From an uncultured Alphaproteobacteria bacterium (lineage in GTDB: Bacteria > Pseudomonadota > Alphaproteobacteria > Puniceispirillales > Marisalimonadaceae): DNA of 64,000 nt. The notes beneath the pieces were generated by a model. It had not been told where the DNA came from, ran no database searches, and saw only the letters and a list, made by a program, of their open reading frames with translations. Position numbers and translations under genes: made by a program. The stretch is taken from positions 1 through 64,000 of the forward strand of contig CAKZQZ010000029.1 in the NCBI GenBank assembly GCA_937142855.1. The letters run 5' to 3'. Shown here one piece after another: positions 1-64,000 of the stretch; position 1 is the stretch's first letter, and every line of letters starts with the position of its first letter.

Positions 1-46
1 ATAATAAAATTTTATTGTATTTTTCATTAGTAATATGTTTTTAAGA

Positions 47-925
47 TTAAAGATTAGTATCCACTTTAAGATTTTCATAAGTAGAATACGTTTCAACATA
101 CGCATCTAAACCTGACGGTAATTGTTGTTTAGACCGTTCTAAAGTGCCTTTGAGCGTAGGATTACTTCCTGTATGATACTCAAAAATCATCGAACTTAAC
201 CATTTGCCACCTACATCATAAAGTTCTGAAGTAAGCAAACGGTTATTTGTTTTATTAATCAATGAAATAGCAATGTCCGAGTTTGAGTTTGTTGGTTCAA
301 CAGTTTGTTGAATAGTAACTAAGTCATTTCCAATAGAATTAACAGTAACTCCAAAAGCACTTGGGTTATTAATAATTTCATTCAAGTTAGTTGTGAAATT
401 ACTATACTGTCCCTGCATCATCAATTGATTAATCACATCATTTGGATTATCAATTTGTTTCAACAAATCAATCAAATGTGCAGCATCACCAAAGTCCATT
501 GGCTCTTCATACATTTGCACATTTTGAGCATCGAACATTTTGATTTTTCCCTCTTCAATAATTGTTTTGTGTGGCTTTTTAATATTACCTTCAGGAGTTT
601 CATGTTGAAGATTGAGACTTTGCGAAGGGGCTAAATCTGTCAATTCTACATAAATATTACCTTCTGTGTCAATTTCAATAATGACATGCTGCTTCGTAAT
701 TGAAGGTGTTTGTGCTGCCATATCCAGCACTTTTGTCACATCATCATCAACCATAAAATGTGTAGTAACTTCTGTATCATACTCAAGTCTAAGAGCATAA
801 TCACCTCTAAAAGAAGCAGTAATGCTACCATCAAAAGGATTTGGTAATCCTTCTTCCTTAGAACACTGCACATAAAACACACTCGAAAAAACGAGTAAAA
901 TCAGTGTACCGACAAAAATTTTCAT
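47..925 (-). CDS. Surface-exposed lipoprotein of unknown function
   Basis: The 292-residue product starts with a positively charged residue, a hydrophobic stretch and then Cys21, followed by Ser-Lys-Glu-Glu. A lysine and acidic residues right after the lipid-carrying cysteine match the lipoprotein export signal known from Flavobacteriia, so the protein is probably on the cell surface. The lipobox itself (Y-V-Q-C) is unusual at the -1 position. I recognise no domain in the mature part, which is rich in Asn, Thr and acidic residues and has no further membrane segments. It is transcribed away from the rest of the window and its 3' end is 46 bases from the window edge. The function is not assigned. 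Confidence 0.7.
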   Translation of the reverse strand: MKIFVGTLILLVFSSVFYVQCSKEEGLPNPFDGSITASFRGDYALRLEYDTEVTTHFMVDDDVTKVLDMAAQTPSITKQHVIIEIDTEGNIYVELTDLAPSQSLNLQHETPEGNIKKPHKTIIEEGKIKMFDAQNVQMYEEPMDFGDAAHLIDLLKQIDNPNDVINQLMMQGQYSNFTTNLNEIINNPSAFGVTVNSIGNDLVTIQQTVEPTNSNSDIAISLINKTNNRLLTSELYDVGGKWLSSMIFEYHTGSNPTLKGTLERSKQQLPSGLDAYVETYSTYENLKVDTNL

Positions 926-1343
926 CCGTCGATAGTTGAACTTTTGGCGATTTTTTCACCATTTACTGAATTTTTGCATAACTTGTTAAAGTTTATAAAA
1001 TGAACAAATAGGGCTTATGTAAAGTATGTTTCGTCGCAGCTTCACATTAAGTCCTTTTTTATATTTAGACCTAAAAGGTCATAAAAGCCATAAGAATACT
1101 GTTACAAAGACTTTTCCTTGTAAAATCTACATTTCTCACCCTAAAATTGCTCTCTAAAACTCCTTTGATACAAGTTTATTAAGTTAAGTTTTCAAGAAAC
1201 TTGGGAAACTTGTACTTTGTATCCATTACTCAATTTAATGTTTTTCAACATAAAAATCAAATGATAGGTCAAATTTATGTCATACAAGTTCCCCTTTTAC
1301 TGATTTGGCTTAAAGCCAATAATGACTTTCGTCAATGTTATTG
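926..1343. other. 418-base gap with a hairpin next to the beta-barrel gene
   Basis: This AT-rich gap separates two minus-strand genes. It should hold the promoter of the 47-925 lipoprotein, but I find no clear TAnnTTTG box. Next to the stop of the beta-barrel gene there is a 15-base palindrome (1305-1319, arms TTGGCTT and AAGCCAA) and a second small stem with a TTTC loop (about 1321-1334). Together they could end transcription of that gene, but no T-run follows, so this is tentative. I see no coding potential. Confidence 0.35.
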
Positions 1344-2102
1344 TTACAAATTCCAAAAATAACCAATTTCCAAACCGCCAAAATTGTAACCTTTGGTAAA
1401 TGAACCAGTTAAAGTTTCAGAATCTCCATATAACTCATACGAACCTTTTAAAATATCACTTGATGCAAACATCAAATTCGCACCAAATCGCAAACCGCTA
1501 TTTTCAAAAAGATATTGATACGATACTCCGATTTGAGGTAGAAGGAGAACCTTGTTTCCAATATTAATATTAGCATCAAACAGTTCTTTTGATTGTCTAT
1601 TATCTAACCTTACGCTATAACCGATTCTTTTTTCTCTTCCAAAATGATAATTAAAAACTGCGGCCGCTTCAAACCCAAATTTCATGCGTTCTCCTGCCGA
1701 AAACGTATATCGTAAACCAGTAAATACCTCTGCAAATATCAATTCATAATTACGATTTTCTATCGTGAACATATCATCTCTATCTAAATCTACAAACGCA
1801 TCAGTTGTGTATAAATTAATACTATAAGCATGAATTCCACCTCTTGCACCAACGAACCAATCTAAGCGTTCTGTCAAAACGGATTGTGTTCGTCTTGCTC
1901 CCAAACTCCAACCAAAATTATTATCAGAAAAAATACCTTTTTCAAAATTTGAATCTAAATTATAATCATTATTAAATAATAACGGATTGTTTTGAAAAGT
2001 CGCAATGGTCATTTCAAATGTTGGTAATGGATCTTTATCACTTTGAGCATTTAGATTAAGACCTAACGTTAAGATTATCAATAATTTAACTAGTTTTTTC
2101 AT
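1344..2102 (-). CDS. Outer-membrane beta-barrel protein
   Basis: The 252-residue product has a classic signal peptide (lysines, then a leucine-rich core, probable cleavage after N-L-N-A at about residue 19). The mature chain alternates polar and aromatic residues as in outer-membrane strands, for example G-F-E-A-A-A-V-F-N-Y and I-G-V-S-Y-Q-Y-L-F. It ends G-Y-F-W-N-L, close to the aromatic C-terminus usual for barrel proteins. Size and pattern fit the small porin-like or OmpW/OmpA-type barrels common in Bacteroidetes. The substrate is unknown. It stands alone between two gaps and may be a single-gene transcript. Confidence 0.7.
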   Translation of the reverse strand: MKKLVKLLIILTLGLNLNAQSDKDPLPTFEMTIATFQNNPLLFNNDYNLDSNFEKGIFSDNNFGWSLGARRTQSVLTERLDWFVGARGGIHAYSINLYTTDAFVDLDRDDMFTIENRNYELIFAEVFTGLRYTFSAGERMKFGFEAAAVFNYHFGREKRIGYSVRLDNRQSKELFDANINIGNKVLLLPQIGVSYQYLFENSGLRFGANLMFASSDILKGSYELYGDSETLTGSFTKGYNFGGLEIGYFWNL

Positions 2103-2410
2103 ATTTTTTTTATTTAAAAAAAAATAATATCATTTATAAAACGAATCATTTTGCTCTCTTTTCGTCTGAAAAAAGTCAAAAGGAATCTTCTACCCTACAC
2201 TTTGAGTTTTTTTATCGTTTAAAGTGATATAAGTCATTTGAATTTAAAATTCGTCACGGTTATTTTGTGACATTCGCTTTTGATGCAACACTTTTAACAC
2301 AAAAGACCTCTATATTAATAGAATGTTATTTTCATAAAAAATATGAAGCACATCTTATAAAAGCAAAGTACGAAAATTATCATCTGAAAATACAAAATAA
2401 AATAACCAGA
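2103..2410. other. 308-base gap between divergent genes
   Basis: This region lies between the beta-barrel gene (minus) and hemA (plus), so it should carry both promoters. A TACACTTTG stretch near 2194-2204 resembles the Bacteroidetes TAnnTTTG box but has one base too many between its halves. An open frame runs upstream of the hemA ATG from 2267. Its 48 extra residues do not resemble any glutamyl-tRNA reductase N-terminus, so I leave it out of the gene. Confidence 0.4.
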
Positions 2411-3652
2411 ATGACATCTGTTCAATTAATTAGTATATCACACGAAACGGCAAATCTCTCTATTCGTTCTCTTTTTCATCTTAATCAAAATGAAAAGCGA
2501 GAATTTGTTAATATAGTAAAAGCAAAATTTGATATAAAAGGGATTTTGCTTTTAGCAACTTGTAATAGAACAGAAATTTATTTTGAATCGACTAATGCTA
2601 CGACTACGGATATTTTAGATTGTTTATTAAAATTAAAGATTACGGAAAACGTAAGCCGTAATACGGACTACGTACAATATTTTACCCAAAAAGAATCTAC
2701 GAAATCCACGATGAAATTTTTATTAGAAGTCGTGAGCGGTTTACGATCTTTAGTGGTTGGCGATATGCAAATTATTAGTCAATTCAAGCAATCGTTTCTA
2801 TTTTCACAGGAATTAGGTTTACAAGGTCAAATTCTTGAACGTATGGCACAGACGATTTTTAAAATGCATAAACGGATTCAAAATGAAACCGATTTTCGTA
2901 AGGGTTCGGCTTCGACAAGCTATTTGGCATTGTTGGCTGCTCGTTCACATTTTGGAAAAGAAAATTTAGCAAAAAAGAAAGTTTTATTAGTCGGTGCAGG
3001 AGAAATCATTAAAGATGTGGCGAAATATTCTGACAAGTTTACTTTTAATAATATCACAATTACTAATCGAACAACTTCAAAAGCAGCAGCTATTGCCAAC
3101 GAATATGATTTTAATGTAGCAATTTGGGAGAACCTAAATCAAGAAGTTGCTAAAGCAGATATTATTATCTCAGGAGTTAGTAGTCAAACGAATTTAATTA
3201 CAAAAACAATAGAATTAGAGGGAATAAATAGCGAAAAAATATTTATCGATTTAGGAATGCCGGGTAATATTGATACAATATTAGAGGAAATACCAAATTT
3301 TCGATTGGTGAATATTGATGCTTTAAATACAAAATCAGAACAGGTTGAAGCAAAGCGTCAAAACGCAATCAATGCCGTAAAAGGAATCATCTATGACGAA
3401 TATGAAACTTTCTTAAAATGGTTAGCAAAATTGCCAGTTAATCAAAGTTTGGGTAAATTAAAAAATCATATTCAAGATTTATTGACTCGTGAGATGGAAA
3501 CTCAATTTGGCTATTTGGCCGAAGCCGACAGGCAAAAATTGGTTAGTCGGTTAAGTCAGCAGTTGATTAAACAGCCTGCAATTACACTTAACAGAAAAGC
3601 AGCTAAAAACACAGCATTAGCAGAAGCATTAGAAACCGTTTTTGCACTCTAA
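2411..3652 (+). CDS. hemA: Glutamyl-tRNA reductase (C5 pathway of heme synthesis)
   Basis: The enzyme reduces glutamyl-tRNA(Glu) to glutamate-1-semialdehyde with NADPH, the first committed step to 5-aminolevulinate in the C5 pathway. The start at 2411 gives 413 residues and the standard N-terminus (S-V-Q-L-I-S-I-S-H-E-T-A). The catalytic cysteine is Cys51 in L-L-A-T-C-N-R-T-E. The conserved G-L-R-S-L-V-V-G-D-M-Q-I block follows, then the NADPH-binding K-V-L-L-V-G-A-G-E near residue 187 and a C-terminal dimerisation helix region. Length and order are normal for the family. It sits beside a plasmid-type partition locus, which is unusual for a housekeeping gene. A long palindrome 15 bases after the stop probably ends transcription. 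An alphaproteobacterial ALA synthase lies elsewhere in the same window, and the two pathways normally exclude each other. Confidence 0.93.
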   Translation: MTSVQLISISHETANLSIRSLFHLNQNEKREFVNIVKAKFDIKGILLLATCNRTEIYFESTNATTTDILDCLLKLKITENVSRNTDYVQYFTQKESTKSTMKFLLEVVSGLRSLVVGDMQIISQFKQSFLFSQELGLQGQILERMAQTIFKMHKRIQNETDFRKGSASTSYLALLAARSHFGKENLAKKKVLLVGAGEIIKDVAKYSDKFTFNNITITNRTTSKAAAIANEYDFNVAIWENLNQEVAKADIIISGVSSQTNLITKTIELEGINSEKIFIDLGMPGNIDTILEEIPNFRLVNIDALNTKSEQVEAKRQNAINAVKGIIYDEYETFLKWLAKLPVNQSLGKLKNHIQDLLTREMETQFGYLAEADRQKLVSRLSQQLIKQPAITLNRKAAKNTALAEALETVFAL

Positions 3653-3666
3653 TTTTATCTCTTAAG

Positions 3667-3733
3667 ATTAACAACGTAAGCCGTATTACGTAGTAAGTTA
3701 TGCGTACTACGTAATACGGCTTACGTTGTTAAT
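3667..3733. terminator. Long palindrome, likely bidirectional terminator
   Basis: The arms of about 28 bases pair perfectly around a 9-base loop. The core on each arm is AACGTAAGCCGTATTACGTA or its complement. It lies between hemA (plus) and the ribbon-helix-helix gene (minus), which converge here. The stem is followed by only a few A/T bases, so it would act as a strong hairpin and not as a textbook T-tract terminator. It is the longest member of a repeat family found only in the first 10.2 kb. Confidence 0.6.
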
Positions 3734-3753
3734 GTATCAATTATTTATAGATT

Positions 3754-4080
3754 TTACTTTGATTTCGAGTTATAAATTGTTTCAAAGGCTGCTAATAATT
3801 CTTTATTTTCCTCAATTAAGCGATTATCTTTTACATAATCACCAATTATCATATCCAACAGATCTGCCATACTTACCTTTTGTTGTTTGGCCAAAAATTC
3901 TAAACACGCTCGATGATAAGGACTAATGACTGTCGTAAATTTAATACGTTTGCTGCGTTTGCTTGAAGCTTGAGGTTTTGTTGCTTTTTCAATTACATCT
4001 TCCGCAGCATCAATATTTGATTTTAAAGCCTCATTTTTTTCCTCAAACATTGAACTGCGTAATCTTCTTTTTTTAGCCAT
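3754..4080 (-). CDS. Small DNA-binding partition partner (ribbon-helix-helix-like)
   Basis: The 108-residue product starts M-A-K-K-R-R-L-R and is basic in its first half. The C-terminal half has I-K-F-T-T-V-I-S-P-Y-H-R-A-C-L-E-F-L-A, a beta strand plus two helices as in ribbon-helix-helix or RepB-partner proteins. It lies 42 bases after parA on the same strand, the position normally held by a ParB-type centromere-binding protein, and no larger ParB is present. I infer that it binds the partition site and stimulates ParA. The start at 4080 was preferred to one nine codons upstream because the basic M-A-K-K-R-R motif begins there. Confidence 0.6.
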   Translation of the reverse strand: MAKKRRLRSSMFEEKNEALKSNIDAAEDVIEKATKPQASSKRSKRIKFTTVISPYHRACLEFLAKQQKVSMADLLDMIIGDYVKDNRLIEENKELLAAFETIYNSKSK

Positions 4081-4122
4081 ATCGTTATAGTTGATTAATA
4101 AAGGCATTAAATTTTAATGTCT

Positions 4123-4839
4123 TTATTGTAGTACAATTCTTAAAAATTCATCAAACCACATAGAAAACCCTTGTTTCGCTTTATTACTGGTTCTACCCTT
4201 TTTGTATAGACTTTCGTAAGTATTTAAGCGTTCATACAGGGCATATTGTTTGATTTTTGCCTTCATAAACCGAATTTTGGTATTTGATTCTAAATAATCA
4301 ATTTCATCACTCAATTCCTGAATGGTAATTGCGTTTTTACGATAAAAATTAACCAAACCATATAAATTTAATGGTCGAGCTTTTTCTTTTCGTAATTCTT
4401 GAATATCTAATAAGAGTTTGGCATATCGCAACGTAGAATCCAGATTTAAAGCGCCACCTTTAAAAGGCACAAAAACATAATCTACAAAAGATAATAATTT
4501 GGTAATTTCTTGTTGTTTAATATCTTGTTCTAAATCGATTCGACCAGGTGTATCAATAAAAATAAAGTCATAATCTTTATCAAAATCGACAATCTTCTCT
4601 CTAATCTGATGATAAGTTAATGCTTTCACATCGTATGTAAACTCAAAATCTTCATACTCCTCTTCAACGATTTCTCGGTCATATTCTCGAATCGAAATAA
4701 TACTCCGCTGCATGTCATTATCAATTACCAAAACTTTATAAGCAAAGTCAGGAGCAGCTAAAGCGTTTGCCGTCAAAATAGATAAGGTACTTTTACCAAT
4801 TCCACCTTTTTGATTTCCAAATAATATAATCTTTGCCAT
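4123..4839 (-). CDS. parA: ParA-family partition ATPase
   Basis: The 238-residue product has the deviant Walker A motif K-G-G-I-G-K-S-T at residues 11-18 and the Walker B region F-I-F-I-D-T-P-G-R. It therefore belongs to the ParA/MinD family, ATPases that move plasmid or chromosome copies to cell halves. It has no N-terminal helix-turn-helix, so it is the short plasmid-type ParA. Its partner gene follows directly, and the iteron origin with repB lies upstream on the opposite strand. This is the standard layout of a low-copy replicon. The start M-A-K-I-I-L-F was chosen because 20 upstream in-frame residues do not resemble the family. Confidence 0.88.
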   Translation of the reverse strand: MAKIILFGNQKGGIGKSTLSILTANALAAPDFAYKVLVIDNDMQRSIISIREYDREIVEEEYEDFEFTYDVKALTYHQIREKIVDFDKDYDFIFIDTPGRIDLEQDIKQQEITKLLSFVDYVFVPFKGGALNLDSTLRYAKLLLDIQELRKEKARPLNLYGLVNFYRKNAITIQELSDEIDYLESNTKIRFMKAKIKQYALYERLNTYESLYKKGRTSNKAKQGFSMWFDEFLRIVLQ

Positions 4840-4888
4840 GATATTATGATTTCTTTTGAATGTTTTAAAGCAACAATTTAGGCAAAAA

Positions 4889-4938
4889 CTACGTAACACG
4901 GAACACTTAAAACGGTTTACGTAATACGTTATACGTAC
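4889..4938. repeat. TACGTAATACG-type repeat, degenerate copy
   Basis: Pieces of the family (ACTACGTAACACGG and GGTTTACGTAATACGTT) lie just upstream of parA. The arms are imperfect. It may be part of the parA promoter or partition region. Confidence 0.5.
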
Positions 4939-5072
4939 AAAAATAATAGTTTTTAAGTAAAATCAAAGGTTTTGCAGACTTTAATGTGCCAAAAAAAAGT
5001 GATTGAAATTTAGAATTGACAATAAATTGACGGATGTAATTTATTTTAGAATCAATTAAATGCTTTAAATGA

Positions 5073-5100
5073 ACGTAATACGTATTACGTAACACGTAAT
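5073..5100. repeat. TACGTAATACG-type repeat, 18-base perfect palindrome
   Basis: ACGTAATACGTATTACGT at 5073-5090 is self-complementary, and a partial further copy (AACACGTAAT) follows. It sits at the outer edge of the origin region. Confidence 0.6.
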
Positions 5101-5344
5101 TATTAAAACTTAGCGAAATGATTATCAACTGATCATATGGAAAATTGAAGTGCAGGAGAAATAATTCTTTATCTATTCCAAAATAGCTTTTATCTTATCA
5201 AAAATTTGAGCTAATAGGGCTGAATTATCTAAAAGATAGAAAAAAAGGGATATTTTAAATCATATTTTAAATCCGTTTTAAGGAATTTTAAATATTGAGT
5301 GAATATTTGACTACGATTTTTATAAATAATTGCTTAAAACGAAT

Positions 5345-5411
5345 ATTTTGACGTATATGACCTAAAAAACCTTTCGATAAGTTGTTATTAAACCGGTTTT
5401 TACGTCAAAAT
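5345..5411. repeat. Inverted repeat left of the iterons
   Basis: ATTTTGACGTA (5345-5355) is matched by its exact complement TACGTCAAAAT (5401-5411), with further partial pairing inside (AAAAAACC against GGTTTTT). It ends nine bases before the first iteron. Confidence 0.5.
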
Positions 5412-5419
5412 CGTTAAAA

Positions 5420-5840
5420 GATAGAATTCGAGGGTCAGCGGCCTTTTAAAGCACTTCTCTTCGTTTTTCGTTTTTTCGAATTGACGCAGAATCCTTCACA
5501 AGCGATAGAAAAAACCCTCGAATTCTATCCTTTAGAAAAATTTCATCGAAATTTTTCTAAAAAAAATGGAAATTGATTCATCAGTGAAAAGCATTGAAAT
5601 GTTAAAAAGATAGAATTCGAGGGTCTTTTATTTTTCATTTTAAGCAACATAAAAAAACGTGTATTTTTTTAAATATTTTTAAAGTATTTTTAGAGCGGCT
5701 GAACCTATTGATATCACTATGTTGCAACTACGCAAAGAATAGAATTCGAGGGTCAAAAGATAGAATTCGAGGGTCAAAAGATAGAATTCGAGGGTCTTTT
5801 TAGCCCTATTTCCGAACTTAAAAGATAGAATTCGAGGGTT
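5420..5840. repeat. Iteron array, seven copies
   Basis: The motif is GATAGAATTCGAGGGTC. Direct copies lie at 5420-5436, 5609-5625, 5739-5754 (first base differs), 5759-5775, 5780-5796 and 5824-5840 (last base T). One inverted copy lies at 5514-5529. The three copies from 5739 to 5796 repeat every 21 bases, two turns of the DNA helix, so bound initiator molecules would line up on one face. The inverted copy is typical of sites used for initiator pairing or autoregulation. Spacing is irregular outside the tight group and there are no cas genes, so this is not a CRISPR array. Confidence 0.88.
5531..5561. repeat. Perfect hairpin inside the origin
   Basis: Two 14-base arms (TTTAGAAAAATTTC and its complement) flank the 3-base loop ATC. 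Neither strand has a T-run after the stem, so it does not look like a terminator. It lies just after the inverted iteron and may be a melting or strand-initiation element. Confidence 0.55.
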
Positions 5841-5898
5841 AAATAATAGAGTGAAAAAATAGTTCTATCTTTTCACTCTATCTTTTAAAAAAATTCTC

Positions 5899-5906
5899 TA
5901 CCTTTG
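5899..5906 (+). promoter_or_regulatory. Bacteroidetes -7 promoter box for repB
   Basis: TACCTTTG matches the TAnnTTTG -7 element of Bacteroidetes sigma factor promoters. It ends four bases before the repB ATG, so transcription would begin at or within a base or two of the start codon and give a leaderless message. A clear -33 TTTG is not visible; TATCTTTT lies about where it would be. Confidence 0.55.
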
Positions 5907-5910
5907 ACCT

Positions 5911-6825
5911 ATGTCAACAAAAACAAATAAGCCTAAAAAGACTGGTTCTCGCAAACAACAAGTGGCTGTACAATCGAATGCCTTGATCAATGCGAGATAC
6001 GAAATGACTGCATTTCAGAAAAAAATTCTGTTATATATCATTTCTATGATTCAGCCCGATGACGAGGACTTCAAACAATATACGATAAATGTGAAGGATT
6101 TTGTAACCGATACAGATTACAAGTCGAAAATGCTTTACGGCAAACTTAGACAAGAAACTAAAGCTTTAATCGGTAAGGTATATGAAATCGAGGAAGCAGA
6201 TCGTTTATCTCAAATTTCTATCCTTTCGGAAGCTGTTTATATCAAAGGGAAAGGAACGATTCAAGTACGATTTACACCTGCCTTAAAACCGTATTTATTA
6301 CAATTAAAACAACATTTTACGGCAACTCCTCTGAAGTATATTTTGAGTTTTAAATCCGTGCATTCGATGCGAATTTATGAAATGTTGCATCAATTCAAAT
6401 CGACGGGTTTCTTCGTAGAAAAAGTCCAGAAACTCAAATATCGACTCAAAATTGAAGATAAATATCAATCCTACTCTGCCTTCAAAAAATACGTTTTGAA
6501 GCAAGCTCAAAAGGAATTATCACAAACAGATATGGCTTTTTCTTTTAAGGAAATCAAGGAAGGGCGAAAAATCGACCGCTTAGAGTTCACCATCAAACCG
6601 CTACAGGAAATTCCTATCGAAGCCAAACAAGAACAGTTGATTACAAAGTTGGTTATGGACTTACGATTATCGCCACTTCAAGCCAAACGTATTGTCATTA
6701 TGGTTTTGCCAGCCGATATTCATCGCACGATTTATGAAATCAAAGAAGCACATCGAGATGGCAAAATTTTAACAAATATTGCCGCTTATTCTATGGGCGT
6801 TTTTCGTAAGAAATTTCAAGTATAA
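5911..6825 (+). CDS. repB: RepB/Rep_3-family replication initiator
   Basis: The 304-residue product has a basic, disordered N-terminus and then the Rep_3 signature region from about residue 22: N-A-L-I-N-A-R-Y-E-M-T-A-F-Q-K-K-I-L-L. Two winged-helix domains are expected across residues 25-230, and F-K-S-V-H-S-M-R-I-Y-E-M-L is the typical second-domain start. Family members bind iterons and open the origin. The iterons lie directly upstream and the divergent parA locus lies beyond them, so this is a complete replication and partition unit. The promoter box touching the ATG suggests autoregulation by iteron occupancy. Length is normal for Bacteroidetes RepB proteins. Confidence 0.9.
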   Translation: MSTKTNKPKKTGSRKQQVAVQSNALINARYEMTAFQKKILLYIISMIQPDDEDFKQYTINVKDFVTDTDYKSKMLYGKLRQETKALIGKVYEIEEADRLSQISILSEAVYIKGKGTIQVRFTPALKPYLLQLKQHFTATPLKYILSFKSVHSMRIYEMLHQFKSTGFFVEKVQKLKYRLKIEDKYQSYSAFKKYVLKQAQKELSQTDMAFSFKEIKEGRKIDRLEFTIKPLQEIPIEAKQEQLITKLVMDLRLSPLQAKRIVIMVLPADIHRTIYEIKEAHRDGKILTNIAAYSMGVFRKKFQV

Positions 6826-6881
6826 TTGAGATTTTTATTGTTTATCGCTGACAATTAGCTAATAATCAACTCACAATCAAC

Positions 6882-6906
6882 TACGTATTACGTAAACCGT
6901 AATACG
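6882..6906. repeat. TACGTAATACG-type repeat
   Basis: TACGTATTACGTAAACCGTAATACG occupies these positions in the gap after repB. It is a partly symmetrical copy of the family. Confidence 0.5.
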
Positions 6907-7025
6907 ACTAATAAAAATTATTTAACAACTTGAAAATCAAAATTACTGTCATTCTAACAAAATTAAGATGATAAAGATCTAAGAATACGTTGAGTTCTAA
7001 ATTAGAAAATAATAAAAAAATCACA

Positions 7026-7049
7026 TAATACGTATTACGTAAAACGTAT
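7026..7049. repeat. TACGTAATACG-type repeat
   Basis: It contains the 12-base palindrome TAATACGTATTA (7027-7038) followed by CGTAAAACGTAT. It lies 33 bases beyond the 3' end of the B3/B4 gene and could act in its transcription end. Confidence 0.5.
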
Positions 7050-7081
7050 CAAAATTAATATTTTCTGTAACCTTATTTCCG

Positions 7082-7732
7082 CTAAATAATCATTCGTTTT
7101 ATATTGTTTGCATCACCAAAACGCTCCAACAAATCAACCGCCAAATCCATTGCCTTTGTTAATTCCTCCAAACCATTAAAATCTAAAATCACCATCAAAA
7201 AGCGTTTCGTTTCATTCGTTACTGAAGTCCGAGTCGAGTCACTTGTCGGTGTTCCGAAAGCACCTTGAGCATCTCTAAAAGTCGCCAAACCTTCGATGTT
7301 TAAATTGCCTCGTCCGATGCCTTCGTAAGGTTCATTTGCTCCACCGACGCCTAAGGCGATTTCTCCCTCGATTTTATCCGCATCATAACCGCCAATTGAA
7401 AAGCCAGTTGAAATAGATACTAAATTCAATAAATCCACCACATTATTGATTTTATATAAACCTTTGCCCTTTACGACTCTTCTTAGCAAGGCTTCTGCCG
7501 AAGGTCGATAACGTGCCGGATCTTTTCCTAAAGCCTTATAACCTTTACGAGTTGCTGCAATTGTTAGCATTTTAGCGATGCTTGCCGTGTCCATTGTTTC
7601 CAATTCTGCAATCTTCTTATTAATTTCTGCCCATAAATCCTCATTATTACCCGATATTTGCACCGAACAAGAAATCACGCCTAAACGGAAATTTGGGCAT
7701 TTTGAGGTTATCGTTTCTGTTATAGTTATCAT
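7082..7732 (-). CDS. B3/B4 tRNA-binding-domain protein
   Basis: The 216-residue product matches the stand-alone B3/B4 family, named after the core domains of the phenylalanyl-tRNA synthetase beta chain. Visible features are the R-Y-R-P-S-A-E-A-L-L-R-R-V block, N-V-V-D-L-L-N-L-V-S-I-S-T-G-F-S-I-G-G-Y-D and G-T-P-T-S-D-S-T-R-T-S-V-T. In the synthetase this domain handles tRNA binding and editing. The free-standing proteins are thought to have editing-like or unknown roles. Full length is present, with no signal peptide, so it is cytoplasmic. It is a single gene bounded on both sides by palindromic repeats, and its presence next to a replicon core is not explained. Confidence 0.8.
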   Translation of the reverse strand: MITITETITSKCPNFRLGVISCSVQISGNNEDLWAEINKKIAELETMDTASIAKMLTIAATRKGYKALGKDPARYRPSAEALLRRVVKGKGLYKINNVVDLLNLVSISTGFSIGGYDADKIEGEIALGVGGANEPYEGIGRGNLNIEGLATFRDAQGAFGTPTSDSTRTSVTNETKRFLMVILDFNGLEELTKAMDLAVDLLERFGDANNIKRMII

Positions 7733-7757
7733 CGTTTCTGTTTTTTTATTAGTATAA

Positions 7758-7794
7758 CAACGTAATACGGTTTACGTAATACGCATTACGTAAT
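7758..7794. repeat. TACGTAATACG-type repeat
   Basis: CAACGTAATACGG is followed by TTTACGTAATACGCATTACG in the divergent gap between the B3/B4 gene and prmC. Three partial units of the family overlap here. Confidence 0.55.
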
Positions 7795-7860
7795 TTTTTT
7801 ATTAATTATCAGTAGGTTAACAACGATATAGTGTCAACTGTCTGCTATCAACCGTCAAGA

Positions 7861-8703
7861 ATGATTACAAAAACTGCTTTTACAAATCTACAAACTGCGT
7901 TGTGTTCGATTTATGATAATCGAGAAGCACATACGATTGCTCGATATATTTTTGAGGATATTTTTAACATCCTCAATACTCAATCTGAAAAACAACTTTC
8001 GGACACGCAAGTTAGTGAATTGAAGACAATTCAAAAACGATTATTAAATTATGAACCGTGGCAACACATTGTCGGTTTTGCGGATTTTTATGGTTCAAAA
8101 TTCCGTGTGTCGCCCGATGTCTTGATTCCTCGACCTGAAACGGAAGAGTTGGTGCATTTAGTTTTGGAGCATGTCAAGCCGTTGCAAACGATTTTGGATA
8201 TTGGAACTGGAAGCGGTTCTATTCCGATTTCAATTAAAAAGAAATACGAACATTTGGAGGTTTTTGGTTTAGATATAAGCGAAGCCGCCTTGAATATTGC
8301 AAAACAAAATGCCGAACTCAATCAAGTTCAAATCAATTGGCGACAAGCCAATATTTTAAATCAAAATGAATGGAATAGAGTAGGAGAGAATCAGAAATTC
8401 GATATTATCGTCAGTAATCCGCCTTATGTCTTAGAAAGCGATAAAACCGAAATGCACCGAAACGTTTTGGATTTTGATCCAGAACTGGCTCTTTTTGTGG
8501 CGAATGAAACACCTTTATTGTTTTATGATGCGATTTCCAATTTTGCATTGCAATATTTAAAACCGAATGGGCAATTGTATTTTGAAATTCATCAGGATTT
8601 TGGGCAACAAACTACTACACTTCTGGAAAATAAAGGTTTTCGAAATGTGAAAGTTGTAAAAGATTTATATCAAAATGATAGAATAGTTTTTGGAAACATT
8701 TAA
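7861..8703 (+). CDS. prmC: Release factor glutamine N5-methyltransferase
   Basis: The enzyme uses S-adenosylmethionine to methylate the glutamine of the GGQ motif in peptide release factors RF1 and RF2. The start at 7861 gives 280 residues. An N-terminal helical domain carries the L-I-P-R-P-E-T-E-E-L-V motif near residue 88. The cofactor motif D-I-G-T-G-S-G-S is at 113-120 and the catalytic N-P-P-Y at 186-189. A GTG ten codons upstream is possible but adds nothing family-like. The last 41 codons occur again, diverged, at 10035-10157. The stop codon runs directly into a palindromic repeat that probably ends transcription. Confidence 0.93.
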   Translation: MITKTAFTNLQTALCSIYDNREAHTIARYIFEDIFNILNTQSEKQLSDTQVSELKTIQKRLLNYEPWQHIVGFADFYGSKFRVSPDVLIPRPETEELVHLVLEHVKPLQTILDIGTGSGSIPISIKKKYEHLEVFGLDISEAALNIAKQNAELNQVQINWRQANILNQNEWNRVGENQKFDIIVSNPPYVLESDKTEMHRNVLDFDPELALFVANETPLLFYDAISNFALQYLKPNGQLYFEIHQDFGQQTTTLLENKGFRNVKVVKDLYQNDRIVFGNI

Positions 8704-8744
8704 ACGTAAGCCGTATTACGTAATACGTAGTATGGCTTACGTTT
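8702..8744. terminator. Palindromic repeat, likely bidirectional terminator
   Basis: Arms AAACGTAAGCC (8702-8712) and GGCTTACGTTT (8734-8744) flank a smaller TATTACGTAATA palindrome. It begins inside the prmC stop codon and lies 4 bases from the end of the converging lipoprotein gene. It belongs to the TACGTAATACG family. Confidence 0.55.
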
Positions 8745-8748
8745 ATAA

Positions 8749-9153
8749 TTAATTTTGCCTTTCTGTATATAAAATAGTTCCATCAGGAAATGTAAAATCA
8801 CATCGTTGTTTATCACTACTCATCCGATAAGTAATTTTTTGTTCAACATCTTCTACTTTAGTAATAAAGTAATCTTCGGTAATTTTAACTACCTGCCCCA
8901 CTTGTCCACTTCCTGTTCTCTTACTGGTATAACTTAAAGAAAATGTATTTTGATTGAATACCACTTTAGTGCCTATCAATTCCTTTTTGACTAATTCATT
9001 TAATGCTAATGATTCAATTGGATTAATATCCTCCTTTGTTTTTATATCAATGATAAGGTCGTAAGTAATCCATACAGAACTTGAAGGAATTATGGCTATT
9101 CGTGGTGTACATCCAACAGCTATAATAAATAAGCCTAATATTATTAAACGCAT
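8749..9153 (-). CDS. Small lipoprotein, first of two paralogs
   Basis: The 134-residue product begins M-R-L-I-I-L-G-L-F-I-I-A-V-G-C-T-P-R, a clean type II signal peptide with the lipid-bearing Cys15. The mature part is beta-rich and carries D-L-I-I-D-I-K-T and the C-terminal F-P-D-G-T-I-L-Y-T-E-R-Q. No acidic export signal follows the cysteine, so it probably faces the periplasm. I recognise no named domain. A close paralog lies at 10196-10600. Both follow a secreted-protein gene whose last codons read E-N-L-E, so gene pairs and not single genes were duplicated. Confidence 0.7.
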   Translation of the reverse strand: MRLIILGLFIIAVGCTPRIAIIPSSSVWITYDLIIDIKTKEDINPIESLALNELVKKELIGTKVVFNQNTFSLSYTSKRTGSGQVGQVVKITEDYFITKVEDVEQKITYRMSSDKQRCDFTFPDGTILYTERQN

Positions 9154-9219
9154 CTGATTAAAAATTTGAAAGCAGTTAAGAATATCACTATTTTCAACTG
9201 CCTCCTTTAAGAAATACTA

Positions 9220-9588
9220 TTACTCTAAATTTTCACTAAGAATCTTTGTTACAATCTCTGTCAAAGTATTTTCATCAACCTCAACGTTTGGATCATCCTC
9301 TGGAGGTAGAGCTATCATACCAGTAACAACATGGTCTCCACATCCTTCTTGATCTGGGAAATAAGATCCTTGTACATTCAAATTAAAAGAATTAATAGAA
9401 AAACTTCCATTCATAATATTATAAGAAGCGTCAATCCAACCTGTAACATGATAATCACAGCCTCCAAGACTAACAAAAACATCAACTTCAATCCTGATAT
9501 CGGGTTTGAGTTCTAAACTTTCTACCGTAGAATTAGAAAACGCCATTGTAGAAAAAGTCAATGACAAAAATAACGCAAAAAATTTCAT
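9220..9588 (-). CDS. Small secreted protein of unknown function
   Basis: The start at 9588 gives 122 residues with a signal peptide (M-K-F-F-A-L-F-L-S-L-T-F, probable cleavage after A-F-S near residue 18). The mature part has two cysteines placed similarly in G-G-C-D-Y-H-V-T-G and E-G-C-G-D-H-V-V-T-G, which suggests an internal repeat closed by a disulfide. It ends with an acidic helix, L-S-E-N-L-E. A longer open frame extends 33 codons upstream but does not look coding. It lies 66 bases upstream of the 8749-9153 lipoprotein gene on the same strand and probably shares a transcript with it. Confidence 0.6.
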   Translation of the reverse strand: MKFFALFLSLTFSTMAFSNSTVESLELKPDIRIEVDVFVSLGGCDYHVTGWIDASYNIMNGSFSINSFNLNVQGSYFPDQEGCGDHVVTGMIALPPEDDPNVEVDENTLTEIVTKILSENLE

Positions 9589-10034
9589 AACTTTATTTTT
9601 TATAAAATTAACAAATTGGGCTATGATTAGGAATACCACTCCTACGTAGCCCTTTTTAATGAATAAAAAGACTTTATATTGAAGCATTATATCAAGACTC
9701 CTTAACTCTTAATAAATACTTACTCATACCGACAAATAGGTCATTTTTCCAATCTTGTATTAATTGCTCTTTTTCATTATTGATAGTCGAAGGAACTATC
9801 GGGAATTTTCACTAACATTTTGGGAATGTGTGAAATTCAGGTAAATTATTGTGTGGGTGTGATGAAATACACAATAATTCTTAAACTAAGACAAAACAAA
9901 TTTATAGAAATAAATCTACTTTTTCAAATAGCAAAAATGTTAAATTTTCAAAAAAAAAAAAAATAGCGTTGATAATCAACACTTTATGTGAATTCACTTT
10001 TGTATAAAACAGGTAATTTTACTTGATTTTCGAT
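9589..10034. other. Gap of about 450 bases with a terminator
   Basis: It holds the 5' region of the 9588 gene and, at 9950-9980, a hairpin and T-run ending the minus-strand transcript that comes from the right. AT-rich otherwise. Short open frames across it have no family resemblance. Confidence 0.4.
9950..9980 (-). terminator. Rho-independent terminator
   Basis: On the minus strand GTTGAT and ATCAAC pair (9968-9980) and are followed, three bases on, by a run of 14 T (9963 down to 9950). It would end the transcript carrying the 11316-10196 gene pair. Confidence 0.7.
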
Positions 10035-10157
10035 TTTGAAATTCATCAGGATTTTGGGCAACAAACTGTTGCACTTCTGGAAAATAAAGGTTTTCAAAAT
10101 GTGGAAGTTTTGAAAGATTTATTTGGAAATGATAGGATTGTTTCTGGGAGTACTTAA
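10035..10157 (+). pseudogene. Leftover 3' end of a prmC gene
   Basis: Forty codons and a stop read F-E-I-H-Q-D-F-G-Q-Q-T-V-A-L-L-E-N-K-G-F and onward, nearly the same as the end of the intact PrmC (8581-8703). The upstream 240 codons are missing, so it cannot make a working enzyme. It begins exactly at the left edge of the second copy of the duplicated segment and is followed by the same palindrome. It marks how the duplication was made: the right-hand module was copied together with the tail of its neighbour. Confidence 0.85.
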
Positions 10158-10158
10158 A

Positions 10159-10188
10159 CGTAAGCCGTATTACGTAATACGGCTTACG
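10159..10188. repeat. TACGTAATACG-type repeat, 30-base perfect palindrome
   Basis: Each half is CGTAAGCCGTATTAC or its exact complement, with no loop. It follows the prmC leftover by one base and lies 7 bases from the end of the second lipoprotein gene, as its counterpart does in copy 1. It probably works as a terminator stem. Confidence 0.6.
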
Positions 10189-10195
10189 GCTATGA

Positions 10196-10600
10196 TTAAT
10201 GCTGTCTTTCTGTATAAAAAACAGTTCCATCAGGAAATATAAAATCATATTCTTGCTTATCACTACTCATTCGATAACTAATTTTTTGTTCAACATCATC
10301 TTTTCTAATGATAAAATATTCGTCAGTAATTTTAATAATACGACCTGTATCGCCTTTCTCTTTTCCATTATTAGTATAACTGAAAGAAAATGAATTTTGA
10401 TTAAACACCAATTCCGCTCCTATTAATTCTTTTTTAAGTAATTGATTTAATGCCAACGATTCAATTGCATTAGCATCATCATCTGTTTTTATATCAATGA
10501 TAAGGTCGTAAGTGACCCATACAGAACTTGAAGGAATGACAGCTAATCGTGGTGTACATCCAACAGTAATAATAAATAAGCCTAATATTATTAAACGCAT
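10196..10600 (-). CDS. Small lipoprotein, second of two paralogs
   Basis: The 134 residues align end to end with the 8749-9153 product. The signal peptide is almost the same (Cys15), and V-W-V-T-Y-D-L-I-I-D-I-K-T is kept. Differences concentrate in the middle (N-N-G-K-E-K-G-D-T-G in place of S-K-R-T-G-S-G-Q-V-G). Both are intact, so both may be functional. It lies 67 bases after the likely true end of the upstream lipoprotein gene and ahead of the 9950-9980 terminator, so those two genes probably form one operon. No function is assigned. Confidence 0.7.
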   Translation of the reverse strand: MRLIILGLFIITVGCTPRLAVIPSSSVWVTYDLIIDIKTDDDANAIESLALNQLLKKELIGAELVFNQNSFSFSYTNNGKEKGDTGRIIKITDEYFIIRKDDVEQKISYRMSSDKQEYDFIFPDGTVFYTERQH

Positions 10601-10704
10601 CTGATTAAAAATTTAAAAGCAGTTAAAAATATTCCAATTTTCAACTGCCTCTTTTCAAGAAATACTATTACTCTAAATTCTCATCGACAATCCAATTTCT
10701 ATTA

Positions 10705-11316
10705 TCACCTATATTTATCAGATTTTTTTCCATTAAATCCAGCTTTTTCTAATTGTTCAGGTGTCCACCAAGTTTGAATATCACAATTTACCTTAATAAA
10801 ATGAATCGTCACCTTATCATTCAACTTAACTTGCTTCTCCCATTCTTTAACATACATTTTATTAAGTGTTTTAACATAAGTTGACCAATAAGCAAGAATA
10901 TAAAAATCAGCTTTAGGCAATTGATTAAAACTTATTTCTTCTCCGCCTAATGTTCGTAACTTTTGAAATTCTTCTTTTAAACTTAGGCTATCAACTGTTC
11001 GGTAAGTTTCTTCATTTTTTAATTTTTGGATAAAGTTAACCGGCTTAGTTGAACAAGAAGTTTCATTTTCAGCTAAGTATGGAATATAATCACCTTTGTC
11101 ATTAAATATACGCATTGCTGGTAAGCCACCAACACTCTGATGAACTTCTGAAAAATATTCAAAACCAATTGAATACAGATTATTAGTATCAAAATCTCGC
11201 TTTTCCAAATAACTAACGAGTTGTTGCTGTGTTTTTGGCTTAACTCCTAATAAAGTTTTCCCCACAAATTGACATGATGAAAAAGTTACTAAACAACATA
11301 AAATTATTTTTTCCAT
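10705..11316 (-). CDS. Lipoprotein with a probable frameshift near its end
   Basis: The start at 11316 gives M-E-K-I-I-L-C-C-L-V-T-F-S-S-C-Q-F, a type II signal peptide with Cys15. The mature part contains Y-I-L-A-Y-W-S-T-Y and T-I-H-F-I-K-V-N-C-D, loosely like a thioredoxin fold, but with no C-x-x-C motif, so I assign no function. The frame stops at 10705. If one base is removed from the run of seven A (minus strand, 10723-10729), it continues as N-L-I-N-I-G-D-N-R-N-W-I-V-D-E-N-L-E to a stop at 10668, which looks natural. The 5' flank beyond 11316 belongs to another genome, so the upstream TTG at 11328 is not a real start. Confidence 0.65.
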   Translation of the reverse strand: MEKIILCCLVTFSSCQFVGKTLLGVKPKTQQQLVSYLEKRDFDTNNLYSIGFEYFSEVHQSVGGLPAMRIFNDKGDYIPYLAENETSCSTKPVNFIQKLKNEETYRTVDSLSLKEEFQKLRTLGGEEISFNQLPKADFYILAYWSTYVKTLNKMYVKEWEKQVKLNDKVTIHFIKVNCDIQTWWTPEQLEKAGFNGKKSDKYR

Positions 11317-12037
11317 ATTGCATTTCAAAACCAGAATTAGAATATAAATTCCCTCCAGCTGCTTTGAGAATACTATGCCCTGCTGCTGTGTCCCACTCCA
11401 TTGTAGGGGCGGTACGCGGATAAAAATCCATTTTACCTTCTGCTAGATAGCAAAATTTAATACTCGAACCTATATCCCGATCTTTAATAGGCCTTACAAA
11501 AGACATCCAGTTTTCTAATTCCCTTGATCTGTGATTAAAGCTACTTAAGGTTTTAATTTCATTATAATTTATAATTGAACACTGAATTTGTTGTGAGTTT
11601 TTAAAGTTATAATCTTGTTCAATTTTCCAAGCTTTGCCTTCAAAGTTGTACCATATAGTATTGGTAAATGGCTGTGCTATAAGACCAAAAATTGGTAAAT
11701 TATTTTTAATGAGAGCAAAATTAACTGTAAAATTTGGGGTTTTATTTATAAATTCTTTTGTACCATCTATTGGATCTACCAACCAAAATATTTTTTGATT
11801 TTCTTGAAAATTCTGGGATTGTTTTAACTCCTCACTTACAATATTAATTTCTGGAAATAATTTTTTTAATCCATTAACGGCAATTTTATTAACCTCTATG
11901 TCTGCCTTCGTTAATGGAGATTCATCTTCTTTATAGTTTACTTGAACGTTGTCCAAGTCTTTGAAGTGAGACATGGCACATAAGCTACATTCTTTTGCCA
12001 AATCAATAATTTTTAAAATTTTCTCTAAACTTATCAT
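11240..12037 (-). CDS. cysQ: 3'(2'),5'-bisphosphate nucleotidase, 3' end lost at the junction
   Basis: The enzyme removes the 3' phosphate from PAP and PAPS, by-products of sulfate assimilation, and belongs to the inositol monophosphatase fold. Metal-binding motifs are complete: E-E at 69-70, D-P-I-D-G-T at 88-93, and E-W-D-T-A-A-G near residue 214. The expected C-terminus (Y-G-K-x-x-F-x-N-P and a short tail) begins but, after Y-G-K-N-N-F, runs into the start of the lipoprotein gene in another frame. True cysQ sequence therefore ends near 11300 and the last 20 or so residues are foreign. The start overlaps the end of the glycosylase gene by 4 bases (ATGA), showing translational coupling. Confidence 0.85.
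   Translation of the reverse strand: MISLEKILKIIDLAKECSLCAMSHFKDLDNVQVNYKEDESPLTKADIEVNKIAVNGLKKLFPEINIVSEELKQSQNFQENQKIFWLVDPIDGTKEFINKTPNFTVNFALIKNNLPIFGLIAQPFTNTIWYNFEGKAWKIEQDYNFKNSQQIQCSIINYNEIKTLSSFNHRSRELENWMSFVRPIKDRDIGSSIKFCYLAEGKMDFYPRTAPTMEWDTAAGHSILKAAGGNLYSNSGFEMQYGKNNFMLFSNFFIMSICGENFIRS
11299..11318. other. Junction between two genomes
   Basis: Left of this point the genes are Bacteroidetes-like and right of it alphaproteobacterial. On the minus strand the shared stretch ATGGAAAAAATAATTTTA serves both as codons 1-6 of the lipoprotein and as the near-terminal codons of cysQ (Y-G-K-N-N-F). A breakpoint inside such microhomology is what a misjoined assembly produces. Confidence 0.85.
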
Positions 12038-12672
12038 ATCTGTATATTTATTTTTTCTACTTTAACTTTATTGTAAAAGTGCCATAAAAATAAAGCTGCA
12101 GCTGTTCTATAAGGTTCCCATTGGTTTCCTAACTTTTCCATTTCATTTTCATTTGGTCTTAATTGAAATTTCTTTATAATTTTTACAGCTTCTTGTAGTG
12201 CTAAATCAGCAGAAGGCCATGCATTGATGTCTTGAAGTACAAATATTTTATAATTATTAATAGTCCATTTACCTACACCCTTAATTTTAATTAATGAGTT
12301 ATTAATTTCTTCACTTGATAGTTTGTTCAGGGTGTTTAAATTTAACTCTTTTTTATGTATTAATTCAGCTAAATTTTTTAAATAAAAAGACTTTTGTGAT
12401 GATAGCCCATACTTTTTCAAATCATTTACAGATAATGAAAGTAATCTATTTTCATTAAGAATATCATCTATCATTAATTTGTTATAAATAGTGTCAGCAA
12501 CATTAGTAGAAATCTGTTGGCCAATAATTATTTTTGCTAAGCTTTGAAAGCCTTTTTTCATTGTTCTGTTTTTGGGAGGACCAATCTGATCATAAACTTT
12601 TTTAAAGGTATGATCGATTTTAATGATCATTTCAAAAGCTTTAAGCATTTCTGGGTTCCAATTAGATTTCAT
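12034..12672 (-). CDS. DNA-3-methyladenine glycosylase (AlkA-like, HhH-GPD)
   Basis: The 212-residue product is a base-excision repair glycosylase of the HhH-GPD superfamily that removes alkylated bases from DNA. The helix-hairpin-helix is L-I-K-I-K-G-V-G-K-W-T near residue 133. It is followed by W-P-S-A-D-L-A-L-Q-E-A, whose Asp is the usual catalytic acid. There is no C-terminal Cys cluster for an iron-sulfur centre, which argues against endonuclease III or MutY. The N-terminal AlkA domain is absent, so it is the short form common in alphaproteobacteria. It overlaps cysQ by 4 bases and probably forms an operon with it. Confidence 0.85.
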   Translation of the reverse strand: MKSNWNPEMLKAFEMIIKIDHTFKKVYDQIGPPKNRTMKKGFQSLAKIIIGQQISTNVADTIYNKLMIDDILNENRLLSLSVNDLKKYGLSSQKSFYLKNLAELIHKKELNLNTLNKLSSEEINNSLIKIKGVGKWTINNYKIFVLQDINAWPSADLALQEAVKIIKKFQLRPNENEMEKLGNQWEPYRTAAALFLWHFYNKVKVEKINIQI

Positions 12673-12724
12673 TTTTTTTCTAAATTTTATGTTGATAGAT
12701 TAAAATTAATGTTAAGAGGTATTA

Positions 12725-13378
12725 ATGCAATATAAACATAATTCAAAAGAAAAAATATGGGATTTATCATTAAGACTCTTTCATATAACTTTAATACTTC
12801 TAATTACTGGATCGATAGTCACAGCTAAACTAAACTTTTTAGAAATTCATCAGTTTTTTGGAGTTTCCTTAATAGGTTTAATATCTTTTCGAATTTTATG
12901 GGGGTTTATAGGAACTAATTATTCAAGATTTAAAATCTTAAATTTATCTGTTTCAGGTGCCTTAAATCAACTTTCAAGCAAAAAAAATGTCTACAATATT
13001 AAAACACCACTAGGTAGTTATTCTACTCTGGTATTTATGGTGATTTTGATAACTTTGACTATTTCTGGTTTATTCTCTAGCGATGATGTTTTATACGATG
13101 GTCCCCTTGCACACTTGACACCTAATCACACGTTCTATTGGGTTCGGATCCATGATTATTCACACTATATTCTATATTGCTTAATTTCACTACATATCAT
13201 AGCAATTTTGTATTACCAAAAAGTAAAAAAACACAATCTAATAAAAAGAATGTTTGGTTTTTACTACAAGATAGACCAACACATTTCTTCTAAAAACAAT
13301 GAAACACCTCTTAAAGGTGTGTTCATTTTATTAATATGCACTATATTGCCATCTTTATTTCTAATTTTAACTAATTAA
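12725..13378 (+). CDS. Cytochrome b561-family membrane protein
   Basis: The 217-residue product has four main hydrophobic helices and a fifth at the C-terminus. Likely heme ligands are the histidines in R-L-F-H-I-T, E-I-H-Q-F-F-G, H-D-Y-S-H-Y and S-L-H-I-I-A. The pattern fits the di-heme cytochrome b561 or Ni-Fe-hydrogenase cytochrome b family, which passes electrons between quinone and a periplasmic partner. The usual partner, a small cytochrome c, is not adjacent. It starts with ATG only 53 bases from the divergent glycosylase and its stop shares the bases TTAA with the converging GlcG-like gene. Confidence 0.85.
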   Translation: MQYKHNSKEKIWDLSLRLFHITLILLITGSIVTAKLNFLEIHQFFGVSLIGLISFRILWGFIGTNYSRFKILNLSVSGALNQLSSKKNVYNIKTPLGSYSTLVFMVILITLTISGLFSSDDVLYDGPLAHLTPNHTFYWVRIHDYSHYILYCLISLHIIAILYYQKVKKHNLIKRMFGFYYKIDQHISSKNNETPLKGVFILLICTILPSLFLILTN

Positions 13379-13821
13379 CCAATATCAGCTGTAAAACCTG
13401 CTGCTTCAATTCCTGCAACTGCTGCTATTTCATCATTATCTGAGGTATCACCTGATATACCTAGTGAACCTACAATATTTTTATTTTTATCTCTAATTAG
13501 AACTCCACCAGGAACAGGAACTAAGGCTCCATCTGTGAGTGCATTGACAGCATTTATAAAGTAGGCTTGCTGTTCTGCTCTATTAAATAAAGCTCTGGAA
13601 CCCATACCCATTTGAAAAGCGCCATTAGCTTTACCATGGGCTATTTTAAAACGTAAACTACTAACACCATCTTCTCCAGAACAAGCTTTAATTGCTCCAC
13701 GGTGATCTAAGACAACCACCATTATAGGGTTTATTTTTATCTCTCTTGCCTTTTCAATGGCACTATTAATTATTAAATTAGATTTTTCTAGAGTTATTGG
13801 CTCCATATTTAACTCAGACAT
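13375..13821 (-). CDS. GlcG/HbpS-family heme-binding-like protein
   Basis: The 148-residue product matches the GlcG/HbpS family (formerly DUF336). Its typical motifs are present: M-V-V-V-L-D-H-R-G-A-I-K-A, D-G-V-S-S-L-R-F-K-I-A-H-G-K-A and V-P-V-P-G-G-V-L-I-R-D. Members bind heme or other small ligands or act beside glycolate and diol enzymes. Their precise role is often unknown. There is no signal peptide, so it is cytoplasmic. It converges on the cytochrome gene with a shared TTAA stop. That neighbour is a heme protein, which would fit a heme-related job, but this is inference. Confidence 0.8.
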   Translation of the reverse strand: MSELNMEPITLEKSNLIINSAIEKAREIKINPIMVVVLDHRGAIKACSGEDGVSSLRFKIAHGKANGAFQMGMGSRALFNRAEQQAYFINAVNALTDGALVPVPGGVLIRDKNKNIVGSLGISGDTSDNDEIAAVAGIEAAGFTADIG

Positions 13822-13933
13822 TTTAAAACTCCATTTTAAATTTATTAATTCTTATTTCTCTTTTAACTTATATTCTAATTTATGATAGATGTATTTTTAA
13901 ATCTTTTTATTACAACTAGTTAAATAAATTAAT

Positions 13934-14935
13934 ATGAACCCAAAGTTAGATTATTTGAATTTTTTACAATCAAATGAAAAATATATCAATGATAAGAGTA
14001 ATTTTATAGTTGTTGCTTTTTATAAATTCTTTGAACTCCAGAATTTAGAGGAATTCAAGGATATTTTAAGGTTAATTTTTAATGATACATTAGTTAAAGG
14101 CACTATATTATTAGCTAAAGAAGGCATTAATGGAACTATAGCCGGTATGCCAAGTGAAATTAAAAATGTATTAGATGAATTATGGAATTTAGATAATTTA
14201 AATGATTTAGAAGCTAAATATTCTCTTGCTCCTCAAAATCCATTTTTTAGAATGAAAATTAGACTTAAAAAAGAAATAGTAACGCTAGGTATTGATAATA
14301 TTTCTCCTAAAAAAGAAGTGGGTAAATATATAAAACCAGAAAATTGGAATAGTTTTATATCTGATGAATCATTAATACTCATAGATACTAGAAATGATTA
14401 TGAAGTATCTATCGGTTCTTTTGATAAAGCAATAAACCCTAATATAAAAAGCTTTAGAGAATTTCCAAATTGGGTTTCAAAAAACCTTCTTAATAAAGGT
14501 TCTGAAATTAAAAAAAAGAAAATAGGAATGTTTTGTACCGGAGGTATTCGGTGTGAAAAGTCTACGTCATATTTAAAATCTCTTGGTTTCGAAGATGTAT
14601 ATCATTTAGAAGGTGGAATTTTAAAATATCTTGAGAAGATTCCTGAAAACGAGACTAAATGGAATGGTAGCTGCTTTGTTTTTGATTACAGAGTTTCTGT
14701 AAAGCACAGTTTAGAGTTAGGCGATTACGACATGTGTTTTGCTTGTAGAATGCCTATTAATGATGAGGATAAAAAGAATAAATATTATATAAAAGGGCAA
14801 AGTTGCCACCACTGTTTTACACGTTCTAATGTAAAGCAAAAACAAAGGTTCAAGGAGCGTCAAAAACAAATAGAAATTGCAAAGAAAAAAAATCAATCAC
14901 ACATAGGCCAACCCAATAGCAAGGATAAATTTTAA
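13934..14935 (+). CDS. trhO: tRNA uridine 5-hydroxylase (rhodanese family)
   Basis: TrhO (YceA, UPF0176) hydroxylates uridine 34 of certain tRNAs in an oxygen-dependent way, the first step to 5-methoxyuridine or cmo5U. The 333 residues hold an N-terminal acylphosphatase-like domain (A-K-E-G-I-N-G-T-I-A-G), a rhodanese domain with catalytic Cys201 in F-C-T-G-G-I-R-C-E-K-S, and a C-terminal Cys-rich segment (C-F-A-C-R-M-P and S-C-H-H-C-F). A basic helical tail follows. All key parts are intact. Its stop codon shares TTAA with the converging arsC-type gene. Confidence 0.92.
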   Translation: MNPKLDYLNFLQSNEKYINDKSNFIVVAFYKFFELQNLEEFKDILRLIFNDTLVKGTILLAKEGINGTIAGMPSEIKNVLDELWNLDNLNDLEAKYSLAPQNPFFRMKIRLKKEIVTLGIDNISPKKEVGKYIKPENWNSFISDESLILIDTRNDYEVSIGSFDKAINPNIKSFREFPNWVSKNLLNKGSEIKKKKIGMFCTGGIRCEKSTSYLKSLGFEDVYHLEGGILKYLEKIPENETKWNGSCFVFDYRVSVKHSLELGDYDMCFACRMPINDEDKKNKYYIKGQSCHHCFTRSNVKQKQRFKERQKQIEIAKKKNQSHIGQPNSKDKF

Positions 14936-15306
14936 TTTAATAGTTTTAATAACATCTCTGGAGGACGTCCAATAATAGCATCATTCAATTCATCACCTTG
15001 ATATTTTATAGCCAAAGGTCTTTCAATAATGATTGGGTTTTCAACAATAAATTTAATTAGTTCATCAATAGATGATTCATTCACATCTATATTTAAATCC
15101 TTAAATTTTTGTTCGTTTTTTCGGACAATGCTATTTTTATCGAACTTTAAATTCTTTAAAATGTACTCTAAATCCTTTTGTAAGATTCCAACTTCTAAGT
15201 ATTTAACAATTTCAAATTTAACATCATGAGAAGAAAGTAACTCTAAAGCTTTTCTGGATTTAGAGCATCTAGGATTATGATAAAGTTTTATTTTACTATT
15301 ATTTAT
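14932..15306 (-). CDS. ArsC-family reductase with an apparent ATA start
   Basis: A continuous frame of 124 residues reads N-N-S-K-I-K-L-Y-H-N-P-R-C-S-K-S-R-K-A-L and ends G-R-P-P-E-M-L-L-K-L-L-N. This is a complete ArsC/YfgD-type protein with the catalytic cysteine of the N-P-R-C-S-K-S motif. I-I-E-R-P and G-R-P-P-E are the conserved Arg blocks. Family members reduce arsenate with glutathione and glutaredoxin or have an unknown redox role. There is no ATG, GTG or TTG at the 5' end. The only sensible start is ATA at 15306-15304, placed 6 bases after a perfect GGAGG inside the end of the upstream gene. It overlaps the upstream stop codon and shares TTAA with trhO. Confidence 0.82.
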   Translation of the reverse strand: MNNSKIKLYHNPRCSKSRKALELLSSHDVKFEIVKYLEVGILQKDLEYILKNLKFDKNSIVRKNEQKFKDLNIDVNESSIDELIKFIVENPIIIERPLAIKYQGDELNDAIIGRPPEMLLKLLN

Positions 15307-16298
15307 AAAAGGCCTCCATTGCCCATGTCATTAATTTCTTTCTTAGAGATGCCAAGTTCACTAAATAATCTCCATAATATCCAATCAACGCCATTTTCTT
15401 TAGGTGATCGTGCGCACCCTGGCATTCCAACAAGATCTATATTTTTATTATTCGTTTTTATATTTCCTAGTAACATTAAGTTTCCAGGCTCTACAGGCAT
15501 TCCCAAACGCTTAACTTTACCGTGATTTAACTTTAATGATTTAGGAATTATATCATTAATGTCCGTAATAGCTGATGCACCAAAAACCAGAATTATGTCT
15601 GCATTTTTATCAATACTTTCTTTGATCCTTTCAGACAAGATTTTTACAGAATGTTCGCATTTTTTTTCAACAAAATTATTTATACCATATTTTATCAGTC
15701 TATCTTTAGTAACTATAATTGTCTTTTCTAAAATCTTAGTAGATATTGTTTCATTTTGAGTTTGAATTAGGTGAATTACTTTATGTTTAAATGGTATTAC
15801 CTGAAAACAGTTAGCAGATTTTTTAATAACATTATTTAAGGTCATTTTATCAATAGCAAATGGAATTGCTTTTGTAGATATTACGACTTGATTTTTCTTT
15901 ACAAAAGTTAAATTTTTTTTTGATGCTACTGCAATTTTATCAGTAACTGAATTAATCTTTAAGAGTTGTTTGGGGTCAAACTTTATTACTCCATTAACAT
16001 TCGAGATTAAATTACATCTACCTTGCTTTGGGATATCAATAGTTAAATTAGAATTTTTTTTCATAACAATTTCTTTTGATATTTCAAAAACTGCTTTATC
16101 TTCTTGAACATCATCTTTTTCAAGTTTAGCACATATAATTGAATTAATATTATCTTTTAAGAAAAGTTCTATGTGACTTTTCTTTATTACAGTACCTTTA
16201 TTAACTTTTATTTTTTTATTATTTTTATCTTTTACAAACATAGAATTTGTTAAAATTCCATTTAAAGATGATTCAGTTTTTAGCTCACCGAAAAACAT
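15303..16298 (-). CDS. MoeA/MogA-type molybdopterin-binding protein
   Basis: The 331-residue product has a MoaB/MogA-like domain in its second half: D-I-I-L-V-F-G-A-S-A-I-T-D, then R-L-G-M-P-V-E-P-G-N-L-M-L-L-G, then L-V-G-M-P-G-C-A-R-S-P-K. The first half resembles the substrate-handling part of MoeA (V-N-K-G-T-V-I-K-K-S-H). Such proteins handle molybdopterin or molybdenum insertion for enzymes of the xanthine dehydrogenase type. The C-x-R-S-P-K-E-N-G motif marks the alphaproteobacterial MoeA-like subgroup. No other molybdenum gene is in the window. Its last bases carry the ribosome binding site of the ArsC-type gene, so the two are coupled. Confidence 0.75.
   Translation of the reverse strand: MFFGELKTESSLNGILTNSMFVKDKNNKKIKVNKGTVIKKSHIELFLKDNINSIICAKLEKDDVQEDKAVFEISKEIVMKKNSNLTIDIPKQGRCNLISNVNGVIKFDPKQLLKINSVTDKIAVASKKNLTFVKKNQVVISTKAIPFAIDKMTLNNVIKKSANCFQVIPFKHKVIHLIQTQNETISTKILEKTIIVTKDRLIKYGINNFVEKKCEHSVKILSERIKESIDKNADIILVFGASAITDINDIIPKSLKLNHGKVKRLGMPVEPGNLMLLGNIKTNNKNIDLVGMPGCARSPKENGVDWILWRLFSELGISKKEINDMGNGGLL
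15304..15317 (-). promoter_or_regulatory. Ribosome binding site and ATA start of the ArsC-type gene
   Basis: On the minus strand the sequence is GGAGGCCTTTTATA. GGAGG is at 15317-15313, the spacer has six bases, and ATA is at 15306-15304. The strong site and ideal spacing decide the start, although ATA is a very rare initiation codon. Confidence 0.7.
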
Positions 16299-16433
16299 TG
16301 TTAACCTATAAATTCAAATTTAGAATGTTATAACCTATATGAATTTAATAAAAATGTTAATATTTTTAGTTTTCAATATAATAATTCTTGACCAATTACT
16401 GATCTGAGGATATGAAACACTTTGGAAATATAT

Positions 16434-16509
16434 GGGGCTGTAGCTCAATTGGGAGAGCGCCTGCTTTGCAAGCAGGAGGTCGTCGGTTCGATCCCGTCCA
16501 GCTCCACCA
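16434..16509 (+). tRNA. tRNA-Ala (anticodon TGC)
   Basis: A 76-base cloverleaf with acceptor GGGGCTG pairing to CAGCTCC (one G-U), anticodon loop TTTGCAA, TTCGATC T-loop and an encoded CCA at 16507-16509. It stands alone and not in an rRNA operon. Confidence 0.97.
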
Positions 16510-16544
16510 TATTTTAATTAGCACACTTTATTTGAGAGTTAATC

Positions 16545-16730
16545 ATGGCAGTACCAAAAAGTAAAATCACAAGATCCAGAAGGGGAATGAGGCGTTCTCA
16601 TGATGCTTTAAGCTCTGATGCATACGTTGAAAGCAAAGAAACTGGTGAATTGCATAGACCTCATCATATTGATCTTAAAACAGGCATGTATAAAGGCAGG
16701 CAAGTTTTAAAAGTTAAGTCCAAAGTTTAA
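16545..16730 (+). CDS. rpmF: Ribosomal protein L32
   Basis: The 61-residue product begins [19 protein letters not shown], the L32 signature, and continues H-R-P-H-H-I-D. It is a basic protein of the large subunit near the peptidyl-transferase region. The zinc-binding cysteines of some L32 proteins are absent, as in most alphaproteobacteria. Length is normal. In many alphaproteobacteria rpmF is followed by plsX, but here hspQ follows after 39 bases, so the usual linkage is broken. Confidence 0.96.
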
Positions 16731-16769
16731 AATATCTGCATTATTATCGAAGATTTTTGAAGGTATAAA

Positions 16770-17168
16770 ATGTCTAAAGAAAATAATGAAAATAAGAATA
16801 GCTCATTAAAAAATAATGTAAATTCTTCAGATAAAGTTAAAATTCATAAAGAACCATTATTTAATATTGGTGATATTGTTAAACACAGAATTTACCCTTT
16901 CAGAGGTGTTATAATTGATGTTGATCCTGAATTTTCCAATACTGAAGAATGGTATCAATCAATTCCTGCTGAAATCAGGCCTTCTAGGAAACAGCCATAC
17001 TACCATTTAATGGCTGAAAACACAGAAACTTTTTACACTGCTTATGTTTCTCAACAGAATCTTATAAATGATGGTGAAAATGGCCCACTTGAACATCCTG
17101 ACTTAGAGGAAATGTTTAGTGGTATGGATAAAGGTAAATATCATTTAAGAAATGAAGTAAGAAACTAA
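16770..17168 (+). CDS. hspQ: Heat shock protein HspQ
   Basis: HspQ (YccV, hemimethylated-DNA-binding fold) modulates Lon protease and helps degrade unstable proteins. The domain spans about residues 30-125: F-N-I-G-D-I-V-K-H-R-I-Y-P-F-R-G-V, then Y-Y-H-L-M-A-E and T-A-Y-V-S-Q-Q-N-L. The 132 residues exceed the usual length of about 105 because of a polar, Asn/Lys/Ser-rich N-terminal extension of about 28 residues that looks disordered. It lies downstream of rpmF and just before the suf operon. The lon gene is at the far end of the window. Confidence 0.9.
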   Translation: MSKENNENKNSSLKNNVNSSDKVKIHKEPLFNIGDIVKHRIYPFRGVIIDVDPEFSNTEEWYQSIPAEIRPSRKQPYYHLMAENTETFYTAYVSQQNLINDGENGPLEHPDLEEMFSGMDKGKYHLRNEVRN

Positions 17169-17192
17169 TTTTTTTTTTATTTATCCTTTAAT

Positions 17193-17211
17193 TAGTACTA
17201 ATTAAGTACTA
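17193..17211 (+). promoter_or_regulatory. Palindromic operator candidate for the suf operon
   Basis: TAGTACTAATTAAGTACTA is a perfect 19-base palindrome (TAGTACT, AATTA, AGTACTA). It ends 10 bases before the ATG of the Rrf2-family regulator. The ACT-AATT-AGT layout resembles IscR-type sites, so autoregulation in response to iron-sulfur status is the likely role. An AT-rich -10-like TATATAAT overlaps its right edge. Confidence 0.55.
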
Positions 17212-17221
17212 TATATAATTT

Positions 17222-17683
17222 ATGTTAAAATTAAATAAAATGACCGATTACGCAGTTGTGTGCTTGGGTATGTTAGCAAGAAAGCCTGATCGTTTTATGT
17301 CTGCATCTGAGCTGTCAAAAGAAACAGGTTTAAAGCTCTATACTGTCCAAAAAATTTTAAAAGTTATATTAGCAAAGAGTGATTTGTTAAAGGCAGAGCG
17401 TGGTGTTTATGGAGGATATACTCTTAAAAAAAAATCAAACAACATAACTGTTGCAGAAATTATTGAGGCATTGGATGGGCCTATTTCACTAACTTCGTGC
17501 GGAGACAAATCAGATTCGCTTTGTCAATCAAGTGATATTTGTTTTTTAGGAGGTAAATGGAATCAAGTTAATGAAATTATTAGAAAGTCTCTAAATGATA
17601 TATCTTTAGATGACCTTTTAAATTTTGATAATCCTTTTCCAGTCGAATATGAAAAACCAATGTTAAACAAAACAATGAATTAA
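17222..17683 (+). CDS. Rrf2-family iron-sulfur regulator of the suf operon
   Basis: The 153-residue product has an N-terminal winged helix (L-N-K-M-T-D-Y-A-V-V-C-L, then L-S-K-E-T-G-L-K-L-Y-T-V-Q-K-I-L-K) and a cysteine group (T-S-C-G-D, S-L-C-Q and D-I-C-F-L-G-G-K-W) like the three cluster ligands of IscR. Regulators of this subgroup bind a Fe-S cluster and repress the suf genes when clusters are sufficient. It is the first gene of the suf operon, 11 bases before sufB, and a palindrome in front of it is a fitting operator. The spacing of the first two cysteines differs from IscR, so it may be the SufR-like Rrf2 type, not IscR proper. Confidence 0.88.
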   Translation: MLKLNKMTDYAVVCLGMLARKPDRFMSASELSKETGLKLYTVQKILKVILAKSDLLKAERGVYGGYTLKKKSNNITVAEIIEALDGPISLTSCGDKSDSLCQSSDICFLGGKWNQVNEIIRKSLNDISLDDLLNFDNPFPVEYEKPMLNKTMN

Positions 17684-17694
17684 AAGGAATTTAA

Positions 17695-19146
17695 ATGGTC
17701 GCAACTCAAGAAACAATTGATAAGGTTAAAGAAGTTTCCCAATCTTATAAATATGGTTTTGTTACTAACCTAGAGGCTGAAAAAGCTCCCTTAGGTTTAA
17801 ATGAAGATATTGTAAAGTTTATATCAAAAAAGAAAAAAGAACCTAATTGGCTTCTAGAATGGAGGCTTAAAGCCTATAAAAAATGGTTAACAATGAAACA
17901 GCCAAAATGGGCTATGGTAGATTTTCCTGAAATTAATTTTCAAGATATTTATTTTTATTCTGCTCCCAAAACAAAACCTAAATTAAACAGTCTTGATGAA
18001 GTAGACCCAGAACTACTTAAGACATATGAAAAATTAGGTATTCCTATCAAAGAGCAAGAAATGCTTGCTGGAGTTGCTGTGGATTATGTTTTTGATTCAG
18101 TTTCTGTGGCTACCACTTTTAGAGAAAAGTTAGAAAAAGAAGGTATTATATTTTGTCCTATATCTGAGGCTGTCCATAACTACCCAGAGCTTGTTAAAAA
18201 ATATATTGGCTCTGTTATACCTGTTGGTGATAATTATTATGCAGCTCTTAATTCTGCCGTTTTTACTGACGGTTCTTTTGTATATATTCCTAAAGGAGTC
18301 CGCTGTCCTATGGAACTGTCTACCTATTTTAGGATTAATGAACAAAATTCTGGGCAATTTGAAAGAACATTAATTATAGCTGAAGATGATTCTTATGTTT
18401 CTTATTTGGAAGGCTGTACCGCTCCACAAAGGGATGAAAATCAATTACATGCTGCGGTTGTTGAATTAATAGCTATGGATAATGCAGAAATAAAATATTC
18501 AACTGTTCAAAATTGGTATCCTGGTGACAAGGATGGTAAGGGTGGTATCTATAATTTTGTGACTAAAAGGGGTAATTGTCTTGGTAAAAGGTCAAAAATT
18601 TCTTGGACTCAAGTAGAGACTGGATCAGCTATTACATGGAAGTATCCCTCATGCGTTTTAAGAGGTGATGAATCTGTTGGTGAATTTTACTCAGTTGCTG
18701 TGGCCAATAATGCGCAACAAGCTGATACTGGAACCAAAATGATACATATAGGCAAAAACACTAAATCGACTATAATATCCAAAGGAATATCAGCAGGTAA
18801 AGCACAGAATACATATAGGGGGCAGGTTCAAATTCAAAAAAGTGCTTCAGGGTCTCGAAACTTTACACAATGTGATTCTTTATTAATTGGTGATAAGTGT
18901 GGTGCTCATACGGTGCCATACATAAATCAATTTACTCCATCTGCAAGAGTTGAACATGAAGCAACTACATCTAAAATTTCTGAGGACCAACTTTTTTACT
19001 GCCTTCAAAGAGGTTTAGATACGGAACAAGCAACTTCATTAATTGTAAATGGATTCTGCAAAGAGGTGATGAAAGAATTACCAATGGAATTTGCAGTAGA
19101 GGCTCAAAAACTTATTGGTATAAGTTTAGAAGGCTCTGTGGGTTAA
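17695..19146 (+). CDS. sufB: SufB, Fe-S cluster scaffold subunit
   Basis: SufB forms the SufBC2D complex on which Fe-S clusters are built. The 483 residues cover the full family length. The beta-helix core includes [15 protein letters not shown] and E-G-C-T-A-P, the [18 protein letters not shown] block and [10 protein letters not shown], whose cysteine corresponds to the one thought to accept sulfur. It ends with the usual E-G-S-V-G. It follows the regulator closely and is followed by sufC after 26 bases. Confidence 0.97.
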
Positions 19147-19172
19147 CTAAGATAAATAATTGGAAATAAATA

Positions 19173-19925
19173 ATGTCGTTATTAGAAATAAAAAATGCAC
19201 ACCTAAAACTTGATAATAAAGAAATACTTAAGGGAGTATCTTTATCAGTAAATAAGGGCGAAGTTCATGCTATAATGGGACCTAATGGTTCTGGAAAAAG
19301 TACCCTTTCTTACATGTTAGCAGGAAGAGAAGGGTATGAATTAGAGACTGGCGAAATTTTACTAGAAGGAAACCCTTTGAATGAAATGTCTGCAGATGAA
19401 AGAGCAAGGTCCGGCCTTTTTTTAGCTTTCCAATACCCAGTTGAATTACCTGGTGTAGGTGGAATGAGTTTTCTGAGAGAGGCTGTTAATTCAAGAAGAA
19501 AGTTTCTTGGAGAAGAAGAATTTGACCATTTAGGGTTTGTAAAAGAAGCAAGGAAAGAAGCTTCAAAAATGTTTGTTAAGGATGAAATGTTAAAAAGAGC
19601 TGTGAATGTTGGGTTCTCTGGAGGAGAAAAAAAACGTTTTGAGATTTTACAAATGGCTATGCTTAAACCTAAAGTTTCTATATTAGATGAGACTGATTCA
19701 GGCTTAGATGTTGATGCTCTCAAAATTGTTTCAGAAGGGGTAAATGCTCAAAGAAATAAAGAGAATGCAATTGTAGTAATTACACATTATCAAAGATTAT
19801 TAGATTACATTGTTCCAGATTTTGTTCATATTTTATCAGATGGTGCCATAATTAAATCAGGTGGACCAGAATTAGCGCTTGAAGTTGAAAAAAATGGCTA
19901 TGCAGGTTTGATTAATGCTGCATGA
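19173..19925 (+). CDS. sufC: SufC, ATPase of the Fe-S assembly complex
   Basis: SufC is the ABC-type ATPase of SufBC2D. The 250-residue chain has Walker A G-P-N-G-S-G-K-S-T (near residue 36), the signature F-S-G-G-E-K-K-R and Walker B V-S-I-L-D-E-T-D-S-G-L-D, followed by the switch histidine in V-I-T-H-Y-Q-R-L. The D-E-T-D-S-G-L-D form is specific to SufC as opposed to transporter ATPases. The gene overlaps sufD by 11 bases. Confidence 0.97.
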   Translation: MSLLEIKNAHLKLDNKEILKGVSLSVNKGEVHAIMGPNGSGKSTLSYMLAGREGYELETGEILLEGNPLNEMSADERARSGLFLAFQYPVELPGVGGMSFLREAVNSRRKFLGEEEFDHLGFVKEARKEASKMFVKDEMLKRAVNVGFSGGEKKRFEILQMAMLKPKVSILDETDSGLDVDALKIVSEGVNAQRNKENAIVVITHYQRLLDYIVPDFVHILSDGAIIKSGGPELALEVEKNGYAGLINAA

Positions 19926-21171
19926 TGTTAAAGAAGACTATGTTAGGTCTATTAAAAAATATACCTCCTCATATCACGAAAACCATTTTAGAAGCTTGGC
20001 ATCAAAAGATTTTAATGGTTGGCCAAATCCGTTAGAAGAAAAATGGAGGTTAAGTAGGTTAGGAGCTTTATCTAGAATTAAAATGTTGCCCATTAAACCG
20101 GACTTAAAAAAAGTATCTGATTCAAATAAAAAATTAGGTTCATATATTTTAAAATTTATAGATGGCGCATTTCGTGAAGATCTTTCATCTGAACTTCCTA
20201 CGGGTATAAGTTTGAAGGAGTTAAATGAAAAAGAAAGCCTAGAGTTCTTTCATAAAATTAAAGAAAGTGACCTAAACAATCATCCTTCTACTAATGTTTC
20301 TTTGTCATGTACCCCTTCAATTATAAAATTAACAGTAAATAAAGATACAAATGTTAAGGAATTAATTGAGATTTTTTATGAGGGTGGTCATCAAAACTTT
20401 TCTGTTCACCCAGTTCTATACGTAGAACTAAAAGAAAATAGTAACCTATCTCTTATTGAAAATTTTAATCATTTCACCTCTCTTGTAATGCCATTACAAT
20501 TAACGGAAATTCAAGAAAAAGGGTCTTTAAAATCTATTAAAATTTTTGATGATAACGACGATACCTATAATTTATCTGCTCACTGTGCTCTATTATCGAA
20601 GGAAGCTACTTTTAATTCGTTCTCCCTAGTAAAAGGAGGGATTTTTACTCGTTCAGAAACACATGCTTATTTAAATGGAACCAATGCCAAATTAAACCTA
20701 AATGGAGTTTATATTTCGGGAAAAAAACAACATCATGATCTTACTACTGCTATATATCATGATGTACCAGATTGCACTTCCAAACAGATTGTAAGAGGTG
20801 TTTTAGGAGGTTTTTCTTCAGGAGTTTTTCAAGGAAAAGTAAGAGTTGCACCAGATGCTCAAAAAACTGATGGTCAACAAATGAGTAAAGCAATTCTAGT
20901 ATCTAAAAATGCAAATGCAAATGCTAAACCAGAACTTGAGATTTATGCTGATGACGTTGTATGTGCTCATGGCGCAACAGTTGGAGAATTAGACGACGAT
21001 CAATTATTTTATCTTAATAGTAGAGGTATTCCAGAAAACAAAGCAAGACAAATGCTAATTCAAGCTTTCTTGAAAGACATAATAAATGATTCTGTGGATG
21101 GTCAATATCATGATTATATTTTTAACGAAGCACAATCATCCTTATCATCCATCTTGAATGAAGAAAAATAA
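19915..21171 (+). CDS. sufD: SufD, partner of SufB in the scaffold
   Basis: SufD pairs with SufB and is needed for iron entry into the nascent cluster. The 418-residue product has the shared C-terminal region: V-V-C-A-H-G-A-T-V-G-E-L-D-D-D-Q-L-F-Y-L, with the conserved histidine in C-A-H-G-A-T. Its N-terminus is variable and helical, with W-P-N-P-L-E-E-K-W-R-L-S as the family hallmark. The ATG at 19915 lies inside the end of sufC, which suggests translational coupling and keeps the subunits in proportion. Confidence 0.95.
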   Translation: MLHDVKEDYVRSIKKYTSSYHENHFRSLASKDFNGWPNPLEEKWRLSRLGALSRIKMLPIKPDLKKVSDSNKKLGSYILKFIDGAFREDLSSELPTGISLKELNEKESLEFFHKIKESDLNNHPSTNVSLSCTPSIIKLTVNKDTNVKELIEIFYEGGHQNFSVHPVLYVELKENSNLSLIENFNHFTSLVMPLQLTEIQEKGSLKSIKIFDDNDDTYNLSAHCALLSKEATFNSFSLVKGGIFTRSETHAYLNGTNAKLNLNGVYISGKKQHHDLTTAIYHDVPDCTSKQIVRGVLGGFSSGVFQGKVRVAPDAQKTDGQQMSKAILVSKNANANAKPELEIYADDVVCAHGATVGELDDDQLFYLNSRGIPENKARQMLIQAFLKDIINDSVDGQYHDYIFNEAQSSLSSILNEEK

Positions 21172-21174
21172 AAA

Positions 21175-22398
21175 ATGAATAATTATGATATTGAAAAAAT
21201 AAGAGATCAATTTCCTGCTTTAAACAGACATGTTTGGAATAAACAACTTATTTACCTTGACTCAGCTGCATCGATGCAAAAACCTCAACAAGTTTTAGAT
21301 AGTATCTCTAAAAATTATTCTTTTAATTACTCAAATGTTCATAGAGGTCTTCATAAACTATCTGAAGAAGCGACTTCAAATTATGAAGGCGCTAGATTAA
21401 AAATTGCTAACTTCGTTAATTGTAACGAAAAAGAAATTGTTTTCACATCTGGAGCAACTGCGGCAATAAACTTAGTTGCATATAGTTGGGGTATGAAGAA
21501 TTTAATGCCTGGAGATGAAATCATTATTACAATTGCAGAACATCATGCCAATATAGTTCCTTGGCAGCTTGTTGCAAAGCAAAGAGGAGCAAAAATAATT
21601 GCAGCTAAAGTTGATCCTGATGAAGATTTCGATTCAGAGATTATAGGAAATTTAGTTACTAACAAAACGAGAATAATAGCTTTTCCTCATGTATCTAATG
21701 TTTTAGGAACAACTTTCCCCGTTAAAGAAATTTGTAATATTGCCAAAAAATGTGGGGCCATAAGTGTTGTAGACGGATGTCAGGGTATTATTCATGATAA
21801 GGTTGATGTAAAAGATTTAGGTTGTGACTTTTATTGTTTTTCTGGACATAAACTATATGGCCCAACAGGAATTGGAGTTTTGTTTGGCAAATATGAATTA
21901 CTGGAGGAAATGCCACCATTCCTTGGTGGAGGCGATATGATAGATGTAGTTCGGATAGAGGAATCCACATATGCAGAGCCACCTACCAAATTTGAAGCAG
22001 GAACACCTCCAATTGTAGAAGCCATAGCCCTTGGTGAAGCAATAGACTGGGTAAACCAAATAGGAATTGAAAAAATTGGACTTCATGAAAAAAATGTTAT
22101 TTCTTATGGTACTTCTTTAATAGACTCAATTTCAGGTGTTAATGTTTTTGGAAAATCTCCTAATAAAACAGGCGTTGTTTCTTTTACCATGGATTGCGCA
22201 CATTCTCATGACATTGCCACTATTATTGATAGAGAAGGGATTGCTGTTAGGGCAGGGCATCACTGCGCTCAGCCTCTAATGGATTATTATAATTTAGTAT
22301 CAACTACGAGGGCTTCGGTTGGTGCTTATTCAACGAATGAAGATTTTGATAAGTTAGCAGAATCGCTGACTAAAGTGAAAAAAATATTTGGTGCTTAA
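21175..22398 (+). CDS. sufS: SufS cysteine desulfurase
   Basis: SufS is a pyridoxal-phosphate enzyme that takes sulfur from cysteine to make a persulfide for cluster assembly. The 407 residues contain the cofactor lysine in F-S-G-H-K-L-Y-G-P-T-G and the persulfide cysteine in R-A-G-H-H-C-A-Q-P-L. It is a group II desulfurase, normally partnered by SufE or SufU. Neither is in this operon, so a partner must be encoded elsewhere or SufS works with another acceptor. It starts 3 bases after the sufD stop. Confidence 0.97.
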   Translation: MNNYDIEKIRDQFPALNRHVWNKQLIYLDSAASMQKPQQVLDSISKNYSFNYSNVHRGLHKLSEEATSNYEGARLKIANFVNCNEKEIVFTSGATAAINLVAYSWGMKNLMPGDEIIITIAEHHANIVPWQLVAKQRGAKIIAAKVDPDEDFDSEIIGNLVTNKTRIIAFPHVSNVLGTTFPVKEICNIAKKCGAISVVDGCQGIIHDKVDVKDLGCDFYCFSGHKLYGPTGIGVLFGKYELLEEMPPFLGGGDMIDVVRIEESTYAEPPTKFEAGTPPIVEAIALGEAIDWVNQIGIEKIGLHEKNVISYGTSLIDSISGVNVFGKSPNKTGVVSFTMDCAHSHDIATIIDREGIAVRAGHHCAQPLMDYYNLVSTTRASVGAYSTNEDFDKLAESLTKVKKIFGA

Positions 22399-22399
22399 A

Positions 22400-22816
22400 A
22401 TGAATGATATAGACCAACTTCCTTTGTCTGCCTTCATGCCTGGTAATTCAGTATCAAGTCCTGGTAAACCATTTATAGCAAATGCTGGGAAAAAAAATGA
22501 TAATTGTAAATCTCAAATTCAATTAAATCAGGTAATAGAATACCTTCAAACTATTTTCGATCCTGAATTGCCGGTTAATATTTATGATTTAGGTTTGATA
22601 TATGACATTAAATTATTAGAAAATAATAATATTAAAATTAAAATGTCTCTTACTGCGCCCGGTTGTCCAGTCGCAGGAGAGATGCCAGGACAAGTAGCTG
22701 AAAAAGTTTCACAAATCCCTGATTCTGGTTTGGTCCAAGTTGAGTTAGTTTGGGAACCAGCATGGACAAAAGACAGAATGAGTGAAGATGCTAAAATGGC
22801 ACTTGATGTCTATTAA
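22400..22816 (+). CDS. sufT: SufT, DUF59/MIP18-family Fe-S assembly factor
   Basis: SufT helps in maturation of Fe-S proteins under high demand. The start at 22400, one base after the sufS stop, gives 138 residues. The MIP18-type domain covers the C-terminal 100 residues: D-P-E-L-P-V-N-I-Y-D-L-G-L-I-Y, M-S-L-T-A-P-G-C-P-V-A-G-E-M-P and V-W-E-P-A-W-T-K-D-R-M-S. The family cysteine in P-G-C-P is present. The N-terminal 40 residues are a low-complexity linker. Upstream in-frame codons belong to the end of sufS and are not used. Confidence 0.92.
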   Translation: MNDIDQLPLSAFMPGNSVSSPGKPFIANAGKKNDNCKSQIQLNQVIEYLQTIFDPELPVNIYDLGLIYDIKLLENNNIKIKMSLTAPGCPVAGEMPGQVAEKVSQIPDSGLVQVELVWEPAWTKDRMSEDAKMALDVY

Positions 22817-22834
22817 TTTTTCAAGGAGTTTACT

Positions 22835-23182
22835 ATGACTGCTGATAAAAAACCTTTGTTAACTCTAACAGACGCTGCTGTCAATAGAGTTAAAAGTATT
22901 ATGGATAATGCCAATTCAGAGGTGATTGGGCTAAGGATAGGTATTAAAACAGCTGGATGTTCAGGTATGAAATATAATGTTGAATATGCTACAGAGATCA
23001 AACCTTATGAAGAAAAAATAATCTCAAAAGGTGTGGTTATATGTATTGATCCAGCTGCAATAATGTTTTTAATTGGATCAGAAATGGATTATGTAGAAGA
23101 AAAATTCAGCTCAGGGTTTGAATTTAAAAATCCAAACGAGATTGCACGATGTGGTTGTGGTGAGAGTTTTACCGTAGCTTAA
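22835..23182 (+). CDS. sufA: SufA, A-type Fe-S carrier
   Basis: SufA (HesB/IscA family) carries iron-sulfur clusters to target proteins. The 115 residues include the three ligand cysteines, one in T-A-G-C-S-G-M-K-Y and two in the C-terminal R-C-G-C-G-E-S-F. Length is normal. A strong site (AAGGAG) lies before the ATG. It is the last clear suf gene of the operon, followed after 26 bases by an exporter linked to Fe-S metabolism. Confidence 0.95.
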   Translation: MTADKKPLLTLTDAAVNRVKSIMDNANSEVIGLRIGIKTAGCSGMKYNVEYATEIKPYEEKIISKGVVICIDPAAIMFLIGSEMDYVEEKFSSGFEFKNPNEIARCGCGESFTVA

Positions 23183-23208
23183 TCATATATTAAAACTAGG
23201 AATAGATA

Positions 23209-25005
23209 ATGAAAAATGCTGAAGCATTTTCTTCAAACGATAAAATTTTATCTCCCTTAAGGACTTTACAAGAATTAATTAGGTTTGTAATTCCTAAAGG
23301 TAATAAAGAAATGCCTGTTCGGATTATATTGGCCTTGATTTTTTTAGGGTTGGCTACGCTAGTAACGGTTTATACACCATTTTTATATGGAAAGGCTGTC
23401 GATTTAGTATCTGACGGAAAATCATTAGATTTAAGTTTATTGTGGTTTGTAATTGGATCCTACGCTTTAGCAAGGTTAGGACAAGTTTTTTTTGACGAAG
23501 CTAAAGAGTTTGTGTTTGCAAGGGTGGCGCAAAGGGCTGTTAGAGGTGCCGCATTAAAAGCATTTAAACATATGCATAGTCTATCTTTAACGTTCCATTT
23601 AAATAGACAAACAGGGGGGTTAACCAGAGCAATAGATAGAGGTGCTAAAGGTATTGAGTTTTTACTTAGATTTACAGCATTTGAAATTGTACCAGTTCTA
23701 GTTGAGTTAATAACCGTTGGGATTGTTCTATGGGTTACCTTTGGATTTACATACGCAGCGGTAACAGTAACTACTGTGTTAATCTATGTCATTTATACTA
23801 TTAAAGTAACTGAATGGCGAATAGCCATAAGAAGAAAAATGAATTTAGCTGATGAAAATGCATCAACTAAAGCTGTTGATAGTCTTTTGAATTATGAGAC
23901 TGTAAAGTATTTTAACGCCGAATTAATTGAAGCAGATAGATTTAATAAGGCGATGAAATTATACGAAGATTCTGCTGTAAAAGCTAGAGCTTCTCTTTCA
24001 ATTGTTAATATTGGTCAAGGTGGCATAATTGCCTTGGGTTTATTCTTAATTATGGGTATGGCTGGAGAAGATATAGCTAAAGGTAATATGTCGATAGGAG
24101 ATTTTGTTGTTGTTAATACATTTTTACTTCAATTATATTTACCTTTAAATTTTCTAGGGTTTGTTTACAGAGAAATTAGACAATCTTTATTAGATATGGG
24201 AAGAATGTTCGCATTAGTAGATGAAATACCTGATATTGTTGATAAAGAGAATGCAAAAGAGCTAAAAGTTGTACATGGAAAAGTAAGTTTTAAAAATGTT
24301 AATTTTTGGTTTGGGAAAAGACAAATTTTAAAAAACTTAAGTTTTGAGATAGGCCCTGGAAAAAAAGTTGCAATAGTTGGGCCTACTGGAGCAGGAAAAT
24401 CAACAATATCAAAACTTTTGTTTAGATTCTATGATCCATCTTCAGGAAATATTTACATAGATGACCAGTGTATTAAGGGTTTAACACAGGCTTCTTTGAG
24501 ATCAAACATTGGAGTTGTGCCCCAAGACACAGTATTGTTTAACGATACGATAAAGTACAACATATCTTACTCTAAACCAGATTCGTCTTTAAAAGAAATA
24601 AATAAAGCCGCCAAACTCTCTTCAATTGATAAATTTATAAAAAACCTTGAATTAGGATATGATACTATTGTTGGTGAAAGAGGATTGAAACTTTCAGGTG
24701 GTGAAAAACAAAGAGTTGCAATTGCAAGAGCTCTATTAAAAAATCCAAAGATATTTATATTTGATGAAGCAACTTCGGCTCTTGATACAAAAACAGAAAA
24801 ATCTATTGAAAAATCTTTAAAAAAATTATCGAATAATAATACGACTCTAGTAATAGCACATAGGTTGTCAACAGTCATTGATGCTGACAAAATCATCGTT
24901 TTAGATAATGGTCAAGTTAAAGAAGAAGGTTCTCATTCTGAGCTTTTAGATAAAAACGGCTTATATGCGGAAATGTGGCAAAGGCAACAAGAACTTTTAT
25001 CTTAA
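23209..25005 (+). CDS. Atm1-type ABC exporter
   Basis: The 598-residue half-transporter has a membrane domain of about six helices (residues 30-320) and a nucleotide-binding domain with Walker A G-P-T-G-A-G-K-S-T, signature L-S-G-G-E-K-Q-R and Walker B I-F-I-F-D-E-A-T-S-A-L-D. The soluble N-terminus and L-T-F-H-L-N-R-Q-T-G-G-L-T-R-A-I-D-R-G match the Atm1/HMT1 group, which exports glutathione-linked sulfur or metal compounds. Mitochondria use the same family for cytosolic Fe-S assembly. Its position directly after sufA supports a linked role, and it is probably in the suf transcript. Confidence 0.92.
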   Translation: MKNAEAFSSNDKILSPLRTLQELIRFVIPKGNKEMPVRIILALIFLGLATLVTVYTPFLYGKAVDLVSDGKSLDLSLLWFVIGSYALARLGQVFFDEAKEFVFARVAQRAVRGAALKAFKHMHSLSLTFHLNRQTGGLTRAIDRGAKGIEFLLRFTAFEIVPVLVELITVGIVLWVTFGFTYAAVTVTTVLIYVIYTIKVTEWRIAIRRKMNLADENASTKAVDSLLNYETVKYFNAELIEADRFNKAMKLYEDSAVKARASLSIVNIGQGGIIALGLFLIMGMAGEDIAKGNMSIGDFVVVNTFLLQLYLPLNFLGFVYREIRQSLLDMGRMFALVDEIPDIVDKENAKELKVVHGKVSFKNVNFWFGKRQILKNLSFEIGPGKKVAIVGPTGAGKSTISKLLFRFYDPSSGNIYIDDQCIKGLTQASLRSNIGVVPQDTVLFNDTIKYNISYSKPDSSLKEINKAAKLSSIDKFIKNLELGYDTIVGERGLKLSGGEKQRVAIARALLKNPKIFIFDEATSALDTKTEKSIEKSLKKLSNNNTTLVIAHRLSTVIDADKIIVLDNGQVKEEGSHSELLDKNGLYAEMWQRQQELLS

Positions 25006-25010
25006 TTTTA

Positions 25011-25769
25011 TTACATAGAAAATTGTTCTTTTAAGTATTTATCTTCCATACTATTAGTTCGGTCATAAAGTATTCGTAGACTAATGTCAGGCCGTTGCGA
25101 GATAAAAACTTTTTTTATATTTTTTACTTCCTTAGCATCTGCGCTTGCACTAACAGGTCTTAGTTTAGGGTTGAGAATATTAAACTCAACTTTAGACCTG
25201 TTTTTTATTAAAGCTCCTTTCCATCTTCTTGGTCTAAAAGGGCTAATAGGAGTTAAAGCCAAAATTTCAGAGCCAATTGGCAAAATTGGACCATGTGCAG
25301 ACAAATTATAAGCAGTTGAACCTACAGGAGTTGCTACCATTACTCCGTCACACGTTAATTCACTTAACCTTTCAGTATTATCAATTTTTATTGAAATTAT
25401 GGCGCTTTGATGGGTCCTTCTGAATATTGAAACCTCATTAATTGCTAATTCAGTGAACTCATTATTCTTTGAATCTATAGCCTTCATCTCTAATGGGTGG
25501 ACTATGATTTCATTTGCATCCATTAACCTTTCAACTAGATTTTCAATTTCAAATTCATTCATTAAAAATCCAATGTTTCCTCTATTTAATCCGAAGACTG
25601 GTATATTAAAGTCTATACTCTGTCTCATTGCAGCTAGCATTGCGCCGTCACCTCCAACTGCAACGATGACTTCAGCATTGGATATTTCAACTTGACCATA
25701 TAATTTTAGTAATTCGTCAGAAACTGATTGTGATTTTTTATTCTTTGCAATGCTAAAATGAATTTTCAA
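25011..25769 (-). CDS. nadK: NAD kinase
   Basis: The enzyme phosphorylates NAD to NADP. The 252 residues have the catalytic G-G-D-G-A-M motif (near residue 39), N-R-G-N-I-G-F-L-M-N, the N-E-V-S-I-F-R-R block and D-G-V-M-V-A-T-P-V-G-S-T-A-Y-N-L-S-A-H-G-P. It is at the short end of the family, as usual in alphaproteobacteria. It converges with the exporter gene with a 5-base gap and is transcribed divergently from kdsD. Confidence 0.95.
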   Translation of the reverse strand: MKIHFSIAKNKKSQSVSDELLKLYGQVEISNAEVIVAVGGDGAMLAAMRQSIDFNIPVFGLNRGNIGFLMNEFEIENLVERLMDANEIIVHPLEMKAIDSKNNEFTELAINEVSIFRRTHQSAIISIKIDNTERLSELTCDGVMVATPVGSTAYNLSAHGPILPIGSEILALTPISPFRPRRWKGALIKNRSKVEFNILNPKLRPVSASADAKEVKNIKKVFISQRPDISLRILYDRTNSMEDKYLKEQFSM

Positions 25770-25840
25770 AGATTTTACCCTTTTTGTGGCATTTAAATTA
25801 ATTTCAAGTTAAAACAATCTCATATTAAATGGTGATTTAA

Positions 25841-26776
25841 ATGAAAGCAATAGAAACAGCACTTAGCTTAACTCAGGCATACAAATTAGGTATTGAAAGA
25901 TTTGAAAATATGCTAGGAGATGAATTTTCTAAAGCTGTTAAGCTAATGAGTAAAAGTTCAGCTCATATAATAATTTGCGGTATGGGGAAGTCTGGCCTAG
26001 TAGGTAGAAAAATATCTTCAACTCTTGCATCCACAGGAACACCTAGTATATTCCTTCATCCTGCCGAAGCAATTCACGGAGATTTAGGGAAGGTACAAAA
26101 AAAATCAATAGTTTTACTGATTTCATATTCTGGTGAAACTGGTGAAATTATTGCGCTTATTCCAGCACTTAAAAGACTAGAAGTTACTATAATTGCTCTA
26201 ACAGGTGTTAAGGAATCAACGCTTGCGTCAAAGTCAGACATAATACTAGATACTTCTGTGGATAGAGAAGCATGTCCATTAAATTTAGCGCCAACTACAT
26301 CTTCAATGATTACAATGGTATTAGGAGATGCTTTAGCTGTATCATTGATGGAGGTTAAAAATTTTAAACAAGAGGATTTTGCCTTAACTCATCCTGGAGG
26401 CTCACTTGGTAAGAGACTACTATCAAGTGTTAAAGATGAGATGAAACAAAATAATCTTCCGTTTGTCGAGAAGCAATCAACCGTTCAAGAAGTTCTGGTT
26501 AAAATGACAGAAGGTAGACTTGGCCTGGCTTTAGTAGGTAGTAAAGAAAAATTACATGGAGTTATTACTGACGGAGACATAAGGAGAGCATTAATTGATA
26601 ATAATCAATTTTCCCAATTAAAAGCGATTGACTTAATGAATAAAAACCCTTTGACAGCCTTTGAAAGTGACAATCTACAAGTTGCAGAAAAGAGAATGAG
26701 AGAAGCCAAGGTTCAATGTTTAGTAGTAAAAAATAATATCAATGAAGTTGTAGGGGTAATTCAAATTTTTGAATAA
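25841..26776 (+). CDS. kdsD: Arabinose-5-phosphate isomerase (KpsF/GutQ family)
   Basis: The enzyme converts ribulose-5-phosphate to arabinose-5-phosphate, the first step toward KDO of lipopolysaccharide. The 311 residues contain a SIS domain (I-I-C-G-M-G-K-S-G-L-V-G-R-K-I-S and S-G-E-T-G-E), the H-P-G-G-S-L-G-K-R-L block and two CBS domains in the C-terminal third. The CBS pair probably senses a nucleotide. It implies that the organism makes KDO-containing lipid A, as a Gram-negative would. It is closely followed by the queuosine genes. Confidence 0.93.
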   Translation: MKAIETALSLTQAYKLGIERFENMLGDEFSKAVKLMSKSSAHIIICGMGKSGLVGRKISSTLASTGTPSIFLHPAEAIHGDLGKVQKKSIVLLISYSGETGEIIALIPALKRLEVTIIALTGVKESTLASKSDIILDTSVDREACPLNLAPTTSSMITMVLGDALAVSLMEVKNFKQEDFALTHPGGSLGKRLLSSVKDEMKQNNLPFVEKQSTVQEVLVKMTEGRLGLALVGSKEKLHGVITDGDIRRALIDNNQFSQLKAIDLMNKNPLTAFESDNLQVAEKRMREAKVQCLVVKNNINEVVGVIQIFE

Positions 26777-26791
26777 GTTTTCGGTAACTTT

Positions 26792-28964
<2,173 letters not shown>

Positions 28965-28979
28965 TTAGTGGTTATTTAA

Positions 28980-30101
28980 ATGAATCAAAGAAAGCAAAAA
29001 GAGCTAATAAATAAATTAGCTAATGAGTTTAAGTTTGATGTTTGTCGGGTAACAGATCCAAATCTTCCAAATATAACAAGTTTAAGATTAAAGGAATTTA
29101 TCAATTTAGGTTTTCATGGTGATATGAAATGGCTAGAGAAAACTTTTGAAAGAAGAAAATCTCCAACATCGCTATGGGAAGAAGCAAAATCTGCTATTGT
29201 TGTTGGCATAAACTATGGCCCTAAAGTTGATCCATTGACAAATAATAACAAAAAACTAGTTGGGAACATTTCTGTTTATGCTCAAGGTAGAGACTACCAT
29301 GAAATCATAAAAGGAAGATTAAAATTATTTTCAAGTAAGTTAATATCAAGGTTTGATAAAGACAAAATACAAATTAAGGTTTTTGTTGATACAGCCCCTT
29401 TAATGGAAAAACCTCTTGCTCAAAAAGCTGGTTTAGGTTGGCAAGGTAAACATACTAATTTAGTTTCTAAAGAATTTGGTTCATGGTTGTTTTTAGGGGT
29501 AATCCTGCTTAACACAATTTTGGAATATGATAACCCTGAACATGATCATTGTGGGTCGTGTCGTGCATGTATTAATATTTGTCCAACTAATGCGTTTTTG
29601 GAGCCATACAAATTAGATGCTACAAAATGTATTTCCTATCTTACAATCGAAAATAAAAAATCTATTCCTAAAGAATTTAGAAAAGCAATTGGAAATAAAA
29701 TTTTTGGATGTGATGACTGTCTAGCCATTTGCCCTTGGAATAAATATGCACAAGAAACAAAAGAAATTAAATTTATTAATGAGAAACAAGAATATTCTCT
29801 TTTAGATTTGTTAAAACTTTCTGACCAAAGCTTTAGAGTTAAGTTTAGTAAAACTCCAATCAAAAGAATTGGTAGAGATAGGTTTATAAGAAATTGTTGT
29901 ATAGCAGCAGGAAACAGCAAAAGTAAATCATTGATACCACAACTAGAAAATTTAATATTAAATGATCAATCTGAACTAGTAAGAGGTGCAGCAGTGTGGG
30001 CAATACAGCAGCTAGGGAGTAAGAATAATTTAGACAAAATAAAATCTAAACATCTTAGTATTGAATTAAATAATAGTGTTATTGAAGAATGGATTGTTTA
30101 A
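28980..30101 (+). CDS. queG: Epoxyqueuosine reductase
   Basis: QueG reduces epoxyqueuosine to queuosine in tRNA using cobalamin and two 4Fe-4S clusters. The 373 residues include both ferredoxin-type motifs, C-G-S-C-R-A-C-I-N-I-C-P and C-D-D-C-L-A-I-C-P-W-N, and the F-V-D-T-A-P-L-M-E-K region. A C-terminal HEAT-like repeat region binds tRNA. Because it needs B12, the organism must make or import cobalamin, or use this enzyme only conditionally. It is the third gene of the queuosine operon and converges on glnK with a 2-base gap. Confidence 0.95.
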   Translation: MNQRKQKELINKLANEFKFDVCRVTDPNLPNITSLRLKEFINLGFHGDMKWLEKTFERRKSPTSLWEEAKSAIVVGINYGPKVDPLTNNNKKLVGNISVYAQGRDYHEIIKGRLKLFSSKLISRFDKDKIQIKVFVDTAPLMEKPLAQKAGLGWQGKHTNLVSKEFGSWLFLGVILLNTILEYDNPEHDHCGSCRACINICPTNAFLEPYKLDATKCISYLTIENKKSIPKEFRKAIGNKIFGCDDCLAICPWNKYAQETKEIKFINEKQEYSLLDLLKLSDQSFRVKFSKTPIKRIGRDRFIRNCCIAAGNSKSKSLIPQLENLILNDQSELVRGAAVWAIQQLGSKNNLDKIKSKHLSIELNNSVIEEWIV

Positions 30102-30103
30102 AA

Positions 30104-30442
30104 TTACAATGCGTTATTTTCAGTTTCACCTGTTCTAATTCTTGTTGCACTATGAAGATCTAATACAAATATTTTGCCGTCACCAATTTGTCCAGTTGAA
30201 GCGCTTTGAAGAAGAGCTTCGTGAACCTTTTTCTCCATGTCATCAGGAACGGCTATCTCAATTTTAAGTTTAGGAACAAACGAGACACTATACTCAGCAC
30301 CTCTGTATATTTCAGTCTGCCCCCTTTGCCTTCCAAAGCCTCTAACCTCTGAGGCAGTAAGGCCTTCTACGCCAATTTCAGTTAGAGCATTTCTTACGTC
30401 ATCAAGTTTGAAGGGTTTAATTATAGCTATAAAGTATTTCAT
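30104..30442 (-). CDS. glnK: PII nitrogen regulatory protein next to amtB
   Basis: PII proteins sense 2-oxoglutarate, ATP and ADP. The 112 residues begin [16 protein letters not shown] and carry the T-loop Tyr51 in T-E-I-Y-R-G-A-E-Y, the uridylylation site, and the C-terminal R-I-R-T-G-E. Lying 9 bases after amtB on the same strand, it should be GlnK, which plugs the ammonium channel under nitrogen excess. The gene order amtB then glnK is the reverse of the common glnK-amtB. A second PII gene (glnB) is beside glnA at 57250-57594. Confidence 0.93.
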   Translation of the reverse strand: MKYFIAIIKPFKLDDVRNALTEIGVEGLTASEVRGFGRQRGQTEIYRGAEYSVSFVPKLKIEIAVPDDMEKKVHEALLQSASTGQIGDGKIFVLDLHSATRIRTGETENNAL

Positions 30443-30451
30443 ATAATTTCC

Positions 30452-31750
30452 TTAATCTGAATGATAACCTTTTTCCCCATGAGAACGTAGGTCTAACCCT
30501 TCTATTTCTTCTTGTTCATCAACGCGAAGAGAAACAAAAAGTGAAGTTAACTTTAGTATTAAATAAGTAAATACAGATGTCCACAAAACAGTTAAAATAA
30601 CGGCCTTAAATTGAACTATAAATTGTGACATTCCATTTTGACCATCAGCAAGACCTAATCCTGAAAAGGTAGAGGTGGCTAAAAAAGCTACTAATAATGT
30701 TCCTAAAATACCGCCAACACCATGAACTGCAAATACATCTAAGCTATCATCTATCTTCAGTTTACCTCGAATAAAGTCTACAGCTACATAACATAAAAGA
30801 CCTCCAAAAAAACCTAATATTAAAGCACCAGGAACACCAATGTAACCAGAAGCAGGTGTCACTGTAGCTAATCCGGCTACCATTCCTGTTACAATACCTA
30901 TTAAAGATGGTTTCCCAAATCTTTTCCATTCTATAATCATCCAGACTAAAGAAGCTGTGGCTGCAGAAATATGGGTAACTAACATTGCCATTCCTGCGCC
31001 CGTGTTTGCGCCTAGGGCAGAACCTGCATTAAACCCAAACCAACCAACCCATAACATTGAGGCGCCTATCATTGTAAGAATAGGGCTGTGAGGAGGCGTT
31101 AGTGATTTTGGAAAACCTCTTCTTTTACCTAATGTTATTGCTGTAACTAGAGCACCTGTTCCCGCTGTAGCATGTACAACAATACCGCCGGCAAAATCCA
31201 TAGTTCCCCATGAGGATAATATACCACCTCCCCATACCCAGTGAGTTACAGGGACGTATACTATTAAAACCCAAAAAAATAAAAAAATAAGCATTGCAGA
31301 GAACTTTATTCTTTCTACAAAAGCACCAATCATTAGAGCAGGAGTGATTATAGCAAATGTCATTTGAAATGTAGCAAACAGGCTCTCAGGAATACTGCCT
31401 GATGCAGTATCTAAGGAAATTGAACTCATAAAAATATTTCCAAATCCACCTATCCAGCTATTACCCTCAGAAAAGGCAAGGCTGTAGCCGATAACCACCC
31501 AAAGAACTGAAACCATACAAGCAAGAGCAAAATGTTGCATTAAAACAGAAACAACATTCTTAGAATTAACTAGTCCAGCGTAGAAAAGTGCCAAGCCTGG
31601 CAAAGTCATAAACAAAACTAAGGCAGTCGAGGTTAAGATCCATGCGGTATCTCCACTATTAATTTCAGCTAGTGCTGGAAATGAAAATAAAGTTAAAAAT
31701 AATGTTATTAGAAAACGATTAAAATTTTTAAAATAGAATTTGGCTAGCAT
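30452..31750 (-). CDS. amtB: Ammonium transporter
   Basis: The 432-residue product has a cleavable signal peptide (F-P-A-L-A near residue 28) and about eleven membrane helices. The channel histidines are in I-V-V-H-A-T-A-G and F-A-V-H-G-V-G-G-I-L-G-T. T-H-W-V-W-G-G-G and G-W-F-G-F-N-A-G-S-A-L are also family marks. It is the first gene of an operon with glnK and is divergent from the solute-binding gene at 31962. A GAGGGGGA site precedes the ATG. I see no sigma-54 promoter in the 211-base upstream gap. Confidence 0.96.
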   Translation of the reverse strand: MLAKFYFKNFNRFLITLFLTLFSFPALAEINSGDTAWILTSTALVLFMTLPGLALFYAGLVNSKNVVSVLMQHFALACMVSVLWVVIGYSLAFSEGNSWIGGFGNIFMSSISLDTASGSIPESLFATFQMTFAIITPALMIGAFVERIKFSAMLIFLFFWVLIVYVPVTHWVWGGGILSSWGTMDFAGGIVVHATAGTGALVTAITLGKRRGFPKSLTPPHSPILTMIGASMLWVGWFGFNAGSALGANTGAGMAMLVTHISAATASLVWMIIEWKRFGKPSLIGIVTGMVAGLATVTPASGYIGVPGALILGFFGGLLCYVAVDFIRGKLKIDDSLDVFAVHGVGGILGTLLVAFLATSTFSGLGLADGQNGMSQFIVQFKAVILTVLWTSVFTYLILKLTSLFVSLRVDEQEEIEGLDLRSHGEKGYHSD

Positions 31751-31961
31751 GGATTCCCCCTCAAGTTTGAAAATAAATTATATTAAAGCCTAAAATATTC
31801 AAAAAAATTGCTTAATTTATTTGAATATTTCTAAATTTGCCTAATTATTAATCATAGAGGCTATGTATTTAATAATAATCTTTTGAAAATTAAGTTTGTT
31901 AACTTTTCTTTAAGTTGTATAACCAAATCTTATTAATAATAATTAGAACTAAGAGGTTTAT

Positions 31962-32684
31962 TTGTACGATATAATTATAGAACAATTGGCACCTAAAGGT
32001 TACCTTAGAGCAGCCATTAATCTTAGCAATTTTTTATTAGTTACTGGTACAGACGATCAGGGAAATCCTGAGGGTGTTTCACCTGATTTAGCCAAAGCTT
32101 TAGCAAATGAACTAAATATAGAATATAAATTAATTCCATTTAAAAGACCAGGTGAGTTAGCTGATGCTGTTATAGATGATGTATGGGATATAGGTAATAT
32201 TGCCAATGAATCAGAAAGAGCAAAATCAATAACCTTTAGTCATCCATACACTTTAATTGAATCAACGTTTTTAGTTAGAGAATCTTCTAAAATTAATTCA
32301 TTGAAAGATGTTGATAAGAAAGATGTAAGAATAGCAGTTGCGGAAAGAAGTGCTTATGATCTTTGGCTAACGGAAAATATTAAAAATGCTGAATTGATTA
32401 GAGCTAAATCTATAGATCTATCCTTTAAAATTTTTGAAGATAATAGTTACGAGGTTTTAGCTGGCTTGAAGCCTAGATTAATTGATGATCTAAAAAATAC
32501 AAAAAACTGTAAGATTCTTCCAGGTGCTTTTACTTTTATTAAGCAATGTATTGGAAGTAAACCCGGGAACCCAGAAGCTGAAAAATTCATAAACAATTTT
32601 ATAGAAAAAAACACTAAAAATGGCTTTATAGAAAGTCTCTTACTAAAACATAATGTTTTAGGAAAACTGTCAGTTCCTGCCTAG
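31962..32684 (+). CDS. Solute-binding-like protein without signal peptide
   Basis: The 240-residue product has the type II periplasmic binding fold of amino-acid ABC systems: G-V-S-P-D-L-A-K-A-L-A-N-E-L, then V-W-D-I-G-N-I-A-N-E-S-E-R-A, F-S-H-P-Y-T and V-A-E-R-S-A-Y-D. The TTG start (site AAGAGG six bases upstream) leads straight into the domain with no signal peptide and no lipobox. The protein should stay in the cytoplasm. No permease or ATPase lies beside it. It may be a cytoplasmic sensor or scavenging protein, or its export signal has been lost. An EamA-type exporter follows 24 bases later. Confidence 0.75.
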   Translation: MYDIIIEQLAPKGYLRAAINLSNFLLVTGTDDQGNPEGVSPDLAKALANELNIEYKLIPFKRPGELADAVIDDVWDIGNIANESERAKSITFSHPYTLIESTFLVRESSKINSLKDVDKKDVRIAVAERSAYDLWLTENIKNAELIRAKSIDLSFKIFEDNSYEVLAGLKPRLIDDLKNTKNCKILPGAFTFIKQCIGSKPGNPEAEKFINNFIEKNTKNGFIESLLLKHNVLGKLSVPA

Positions 32685-32708
32685 TAATAATCTAAAATTG
32701 AAACTTTG

Positions 32709-33590
32709 ATGAAAAACATACTTCCTGTAATTGCAATTATTACTACTGTGTTTTTTTGGGGTTCTTCTTTTCCCGTAATGTCTTTTTTGCTTGAAACTTC
32801 TAGTCCAATGGTTCTAGGTGCAGGCAGATTTGTTTTCGCTGGTTTTATCTCAATTCTTTGGTGTGCTTATAATTTAAACAAAAAAACAATAAATTTTAAT
32901 CACTTAATAAGGTTTTTTATAGCAGGGTTTATAGGAATTTTTTTATATAATATTTTTTTAAATTATGGACAACAAACAGTTTCTGCGGGGGCTAGCAGTT
33001 TTATTGTTAATTGTAATCCGTTATTCACAGCCTTGATTGGTTTCTTTATTTTAAAACAGAGAGTTACCATAATTCACTGGGCAGGTTTGATCCTATGTCT
33101 GATTGGGGTAAGTATAATTTCAATTGATCAAGAAGGAGGATTTACATTAGGTAGTGGTGCCACATTAATTTTATTTGCAGCTATTTTAACAGCTACTTAT
33201 TTCCATATTTTAAAACCTCTTGTAACAATTTATGGATCCTTAACTTCATTTGCTTACACTATAGTTTTTGGTACTTTACCAATGGTTTTTTGGTTCCCTG
33301 AAACCTATAATTTTTTACTGATTTCTAATAATGAAGTAAAGCTTGCATTTTTATGGTTAGCATTATTTCCAACAGCTTTGGGCTATTTAACTTGGACGTT
33401 TGCAGTTGGTTATTATGGTGCAAATAAAGCTTCTTTATCTCTCTATTTGATAGCACCGATATCATTAATCATAAATTATTTATGGTACGATAAAGAACCA
33501 TCTTTACAAACAATAATAGGAGGTTTGATTATTATAACAAGCTTAGCTTTAACTTTTTACATGCAAAACAGAAATAAGATCTTGAACTAA
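32709..33590 (+). CDS. EamA/DMT-family exporter
   Basis: The 293-residue product has ten hydrophobic helices in two EamA halves (T-T-V-F-F-W-G-S-S-F-P-V near the start, Y-G-Q-Q-T-V-S-A-G-A-S-S-F-I-V-N-C-N-P-L-F-T in the first half). DMT exporters move amino acids or other metabolites out of the cell; the substrate cannot be told. The ATG at 32709 was preferred over the adjacent TTG. It probably shares a transcript with the preceding solute-binding-like gene. Confidence 0.88.
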   Translation: MKNILPVIAIITTVFFWGSSFPVMSFLLETSSPMVLGAGRFVFAGFISILWCAYNLNKKTINFNHLIRFFIAGFIGIFLYNIFLNYGQQTVSAGASSFIVNCNPLFTALIGFFILKQRVTIIHWAGLILCLIGVSIISIDQEGGFTLGSGATLILFAAILTATYFHILKPLVTIYGSLTSFAYTIVFGTLPMVFWFPETYNFLLISNNEVKLAFLWLALFPTALGYLTWTFAVGYYGANKASLSLYLIAPISLIINYLWYDKEPSLQTIIGGLIIITSLALTFYMQNRNKILN

Positions 33591-33597
33591 AATTATT

Positions 33598-33671
33598 TGG
33601 AGCGGGTAGCGAGAATCGAACTCGCGTCATTAGCTTGGAAGGCTAAGGTCTTACCACTACACAATACCCGC
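33598..33671 (-). tRNA. tRNA-Gly (anticodon TCC)
   Basis: On the minus strand the acceptor GCGGGTA pairs with TACCCGC, the anticodon loop is CTTCCAA, the T-arm is CGAGTTCGATTCTCG and CCA is encoded at 33600-33598. A direct repeat begins 25 bases beyond its 5' end. Confidence 0.96.
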
Positions 33672-33695
33672 TTATAAAGAATTTTATAAATGTTA

Positions 33696-33761
33696 AATTT
33701 TCAATTGTAAATAATTACTTTGTTAATATTTATTTTATCATAGTTTCGTTGTTTAGTTTTA
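33696..33761. repeat. 66-base direct repeat, copy A
   Basis: It begins AATTTTCAATTGTAAATAAT and matches 36175-36240 at 60 of 66 bases in the same orientation. The two copies enclose 2.4 kb holding four small-to-medium genes. It lies close to the 5' end of tRNA-Gly. Confidence 0.8.
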
Positions 33762-33871
33762 TACAAAGTTATGAAAGTAACTTTTAAAAGTTAATTCTAA
33801 TTATAAATATAATTTTACTAATTATTTGATTTTTACCTTAACATCTCTAATTTTTTAAAAAAAGGAAAAGT

Positions 33872-34177
33872 TTAATATTTATTAATATCTTCCTTTTTGT
33901 TTTTAAAATTAAAATGTTTCAAGCAGTATGAAGATATTAATGAAAAAATACCCAAAGATATAAGTGTATGGTACCAAACAAAAATAAATTGATGATTAAG
34001 CATAAATTCAAATTCTTGAAGATACAATAATAATGTATTTAAAAAAGAGCCTAGCCCTATAGGAAGAAAAAAAATTAAACTGCCATCTAAAATTTCTAAT
34101 CCTACAAATATTATACCTAGAATAATCCAAAATTGTATCAAAAAAAGCCAATAAGATAGTGATAAATAAATATCCAT
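33872..34177 (-). CDS. NfeD-like membrane protein, short form
   Basis: The 101-residue product has three hydrophobic segments (I-I-L-G-I-I-F-V-G-L-E-I-L, S-L-I-F-F-L-P-I-G-L-G-S-F and L-I-S-L-G-I-F-S-L-I-S-S-Y) and ends in a charged tail. It starts directly after the SPFH gene on the same strand, the classic position of NfeD, the partner of SPFH proteins in membrane microdomains. NfeD usually also has a soluble OB-fold domain of about 60 residues at the C-terminus, and that part is missing here. Identification rests mostly on context. Confidence 0.65.
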   Translation of the reverse strand: MDIYLSLSYWLFLIQFWIILGIIFVGLEILDGSLIFFLPIGLGSFLNTLLLYLQEFEFMLNHQFIFVWYHTLISLGIFSLISSYCLKHFNFKNKKEDINKY

Positions 34178-35101
34178 CTATTTTCCTTTTTTTGAAATAG
34201 AGTGCATCAACGTTTCAATTCCACCAAGAATTCCAGTTATGTCTGTAGGTAAAATCAATGTTTTTGAAGAGTTAGAGCTTGCTAGTTCTCCAATAGCCTC
34301 AACTTGCCTTTTCATTATTTCAAAATTAATAGCAGGTTGTCCATTCTTTGAAATTGCATCTGCAAGTAATTTTGTTTGTTCAGCATCTGCTTGGGCTTTT
34401 ACTTTTACCGAGTAAGCTTCTGCGTCTGCAGTTACTTTTAAAGCTTCAGCTTCTTTTTGAGCTTCAAAAAGTTTTGCTTCTGCTTTTAACTCAACAGAAC
34501 GTTTTGCACCTTCAGCTTCTGCAATTGTTGCTCTTCTAGTTCTCTCAGCGTTTAGTTGTTGCCTTTGAGATGTTTTTGTTTCTTCGTCAACAATAATATC
34601 AGTTATTTCAGTTCTGGTTATATCAACACCCCAAACTTCAGCCGCTTCTTTGAGATTTTTTGATATTTCTTCATTCATTGAATCTCTACTAGACTGAAGC
34701 TCGTCTAACTCAAGACGTCCAGCTGCAGACCTAACAATTGATGTTGCTGCAGTGTTGATAGCAGATTCTACGTCACGTATTCTGTATACAGATCTACTAG
34801 CATCAATAATTCTATAAAATACAGTGCTCTCTAGTTTAACTTCAACATTATCTTTGGAAATAACAGAAATAGTAAATTCTTTTAATTGCCTCTCTAAAAT
34901 ACTTACTCTATGAGCAACCTTGTCTAGGTATGGGATTATTATAGATAAACCTGCATTCAAGGTCCTTGAATACTTTCCAAACCTTTCAATTATGTATTCA
35001 TTTGATTGAGGAACAACTTTAACACCAAGATAAATAGTTAAAATCGCAAAACCTAATATTATCAACGCGATAATCGCATTTAATGTAAATATCATTTCCA
35101 T
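34178..35101 (-). CDS. SPFH/band-7 protein, QmcA-like
   Basis: The 307-residue product has one N-terminal membrane helix (I-I-A-L-I-I-L-G-F-A-I-L-T), an SPFH domain (V-P-Q-S-N-E-Y-I-I-E-R-F-G-K-Y, then E-R-Q-L-K-E-F-T-I-S-V-I-S-K-D-N-V) and an alanine- and glutamate-rich coiled coil from about residue 185 to 245. Such proteins form ring or cage assemblies that confine membrane proteases such as FtsH. The NfeD-like gene follows with no gap, so both are made together. Confidence 0.92.
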   Translation of the reverse strand: MEMIFTLNAIIALIILGFAILTIYLGVKVVPQSNEYIIERFGKYSRTLNAGLSIIIPYLDKVAHRVSILERQLKEFTISVISKDNVEVKLESTVFYRIIDASRSVYRIRDVESAINTAATSIVRSAAGRLELDELQSSRDSMNEEISKNLKEAAEVWGVDITRTEITDIIVDEETKTSQRQQLNAERTRRATIAEAEGAKRSVELKAEAKLFEAQKEAEALKVTADAEAYSVKVKAQADAEQTKLLADAISKNGQPAINFEIMKRQVEAIGELASSNSSKTLILPTDITGILGGIETLMHSISKKGK

Positions 35102-35365
35102 AAAAGACCCAAATTGTAATAATTAAAATATTTTAACTAATATTTATAAAATTAAAAACATAAATTTAGATAATTAAATTAAAAATGTTTTAAATATGGA
35201 AGAATTAGTTTTACAAATCAGCTACTTTGCTCTGAGATTGCCTTAACTACTTTATAATTATGGTGTGAAATATTATGAGCAACAAATGTTTAGCAATTGC
35301 TATTTAAATATTATTAACCAAATATCATATTGTAGTGATTGAAAGTATATAATATAATTAGATAG

Positions 35366-35737
35366 TTATTTTGTACCAATTTTTTTTTTGAAATTATTAA
35401 TAGTTTTTTTTGACAATTCATCTTCTCTATATTTTTTTAATGAACCTCCAGTGGCAATTATTCCTGACTTTAGTGAAAAAGAAATATTAAGTGGTTTTGA
35501 ACAATCTAATATTCTTATATTAATGATATTAAAAAGTTCTTCAAATTTTTTTGTTTTAGTTAAATGTTCCTTGATAAATTTTGAACAAGTAATTTTGAAT
35601 TGACATTGTCTATTAAGGGTTTTTTTAAAAAACCATTGATAAAAAAAAATGCTAAGTACACCAATTTTCCTGTAAAAAAAACAATCACAATATTTACCAA
35701 AATGTAAGTAAGTAGTTAGAAGAAATTTTAATTTCAT
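35366..35737 (-). CDS. YidD-like membrane insertion factor, divergent
   Basis: The 123-residue product is lysine-rich. It carries I-F-F-Y-Q-W-F-F-K-K-T-L-N-R-Q-C-Q-F-K followed by T-C-S-K-F-I-K-E-H-L. This matches the YidD pattern of a Y-Q-x-F-x-S segment, then R-C-x-F-x-P-x-C-S and a helix. YidD helps insert inner-membrane proteins with YidC. Several usual residues (P-S-C-S and H-P-x-x-G-G) are missing, so it may be a degenerate or specialised member. It lies 6 bases after the YbjQ-like gene on the same strand. The 264-base gap to the SPFH gene holds nothing that I can identify. Confidence 0.5.
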   Translation of the reverse strand: MKLKFLLTTYLHFGKYCDCFFYRKIGVLSIFFYQWFFKKTLNRQCQFKITCSKFIKEHLTKTKKFEELFNIINIRILDCSKPLNISFSLKSGIIATGGSLKKYREDELSKKTINNFKKKIGTK

Positions 35738-35743
35738 TTAGAT

Positions 35744-36007
35744 TTATACAAATTTCACAGCAGTCCCATGAGCATATATTTCAAAGCGACTTTCTTTTTG
35801 ATCCTGAAAACAAACTTTTTTTGTACCTATGTACTCTCTTTGATTATATGAAATGTTAATAACTGCATCAGCGTTCAATTCTTCAGCAACAGTACCTAAA
35901 TTCTGTGTGGCAGATGCATATTCAAATCCCTGTGGAGAGTCTGAATAACCAAACACTACATCAATTACTTTATATTTGTTTTCAATTTCACCGGTTGAAT
36001 ATATCAT
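35744..36007 (-). CDS. YbjQ-like (UPF0145) small protein
   Basis: The 87-residue product has L-G-T-V-A-E-E-L-N-A-D-A-V-I-N-I-S-Y and the C-terminal F-E-I-Y-A-H-G-T-A-V-K-F. Both correspond to the conserved A-x-x-L-G-A-D-A-V-V-G-x-x and G-T-A-V of YbjQ, a pentameric beta-sandwich family sometimes called heavy-metal-binding. The function is unknown. It is shorter than the usual 105 or so residues, with a changed middle part. It is the first gene of a pair with the YidD-like gene. Confidence 0.6.
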   Translation of the reverse strand: MIYSTGEIENKYKVIDVVFGYSDSPQGFEYASATQNLGTVAEELNADAVINISYNQREYIGTKKVCFQDQKESRFEIYAHGTAVKFV

Positions 36008-36142
36008 AATAAAACAACTCTCCTTATTACTTCTTTAAGTCTATTTTAATATCATTAAATATAATCTATTTTCTATTATTTACTACAAAAATTATTAAAT
36101 TTTTTTGGTGAGGCATTAGCAACTTTAACTTCTAATTCAACT

Positions 36143-36167
36143 AGGAGGTGTATAAATGAAAAAATAA
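36143..36167 (+). other. Strong ribosome site with a three-codon frame
   Basis: AGGAGGTG (36143-36150) is followed 5 bases later by ATGAAAAAATAA (36156-36167), coding only Met-Lys-Lys. This is either a start-stop element or the 5' scar of a deleted gene, whose sequence ends just before direct-repeat copy B. Confidence 0.45.
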
Positions 36168-36174
36168 GTGTCTT

Positions 36175-36240
36175 AATTTTCAATTGTAAATAATTACCTT
36201 ATTAATATTTATTTTATCAAATTTTCATTTTTTAGTTTTA
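36175..36240. repeat. 66-base direct repeat, copy B
   Basis: This copy matches 33696-33761 with six differences. Its right end reaches into the stop codon of hemH. Together with copy A it brackets the NfeD/SPFH/YidD/YbjQ block. Confidence 0.8.
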
Positions 36241-37263
36241 CCAACCTAAAAGGTTTTGTTTTATTATAGTGTTTAAAAAATTTATTGAATACTTATTATC
36301 ATTTAAGCATGGAATATAATGAAAATGTTCACCACCATGTTCAATAAATAGCTCCCTACCTTCAACATTTAATTCTTCTAGAGTTTCTAAACAATCAGAG
36401 ATAAATCCTGGTGCAATTACAGCAATACTTTTTTTTCCACTTTTAGCAAGTTCAATAATTGTTTTGTCAGTATATGGTTGAAGCCAAGGTTCTGGTCCAA
36501 ACCTAGATTGAAATGTGACTAATATTTTATCATCAGGCCATTCTAACTCTTCTTTGAGTAGTCTGGCAGTTTTAATACAATGACAGTGATAGGGATCTCC
36601 CGCCATAAAATATCTTTTTGGAATACCATGAAAAGAGATAACTAAAGTATCTATTTCGTGTCTGTTTTTAATATTGCTTTTAACAGTATTTGCCAATGCT
36701 TTAATATAATTTTGATCATCAAACCAAGGAGGAATTGTCCTTATATCAGGTTGCCATCTTTGTTTTAACATCCATTTGAAAACTTCATCTTTTACTGTTG
36801 CAGTAGTACTGGCTGAATATTGTGGGTATAAAGGAACAAGAAGTAATTTGGAGCATCCATCTTTAATAACTTTATTGAGAACTTCATCAATACCTGGATT
36901 TCCATATCTCATGGCATAGTCTATTATTAAATTGTCATTATCTTTAAAGCTATCTTTTATTTTGTTAGTTTGATTAATGGTAAATTTTCTTAATGGAGAG
37001 CCATGGTTTTTTTCATCCCAGATTTTTTTATATGCTTTTCCAGATTTAGATGGTCTGAAAGTAAGTATAGGCCCATTTAATATTAACCACCATAATGGTC
37101 TGAATAAATCTACAACTCTTTTATCCATCAAAAATTGTTTTAGATACTTTCTCATAGACCAATAATCTGTTCCATCAGGAGTACCTAGATTTACTAGGAG
37201 TATAGCGACTTTAGACTTCTGAGGAAATATAGGATGATTTATAGGTTTTTTAATTATTGACAA
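36238..37263 (-). CDS. hemH: Ferrochelatase
   Basis: The enzyme inserts iron into protoporphyrin IX to complete heme. The 341 residues contain L-V-N-L-G-T-P-D-G near the start, L-L-V-P-L-Y-P-Q-Y-S-A-S-T-T, the catalytic histidine in I-S-F-H-G-I-P-K-R-Y and F-Q-S-R-F-G-P-E-P-W-L-Q-P-Y. A C-terminal Cys-rich Fe-S motif is not visible. It follows ALA synthase by 20 bases on the same strand, so the first and last enzymes of heme synthesis are co-transcribed. Confidence 0.97.
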   Translation of the reverse strand: MSIIKKPINHPIFPQKSKVAILLVNLGTPDGTDYWSMRKYLKQFLMDKRVVDLFRPLWWLILNGPILTFRPSKSGKAYKKIWDEKNHGSPLRKFTINQTNKIKDSFKDNDNLIIDYAMRYGNPGIDEVLNKVIKDGCSKLLLVPLYPQYSASTTATVKDEVFKWMLKQRWQPDIRTIPPWFDDQNYIKALANTVKSNIKNRHEIDTLVISFHGIPKRYFMAGDPYHCHCIKTARLLKEELEWPDDKILVTFQSRFGPEPWLQPYTDKTIIELAKSGKKSIAVIAPGFISDCLETLEELNVEGRELFIEHGGEHFHYIPCLNDNKYSINFLNTIIKQNLLGW

Positions 37264-37283
37264 ATTAATACTCTTAAAAAAAT

Positions 37284-38513
37284 TTATGCACTTTTTATAT
37301 AATCAATTTCATTAGTTTTCATAAATGCGTGTTTAAGCGCATTTGTTAAATTTGCAATCATTTCTTCATTATGAAGTGGTCCTGGGGTTATTCTAAGTCT
37401 TTCTAGCCCCATAGGTACAGTTGGATAATTAATAGGTTGTATATAATGTCCAAAATCGTTCAATAATATATTACTTATCTCTTTACATTTTTTAGGGTTG
37501 TAAACCATTACCGGGACTATGTGACTTTCGTTATCTAAAAACGGTATTTTTGCTTTAGATAGGTACTTTTTTAATAAAATAGTATTCTCTTGTTGTAGTG
37601 TTCTTTCTACTTTTGATTTTTTTAAATATTGAATAGAAGCATTGGCAGCGCTGGCTAGGGCTGGAGGTATTGCGGTAGTAAAGATAAAACCGCTAGCATA
37701 ACTTCTAATAACATCGCAAATAAGATTTGTAGAGGAAATATAACCGCCTATTGTACCATAAGCTTTTCCAAGTGTTCCTTGGATTATATCTATATCATTA
37801 GCTAAGCCTAATTTATCAGCAACTCCAGCGCCTGTATCACCATACATGCCAACAGCATGGACCTCATCTAAGAAAGTTAAAGCGTTATGTTTTTTAGCAA
37901 TTTTAATTATGCCTTCAATATTACCAAAATCACCATCCATGGAATAAACAGACTCAAATACAATCAGTTTATTTGTATCATCTGGATATTTTTTTATTAA
38001 TTCTTCTAAATGATCTAAATCATTATGTTTAAAAATTTCTTTTCTAGCACTGGATTTTTTTATTCCGGAAATAATAGATGCATGATTTTTTTCATCTGAA
38101 AAAACAACTGAATTATCTAATATATTTAATAAGGTACTTATTGTGGCTTCGTTGGCAATATAACCTGATGTAAAAACCATTGCTTTTTCTTTATTATGTA
38201 AAGCTGCAATTTCATTTTCCAAATTTACAATTTCAACGCTGTTACCTGAAATGTTTCTAGTTCCTCCAGAACCAACTCCCATAGTTTTTATTGAGTTTAT
38301 CATTTTACTAATGACTAATTCATTTTGGCTCATTCCTAAGTAATCATTAGAACACCAAACAATAATATCCGTCATGTCTGTATTATTATGATCCCTTTTC
38401 CATAAGGCTTTTGGATGTTTCCCAGCACACCTTTGAATTTCGTTAAAAAAACGATAACTTCCTTCTGTTTTTAATTTATTAATAGAATTTTTTAATTTTT
38501 CTGAATATAGCAA
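37284..38513 (-). CDS. hemA: 5-Aminolevulinate synthase (Shemin pathway)
   Basis: The enzyme condenses glycine with succinyl-CoA to 5-aminolevulinate using pyridoxal phosphate. The 409 residues have W-C-S-N-D-Y-L-G-M, G-S-G-G-T-R-N-I-S-G, D-E-V-H-A-V-G-M-Y-G and the cofactor lysine in G-T-L-G-K-A-Y-G-T-I-G-G. It is typical of alphaproteobacteria and close to mitochondrial ALAS. The N-terminal F-N-E-I-Q-R-C-A-G-K-H-P is also a family mark. It shares the symbol hemA with the unrelated glutamyl-tRNA reductase at 2411-3652, which comes from the other genome. Confidence 0.97.
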   Translation of the reverse strand: MLYSEKLKNSINKLKTEGSYRFFNEIQRCAGKHPKALWKRDHNNTDMTDIIVWCSNDYLGMSQNELVISKMINSIKTMGVGSGGTRNISGNSVEIVNLENEIAALHNKEKAMVFTSGYIANEATISTLLNILDNSVVFSDEKNHASIISGIKKSSARKEIFKHNDLDHLEELIKKYPDDTNKLIVFESVYSMDGDFGNIEGIIKIAKKHNALTFLDEVHAVGMYGDTGAGVADKLGLANDIDIIQGTLGKAYGTIGGYISSTNLICDVIRSYASGFIFTTAIPPALASAANASIQYLKKSKVERTLQQENTILLKKYLSKAKIPFLDNESHIVPVMVYNPKKCKEISNILLNDFGHYIQPINYPTVPMGLERLRITPGPLHNEEMIANLTNALKHAFMKTNEIDYIKSA

Positions 38514-38710
38514 CGTTTGCTTTCTGGATATTTATAGGTACTAATATACATAGTATTTACAAGGTAAATTTCAACGTATTTTTTCATTATTTTATAAATA
38601 TAAATTTTATTAGTTAATTATTAACTAAATTATAATTTTATTATTTCATACTTGTATTTTTTCTATGTTTTTATATAAGTTTCTTTTTAAATTTTTTAAG
38701 GGAATTTAAA

Positions 38711-39205
38711 GTGAACTCATTAAATACAAAAAAAAATACAAAATCAGAAAATTTTGTTAGTGGTGCTAACAGGGGAGGTTTTTTAGGTAGTAGAGTTGTT
38801 CTTCCAGAAGATTATGTTCCAAATGATCAAGAAGAGTTTATGAATGAAAAGCAATTGGAATTTTTCAGACAAAAATTATTAAATTGGAAATATGATTTGC
38901 TAGACGAAGCAAATGATACAAAAGATACCTTGTCTGCAGAAGGACTTCAAAGGCCTGATATGGCGGACAGAGCCCAAGTTGAAGCTGATGCCTCTATTCA
39001 ACTAAGGACGCGTGATAGAGAGAGAAAGCTTATTAGTAAAATTGATGCTGCTTTACGTAGAATTGATCTTAAAACTTATGGATATTGTGAAGAAACAGGT
39101 GACCCAATTGGCCTGGGTAGGTTGAAAGCTAGGCCTATAGCCTCTTTAAGTGTAGATGCGCAAGAACGTCATGAAAAAATGGAAAAAATTCATAAAGATG
39201 AATAG
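38711..39205 (+). CDS. dksA: DksA-type RNA polymerase-binding factor
   Basis: DksA acts with ppGpp on RNA polymerase to adjust transcription in starvation. The 164 residues start at GTG 38711 and include a coiled coil (about 50-110) with the tip region D-M-A-D-R-A-Q-V-E-A-D-A. The end region reads Y-G-Y-C-E-E-T-G-D-P-I-G-L-G-R-L-K-A-R-P. Only one of the four zinc-binding cysteines of E. coli DksA remains, as in the alphaproteobacterial form in which these positions are Cys-Thr and Ser-Ala. A disordered N-terminal tail of about 35 residues precedes the fold. Confidence 0.93.
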   Translation: MNSLNTKKNTKSENFVSGANRGGFLGSRVVLPEDYVPNDQEEFMNEKQLEFFRQKLLNWKYDLLDEANDTKDTLSAEGLQRPDMADRAQVEADASIQLRTRDRERKLISKIDAALRRIDLKTYGYCEETGDPIGLGRLKARPIASLSVDAQERHEKMEKIHKDE

Positions 39206-39221
39206 GGTTTGCAAACAAAAA

Positions 39222-39270
39222 GAACAAAATAAGAACATTTGTTGACAATAGAACAAAACATGAATATTCT
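39222..39270 (+). promoter_or_regulatory. recA promoter with two LexA (SOS) boxes
   Basis: GAACAAAATAAGAAC (39222-39236) exactly fits the alphaproteobacterial SOS box GAAC-N7-GAAC. A second, near-perfect box, GAACAAAACATGAAT, lies at 39251-39265. The second sits in the 17-base spacer between a consensus -35 TTGACA (39242-39247) and -10 TATTCT (39265-39270), where LexA would block polymerase. Confidence 0.85.
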
Positions 39271-39318
39271 CTAAGTCTACAATATTAAAGTATAGATCTG
39301 AAGACGAGGAGAGATGTA

Positions 39319-40389
39319 ATGAATGCAGAGGTTATAAAAATGTCAAATCATGATAAAGATAGAAATGTTGCCTTAGAATCAGCTATTGGCCAAATTGAAA
39401 AAGCATTTGGTAAAGGTTCAGTAATGAAATTAGGTACGACTGGAGTAAATCTAGACGTACAAGCAATATCAACTGGATCATTAGGTTTGGATGTTGCTTT
39501 GGGTATTGGTGGTTTGCCAAAAGGAAGAATTGTAGAAATATATGGACCTGAAAGTTCTGGAAAGACAACATTAGCTTTACATGTAGTAGCAGAATCACAA
39601 AAATCTGGTGGCACGTGTGCATTTGTAGATGCAGAGCATGCTCTTGATCCAGTCTATGCAAAAAAATTAGGAGTGAATATTGACGAGTTATTAATTTCTC
39701 AACCTGATGCTGGTGAGCAGGCCTTGGAAATTGCAGATACTTTGGTAAGATCTGGTGCAATATCAGTTTTAGTTGTGGACTCAGTAGCTGCCTTAGTTCC
39801 AAGAGCAGAATTAGAAGGAGATATGGGTGATAGTCATATGGGCCTTCAAGCAAGACTGATGAGCCAAGCTTTGAGAAAGTTAACTTCTTCAATTTCTAAA
39901 TCAAATTGCTTGGTGATTTTTATAAATCAAATTAGACAAAAAATTGGAATAATGTTTGGAAATCCTGAAACTACATCTGGTGGAAATGCATTGAAGTTTT
40001 ATGCGTCAGTTAGACTGGATATTAGAAGGATTGGTGCAATTAAGGATAAAGATGATATAATTGGAAATCAAACACGTGTAAAGGTTGTTAAAAACAAGGT
40101 AGCTCCTCCGTTTAGAACAGTTGAATTTGATATTATGTATGGTGAGGGTATTTCTAAGAATGGAGAAATTATAGATTTAGGTGTCTCTGCTGAAATAATA
40201 GAAAAATCTGGTTCATGGTTTTCTTACAATGAACAAAGAATAGGACAAGGAAGAGAAAATGCTAAAAACTTTCTTCATGAAAATCCAGAAGTGGCAATTG
40301 AAATTGAAGATAAAATAAAAGGTAATTCTGATCTTGTAGAAGAAATTCTAATGAACCCAGAACAGCAGATTTCTGAAGAAGAAAAATAA
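39319..40389 (+). CDS. recA: RecA recombinase
   Basis: RecA drives homologous recombination and activates the SOS response. The 356 residues have Walker [10 protein letters not shown], the Walker B and L1/L2 regions ([12 protein letters not shown], then [10 protein letters not shown] and [19 protein letters not shown]) and the acidic C-terminal tail. GAGGAGA eight bases upstream of the ATG is its ribosome site; the M at residue 8 is an alternative start. It is under a double SOS box and stands alone between dksA and alaS. Confidence 0.98.
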
Positions 40390-40457
40390 ATTTATTGTAG
40401 ATTTGTTTTTTATTAAATTGATGTTATCAATTAAAAAATAATTTTATAATCTAACAA

Positions 40458-43124
40458 ATGTCCAATAATAACTCTGTAAATGAAATAAGATCTAAATTTA
40501 TTGATTATTTTAAAAAAAATGATCATTTGGAAATATCTTCTAGTAACTTAATACCAGAGAATGATCCTACATTGTTGTTTACAAATGCAGGAATGGTACA
40601 GTTTAAAAACACTTTTACCGGTTTAGAAAGTAGAGATTATAAAAGAGCAGTAACCTCTCAAAAATGCCTTAGAGCTGGAGGAAAGCATAACGATCTAGAA
40701 AATGTAGGAAAGACAGCTAGGCATCATACGTTTTTTGAAATGCTCGGTAATTTTTCCTTTGGGGATTATTTTAAAGAAAAAGCTATTTATCAAGCTTGGG
40801 AACTTTTAACAAAAGAATATGGTTTACCTAAAGAAAAATTATTAGTTACAATTTTTCATGATGATATAGAAGCTGAAAATTTATGGAGAAAAATAGCTGG
40901 TTTAAATCACGAAAAAATAATTAAAATTAAAACCAGTGATAATTTTTGGAGTATGGGAGACACCGGTCCGTGTGGTCCATGCTCAGAGATATTTTATGAT
41001 CATGGACCATCTGTTAGTGGCGGTCCACCTGGATCAAAGGATGAGGATGGGGATAGATTTATTGAAATTTGGAACTTGGTATTCATGCAATATGAACAAG
41101 TTTCGGTACAAAAAAGAGTAAATCTACCTAAACCTAGCATTGATACTGGAATGGGTTTGGAACGTATATCAGCTGTTTTGCAGAATACTCATAATAATTA
41201 TGAAACCGATATGATGAAGAATCTTGTTGAAGCTTCCTCATTAGTTACTGGTGTTGATACAAATTTTGATAATATAATATCTCATAGAGTTGTTGCGGAC
41301 CATTTAAGATCAATTTCTTTTTTGATAGCTGAAGGGCTATTACCTTCTAACGAAGGTAGAGGGTATGTACTTAGAAGGATAATGAGAAGAGCGATGAGGC
41401 ATACTCATATTTTGGGGGCTACTGATCCTATTATTTATAAACTAGTAAATTATTTAATTAAAGAGATGGGTAATGCTTTTCCAGAACTTAAAACACATAA
41501 AGATGTAATTGAAAGAACAATTAATGATGAAGAAATAAAGTTCAAAGATACTCTTGACCGAGGAATGAGCTTATTAATGAAAGTGGTTGATAAAAAAGTA
41601 TCAGGAGGTGTGTTGCCAGGTGAAAAAGCTTTTGAGTTATATGATACTTATGGTTTTCCGATAGATTTAACTGAAGATGTTTTAAGTACCTACGGTTGGA
41701 CTGTAGATCATGATGGTTTTAATAGATCTATGAATGATCAAAAAAATAAGGCTAGAAAATCTTGGTCAGGATCAGGAGATACTCAATATAATCAAAAAAT
41801 TTTAAAAACTTTACTTGATTTACCCGAAACTAATTTTCATGGATACACAAAAAGTAATCTTGATAGTAAGGTTGATTTAATAATTCAAAATAACAAAATT
41901 GTTAAAGAAGTATCAAAAGGTGAGCAAGCTGAAATTATTTCCAATGAAACTATATTTTATGCTGAATCAGGTGGTCAAATATCAGATAATGGAAATATAA
42001 TTGGCGATAACTGCAAAGCAAAAGTTCTGCATTCAAAAAAATTAAAATTAAGTAGTGGAAAAGTAATTTATTTGACTTTTGTAGAAATTACTGATGGTTC
42101 ACTTTTGTCAGGTCAAAAAATTACTCAAAAAATTGATATTGAGCTTAGAAAGCAAATTTGCGCCCATCATTCAGCTACTCATTTGCTTCATGAAGCATTA
42201 CGACAAAAATTAGGTTTGCATGTTGCTCAGAAAGGGTCGTTAGTTACCAGCGATAAATTAAGGTTCGATTTTAGTCATAATAAATCACTAACGCTAAATG
42301 AAATAAAAGCAATTGAAGATCAAGTGAATCATAGAATTTTTTGTAATGATAACGTAGTTACTGAAATAATGACACCCACTGATGCTGCAAAGACAGGTGC
42401 AATTGCTCTGTTTGGTGAAAAGTATGGTGAAGAAGTTAGAGTTGTGTCAATTGGGAAAAGTGTCGATGGTAATAGAAATGCATGGTCAGTTGAGTTTTGT
42501 GGAGGTACACATGTTAAAAATACTTCAGAAATTTCTTCATTTAAAATTATTTCAGAGACTGGAATTTCTTCAGGTGTAAGAAGAATAGAAGCTGTGACTA
42601 ATAAAGCGGCTATTAAATATTACCAAAATGAAATAAATAAAATTAAATATATTGCAGATTTTATGAAGAGTAATACTTCTCAGGTTACTCAAAAAATAGA
42701 ACATTTGGTTCAAGAAAATGAAAAAATTTATAAAGAACTAAGGTCATTAAAAAAGAATCCTGGTGTTAGTAAAGATCAAAGCTTCAACAAAGAAACTTTA
42801 AAAGATATCACATTTGTTTATCAAATTTATGATGATTTAATAGTAAAAGATTTAAAACCTACTGCTGAAAGTATTTTAAAAAGTGGGGATATAGATATAG
42901 TCTGTTTAATTAGTAAAATTAACAATAAGGCATCAATAGTTATTAGTGTTAAAAATTCATTAACTGATAATATTAGCGCAATTGACTTGGTAAATATAGT
43001 TTCTAAAACGCTTGGTGGAAAAGGAGGGGGTGGTAGGCCTGACATGGCTCAATCTGGTGGTTCCAACCCTGAAAAAAGTTTAGATGCTATCAAGCTTTTA
43101 AAAGAGCATATCTTAAATTTATAA
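40458..43124 (+). CDS. alaS: Alanyl-tRNA synthetase
   Basis: The enzyme charges tRNA-Ala and edits mischarged products. The 888 residues hold the class II core (L-F-T-N-A-G-M-V-Q-F-K near the start, D-N-F-W-S-M-G-D-T-G-P-C-G-P-C-S-E-I, G-M-G-L-E-R), the editing domain with H-H-S-A-T-H-L-L-H and C-G-G-T-H, and the C-Ala region G-G-K-G-G-G-G-R-P-D-M-A-Q-S-G-G. All domains are present and the length is normal. In bacteria alaS often follows recA, as here. Confidence 0.97.
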   Translation: MSNNNSVNEIRSKFIDYFKKNDHLEISSSNLIPENDPTLLFTNAGMVQFKNTFTGLESRDYKRAVTSQKCLRAGGKHNDLENVGKTARHHTFFEMLGNFSFGDYFKEKAIYQAWELLTKEYGLPKEKLLVTIFHDDIEAENLWRKIAGLNHEKIIKIKTSDNFWSMGDTGPCGPCSEIFYDHGPSVSGGPPGSKDEDGDRFIEIWNLVFMQYEQVSVQKRVNLPKPSIDTGMGLERISAVLQNTHNNYETDMMKNLVEASSLVTGVDTNFDNIISHRVVADHLRSISFLIAEGLLPSNEGRGYVLRRIMRRAMRHTHILGATDPIIYKLVNYLIKEMGNAFPELKTHKDVIERTINDEEIKFKDTLDRGMSLLMKVVDKKVSGGVLPGEKAFELYDTYGFPIDLTEDVLSTYGWTVDHDGFNRSMNDQKNKARKSWSGSGDTQYNQKILKTLLDLPETNFHGYTKSNLDSKVDLIIQNNKIVKEVSKGEQAEIISNETIFYAESGGQISDNGNIIGDNCKAKVLHSKKLKLSSGKVIYLTFVEITDGSLLSGQKITQKIDIELRKQICAHHSATHLLHEALRQKLGLHVAQKGSLVTSDKLRFDFSHNKSLTLNEIKAIEDQVNHRIFCNDNVVTEIMTPTDAAKTGAIALFGEKYGEEVRVVSIGKSVDGNRNAWSVEFCGGTHVKNTSEISSFKIISETGISSGVRRIEAVTNKAAIKYYQNEINKIKYIADFMKSNTSQVTQKIEHLVQENEKIYKELRSLKKNPGVSKDQSFNKETLKDITFVYQIYDDLIVKDLKPTAESILKSGDIDIVCLISKINNKASIVISVKNSLTDNISAIDLVNIVSKTLGGKGGGGRPDMAQSGGSNPEKSLDAIKLLKEHILNL

Positions 43125-43134
43125 GGCTAAAAAA

Positions 43135-44310
43135 TTGTTAGAAAGTTTGAACCCTGAAATAATATCCTTTAAGGAAACAGCTATAATGGAAATAGCTAAT
43201 TTTGGAAGAAATTATCAAAAAGAAACTGGAAAACATGTTTTTCCCGCTTGGTTTGGTGAAGGTGATACCGAAACAAGTAATATCATCTACGGTAAAACTA
43301 TAGAATCTCTTAAAAAAGGCAAAACTTTTTACACTTATCAAAATGGGATACCAGATCTTCGTTCTGAAATAGCAAAATATATGAATGAGGTATTTAAAAT
43401 TAATACTAAACCTGAAAACCATAGCGTAGTTACGGGTGGTATGATGGGTTTAAGATTAATATGTGACTTGATTGTAGATACTGGAGATGAAGTTGTAATG
43501 GTTGGCCCAGTATGGCCAAATATTAGATCTTCTGTTCTATTAAAGAGAGGAAGTATTAAAGAAATATCTCTTCAACTAAAAGATAGCGAATGGACGCTTG
43601 ATTATGATAAGTTAATCAGTTCTATTACCTCTAAAACAAAAATGGTTTTTGTTAACAGTCCTGGTAATCCAACAGGATGGGAAATGTCAAAAAAACAAAA
43701 AGATCGTCTTTTAAAGCATACTAGGGATTTAGGTTGTTGGCTTGTTTCTGATGAGGTATATCACCAAATCACTTATAATGATTTACCATCTTCAAGTTTT
43801 TTAGAATGTTCAAATCCAAATGATAGGTTAATAGTCATAAATTCATCTTCAAAAAGTTTTAATATGACAGGTTGGAGAATAGGTTGGATAACCCATCCAG
43901 AGGAATTAGGTAGTCATATTGCTAAATTAGTTCAAATAACTACAACTGGTGTGCCTGAATTTCTTCAAGACGGATTAATATCAGCTTTACAAAATTACAA
44001 AGATATAACTAAACAATTAAGAAAAAGTTTAAAAGTTTCAAGAGACATGATGTTTGATAGGCTTGTTAATTGGAAGCAAGTTGAATGTAGTATCCCAAAT
44101 GCAGCTTTTTATGCTTTTTTTAAAGTTAAGGGTATAAACGATTCACTCGAGTTTTCTAAAAAATTAATATTAGATACTAATGTTGGTGTCGCACCTGGAA
44201 TTGCATTTGGTCAATCTGGAGAAGGTCACATAAGAATTTGTTTTGCTGCAAAAGAGAGCTTTATAAATCAAATAATGGATAGATTAGAACCAGTCTTAAA
44301 CAAATCGTAA
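43135..44310 (+). CDS. Class I/II aminotransferase
   Basis: The 391-residue pyridoxal-phosphate enzyme carries the cofactor lysine in S-S-S-K-S-F-N-M-T-G-W-R-I-G-W. Other aspartate-aminotransferase-family marks are Y-T-Y-Q-N-G-I-P-D-L-R, V-N-S-P-G-N-P-T-G-W, S-D-E-V-Y and the arginine that binds the substrate carboxylate in H-I-R-I-C-F. The substrate cannot be named from sequence alone. It starts at TTG, 10 bases after alaS, and probably shares its transcript. A second, distinct aminotransferase lies at 57695-58867. Confidence 0.87.
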   Translation: MLESLNPEIISFKETAIMEIANFGRNYQKETGKHVFPAWFGEGDTETSNIIYGKTIESLKKGKTFYTYQNGIPDLRSEIAKYMNEVFKINTKPENHSVVTGGMMGLRLICDLIVDTGDEVVMVGPVWPNIRSSVLLKRGSIKEISLQLKDSEWTLDYDKLISSITSKTKMVFVNSPGNPTGWEMSKKQKDRLLKHTRDLGCWLVSDEVYHQITYNDLPSSSFLECSNPNDRLIVINSSSKSFNMTGWRIGWITHPEELGSHIAKLVQITTTGVPEFLQDGLISALQNYKDITKQLRKSLKVSRDMMFDRLVNWKQVECSIPNAAFYAFFKVKGINDSLEFSKKLILDTNVGVAPGIAFGQSGEGHIRICFAAKESFINQIMDRLEPVLNKS

Positions 44311-44318
44311 ATTTGTTT

Positions 44319-45683
44319 TTACCAAGGTTTAATTAAACTTTTCAATTTTTTGTAACCCTCAATAAAACCTGGTCTATTATTACCATAAACTTGATCAAAT
44401 ATGTTTAAGGCGTTATTGATCCAATCTTTAAGTTCAGAATTTTGCGGGTTTGCATCTAAGTATGCATCTCTAATGAGTACAAAATGAATTCTAGGGTCGT
44501 ATGGTTTTTTTGTTCCATTCATGGTCTCATCACCATCCAAAAGCCTAAGTAACATGGCGTCAGCTGAACCTAATGTTTGTTCATGAATTGGGGGACCTTC
44601 CATTCTGTACATGACTGAAGTCATATCTCTTCCATTACCGGTTGTGTATCCCATTGCTTTCCAAGCATCATCAATTTTTAAATCACTATTCACATGTGTA
44701 AGTACTTTTTGACCAAAATCTCTCAATGGATCTGATATATCCGCAAGAAGATCGGTTAGTCGATCACCATCGAGGTCAGTTGCTAATACTACGCATTCTT
44801 GGTTATTAATTATATCCCAAACCAACAAACCATAGTTCGTGTCTGCAATATGTTGTTCAATTTTTCCAGACCAGTTATCCATTCCATCTTTGAAATCACC
44901 TGGAAGTAGTGATATTATTTTATCTATATTATCTTTGTGCTCTTCATAAGCATTAACAGCCCACTTTCTACCAATCTCAAATTTAGTGCCCTCCAAAAGC
45001 CAAATTAGTAATCCAGCGTTAATGCCATCTTCCATAGCTTGAGTAGGTTTAAATGCAACTCTTCCTAGTTTGCCTGTATCATTTATCATTTTTAGAAATA
45101 GACGACAAGCATACGCCATTTGGATACCAGGCGTGTTCATTTCTGTATGAACTATTCCAGTATTTTCGTTGACTGAAAATTTAGACTTGTCTTGAGAATA
45201 TGGTAAGCAAGGCATACATCTAACGACAGTTATTGGTCCGTAAGGTCTAACATTACAATAAACACCAGCTTGTGTTCTCAAGGGAGCATTGCCAGACTTG
45301 CCCATAACAACAACTCTCTTCCCTGACTTGTCGTTAACATATGCATCTCCAGCTGTAGACCATTTTATAGATGTTTGTTGCATATTACCAAACCAACTAA
45401 GGGCTTCAAGTTGAGTGTCATGCCTTATTTGAGACCACATTGGAACAGCATAAAATGGAAGATTTAAAATATCTGCTGCTGCTATAGTACCTAGAAGGGC
45501 ATAAGCATCAGTAAGAGAGTGGCATACGGGTTTAACTTTACCATCATGTTTGCCACCTTTCCAAACTAAGGCATTTTCATAACCTTTAGGTCTTACATCT
45601 GTTTCAGTGTAGAGATCACTTAAACACTTTTTTAAGTCACCACCATTAGCTTCAGTCTTAGCAATTTTTAATAAATCTAACAT
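44319..45683 (-). CDS. Unrecognised 454-residue cytoplasmic protein
   Basis: I do not recognise this family. The product has no signal peptide, no membrane segment and no nucleotide-binding loop that I can see. Conspicuous segments are V-C-H-S-L-T-D-A-Y-A-L-L-G-T-I-A-A-A-D (about 53-71), R-V-V-V-M-G-K-S-G-N-A-P-L-R-T-Q-A-G-V-Y, V-V-R-C-M-P-C-L-P-Y-S-Q-D and D-L-D-G-D-R-L-T-D-L-L-A-D. It is rich in Trp and evenly soluble, with composition like its housekeeping neighbours, so it looks like a folded enzyme. The D-L-D-G-D-R stretch could bind a metal. It is a single gene, converging with the aminotransferase at a gap of only 8 bases. Confidence 0.75.
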   Translation of the reverse strand: MLDLLKIAKTEANGGDLKKCLSDLYTETDVRPKGYENALVWKGGKHDGKVKPVCHSLTDAYALLGTIAAADILNLPFYAVPMWSQIRHDTQLEALSWFGNMQQTSIKWSTAGDAYVNDKSGKRVVVMGKSGNAPLRTQAGVYCNVRPYGPITVVRCMPCLPYSQDKSKFSVNENTGIVHTEMNTPGIQMAYACRLFLKMINDTGKLGRVAFKPTQAMEDGINAGLLIWLLEGTKFEIGRKWAVNAYEEHKDNIDKIISLLPGDFKDGMDNWSGKIEQHIADTNYGLLVWDIINNQECVVLATDLDGDRLTDLLADISDPLRDFGQKVLTHVNSDLKIDDAWKAMGYTTGNGRDMTSVMYRMEGPPIHEQTLGSADAMLLRLLDGDETMNGTKKPYDPRIHFVLIRDAYLDANPQNSELKDWINNALNIFDQVYGNNRPGFIEGYKKLKSLIKPW

Positions 45684-45776
45684 TTGTAATCCCTTAATTT
45701 TTTGAGAATAATTTTAAAATATAAAAATATATTAAAGATAATATTATGGATACTCTTACCTAATTTTTAATATAAT

Positions 45777-46343
45777 TTAAATGTTTTTTAAAAATTTTTT
45801 TAGATTATTTGTACTTTTGATTTCTTGAAAAAAATTTAAATTATGATTGCCCATAAATTCTTCTTCGATTAAATGATTGATCAATTTCAATAAAGGATCC
45901 CAATATCCCTCAAAGTTTATAATTCCCACTTGTTTATTTGTGATTTGATTCAATTGACACCAAGTTAAAACCTCAAAACATTCGTCTAGTGTCCCTACGC
46001 CACCAGGTAATACTAAAAATGCGTTTGATTTTTTATACATTGTTTTTTTTCTTTGGTGCATATCTTCAGTAGTAATAAGTTTTGAATTGAATTCATTCGA
46101 GTGTGTTGAATCTAAAAGATCATTCTTAAGTAAAAAACCAGGTATAATACCTGTTGTTTTTGCACCATTTTTTATTACTGATGAGGAAACAGCCCCCATA
46201 ATGCCAGTTTCTCCACCTCCAAAAATCAAATTAAAACCCATCTCAGCAATTATTTGACCTATTATTTTAGATGAATTTTCTATTTTTTTATTCTTGCCAG
46301 ACCTAGATCCTCCAAAAATACATATGTTTTTTTTCAAAATCAC
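45777..46343 (-). CDS. LOG-family phosphoribohydrolase
   Basis: The 188-residue product shows the LOG signature: F-G-G-G-E-T-G-I-M-G-A-V (near residue 41), the P-G-G-V-G-T-L-D-E-C-F-E motif and L-T-W-C-Q-L-N-Q. LOG enzymes cleave ribose-5-phosphate from nucleoside monophosphates (cytokinin-type or AMP-like). In bacteria their role is often nucleotide salvage or unknown. It is divergent from the LysM gene, with a short AT-rich gap that would hold both promoters. Confidence 0.92.
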   Translation of the reverse strand: MILKKNICIFGGSRSGKNKKIENSSKIIGQIIAEMGFNLIFGGGETGIMGAVSSSVIKNGAKTTGIIPGFLLKNDLLDSTHSNEFNSKLITTEDMHQRKKTMYKKSNAFLVLPGGVGTLDECFEVLTWCQLNQITNKQVGIINFEGYWDPLLKLINHLIEEEFMGNHNLNFFQEIKSTNNLKKFLKNI

Positions 46344-46429
46344 TCCAATTTAAATTAAAATTTAAAAAACCATTTCTTATTTATCTTATTTAAATTAGTG
46401 TGTATATATTAAGTTACCTAGGGTTTTTT

Positions 46430-47476
46430 ATGAAAATTTCAAAAGTAATATACTTATTATTAATAGGCGCGGTTCTTGCCTTGTTTGCGTTTTTGATTGA
46501 TTTTACTAAGCCAATTGAAATGAAAGAAAAAGAGGTGATTGTTCCTCTTGTAAAAGATAAAGTCGATGCAAAACCAATTAAAATGAAAGAAAATGCGGTC
46601 AAAAATGCCGAAACAATTAAACTGGAAGTTGTAAGGGTAAGGCCTGATGGTAGTCTAGTTATTGCTGGAAAGGCATTACCTAATTCTAAGATAGATATAT
46701 TGTCTGGTTCTAAAATTATCGCTAAGACTTCGAGTGATAAGATTGGAGAATTTGTTGCTGTGCCTGAAGAACAGCTAAAGGGTGGAGAGTACATTCTGTC
46801 TTTTAGGCAAACTACTCAAGATGGAAAAGTTATAATAGCAGATAAATCAGTTGCTATAAATGTAACTGGAAATAAAAAAGATACTCCTATTGTTGCTATC
46901 ATTGATGATAAAGATCAACTTAGTGCAACATTAGTTCAAGCGCCGGGATTAAATAATAAAAATGATGAAAGTAAAGCAGATTCTAATTCTAAGGAGGAAC
47001 CTGCTCGTATTAAACCAAAAAAAGATCCTCATATAACAATATTAGCACTCACTTATGATAGTGAAATTGGCCAATTAGTTATGTCAGGGTCGGCTCATGG
47101 TGGTGTCCAGGTTGATGCTGGATTTAGTGGACAAGACACTTCATCTTCAAAAATACTAAAAGATGAATGGTCAGTCGTTATACCTGGTAAACTAATTGCG
47201 GGGGAACAAAAGCTTTTTGCTTTCTTGTTAGGAAAAGAAGGTAAAGTTCAAAGTAAAAGTTCTCTTATGATTAGTGGTAAAACTATAGAAAGAGCTAACG
47301 GAAAAACATTAGTAATAATTCAAAAGGGGGATGCTCTTTGGAATATTGCTTATCAGAGATTAGGTCTAGGCACTCGTTATTTAGACATAGTAGAGTTAAA
47401 TAAAGATAAAATTAGTAATCCTGACTTAATTTATCCAAAACAACTTTTTGTTATTCCTAATAAATTAGAAAATTAA
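46430..47476 (+). CDS. Membrane-anchored LysM-domain protein
   Basis: The start at 46430 gives 348 residues: an N-terminal membrane anchor (V-I-Y-L-L-L-I-G-A-V-L-A-L-F-A-F), a long periplasmic part with two Ig-like or carboxypeptidase-regulatory-like segments (V-R-P-D-G-S-L-V-I-A-G-K and I-G-Q-L-V-M-S-G-S-A-H-G), and a C-terminal LysM domain (I-I-Q-K-G-D-A-L-W-N-I-A-Y, ending L-F-V-I-P-N) that should bind peptidoglycan. This layout is known in alphaproteobacterial envelope proteins. A GTG 10 codons upstream is possible but would spoil the charged start before the anchor. Confidence 0.87.
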   Translation: MKISKVIYLLLIGAVLALFAFLIDFTKPIEMKEKEVIVPLVKDKVDAKPIKMKENAVKNAETIKLEVVRVRPDGSLVIAGKALPNSKIDILSGSKIIAKTSSDKIGEFVAVPEEQLKGGEYILSFRQTTQDGKVIIADKSVAINVTGNKKDTPIVAIIDDKDQLSATLVQAPGLNNKNDESKADSNSKEEPARIKPKKDPHITILALTYDSEIGQLVMSGSAHGGVQVDAGFSGQDTSSSKILKDEWSVVIPGKLIAGEQKLFAFLLGKEGKVQSKSSLMISGKTIERANGKTLVIIQKGDALWNIAYQRLGLGTRYLDIVELNKDKISNPDLIYPKQLFVIPNKLEN

Positions 47477-47486
47477 ATATTTTTAA

Positions 47487-48095
47487 ATGGTTGACGCTCA
47501 ATTAAACAAATTGATACATCCTATTTTAATTCCTTTTGCTCAAACCTTAATAAAATTTAAAATCAAAGCTAATACTATAACGTTAATTGGTTTTTTATTT
47601 GGACTTTGTTGTGCCTTTTTTATAATAAAATCTATGTTTTTAACTGCCATGCTATTTCTTTTTTTGAATAGGTTATGTGATGGTCTTGATGGAGTGATGG
47701 CACGAATAGATGGAGAAACTGATATTGGAGCATTTTATGATATTATTTGTGATTTCATATTTTACTCGATATTTCCGGCATCATTTATTTTTTTAGATAT
47801 TAGTAACTCATACCATATAACCTTTTTGTTATTAAGTTTTGTAGCTACACAATCCACTTTTTTGGCTTCTGCTTGGATAATAGAAAAAAATAAAATTTCT
47901 ATTTCAAACAATCAGAAAAAGTCTTTTTTTTACACTGGCGGCATCACTGAGGGTTTTGAAACAATTATTTGCTTCGCAGCAATGTTAATATTTTATGAGT
48001 TTATTTCCTATATATCTTACATATTTGGATTTTTATGTTGGATTACTTTTATTATGAGGATTTTTTTTATAAAAAAGTTGCTAGATACTTCATAA
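47487..48095 (+). CDS. CDP-alcohol phosphatidyltransferase
   Basis: The 202-residue membrane protein has the family motif D-G-x2-A-R-x8-G-x3-D-x3-D, seen as D-G-V-M-A-R-I-D-G-E-T-D-I-G-A-F-Y-D-I-I and then C-D. There are about five to six helices. Such enzymes join a CDP-linked lipid to an alcohol in phospholipid synthesis. The alcohol is not evident from the sequence. It follows the LysM gene by 10 bases and is probably co-transcribed. Confidence 0.9.
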   Translation: MVDAQLNKLIHPILIPFAQTLIKFKIKANTITLIGFLFGLCCAFFIIKSMFLTAMLFLFLNRLCDGLDGVMARIDGETDIGAFYDIICDFIFYSIFPASFIFLDISNSYHITFLLLSFVATQSTFLASAWIIEKNKISISNNQKKSFFYTGGITEGFETIICFAAMLIFYEFISYISYIFGFLCWITFIMRIFFIKKLLDTS

Positions 48096-48153
48096 AAAAT
48101 TTAATACATTCTAACCAATATTAAAATATAATATTTTTTAAATATGAGTTTAA

Positions 48154-48537
48154 ATGATGATTAAAAACTATAAAAATTTAACAGAAGAACAATACCGAGT
48201 AACCCAAAAACATGGCACAGAACCTGCTTTTTCAGGAGCTTATTGGAACAAAAAAGATGATGGGCACTATAATTGTATTTGTTGTGGAGTTACTTTATTT
48301 TCAAGTGAAACTAAATTTGATTCTAATTCAGGCTGGCCATCTTTTTTTAAGCCAGCATCAAAAGATGTGATTGGAGAGTCTTTAGATAATTCTTTTTTTA
48401 TGAAAAGAACAGAAGTTCACTGTTCTAAGTGTGAAGCACACTTAGGGCATGTTTTTCCAGATGGACCTGAGCCTACAGGCTTAAGATATTGTATTAATTC
48501 TGCTTCTTTAAATTTTGTAAAAAAAGAAAATATATAA
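48154..48537 (+). CDS. msrB: Peptide methionine-(R)-sulfoxide reductase
   Basis: MsrB repairs oxidised methionine (R form) in proteins. The 127 residues contain the two zinc-binding pairs C-I-C-C-G and C-S-K-C-E, the S-G-W-P-S-F block, H-L-G-H-V-F-P-D-G-P and the catalytic cysteine in L-R-Y-C-I-N-S-A-S-L. No signal peptide is present, so it is cytoplasmic. ATG 48157 is an equally possible start. It is 3 bases upstream of aroE. Confidence 0.96.
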   Translation: MMIKNYKNLTEEQYRVTQKHGTEPAFSGAYWNKKDDGHYNCICCGVTLFSSETKFDSNSGWPSFFKPASKDVIGESLDNSFFMKRTEVHCSKCEAHLGHVFPDGPEPTGLRYCINSASLNFVKKENI

Positions 48538-48540
48538 TTA

Positions 48541-49335
48541 ATGTTAGGCACAACAAAAATTTATGGTTGCCTTGCACATCCTATTGAACATGTGAAAGCA
48601 CCAACGTTATTCACTTCCCTTTTTAATAAAAAAAAAATTGATGCTGTTATGATTCCAATTCATGTCCATCCTGAAAACCTGGAAAATGTTGTAAATTCAC
48701 TCAAATTAGTGAAAAACTTTCATGGAATGACTATCACTATTCCCCATAAACAAATGATTTCAAAATTTTGTGAAAAGTTAGATGATGATGCTTTGTTTAC
48801 CGGTGCTGTTAACTGGATTAAATTTGATAAAGATAGAGGTTTGATTGGAAATAATTTTGATGGACAAGGTTTTATCAATGGTTTCCTCGGACAAAATAAC
48901 GCCCTTGAAGGAAAAAGAGTATGTATTTTTGGCGCAGGCGGAGCAGCAGTAGCTATAACTAGTGCTTTAGTCGATATAAATATAAAATCTCTTAAGATTG
49001 TAAATAGAGATGTAAATAAAGCTTTTAACCTTAAAGATAAGCTGAATACTAAACAGAAATCTATAAGGGTAGATGTCTCAGGTACAGATGATTATGTTTT
49101 AAGTGACTGTGATGTTATAATAAATGCTACAAGTCTTGGGCTGAAAAAAAATGATAAGATTCCTATTGATTTAGATAAAACCTCTAAAAATTCAATTATA
49201 GCTGATATAATAATGCAACCTAAAGAGACTGAACTATTAAAAAGAGCGAAAATTTTAGGTCGCTCTATTCATTATGGGAAATATATGATAGAAAGTCAGA
49301 TAGATTTAGTCGGTCAGTTTCTAGAAATTTGGTAA
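48541..49335 (+). CDS. aroE: Shikimate dehydrogenase
   Basis: AroE reduces 3-dehydroshikimate to shikimate with NADPH in aromatic amino-acid synthesis. The 264 residues have the substrate-binding N-terminus (M-T-I-T-I-P-H-K near residue 62, with the catalytic lysine), the G-A-G-G-A-A-V-A dinucleotide loop, N-R-D-V-N-K-A and I-I-N-A-T-S-L-G. The last domain is standard, with I-E-S-Q-I-D-L-V. It follows msrB closely. Confidence 0.93.
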   Translation: MLGTTKIYGCLAHPIEHVKAPTLFTSLFNKKKIDAVMIPIHVHPENLENVVNSLKLVKNFHGMTITIPHKQMISKFCEKLDDDALFTGAVNWIKFDKDRGLIGNNFDGQGFINGFLGQNNALEGKRVCIFGAGGAAVAITSALVDINIKSLKIVNRDVNKAFNLKDKLNTKQKSIRVDVSGTDDYVLSDCDVIINATSLGLKKNDKIPIDLDKTSKNSIIADIIMQPKETELLKRAKILGRSIHYGKYMIESQIDLVGQFLEIW

Positions 49336-49352
49336 AAAAATTAGGATAAATT

Positions 49353-49751
49353 ATGGAAAAAAATTCTGTTTGGGATGAAGAAAAGTTACAAAAATTAAAA
49401 AATTTATGGGATGAAGGCTTACCTATAACTAAAATAGGTATAGAGTTAGGTGTGTCAAGAAATGCAATTGCAGGAAAAGCACATAGACTAGGTTTGCCAA
49501 AAAGAAACTCGCCTATTTCTAAATCAGGAGAACCTAGAAAAAAACAAGTTGTTTCTAGTAATGAAACAAAAAAAGAATTACCTCTTAAAATCTTGTTGAG
49601 AACGGTAGAGTGGTCTAGAAATAGATGCTGCTGGCCAAAAGGAGATCCAAAATTACCTGGTTTTTCTTTTTGTGGCACTGTTATAGTTCCAGGTAGGCCT
49701 TACTGTGAAGAACATTCAAACCTAGCTTATACAAATACTAGAGAAAGTTAG
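49353..49751 (+). CDS. gcrA: GcrA cell-cycle regulator
   Basis: GcrA is a transcription factor confined to alphaproteobacteria that works with sigma-70 at promoters carrying methylated GANTC sites. The 132 residues begin W-D-E-E-K-L-Q-K-L-K-N-L-W-D-E-G and continue S-R-N-A-I-A-G-K-A-H-R-L-G-L-P, the family's DNA-binding helix region. The C-terminal sigma-interaction part has C-C-W-P-K-G-D-P and Y-C-E-E-H. It is strong support for the alphaproteobacterial assignment of this part of the window. Confidence 0.95.
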   Translation: MEKNSVWDEEKLQKLKNLWDEGLPITKIGIELGVSRNAIAGKAHRLGLPKRNSPISKSGEPRKKQVVSSNETKKELPLKILLRTVEWSRNRCCWPKGDPKLPGFSFCGTVIVPGRPYCEEHSNLAYTNTRES

Positions 49752-49762
49752 AAGAATGTCAT

Positions 49763-52372
49763 ATGCAAAAGCTTATTAAAAATCGACTAGATTATAAACC
49801 ACTATTTTGGTTACCACATGATACATTTCTACAATTTTTTATTTATGAAAACTTTACAATCGTAAAATCAAAAATTTCTTTTAAGAAAAACGATGTTTCT
49901 ATCATAAAGAAATACAAATTAGATAATGTAATTGAGTTAAATGGTGTAAATTTAATAACTAAAACATTTAAGTTAAAAATTAATGAATCTATAATTAAAA
50001 ATATTGAAGTAAACGAATTTAAAAAAAATAGTGAAACATTAATAATACCATTACCTAAGGAAACTTTATCACTAGATATTTTTACAGAAGTAAAAATATT
50101 TCCTAAGGACAATAAATCTTTAGAAGGTTTATACGAGAGTAACAATATGTTGTGCACTCAATGTGAGCCCGAAGGATTTAGAAAAATAACTTGGTATCCT
50201 GATAGACCTGATTGTTTAAGTTTATTTAAAGTTAAAATTGAGACATCAGCTAAATTTAATACAATTCTTTCGAATGGTAATTTAATTGAAGAGGGTGTTG
50301 TTCAGGGCTCTGAAGAAAAAAGACATTTTAAAACCTGGCTTGATCCATTTCCTAAACCGACATATTTGTTTGCTTTAGTTGTTGGCAACTTAGAATTTGT
50401 AGAAAGTAACTATATAACGTTATCTAAAAAAAATATTATACTTAGAATTTATACAGAAGTTGGCAATAAACATCTAACTACCCATGCTATGGAAAGTTTA
50501 AAAAAGGCAATGTATTGGGATGAGACTAACTATGGTTTAGAATATGACTTAGACATTTTTATGATAGTTGCAGTAAGTCATTTTAATATGGGAGCGATGG
50601 AAAATAAAGGTTTAAATATTTTTAATTCAAAATACGTGCTAGCTGATAATAATACAGCAACAGATAAAGATTTAAAAAATGTTGAAGCTATTGTAGCTCA
50701 TGAGTATTTCCATAATTGGACAGGTAATAGGGTGACATGTCAAGATTGGTTTCAGTTAACACTTAAAGAAGGGTTAACGGTTTTCAGAGATCAAGAATTT
50801 TCTGCCGACATGAATGAAAGGGGAGTTAAAAGAATAGAAGATGTATCCTTACTAAGATCTATTCAATTTCCTGAAGATTCTGGCTCAAACAGTCATCCAA
50901 TTAGACCAAATTTTTATAAAGAAATTAATAATTTTTATACTCCCACTATATACGAAAAGGGAGCAGAGTTTATTAGAATGCTATTTAATTACATTGGTGA
51001 AAAATCTTATCGAAAAGGAATAGATACGTATTTTTATCTTTATGATGGCAAAGCAGTCACTTGCGAAAACTTCATTGATGCTCTTAGCAAAGGTGCCGAA
51101 ATTGATTTATCTATTTTTAGTAAATGGTATTCACAAGCAGGTACGCCACACATAGAAATAAAAAGAGAGAGGAAAAACTCTAAATTTTTATTAAATATAT
51201 CTCAAAAAATAAATAATGAATATAGTAACTTGCCTATACCAATAAAAATGGCTTTTTTGGATCAAGGTGGACACTTAGTTGATTTTAAAATTAATGACTC
51301 AATGCTGGATAAAGAACACGTTTATCTACTCTGTAATAGTAAAGAAAAAATTATTATTGAATGTGAAGAAGAAAAAATAACACCCTCTTTTTTAAGAAGT
51401 TTTTCAGCTCCTGTGTATCTCAAAACAGACCTTCAAGAAATTGATTATTTGCATATTCTTAAATACGACAATGATGCATTTAATAAATGGGACGCTGCTC
51501 AAAATTTATACTTTGAATATTTCATAAAAAACAAAGATGTTACTAAACTTACTGACTTATTAAAATCTTTAATAAGTTCTAACTCAATTAATAATTCTTT
51601 AATGTCTCTTTTAATAGAGTTGCCTTCAAGAGCATCTTTAGAAAATTTGTTAGATACAGTTGATCCAATTGATGTTTTTTACAAAAGACAAAGTCTAATG
51701 AAAGAGATAGCCTTAAATCTAAAAACTACTTTAGAAAATGTTGCGCTGCATTTGGCTGAAGATGATATTTTTCTTATAAAAAATCAAGGGCACAGGTCTT
51801 TATTAGGGAAAATCCTAAATTACTTAGTTTTGATAGGTAGCCAAATTGGTATTGATTTAGCAAAACGTTTTGCAATTAGTAAAAATATGACTTTGTCAAT
51901 AGCTGCCCTTAAATCACTTTGCTTAAGTGACTCGAAGTTAGTGATGCCTTATTTAGAAGAGTTTTACTCAAATTGGAAAAACAATGATTTAGTTCTTGAG
52001 AAATGGTTTGAAATTATGTCTTCTATGAATATAGAGGGTGAAGGGCTCAGTTTTGTAAAAAAACTTCTCAAACATAAGGATTTTGATAATAAAAATCCAA
52101 ATAAATTAAGGTCAGTTCTTGGTACATTTCAAAAAGAAAATATAATACTTTTCCATTCTAAAGATATGTCTGGTTATAAATTCATTGCTGAACAAATAAG
52201 CCAAATTGATAAATATAACCCTCAAGTTGCATCTAGACTAATTTTACCTATGACACAATTTAGAAGTTTTAAAAAAGAACGCAAAGAGAATATCATATCC
52301 ATTCTTAAAGATATTTATAATCAAAAAATTTCAAACGATTTATCTGAAATTTTAGAAAAAGCTATCAGTTAA
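49763..52372 (+). CDS. pepN: Aminopeptidase N
   Basis: PepN is an M1-family zinc aminopeptidase of the cytoplasm that trims small peptides. The 869 residues include the G-A-M-E-N-K-G-L substrate motif, the zinc motif H-E-Y-F-H-N-W-T and the downstream Glu in L-K-E-G-L-T-V-F-R-D. The C-terminal DUF3458 region covers about residues 430-869. Length is typical for the proteobacterial type. It starts 11 bases after gcrA and its stop shares TTAA with the converging helicase gene. Confidence 0.96.
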   Translation: MQKLIKNRLDYKPLFWLPHDTFLQFFIYENFTIVKSKISFKKNDVSIIKKYKLDNVIELNGVNLITKTFKLKINESIIKNIEVNEFKKNSETLIIPLPKETLSLDIFTEVKIFPKDNKSLEGLYESNNMLCTQCEPEGFRKITWYPDRPDCLSLFKVKIETSAKFNTILSNGNLIEEGVVQGSEEKRHFKTWLDPFPKPTYLFALVVGNLEFVESNYITLSKKNIILRIYTEVGNKHLTTHAMESLKKAMYWDETNYGLEYDLDIFMIVAVSHFNMGAMENKGLNIFNSKYVLADNNTATDKDLKNVEAIVAHEYFHNWTGNRVTCQDWFQLTLKEGLTVFRDQEFSADMNERGVKRIEDVSLLRSIQFPEDSGSNSHPIRPNFYKEINNFYTPTIYEKGAEFIRMLFNYIGEKSYRKGIDTYFYLYDGKAVTCENFIDALSKGAEIDLSIFSKWYSQAGTPHIEIKRERKNSKFLLNISQKINNEYSNLPIPIKMAFLDQGGHLVDFKINDSMLDKEHVYLLCNSKEKIIIECEEEKITPSFLRSFSAPVYLKTDLQEIDYLHILKYDNDAFNKWDAAQNLYFEYFIKNKDVTKLTDLLKSLISSNSINNSLMSLLIELPSRASLENLLDTVDPIDVFYKRQSLMKEIALNLKTTLENVALHLAEDDIFLIKNQGHRSLLGKILNYLVLIGSQIGIDLAKRFAISKNMTLSIAALKSLCLSDSKLVMPYLEEFYSNWKNNDLVLEKWFEIMSSMNIEGEGLSFVKKLLKHKDFDNKNPNKLRSVLGTFQKENIILFHSKDMSGYKFIAEQISQIDKYNPQVASRLILPMTQFRSFKKERKENIISILKDIYNQKISNDLSEILEKAIS

Positions 52373-53649
52373 TTTTTTGAAACTAAAAAATTAGGAATTT
52401 TTCCACTATCTTTAAAATTCAAGAAGTTTTCTATCGGTAAAAATTTAGGTTTCGCTTTTTTTGTAGAATTATGGATTTCTGTATTATTTTGTCCGTCATT
52501 TTTTTTATTCTTTAAACTAGAATTTAGTGATATTTTTTTAAAGTCAATTGTCTTTACTTTCTGACTAATAACCTTTTCTATCATTAAAATATTTTTTTCA
52601 TCATATTCTTCATAAATTGTAAATGCCTTACCTTTTTTTCCAGCACGTCCAGTTCTTCCTATACGATGCACATAGTCCTCAGGATTATTTGGAACGTCAT
52701 AGTTGAAAACATGACTTATATTATCTACGTCAATACCTCTAGCGGCTACATCTGATGCAATTAGAATTTGTGCGCTTCCTTTTTTGAATTGATCTAAGGA
52801 ATTTATTCTAGAACTTTGGTCCATATCACCATGAAGACAAACAGTTTGATAATTATTGTTTTTTAAGGATAAATTAACCTTTTCTATATCTTTCTTTTTA
52901 TTACAAAAAACAACGGCACTTCTAATTTTTTCCAACCCTATCAGACTTATTAAATTGTTAAGTTTATTTTTATTATCAAATTTGACAAATAAACTCTCTA
53001 TGTTTTGTGAAGTTGAAGAGCTTGGCGAAACTGTTATTTCTTTTGGATTGATTAATAAATCTTTACCAATATCCAATATCTCTTTTGATAGGGTAGCTGA
53101 AAAGAAAAGTGTTTGTCTTATTCTTGGTAACAGCTTATTGATTTTAATAATATCTGGGATAAAACCCATGTCTAACATTCTGTCTGCTTCATCAATTATA
53201 AGTAATTTTACTTCCTTAATAATTACTTTACCTCTTTCTATATGGTCTAATAATCGGCCGGGGGTAGCTACTAAAACATCAACTCCTTTTGCAAGCTTAA
53301 TATCTTGTTCTGTAAAAGACACACCACCTATTAATAATGCCATTTGTAATTTAAAATATTTATTAATAACATTGAACTCTTCAGAAACTTGCATTGCGAG
53401 TTCTCTTGTTGGAGCTAATATAAGGGATCTAGGCATTCTAGATTTTGATTTGCCGGAACTTAAAATTTCAACTAATGGCATTACAAAAGATCCAGTTTTT
53501 CCTGTACCTGTTTGCGCGCAACCAAGTACATCTCTACCCATTAATATCTGTGGTATTGCTTTTTTCTGAATCTCGGTTGGTTCTTTGTATCCTATTTCAT
53601 TAATAGTAGATAATATTTCTTTACTTAACCCTAGTTCATCAAAATTCAC
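52369..53649 (-). CDS. rhlE: DEAD-box RNA helicase, RhlE-type
   Basis: The 426 residues have the Q motif (E-P-T-E-I-Q-K-K-A-I-P), Walker A A-Q-T-G-T-G-K-T, D-E-A-D in L-I-I-D-E-A-D-R-M-L-D, S-A-T and the second RecA domain with V-H-R-I-G-R-T-G-R-A-G. The R-M-L-D-M-G-F form is typical of RhlE. The C-terminal tail of about 50 residues is basic and low in complexity, which helps RNA binding. These helicases act in ribosome assembly and RNA decay. The exact subtype is not certain. Confidence 0.92.
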   Translation of the reverse strand: MNFDELGLSKEILSTINEIGYKEPTEIQKKAIPQILMGRDVLGCAQTGTGKTGSFVMPLVEILSSGKSKSRMPRSLILAPTRELAMQVSEEFNVINKYFKLQMALLIGGVSFTEQDIKLAKGVDVLVATPGRLLDHIERGKVIIKEVKLLIIDEADRMLDMGFIPDIIKINKLLPRIRQTLFFSATLSKEILDIGKDLLINPKEITVSPSSSTSQNIESLFVKFDNKNKLNNLISLIGLEKIRSAVVFCNKKKDIEKVNLSLKNNNYQTVCLHGDMDQSSRINSLDQFKKGSAQILIASDVAARGIDVDNISHVFNYDVPNNPEDYVHRIGRTGRAGKKGKAFTIYEEYDEKNILMIEKVISQKVKTIDFKKISLNSSLKNKKNDGQNNTEIHNSTKKAKPKFLPIENFLNFKDSGKIPNFLVSKN

Positions 53650-53733
53650 TTTTATTCCTTACTAATTAATATATGTCTCTATTACTTCGTTAAATTTAAA
53701 TGTCAAATAAAAGCAACACTAACTGAGATAAGT

Positions 53734-55695
53734 CTAAACATCAAAGTTTTCTACTAGATTAGCGTTTTCTTGAATATATTTAAATCTAAGCTCAGGTTTT
53801 TTTCCCATTAAAATATTGACAAGATCATCTACTGTTCTTCTTTGATCTGCTTCATGAATATCTCTTTTTGGAATAGTTATTTTCAATAACTTCCTTGTTT
53901 TAATAGACATTGTTGTTTCTTTAAGTTGAGCAGGTGGCATTTCTCCTAGACCTTTAAACCTACTCACAATGCCTTTCCCAGAGAATTTTTTGTTAATGAT
54001 TTCATTTTTACTTTCATCAGTTTGAGCATAATAGGATTGGCTATTATGGGTAACTCTATATAAGGGGGGTTGCGCTAGATATAAATGACCTTTTTCTATT
54101 AACTCTGGAAAATGATTATAGAAAAAAGTTAGTAACAAGGCTGCAATATGAGCACCATCTACATCTGCATCCGTCATAATTATAATTTTATTATATCTTA
54201 AATTTTTAATACTTTGTTGTGAGTTTGTGTCTAAACCCATTGCTAGTTTTAAATCATTAATCTCTTGATTTTGTAACATTTTTTCATTTGTCGCACTTGC
54301 AACATTTAAAATTTTGCCTTTTAAAGGAAGAACGGCTTGTGTTTCTCTACTTCTTGCCTGTTTGGCAGATCCTCCAGCACTATCTCCTTCAACAATAAAT
54401 AATTCTGATTCTTCAAATTTGTCACTTGTGCAGTCAGCTAATTTACCAGGCAAACGTACTTTTTTAGTAATTGATTTCCTGGAAATTTCTTTTTCTTTTT
54501 TCTTTCTTTTTCTTTCTTCATAATTCTCTAGAGTACGGTTTAGCAATACTTCGCCAATTGATGTATCAGAAGATAGCCAGGTAGTGAATCTATCCTTAAT
54601 AGCAGTTTCCACTAGTCTAGATGCAGAAGAATTAACAAGCTTTTCTTTAGTTTGTCCTTGAAATTGTGGATCTTTTATGAAAACTGATAATATAGATCCT
54701 GTAGAATTCATTAAATCGTCATAAATTATTTCATTTGCTTTTTTTAAACCTTTTATTTCAGCAAAATCCCTTATTCCTTTAGTTAAAGCTTGTCTAAAAC
54801 CTGTTTCGTGAGATCCTCCTAGTGGAGTTGGAACAGTATTACAAAAAGTTTCATTAAAACTAGATTCTCCAGAATTAAGCCAACTAATCACCCATTCTAC
54901 CGTTTCTTCATTAAGTTTAACGTTCCCTTTAAAAAAAGAAGACATATAGAGCGGTATAGTAGATGTTTTGAACTTGATATATTCTAGCAAACCTTCTACG
55001 TAACAGATTTTTTTATAGCTTGGTGTTTTTTCTTCGTCTTTAATAAGAGATTGATTGCATTTCCAAACAATCTCAACCCCACCATAAAGATAAGATTTAT
55101 ACTCTAAAATTTGAAAAATTTTATCTGGAATTAAAATATTACTTTCACCAAAAATTGTTTCATCTGGTTTGAATGTAATTGAAGTTCCATTGCTTTTTTT
55201 TGTTTCCTCTACTCTTATTAGCTTTGTTTTGGCAATTCCTCGAGAAAACTCCTGTCTGTATAAAACACCGGAACGTATTACTTCAACTATCATTAACGAG
55301 GATAGCGCATTAACAACAGAAGCGCCTACACCATGTAATCCACCAGATGTTGTGTAGCTCTTGTTAGAAAATTTCCCTCCAGAATGCAAAGTTGTCATTA
55401 TTACTTCTAATGCTGATTTATCTTTAAACTTTGGGTGCTTATCTACAGGTATTCCACGTCCATTATCACTTATAGTTATTATATTATTATCTGAGAGCTC
55501 CACATTGATTTTAGAAGCATGTTTTGCAACCACTTCATCCATGCAATTGTCGATAATTTCTATTGCAAGGTGGTGTAAAGCATTGGAGTCAGTTCCACCA
55601 ATATACATGCCTGGCCGATGACGAACAGGCTCAAGGCCTTCTAAAACCTCAATTTCAGATGCATTATATTCATTATCTAACAAATTTTTATTCAT
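53734..55695 (-). CDS. parE: DNA topoisomerase IV subunit B
   Basis: ParE is the ATPase subunit of topoisomerase IV, which separates daughter chromosomes. The start at 55695 gives 653 residues. Visible parts: V-R-H-R-P-G-M-Y-I-G-G-T near residue 25, D-N-G-R-G-I-P-V-D, the ATP-binding G-G-L-H-G-V-G-A-S-V-V-N, the TOPRIM motif E-G-D-S-A-G-G-S-A-K-Q and D-A-D-V-D-G-A-H-I. The length of about 650 residues and lack of the GyrB insertion argue for ParE over GyrB. A methionine three codons upstream is also possible. Confidence 0.92.
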   Translation of the reverse strand: MNKNLLDNEYNASEIEVLEGLEPVRHRPGMYIGGTDSNALHHLAIEIIDNCMDEVVAKHASKINVELSDNNIITISDNGRGIPVDKHPKFKDKSALEVIMTTLHSGGKFSNKSYTTSGGLHGVGASVVNALSSLMIVEVIRSGVLYRQEFSRGIAKTKLIRVEETKKSNGTSITFKPDETIFGESNILIPDKIFQILEYKSYLYGGVEIVWKCNQSLIKDEEKTPSYKKICYVEGLLEYIKFKTSTIPLYMSSFFKGNVKLNEETVEWVISWLNSGESSFNETFCNTVPTPLGGSHETGFRQALTKGIRDFAEIKGLKKANEIIYDDLMNSTGSILSVFIKDPQFQGQTKEKLVNSSASRLVETAIKDRFTTWLSSDTSIGEVLLNRTLENYEERKRKKKEKEISRKSITKKVRLPGKLADCTSDKFEESELFIVEGDSAGGSAKQARSRETQAVLPLKGKILNVASATNEKMLQNQEINDLKLAMGLDTNSQQSIKNLRYNKIIIMTDADVDGAHIAALLLTFFYNHFPELIEKGHLYLAQPPLYRVTHNSQSYYAQTDESKNEIINKKFSGKGIVSRFKGLGEMPPAQLKETTMSIKTRKLLKITIPKRDIHEADQRRTVDDLVNILMGKKPELRFKYIQENANLVENFDV

Positions 55696-55772
55696 AAAAA
55701 ACACAACATGTAGTATGTAAAGGAAAAAACATATACAATCATTATCACTGTTAAAGAGATTTTAAAATAAAA

Positions 55773-55797
55773 AAAACCCAACTTAAAGTTGGGTTTT
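55773..55797 (-). terminator. Rho-independent terminator after glnA
   Basis: The stem arms AAAACCCAACT and AGTTGGGTTTT flank a 3-base loop and, on the minus strand, are followed by a run of T (55772 downward). It lies 19 bases after the glnA stop. Confidence 0.9.
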
Positions 55798-55815
55798 AAT
55801 AGAATATTATTATAT

Positions 55816-57225
55816 CTAACTTGAATAATACATCTTAAATTCAATTGGGTGAGGAGCATGTTCGAATTGAACGACCTCTTCCATTTTAAGGTCAATATAT
55901 GCCTCTATTTGGTCTTCGGTAAAAACTCCACCTTTAGTCAAAAATGACATATCATTAGAAAGTGCATCCAAAGCTTCTCTTAGAGAACCACATACAGTAG
56001 GTATGCTTGCTAATTCACTTGCAGGCAATTCATATAAATCTTGATCCATAGCATCACCCGGATCAATTTTATTTTGAATACCATCTAATCCAGCCATTAA
56101 CATTGCTGAAAATGCCAAATATGGATTGGCAGTAGCATCTGGAAACCTTACCTCAACTCTTTTACCGTTAGGACTATCTGTAAAAGGAATTCTACAGGAT
56201 GCAGATCTGTTTCTAGCAGAATAAGCTAAAATTACCGGTGCTTCAAAACCAGGTATTAATCTTTTATAGGAATTAGTTGAAGGATTAGTAAAAGCATTCA
56301 AAGCTTTGGCATGTTTAATAATGCCACCTATATAATAGAGACATGTTTCTGATAATTGAGCATACTTATCACCTGCAAAAAGTGGTTTTCCGTCTTTCCA
56401 TATGGATTGATGTACATGCATGCCAGTTCCATTATCACCAGCAACAGGTTTAGGCATAAATGTAGCTGTTTGTCCAAATGAGTGAGCAACATTTTGAACT
56501 GCATATTTGTACAACTGAACATTATCAGCTGTTTCAATTAAAGTGCCAAACATCATACCAAGTTCATGCTGTGAAGGAGCTACTTCATGGTGATGTTTTT
56601 CCATAGGAACTCCCATGTCTACGAGAGATAATACCATTTCGCTTCTAAGGTCCTGGGCTGAATCAACTGGAGGTACAGGAAAGTATCCACCTTTAATGCC
56701 CGGTCTATGACCCATGTTGCCTTCTTCAAATTTACTTCCTGAATTATAAGGTCCTTCTGAAGAATCTAATTTATAAAAACATGAATTCATTTCCGCTTCA
56801 AATTTAACATCATCAAACACAAAAAACTCAGGTTCTGGACCAAAATAAGCTGTGTCACCTACACCAATTGAATCCATATATGCCAAAGCTTGTTTTGCTG
56901 TAGATCTTGGATCTCTTTCATATGGTTTGCCAGAAATTGGATCTAAAATATCACAAAAAATAGACAGGGTGGGTTGAGAAAAGAAAGGATCAACAATGGC
57001 TCTTGAACAATCAGGCATTAATTTCATGTCAGATTCATTTATAGCTTTCCATCCAGCAATGGATGAGCCGTCAAACATAAAACCTTCAACAAGTGATTTT
57101 TCGTCAATGGTACTCACATGTTGAGAAAGATGCTGCATTTTACCTCGTGGATCGGTAAATCGAAGATCAACAAATTGAATCTCCTTTTCTTTAATTGTAT
57201 TAATGATTGTTTTGGGATCTGACAT
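55816..57225 (-). CDS. glnA: Glutamine synthetase type I
   Basis: GlnA makes glutamine from glutamate and ammonia. The 469 residues contain [18 protein letters not shown], the [10 protein letters not shown] block, [15 protein letters not shown] and N-R-S-A-S-C-R-I-P. The adenylylation tyrosine is in D-Q-D-L-Y-E-L-P, so activity is probably switched by GlnE under PII control. It follows glnB by 24 bases and ends at a clear terminator. This GSI-beta form is usual in proteobacteria. Confidence 0.98.
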
Positions 57226-57249
57226 TCTCTAATTCTCCATAAATGTTTA

Positions 57250-58867
<1,618 letters not shown>

Positions 58868-58952
58868 TTAATAAAGCCTTGATTAATTATACTTTATTAA
58901 ATATTTATACCTAACTATAATTAAAATAAAGTTTAAAAAGATTTTATTATAT

Positions 58953-59030
58953 GGCGGGTGTAGCTCAGTTGGTTAGAGCGCGGGTTTGTGGTACCTGAGG
59001 TCGCCGGTTCGAAGCCGGTCACTCGCCCCA
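58953..59030 (+). tRNA. tRNA-His (anticodon GTG)
   Basis: The acceptor GCGGGTG pairs with CACTCGC. An extra G at 58953 pairs with C73, the hallmark G-1 of tRNA-His. The anticodon loop is TTGTGGT and CCA is encoded at the 3' end (59028-59030). Confidence 0.96.
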
Positions 59031-59050
59031 GTAAAATTTTGTCATTATTC

Positions 59051-59079
59051 TAACTTGACCTTTAAAGGTTCCTAAGTTA
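59051..59079. other. Imperfect hairpin between two tRNA genes
   Basis: TAACTT-G-ACCTT pairs with AAGGT-TCC-TAAGTTA around a TAA loop. No T-run follows, so it may be a processing or attenuator-like structure. Weak evidence. Confidence 0.3.
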
Positions 59080-59111
59080 GCTATTTGATAAATTAGATTT
59101 TAATTTTTAAT

Positions 59112-59196
59112 GCGGGCGTGGCGGAACTGGTAGACGCGCAAGATTTAGGTTCTTGTATCGAAAGGTGTGGGGGTTCAAGTCCCTTCGCCCGCACCA
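59112..59196 (+). tRNA. tRNA-Leu (anticodon TAG)
   Basis: Class II tRNA with a long variable arm, acceptor GCGGGCG with CGCCCGC, anticodon stem CAAGA-TCTTG around TTTAGGT, and encoded CCA. It is 81 bases after tRNA-His and 33 bases before tig. Confidence 0.96.
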
Positions 59197-59229
59197 CTAA
59201 ATAAATCATATAGATTTTAAGGATTAAAT

Positions 59230-60669
59230 ATGGCAGTAACTCAAACTTTATCAGAAGGCTTAAAACGTGAATTCGAAGTTGTTATAACTAACAAAGAAAT
59301 CAATAATTTAGTTGAAGTAAAACTTAATGATTTGGCTAAAGAAGCTAATTTACCTGGCTTTAGACCTGGTAAAGTGCCAGTTTCAGTTGTTAAAAATAGA
59401 TTTGGAAAACAAGTGTTAGGCGAAGTTGTAAGAGAATCTGTTGACAATGCAACTAAAGAGACTATCGAAAATAACAAACTGGTACCATCTTCACAGCCAA
59501 AGATTGAAATAACTTCTTTTGAGGAAGGTGAAGACTTAAAGGCTAAATTATCAGTAGAGTTAATGCCTGAATTTGAAATTCCTGATTTGTCTAAACTAGA
59601 AATATCTAAGCCGGTGGTTAAGGTAGGTGAGAAGGAAGTTGATGAAGCAGTGGAAAAAATTGCCACCGAAAATGTTGGAACAAAGACTGTAACAGCAAAA
59701 AGACCTGCAAAGTTAGGTGATACTGTTGTCATAGATTTCTTAGGAAAAATTGATGACGTACCTTTTGAAGGTGGTGAGGCTAAGGGGCATAATTTAAAAC
59801 TCGGCTCTAACTCTTTTATTCCTGGATTTGAAGATGGTCTAGTTGGATGTAGCAAGGGTAAAAAAGTTGATATAAAAGTTACTTTTCCGAAAGATTATCA
59901 GGCAGCTAATTTAGCTGGTAAAGATGCTGTTTTTGAAACTACTATAAATGAAATAAAAGAAGATAACGATTTAGTTATTAATGATGATTTAGCCAAAAAT
60001 TTAGGAATGGAGAATTTAGCTTCACTTAAAAAGGCTGTTTCCGAACAAATTAGCAAACAGCATGAACTTGCAAGTCGAGATAAGTCCAAAAGACAAGTGT
60101 TAGATAAACTAGCAGATTCAATTTCTTTTGAACTTCCTGAAACTCTAGAAAAAGAAGAATATAACAGTATTTGTATGGCTATGAATCCTAATGCCAAGCC
60201 AGACAATATTGATAAATCTGACGACAAGCCTGAACTTCAAGCAGATAAAGGTATGAGCGATGAAGAAAAAGCTGATGCCTCTGAAATAGCAAAACGAAGA
60301 GTAAGGCTTGGACTTTTACTTTCTGAAATAGGCAGAAAAAATAATATTAAGGTTGAAGAAGAAGATACAAGAAATGCTATGATGAAAGAAATCCAAAAAT
60401 ATCCAGGACAAGAAAAACAAGTAATGGATTACTTTAAAAATAATCCTGAGGCACAACAACAATTATCCGGTCCAATTTTTGAAGATAAGATTATTGATTT
60501 TATTTTGGAATTGGCGAACGTTAAGGAAAAGACTGTATCAGTTGAAGAATTATATAAAACTGATGATCTTGATCTCAAAAAAGAGGCTGCAAAAGCAAAG
60601 AAATCAAATAAATCTTTGCAAAAGGATAAGCCCAAAAAAACAGTTAAAAAGAATAAAGTAAAATCTTAA
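59230..60669 (+). CDS. tig: Trigger factor
   Basis: The ribosome-bound chaperone meets new chains as they leave the tunnel. The 479 residues include the ribosome-binding N-domain (N-L-P-G-F-R-P-G-K-V-P), the FKBP-type prolyl isomerase domain (G-D-T-V-V-I-D-F-L-G-K-I and F-I-P-G-F-E-D-G-L-V-G) and the helical C-domain with R-R-V-R-L-G-L-L-L-S-E-I-G. It is about 40 residues longer than most because of a charged insertion near residue 320 and a lysine-rich C-terminal tail. It opens the tig-clpP-clpX-lon cluster. Confidence 0.96.
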   Translation: MAVTQTLSEGLKREFEVVITNKEINNLVEVKLNDLAKEANLPGFRPGKVPVSVVKNRFGKQVLGEVVRESVDNATKETIENNKLVPSSQPKIEITSFEEGEDLKAKLSVELMPEFEIPDLSKLEISKPVVKVGEKEVDEAVEKIATENVGTKTVTAKRPAKLGDTVVIDFLGKIDDVPFEGGEAKGHNLKLGSNSFIPGFEDGLVGCSKGKKVDIKVTFPKDYQAANLAGKDAVFETTINEIKEDNDLVINDDLAKNLGMENLASLKKAVSEQISKQHELASRDKSKRQVLDKLADSISFELPETLEKEEYNSICMAMNPNAKPDNIDKSDDKPELQADKGMSDEEKADASEIAKRRVRLGLLLSEIGRKNNIKVEEEDTRNAMMKEIQKYPGQEKQVMDYFKNNPEAQQQLSGPIFEDKIIDFILELANVKEKTVSVEELYKTDDLDLKKEAAKAKKSNKSLQKDKPKKTVKKNKVKS

Positions 60670-60692
60670 TTATAATTTAAGGAGTACTAAGA

Positions 60693-61331
60693 ATGTTAGA
60701 AGATTTTTCAAAAATATTATCTTCACCACGAGAAAAATCTGCACTTGTTCCAATGGTTGTTGAACAAACTAGCCGAGGTGAGAGATCATACGACATTTAT
60801 TCAAGGCTTCTCAAAGAAAGAATAATTTTTCTTGTTGGTCCTGTTGATGATAATTTAGCTTCTCTAGTTTGTGCACAATTACTATTCCTAGAAGCTGAAA
60901 ATCCAAAAAAAGATATATCCATGTATATAAATTCTCCTGGGGGGGTAGTTACATCTGGATTATCTATATACGATACTATGGAATATATTAGGCCGGACGT
61001 TTCAACAGTATGTATTGGTCAAGCCGCTAGCATGGGATCCTTACTTTTAACAGCTGGCGCTAAAAATAAACGATATTGCTTACCTAATGCCAGGATTATG
61101 ACGCATCAACCATCTGGAGGTTTTCAAGGGCAGGCTACCGATATTGAAATACATGCAAAAGAGATCATTAATTTAAGATCAAGGTTGAATAATATTTATG
61201 TAAAACATTCTGGCAAGAAAATTGCAGAAATCGAAGGCTTGATGGATAGAGATACTTTTTTATCTCCTCAAGATGCGCTTAAGATTGGTTTAATAGACGA
61301 AGTTGTTGATAAAAGACCAAGTGTAGAATAA
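60693..61331 (+). CDS. clpP: ATP-dependent Clp protease proteolytic subunit
   Basis: The 212 residues include the catalytic Ser in [11 protein letters not shown], His in I-M-T-H-Q-P-S-G-G and Asp in M-D-R-D-T-F-L-S. The N-terminus has [16 protein letters not shown]. Length is normal. It forms the barrel that degrades proteins unfolded by ClpX. A GGAG site precedes the ATG. It follows tig by 23 bases. Confidence 0.98.
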
Positions 61332-61414
61332 GCGCATTAAATTAAATTATATCTTGCTTTTAATATGCAAAATATAGAATACTAAATTTAGATTTAGTCT
61401 AATGAGGATAGAAA

Positions 61415-62683
61415 ATGAACGAACATAAAAACGAAGGAAAAAATAAAACAACTTTGTATTGTTCGTTTTGTGGAAAAAGTCAGCATGAAGTTAAAAAATT
61501 AATAGCTGGACCAACAGTTTTTATTTGTGATGAGTGTGTAGAATTATGTATGGATATCATCAAAGAAGAACACCAATCTTCAGTTACAAAAAATAAAGAC
61601 GGTATTCCTTCACCTGCTGAAATTTGTAGAATACTAGACGATTATGTAATAGGTCAGACAAAAGCTAAAAGAATATTGTCTGTAGCTGTTCACAATCATT
61701 ATAAAAGATTAACTAACTCCTTAGACATGAATGATATTGAAATTTCAAAATCTAACATACTACTGGTAGGACCTACAGGTTGTGGTAAAACACTTTTAGC
61801 TCAAACTTTGGCCAAAATATTAGATGTTCCTTTTACAATGGCTGATGCGACAACTCTTACTGAAGCAGGATATGTAGGTGAAGATGTTGAAAATATTATT
61901 TTAAAACTTCTTCAAGCATCTGATTATAATGTGGAACGTGCTCAGAAGGGTATTGTTTACATAGATGAAGTTGATAAAATTTCTAGAAAATCTGAAAACC
62001 CATCTATTACAAGAGATGTAAGTGGAGAGGGTGTACAGCAGGCTCTTTTAAAAATTATGGAAGGTACTGTTGCGGCGGTTCCTCCTCAAGGTGGAAGAAA
62101 ACATCCACAACAAGAATTTTTACAAGTTGATACTACAAATATTCTTTTCATTTGTGGGGGAGCTTTTGCTGGATTAGATAAGTTAATTTCTAATAGAAAT
62201 AAAGGTTCATCAATTGGGTTTGGTGCTGAAATAGTAGATTCTGGTGAGGTTTCTTCTTCTGAAGTTCTAAAGGATGTCGAGCCTGGAGATTTAGTTAAAT
62301 ATGGACTAATTCCAGAATTTATCGGAAGATTGCCTGTTTTAGCTACACTCGAGGATTTAGATGAAGATGCTCTAGTCACTATCCTAACAAAACCTAAAAA
62401 TGCTTTAGTAAAACAATACCAAAAACTTTTTGAAATGGAAAATACTAAACTTGAGTTTAGGGATACCGCGTTGAGGGCATTGGCAAAAAAAGCAATAACT
62501 TTAAAAACTGGTGCTAGAGGTTTGAGGTCAATTATCGAAAATATTCTTATGGATACAATGTTTGAATTGCCTTCAGAACCTGATATTGCCGAAGTTGTTA
62601 TAAATGAAGATGTTGTTCTTAAAGGAAGCAAGCCTTTACTAGTTCATGAGAAAAAATCTAAAGAGATAAATAACTCTTTATAA
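61415..62683 (+). CDS. clpX: ClpX unfoldase
   Basis: The 422 residues have the N-terminal zinc-binding domain (C-S-F-C-G-K-S and C-D-E-C), Walker [18 protein letters not shown], the pore loop region and the C-terminal small domain ([11 protein letters not shown]). The ClpP-contact loop with I-G-F-G-A-E is present. ClpX feeds substrates to ClpP and in alphaproteobacteria also removes cell-cycle regulators. It lies 83 bases after clpP. Confidence 0.98.
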
Positions 62684-62758
62684 ATTACCTTTTAAGCTTG
62701 AAGTTTAAAAAATAAATATCATTTATAATTTATAACATTATTTTTAAAGGATATTATT

Positions 62759-64000
62759 TTGACTGAAACAATCTACCCTATATTGCCCTTAAGAGATATT
62801 GTAATCTTTCCTCATATGATAGCGCCTTTATTTGTTGGAAGATTGAAATCCATAAACGCCTTAGAATTGGTAATGGAAGAAAACAAACAAATAGTTTTGC
62901 TTACCCAAAAGAAACCGTCTGTTGAAGATCCTAAACAAAAAGACCTTTTTAAAGTAGGTACACTAGGCAATATATTACAAATGCTTAAACTTCCAGATGG
63001 GACAGTCAAAGTTTTGGTTGAAGGTAAGTCAAGGTGTATAATTGAAAAAGTTAATTCTTCAGATGAATATACAAATGCAAAAATAAAGTTCTTAAAAGAT
63101 GAAGAATTTGTATTTGATAATAAAGATATTTTAACTAATAAATTGTCAGGTGTCTTTGAACAATATGCTAAGTTAAATGGCAAAATTAACTCTGACATAT
63201 TGTCAACAATTTCTGAGATCAGTGACCCTAGCACCTTAACTGACACAATAGTCAATCATTTGTTACTTAACATTGAAGAGAAACAAGAGTTTCTTGAAAT
63301 GATGAATCCAATGGAGAGAACTGAAAAACTTACACTTAAATTAGAAAGTGAAATTGAAATTTTATCCACAGAAAGAAAAATTCGTAATCGTGTTAAAAAA
63401 CAAATGGAGAAAACACAAAGAGAATATTATTTAAATGAACAAATGAAAGCTATTCAAAAAGAATTAGGCTCTTCTGAAGATGGTAAGAATGAATTTGATG
63501 AGATTGAAGATAAAATAAATAAAGGTAAATTATCAAAAGAGGCTAAAGAAAAAGCTTTGTCGGAGCTAAAAAAATTAAAGAGTATGAGTCCTATGAGTGC
63601 TGAAGCTACGGTAGTAAGGTCTTATATAGATTGGTTGACTTCAATCCCATGGACAAAGAAAAGTAAGGTTAAAACTGACATAGAAAATGCCAGGAAAATA
63701 CTTGATAACGACCATTATGGCTTAGAAAAAGTTAAAGACAGAATTATTGAATTCTTAGCAGTTCAAAAAAGAACAAAAGAGATTAAAGGCCCAATCCTAT
63801 GTCTTGTCGGACCTCCAGGTGTAGGAAAAACCTCATTAGGCAAATCAATAGCCGAAGCTACTGGTAGGCAATATATTAGAATGGCTTTGGGTGGTGTTCG
63901 TGATGAGGCTGAAATTAGGGGTCATAGAAGAACCTATATAGGTTCACTGCCTGGTAAAATTATTCATGGCATGAAAAAGGGATCTACAATAAATCCTTTA
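62759..64000 (+). CDS. lon: Lon protease, cut by the window end
   Basis: Lon is an ATP-dependent protease of the cytoplasm. The visible 414 residues start at TTG 62759 (AAAGGA site 8 bases upstream) and read T-E-T-I-Y-P-I-L-P-L-R-D-I-V-I-F-P-H-M. They cover the LON substrate-binding N-domain, the coiled-coil region with R-E-Y-Y-L-N-E-Q-M-K-A-I-Q-K-E-L and the start of the ATPase domain with Walker A G-P-P-G-V-G-K-T and M-A-L-G-G-V-R-D-E-A-E-I-R-G-H. The remaining ATPase and the Ser-Lys protease domain lie beyond 64,000. HspQ, a Lon modulator, is in the same window. Confidence 0.97.
   Translation, partial: MTETIYPILPLRDIVIFPHMIAPLFVGRLKSINALELVMEENKQIVLLTQKKPSVEDPKQKDLFKVGTLGNILQMLKLPDGTVKVLVEGKSRCIIEKVNSSDEYTNAKIKFLKDEEFVFDNKDILTNKLSGVFEQYAKLNGKINSDILSTISEISDPSTLTDTIVNHLLLNIEEKQEFLEMMNPMERTEKLTLKLESEIEILSTERKIRNRVKKQMEKTQREYYLNEQMKAIQKELGSSEDGKNEFDEIEDKINKGKLSKEAKEKALSELKKLKSMSPMSAEATVVRSYIDWLTSIPWTKKSKVKTDIENARKILDNDHYGLEKVKDRIIEFLAVQKRTKEIKGPILCLVGPPGVGKTSLGKSIAEATGRQYIRMALGGVRDEAEIRGHRRTYIGSLPGKIIHGMKKGSTINPL

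Follow-up and report, generated by a model that had tools for sequence, protein, structure and literature searches.

Cross-lineage misassembly is known as a relatively rare source of chimeric MAG contigs, and contamination estimates from marker genes are less sensitive to non-redundant contamination (PMC8201837). Contig C29, studied here, resembles such contigs in that two lineages meet at a short shared word and that the estimated contamination of the genome is as low as 1.83%. It differs from them in that both broken ends of one gene could be traced, on two contigs, into what is seemingly the same foreign source. The foreign segment of C29 is also similar to the Bacteroidota plasmids of Aureispira, Spirosoma and Hymenobacter that combine a Rep_3 initiator with ParA, its ParA being nearest to those of Aureispira plasmids. 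Unlike these plasmids, the segment, of which about 11 kb are known, additionally includes hemA and prmC.

The window (the whole stretch of DNA analysed, 64,000 bases) comprises bases 1–64000 of C29 (111,009 bp). The contig belongs to an alphaproteobacterial draft genome of 2.32 Mb in 122 contigs that is rated as 100% complete. The following segments and features around the join were distinguished.

1–11298, either strand: terminal segment of C29 of foreign, Bacteroidota (Saprospiraceae-like) origin, from tetranucleotides, Markov log-odds and gene affiliations
10705–11316, minus strand: lipoprotein ORF MEKIILCCLVTFSSCQF..., with its ATG (11316–11314) inside the shared stretch, from translation
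11299–11316, minus strand: join, 18 nt, ATGGAAAAAATAATTTTA, serving both the cysQ (YGKNNF) and the lipoprotein-start (MEKIIL) frames
11299–12037, minus strand: alphaproteobacterial cysQ-sua5 fusion gene, 5' part only (truncated), from the continuous ORF of relatives, domains and TIGR01331
11317–64000, either strand: segment of the alphaproteobacterial chromosome (host of the bin), from gene order kept in relatives, ALAS, GcrA and composition

The minus-strand ORF at 11240–12037 encodes a CysQ/inositol-monophosphatase protein (PF00459, 4.7e-46; TIGR01331, 220.7 bits, slightly below the cut-off of 228.8) as far as the residues ...EMQYGKNNF, after which it continues as MLFSNFFIMSICGENFIRS and stops. 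This tail corresponds to the beginning of the lipoprotein, MEKIILCCLVTFSSCQFVGKTLL..., read in a different frame; the point at which cysQ stops is precisely that at which the lipoprotein ORF on the left, which has no Pfam match, starts. The translations bear out the original prediction that the cysQ frame is normal up to YGKNNF and then reads the lipoprotein signal in another frame. The minus-strand stretch of about 18 bases that was said to be shared at 11299–11316 was found at exactly that position; the length of this word, 18 nt or slightly more, is an estimate from relatives, as is that of the second overlap described below.

A cysQ homologue was found in 26 of the 36 same-genus genomes searched (66–74% identity), and in these 26 genomes its frame forms one open ORF of 593–604 aa, stop to stop. 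Translation in full of the ORFs of four relatives revealed CysQ continuous with Sua5, the domain order being Inositol_P, Sua5_yciO_yrdC and Sua5_C. Sua5/TsaC is the threonylcarbamoyl-AMP synthase needed for t6A. The gene order cytochrome b561, alkA-like glycosylase, cysQ-sua5 and FAD-linked oxidase is kept among the relatives, with alkA and the FAD-linked oxidase flanking all 26 loci and cytochrome b561 present at 24 of them. The junction of C29 was not found in any of the 26 same-genus genomes, which include the intact gene instead. Since the ORF of the relatives is a fusion gene of 600 aa, a cysQ with merely a short foreign tail was dropped as an interpretation. The predicted run of cysQ into another frame thus holds for the tail, but what is actually split in two is a 600-aa cysQ-sua5 gene, and its codons beyond F (about residue 247) are missing from C29.

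The sole Sua5 match in this genome is located on another contig (C53:1862–2791), with the expected FAD-linked oxidase after it. An in-frame fusion joins the 5' end of this Sua5 to a membrane protein of foreign origin (MSILSKSAYYAKAG...SETTELKKENLVAFPTETVYG), and the order on the contig is a partial cysS truncated at the contig end, the membrane protein gene and sua5. In Saprospiraceae genomes, homologues of the membrane protein are encoded directly downstream of cysS (L067–L070 and L076); they match to about residue 178 and then diverge past the join point. Many relatives have GAATTAAAAAAAGAAAATTT[AG] at the join point of sua5, and the shared word on C53, GAATTAAAAAAAGAAAATTTA, is about 20–21 nt (C53:1865–1885, estimated from relatives). 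The CysS of C53 is at best 62–63% identical to other sequences, from Saprospiraceae or unnamed Bacteroidetes, and a second, full-length cysS of the genome is present on C86. Hence there are two joins in one gene, and about 39–41 codons (~120 bp) between them are absent from the assembly. The region L057 (C53):1–1885 represents a second chimeric contig end of the genome, consisting of a Saprospiraceae-like partial cysS and a truncated membrane protein gene.

Such a pair of joins might also be produced by a real insertion of at least 13 kb of Saprospiraceae-like DNA, a plasmid or a chromosome piece, into cysQ-sua5 with replacement of ~120 bp. However, this event would leave CysQ truncated and deprive the only Sua5/TsaC recognisable in the genome of its start. 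Moreover, neither an integrase nor a target duplication was seen at either join, and illegitimate joining would not usually involve as much as 18–21 nt of matching sequence at both ends.

The tetranucleotide distance of C29:1–11300 from the genome norm was 3.00, whereas none of 79 segments of the genome exceeded 2.16, and positions 11321–22320 had a typical value (0.74). The comparison of the two sides therefore showed a switch of profile near 11.3 kb, in agreement with the predicted join, and the composition was homogeneous over 11–30 kb. A third-order Markov model was trained on C29:1–11300 alone and applied to 1,113 one-kilobase windows from 119 contigs, covering up to 20 kb from the start of each contig; about 20 contigs, all below ~3 kb, were read as N and left unscored. 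The windows C53:0–1 kb (44.6) and 1–2 kb (32.1) ranked first and second of the 1,113, the next score being 10.7 and the mean −27.2 (s.d. 11.2). The foreign flanks of C29 and C53 thus match in composition, which is also what the two ends of one insert would show. On C29 itself, the log-odds were positive to 9 kb, ambiguous at 9–11 kb (−10.3 and 2.9) and clearly negative from 11 kb; owing to the ambiguous part, composition by itself locates the switch to within about 2 kb.

Three other contigs of the genome (C11, C35 and C61 of G000) were deviant in tetranucleotides (2.16, 2.14 and 1.65, the median being 0.89). Their assignment to the same contamination was not adopted, as the Markov model revealed no clear resemblance to the foreign segment; they are possibly genomic islands or other contamination.

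The following genes were annotated in the foreign segment.

2267–3652, plus strand: hemA, glutamyl-tRNA reductase of the C5 pathway (TIGR01035, 249.7 bits, above the cut-off)
3754–4107, minus strand: small ORF beside parA in a ParB-like position, no family match
4123–4899, minus strand: ParA-type partition ATPase (Pfam AAA_31)
5911–6825, plus strand: Rep_3-type plasmid replication initiator (Rep3_N, 9.8e-36; Rep3_C, 9.1e-16)
7082–7732, minus strand: B3/4-domain protein (PF03483)
7831–8703, plus strand: prmC, foreign copy (TIGR03534)

The foreign PrmC shares 44–48% identity with its best matches from Saprospiraceae and no more than 33% with alphaproteobacterial PrmC, including that encoded by the genome's own alphaproteobacterial prmC on C1. 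Matches to ParA among 72,556 plasmid records (PLSDB) were confined to Aureispira and Hymenobacter plasmids, the best being from Aureispira anguillae (38.6%); Aureispira is a member of the Saprospiraceae. The best plasmid matches of the B3/4-domain protein are from Bacteroidales (47–50%). The Rep_3 initiator shares 31–35% identity with those of Spirosoma, Runella and Dyadobacter plasmids, and Firmicutes plasmids score similarly; being about equally near to both, it leaves the phylum undecided. Both the rep gene and the junction word were absent from the viral contigs searched.

The hemA gene is the only copy in the genome, and its true start is probably at about 2400. Its product is divergent, being at best 31% identical to HemA of Fulvivirga and 23–30% to those of other Bacteroidota tested, and it supports a Bacteroidota affiliation only weakly. 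When genome contigs were searched with the left hemA, nothing closely related turned up, so the taxonomy was based on CysS, PrmC and ParA. Classification by best matches assigned the left PrmC and ParA and the CysS of C53 to Saprospiraceae/Bacteroidota. The left genes had been described as Bacteroidetes-like with a C5-pathway hemA; the matches of PrmC and ParA agree with this, and hemA was confirmed at 2267–3652.

Neither a C5-pathway hemA nor a Rep_3 initiator was found in any of 60 relatives, which further argues against a real insertion into cysQ-sua5. This explanation is considered extremely improbable, and so is its variant in which only some members of the population would carry a Saprospiraceae-like replicon inserted in cysQ-sua5, a gene essential for tRNA modification that would thereby be broken.

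The genes hemA, parA, prmC and that for the Rep_3 initiator lie within 6.5 kb (2267–8703), and no integrase was found among the scanned left ORFs. The foreign segment could represent either a Bacteroidota plasmid or chromid carrying core genes, or a chromosomal region into which a plasmid has integrated. It also includes a tandem duplication (window positions 8579–9244 and 10033–10692, 82–87% identical, with a spacing of about 1450 bp), which takes in the 3' tail of prmC, a small lipoprotein gene and, between genes, the palindrome-like GTAAGCCGTATTACGTAATACGG.

As judged by the sequence data, contig C29 is almost certainly a computational chimera of Saprospiraceae-like and alphaproteobacterial DNA formed by short-overlap misassembly. 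An assembly chimera inside cysQ was indeed the core of the original prediction, and it is backed by the intact gene in 26 relatives and by the remaining half, located on C53 with a second foreign join, as well as by the duplicated cysS and prmC, the composition switch and the lack of hemA and rep in the 60 relatives. Both foreign pieces come from what looks like the same source, considering the Saprospiraceae matches of PrmC and CysS, the Aureispira matches of ParA and the Markov scores. In the proposed mechanism, the alphaproteobacterial cysQ-sua5 would have broken over ~120 bp in the metagenome assembly, e.g. where coverage was low or strains differed. From both loose ends, the assembly would then have run on into the DNA of a co-occurring Saprospiraceae-like bacterium via short AT-rich words common to the two organisms (18 nt or slightly more on C29 and about 21 nt on C53). 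So short an overlap would fit a de Bruijn assembler whose word size is about 21 bases. As both contigs are alphaproteobacterial over most of their length, the binner would have left them with the alphaproteobacterium. By a rough, composition-only estimate, chance sharing of AT-rich words of 18–21 nt between two such genomes is expected.

Short shared words at the joins fit as well a physical chimera formed before sequencing, by template switching in multiple-displacement amplification or PCR of a library with both organisms, and the same foreign source was reached by both joins. Against this, two joins ~120 bp apart that lead into different loci, one plasmid-like and the other at cysS, fit one broken spot of a graph more naturally, and completeness of 100% is unusual for a single amplified cell. 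Template switching is therefore regarded as very unlikely. The closeness of the two joins in cysQ-sua5, the AT-rich words and the loci of seemingly one source point rather to misassembly at a broken path in a short-word assembly graph.

The right half of the window is alphaproteobacterial chromosome, as follows from the presence of ferrochelatase, the genus-wide gene order and two further genes.

37284–38513: ALAS (TIGR01821, 580.5 bits)
49353–49751: GcrA

Both genes confirm the predicted alphaproteobacterial nature of the right part. Given the chimera, the accompanying warning against shared biology of the two sides is upheld, and no claim should tie the halves of C29 biologically. Any story in which this alphaproteobacterium is credited with hemA, the plasmid genes or surface lipoproteins of the Bacteroidota type would rest on a misjoin, and false leads such as two haem-precursor routes per cell or an inter-phylum plasmid are thereby removed. 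Trimming is warranted for C29 at 11,299–11,316 and for C53 at about 1,865–1,885 (the first ~1.86 kb). The case is ordinary as biology and useful for quality control, and provides a clean example of a probable chimera despite the low contamination estimate.

No paper on a CysQ-Sua5 fusion was found within the literature searched. In this genus, cysQ and sua5/tsaC are fused in an ORF of ~600 aa (relatives L006–L031). The best cysQ frames in other families of the order are about 250–345 aa, and elsewhere in the class cysQ and sua5 are often separate and sometimes adjacent, e.g. as neighbours in G193, G139 and G165.
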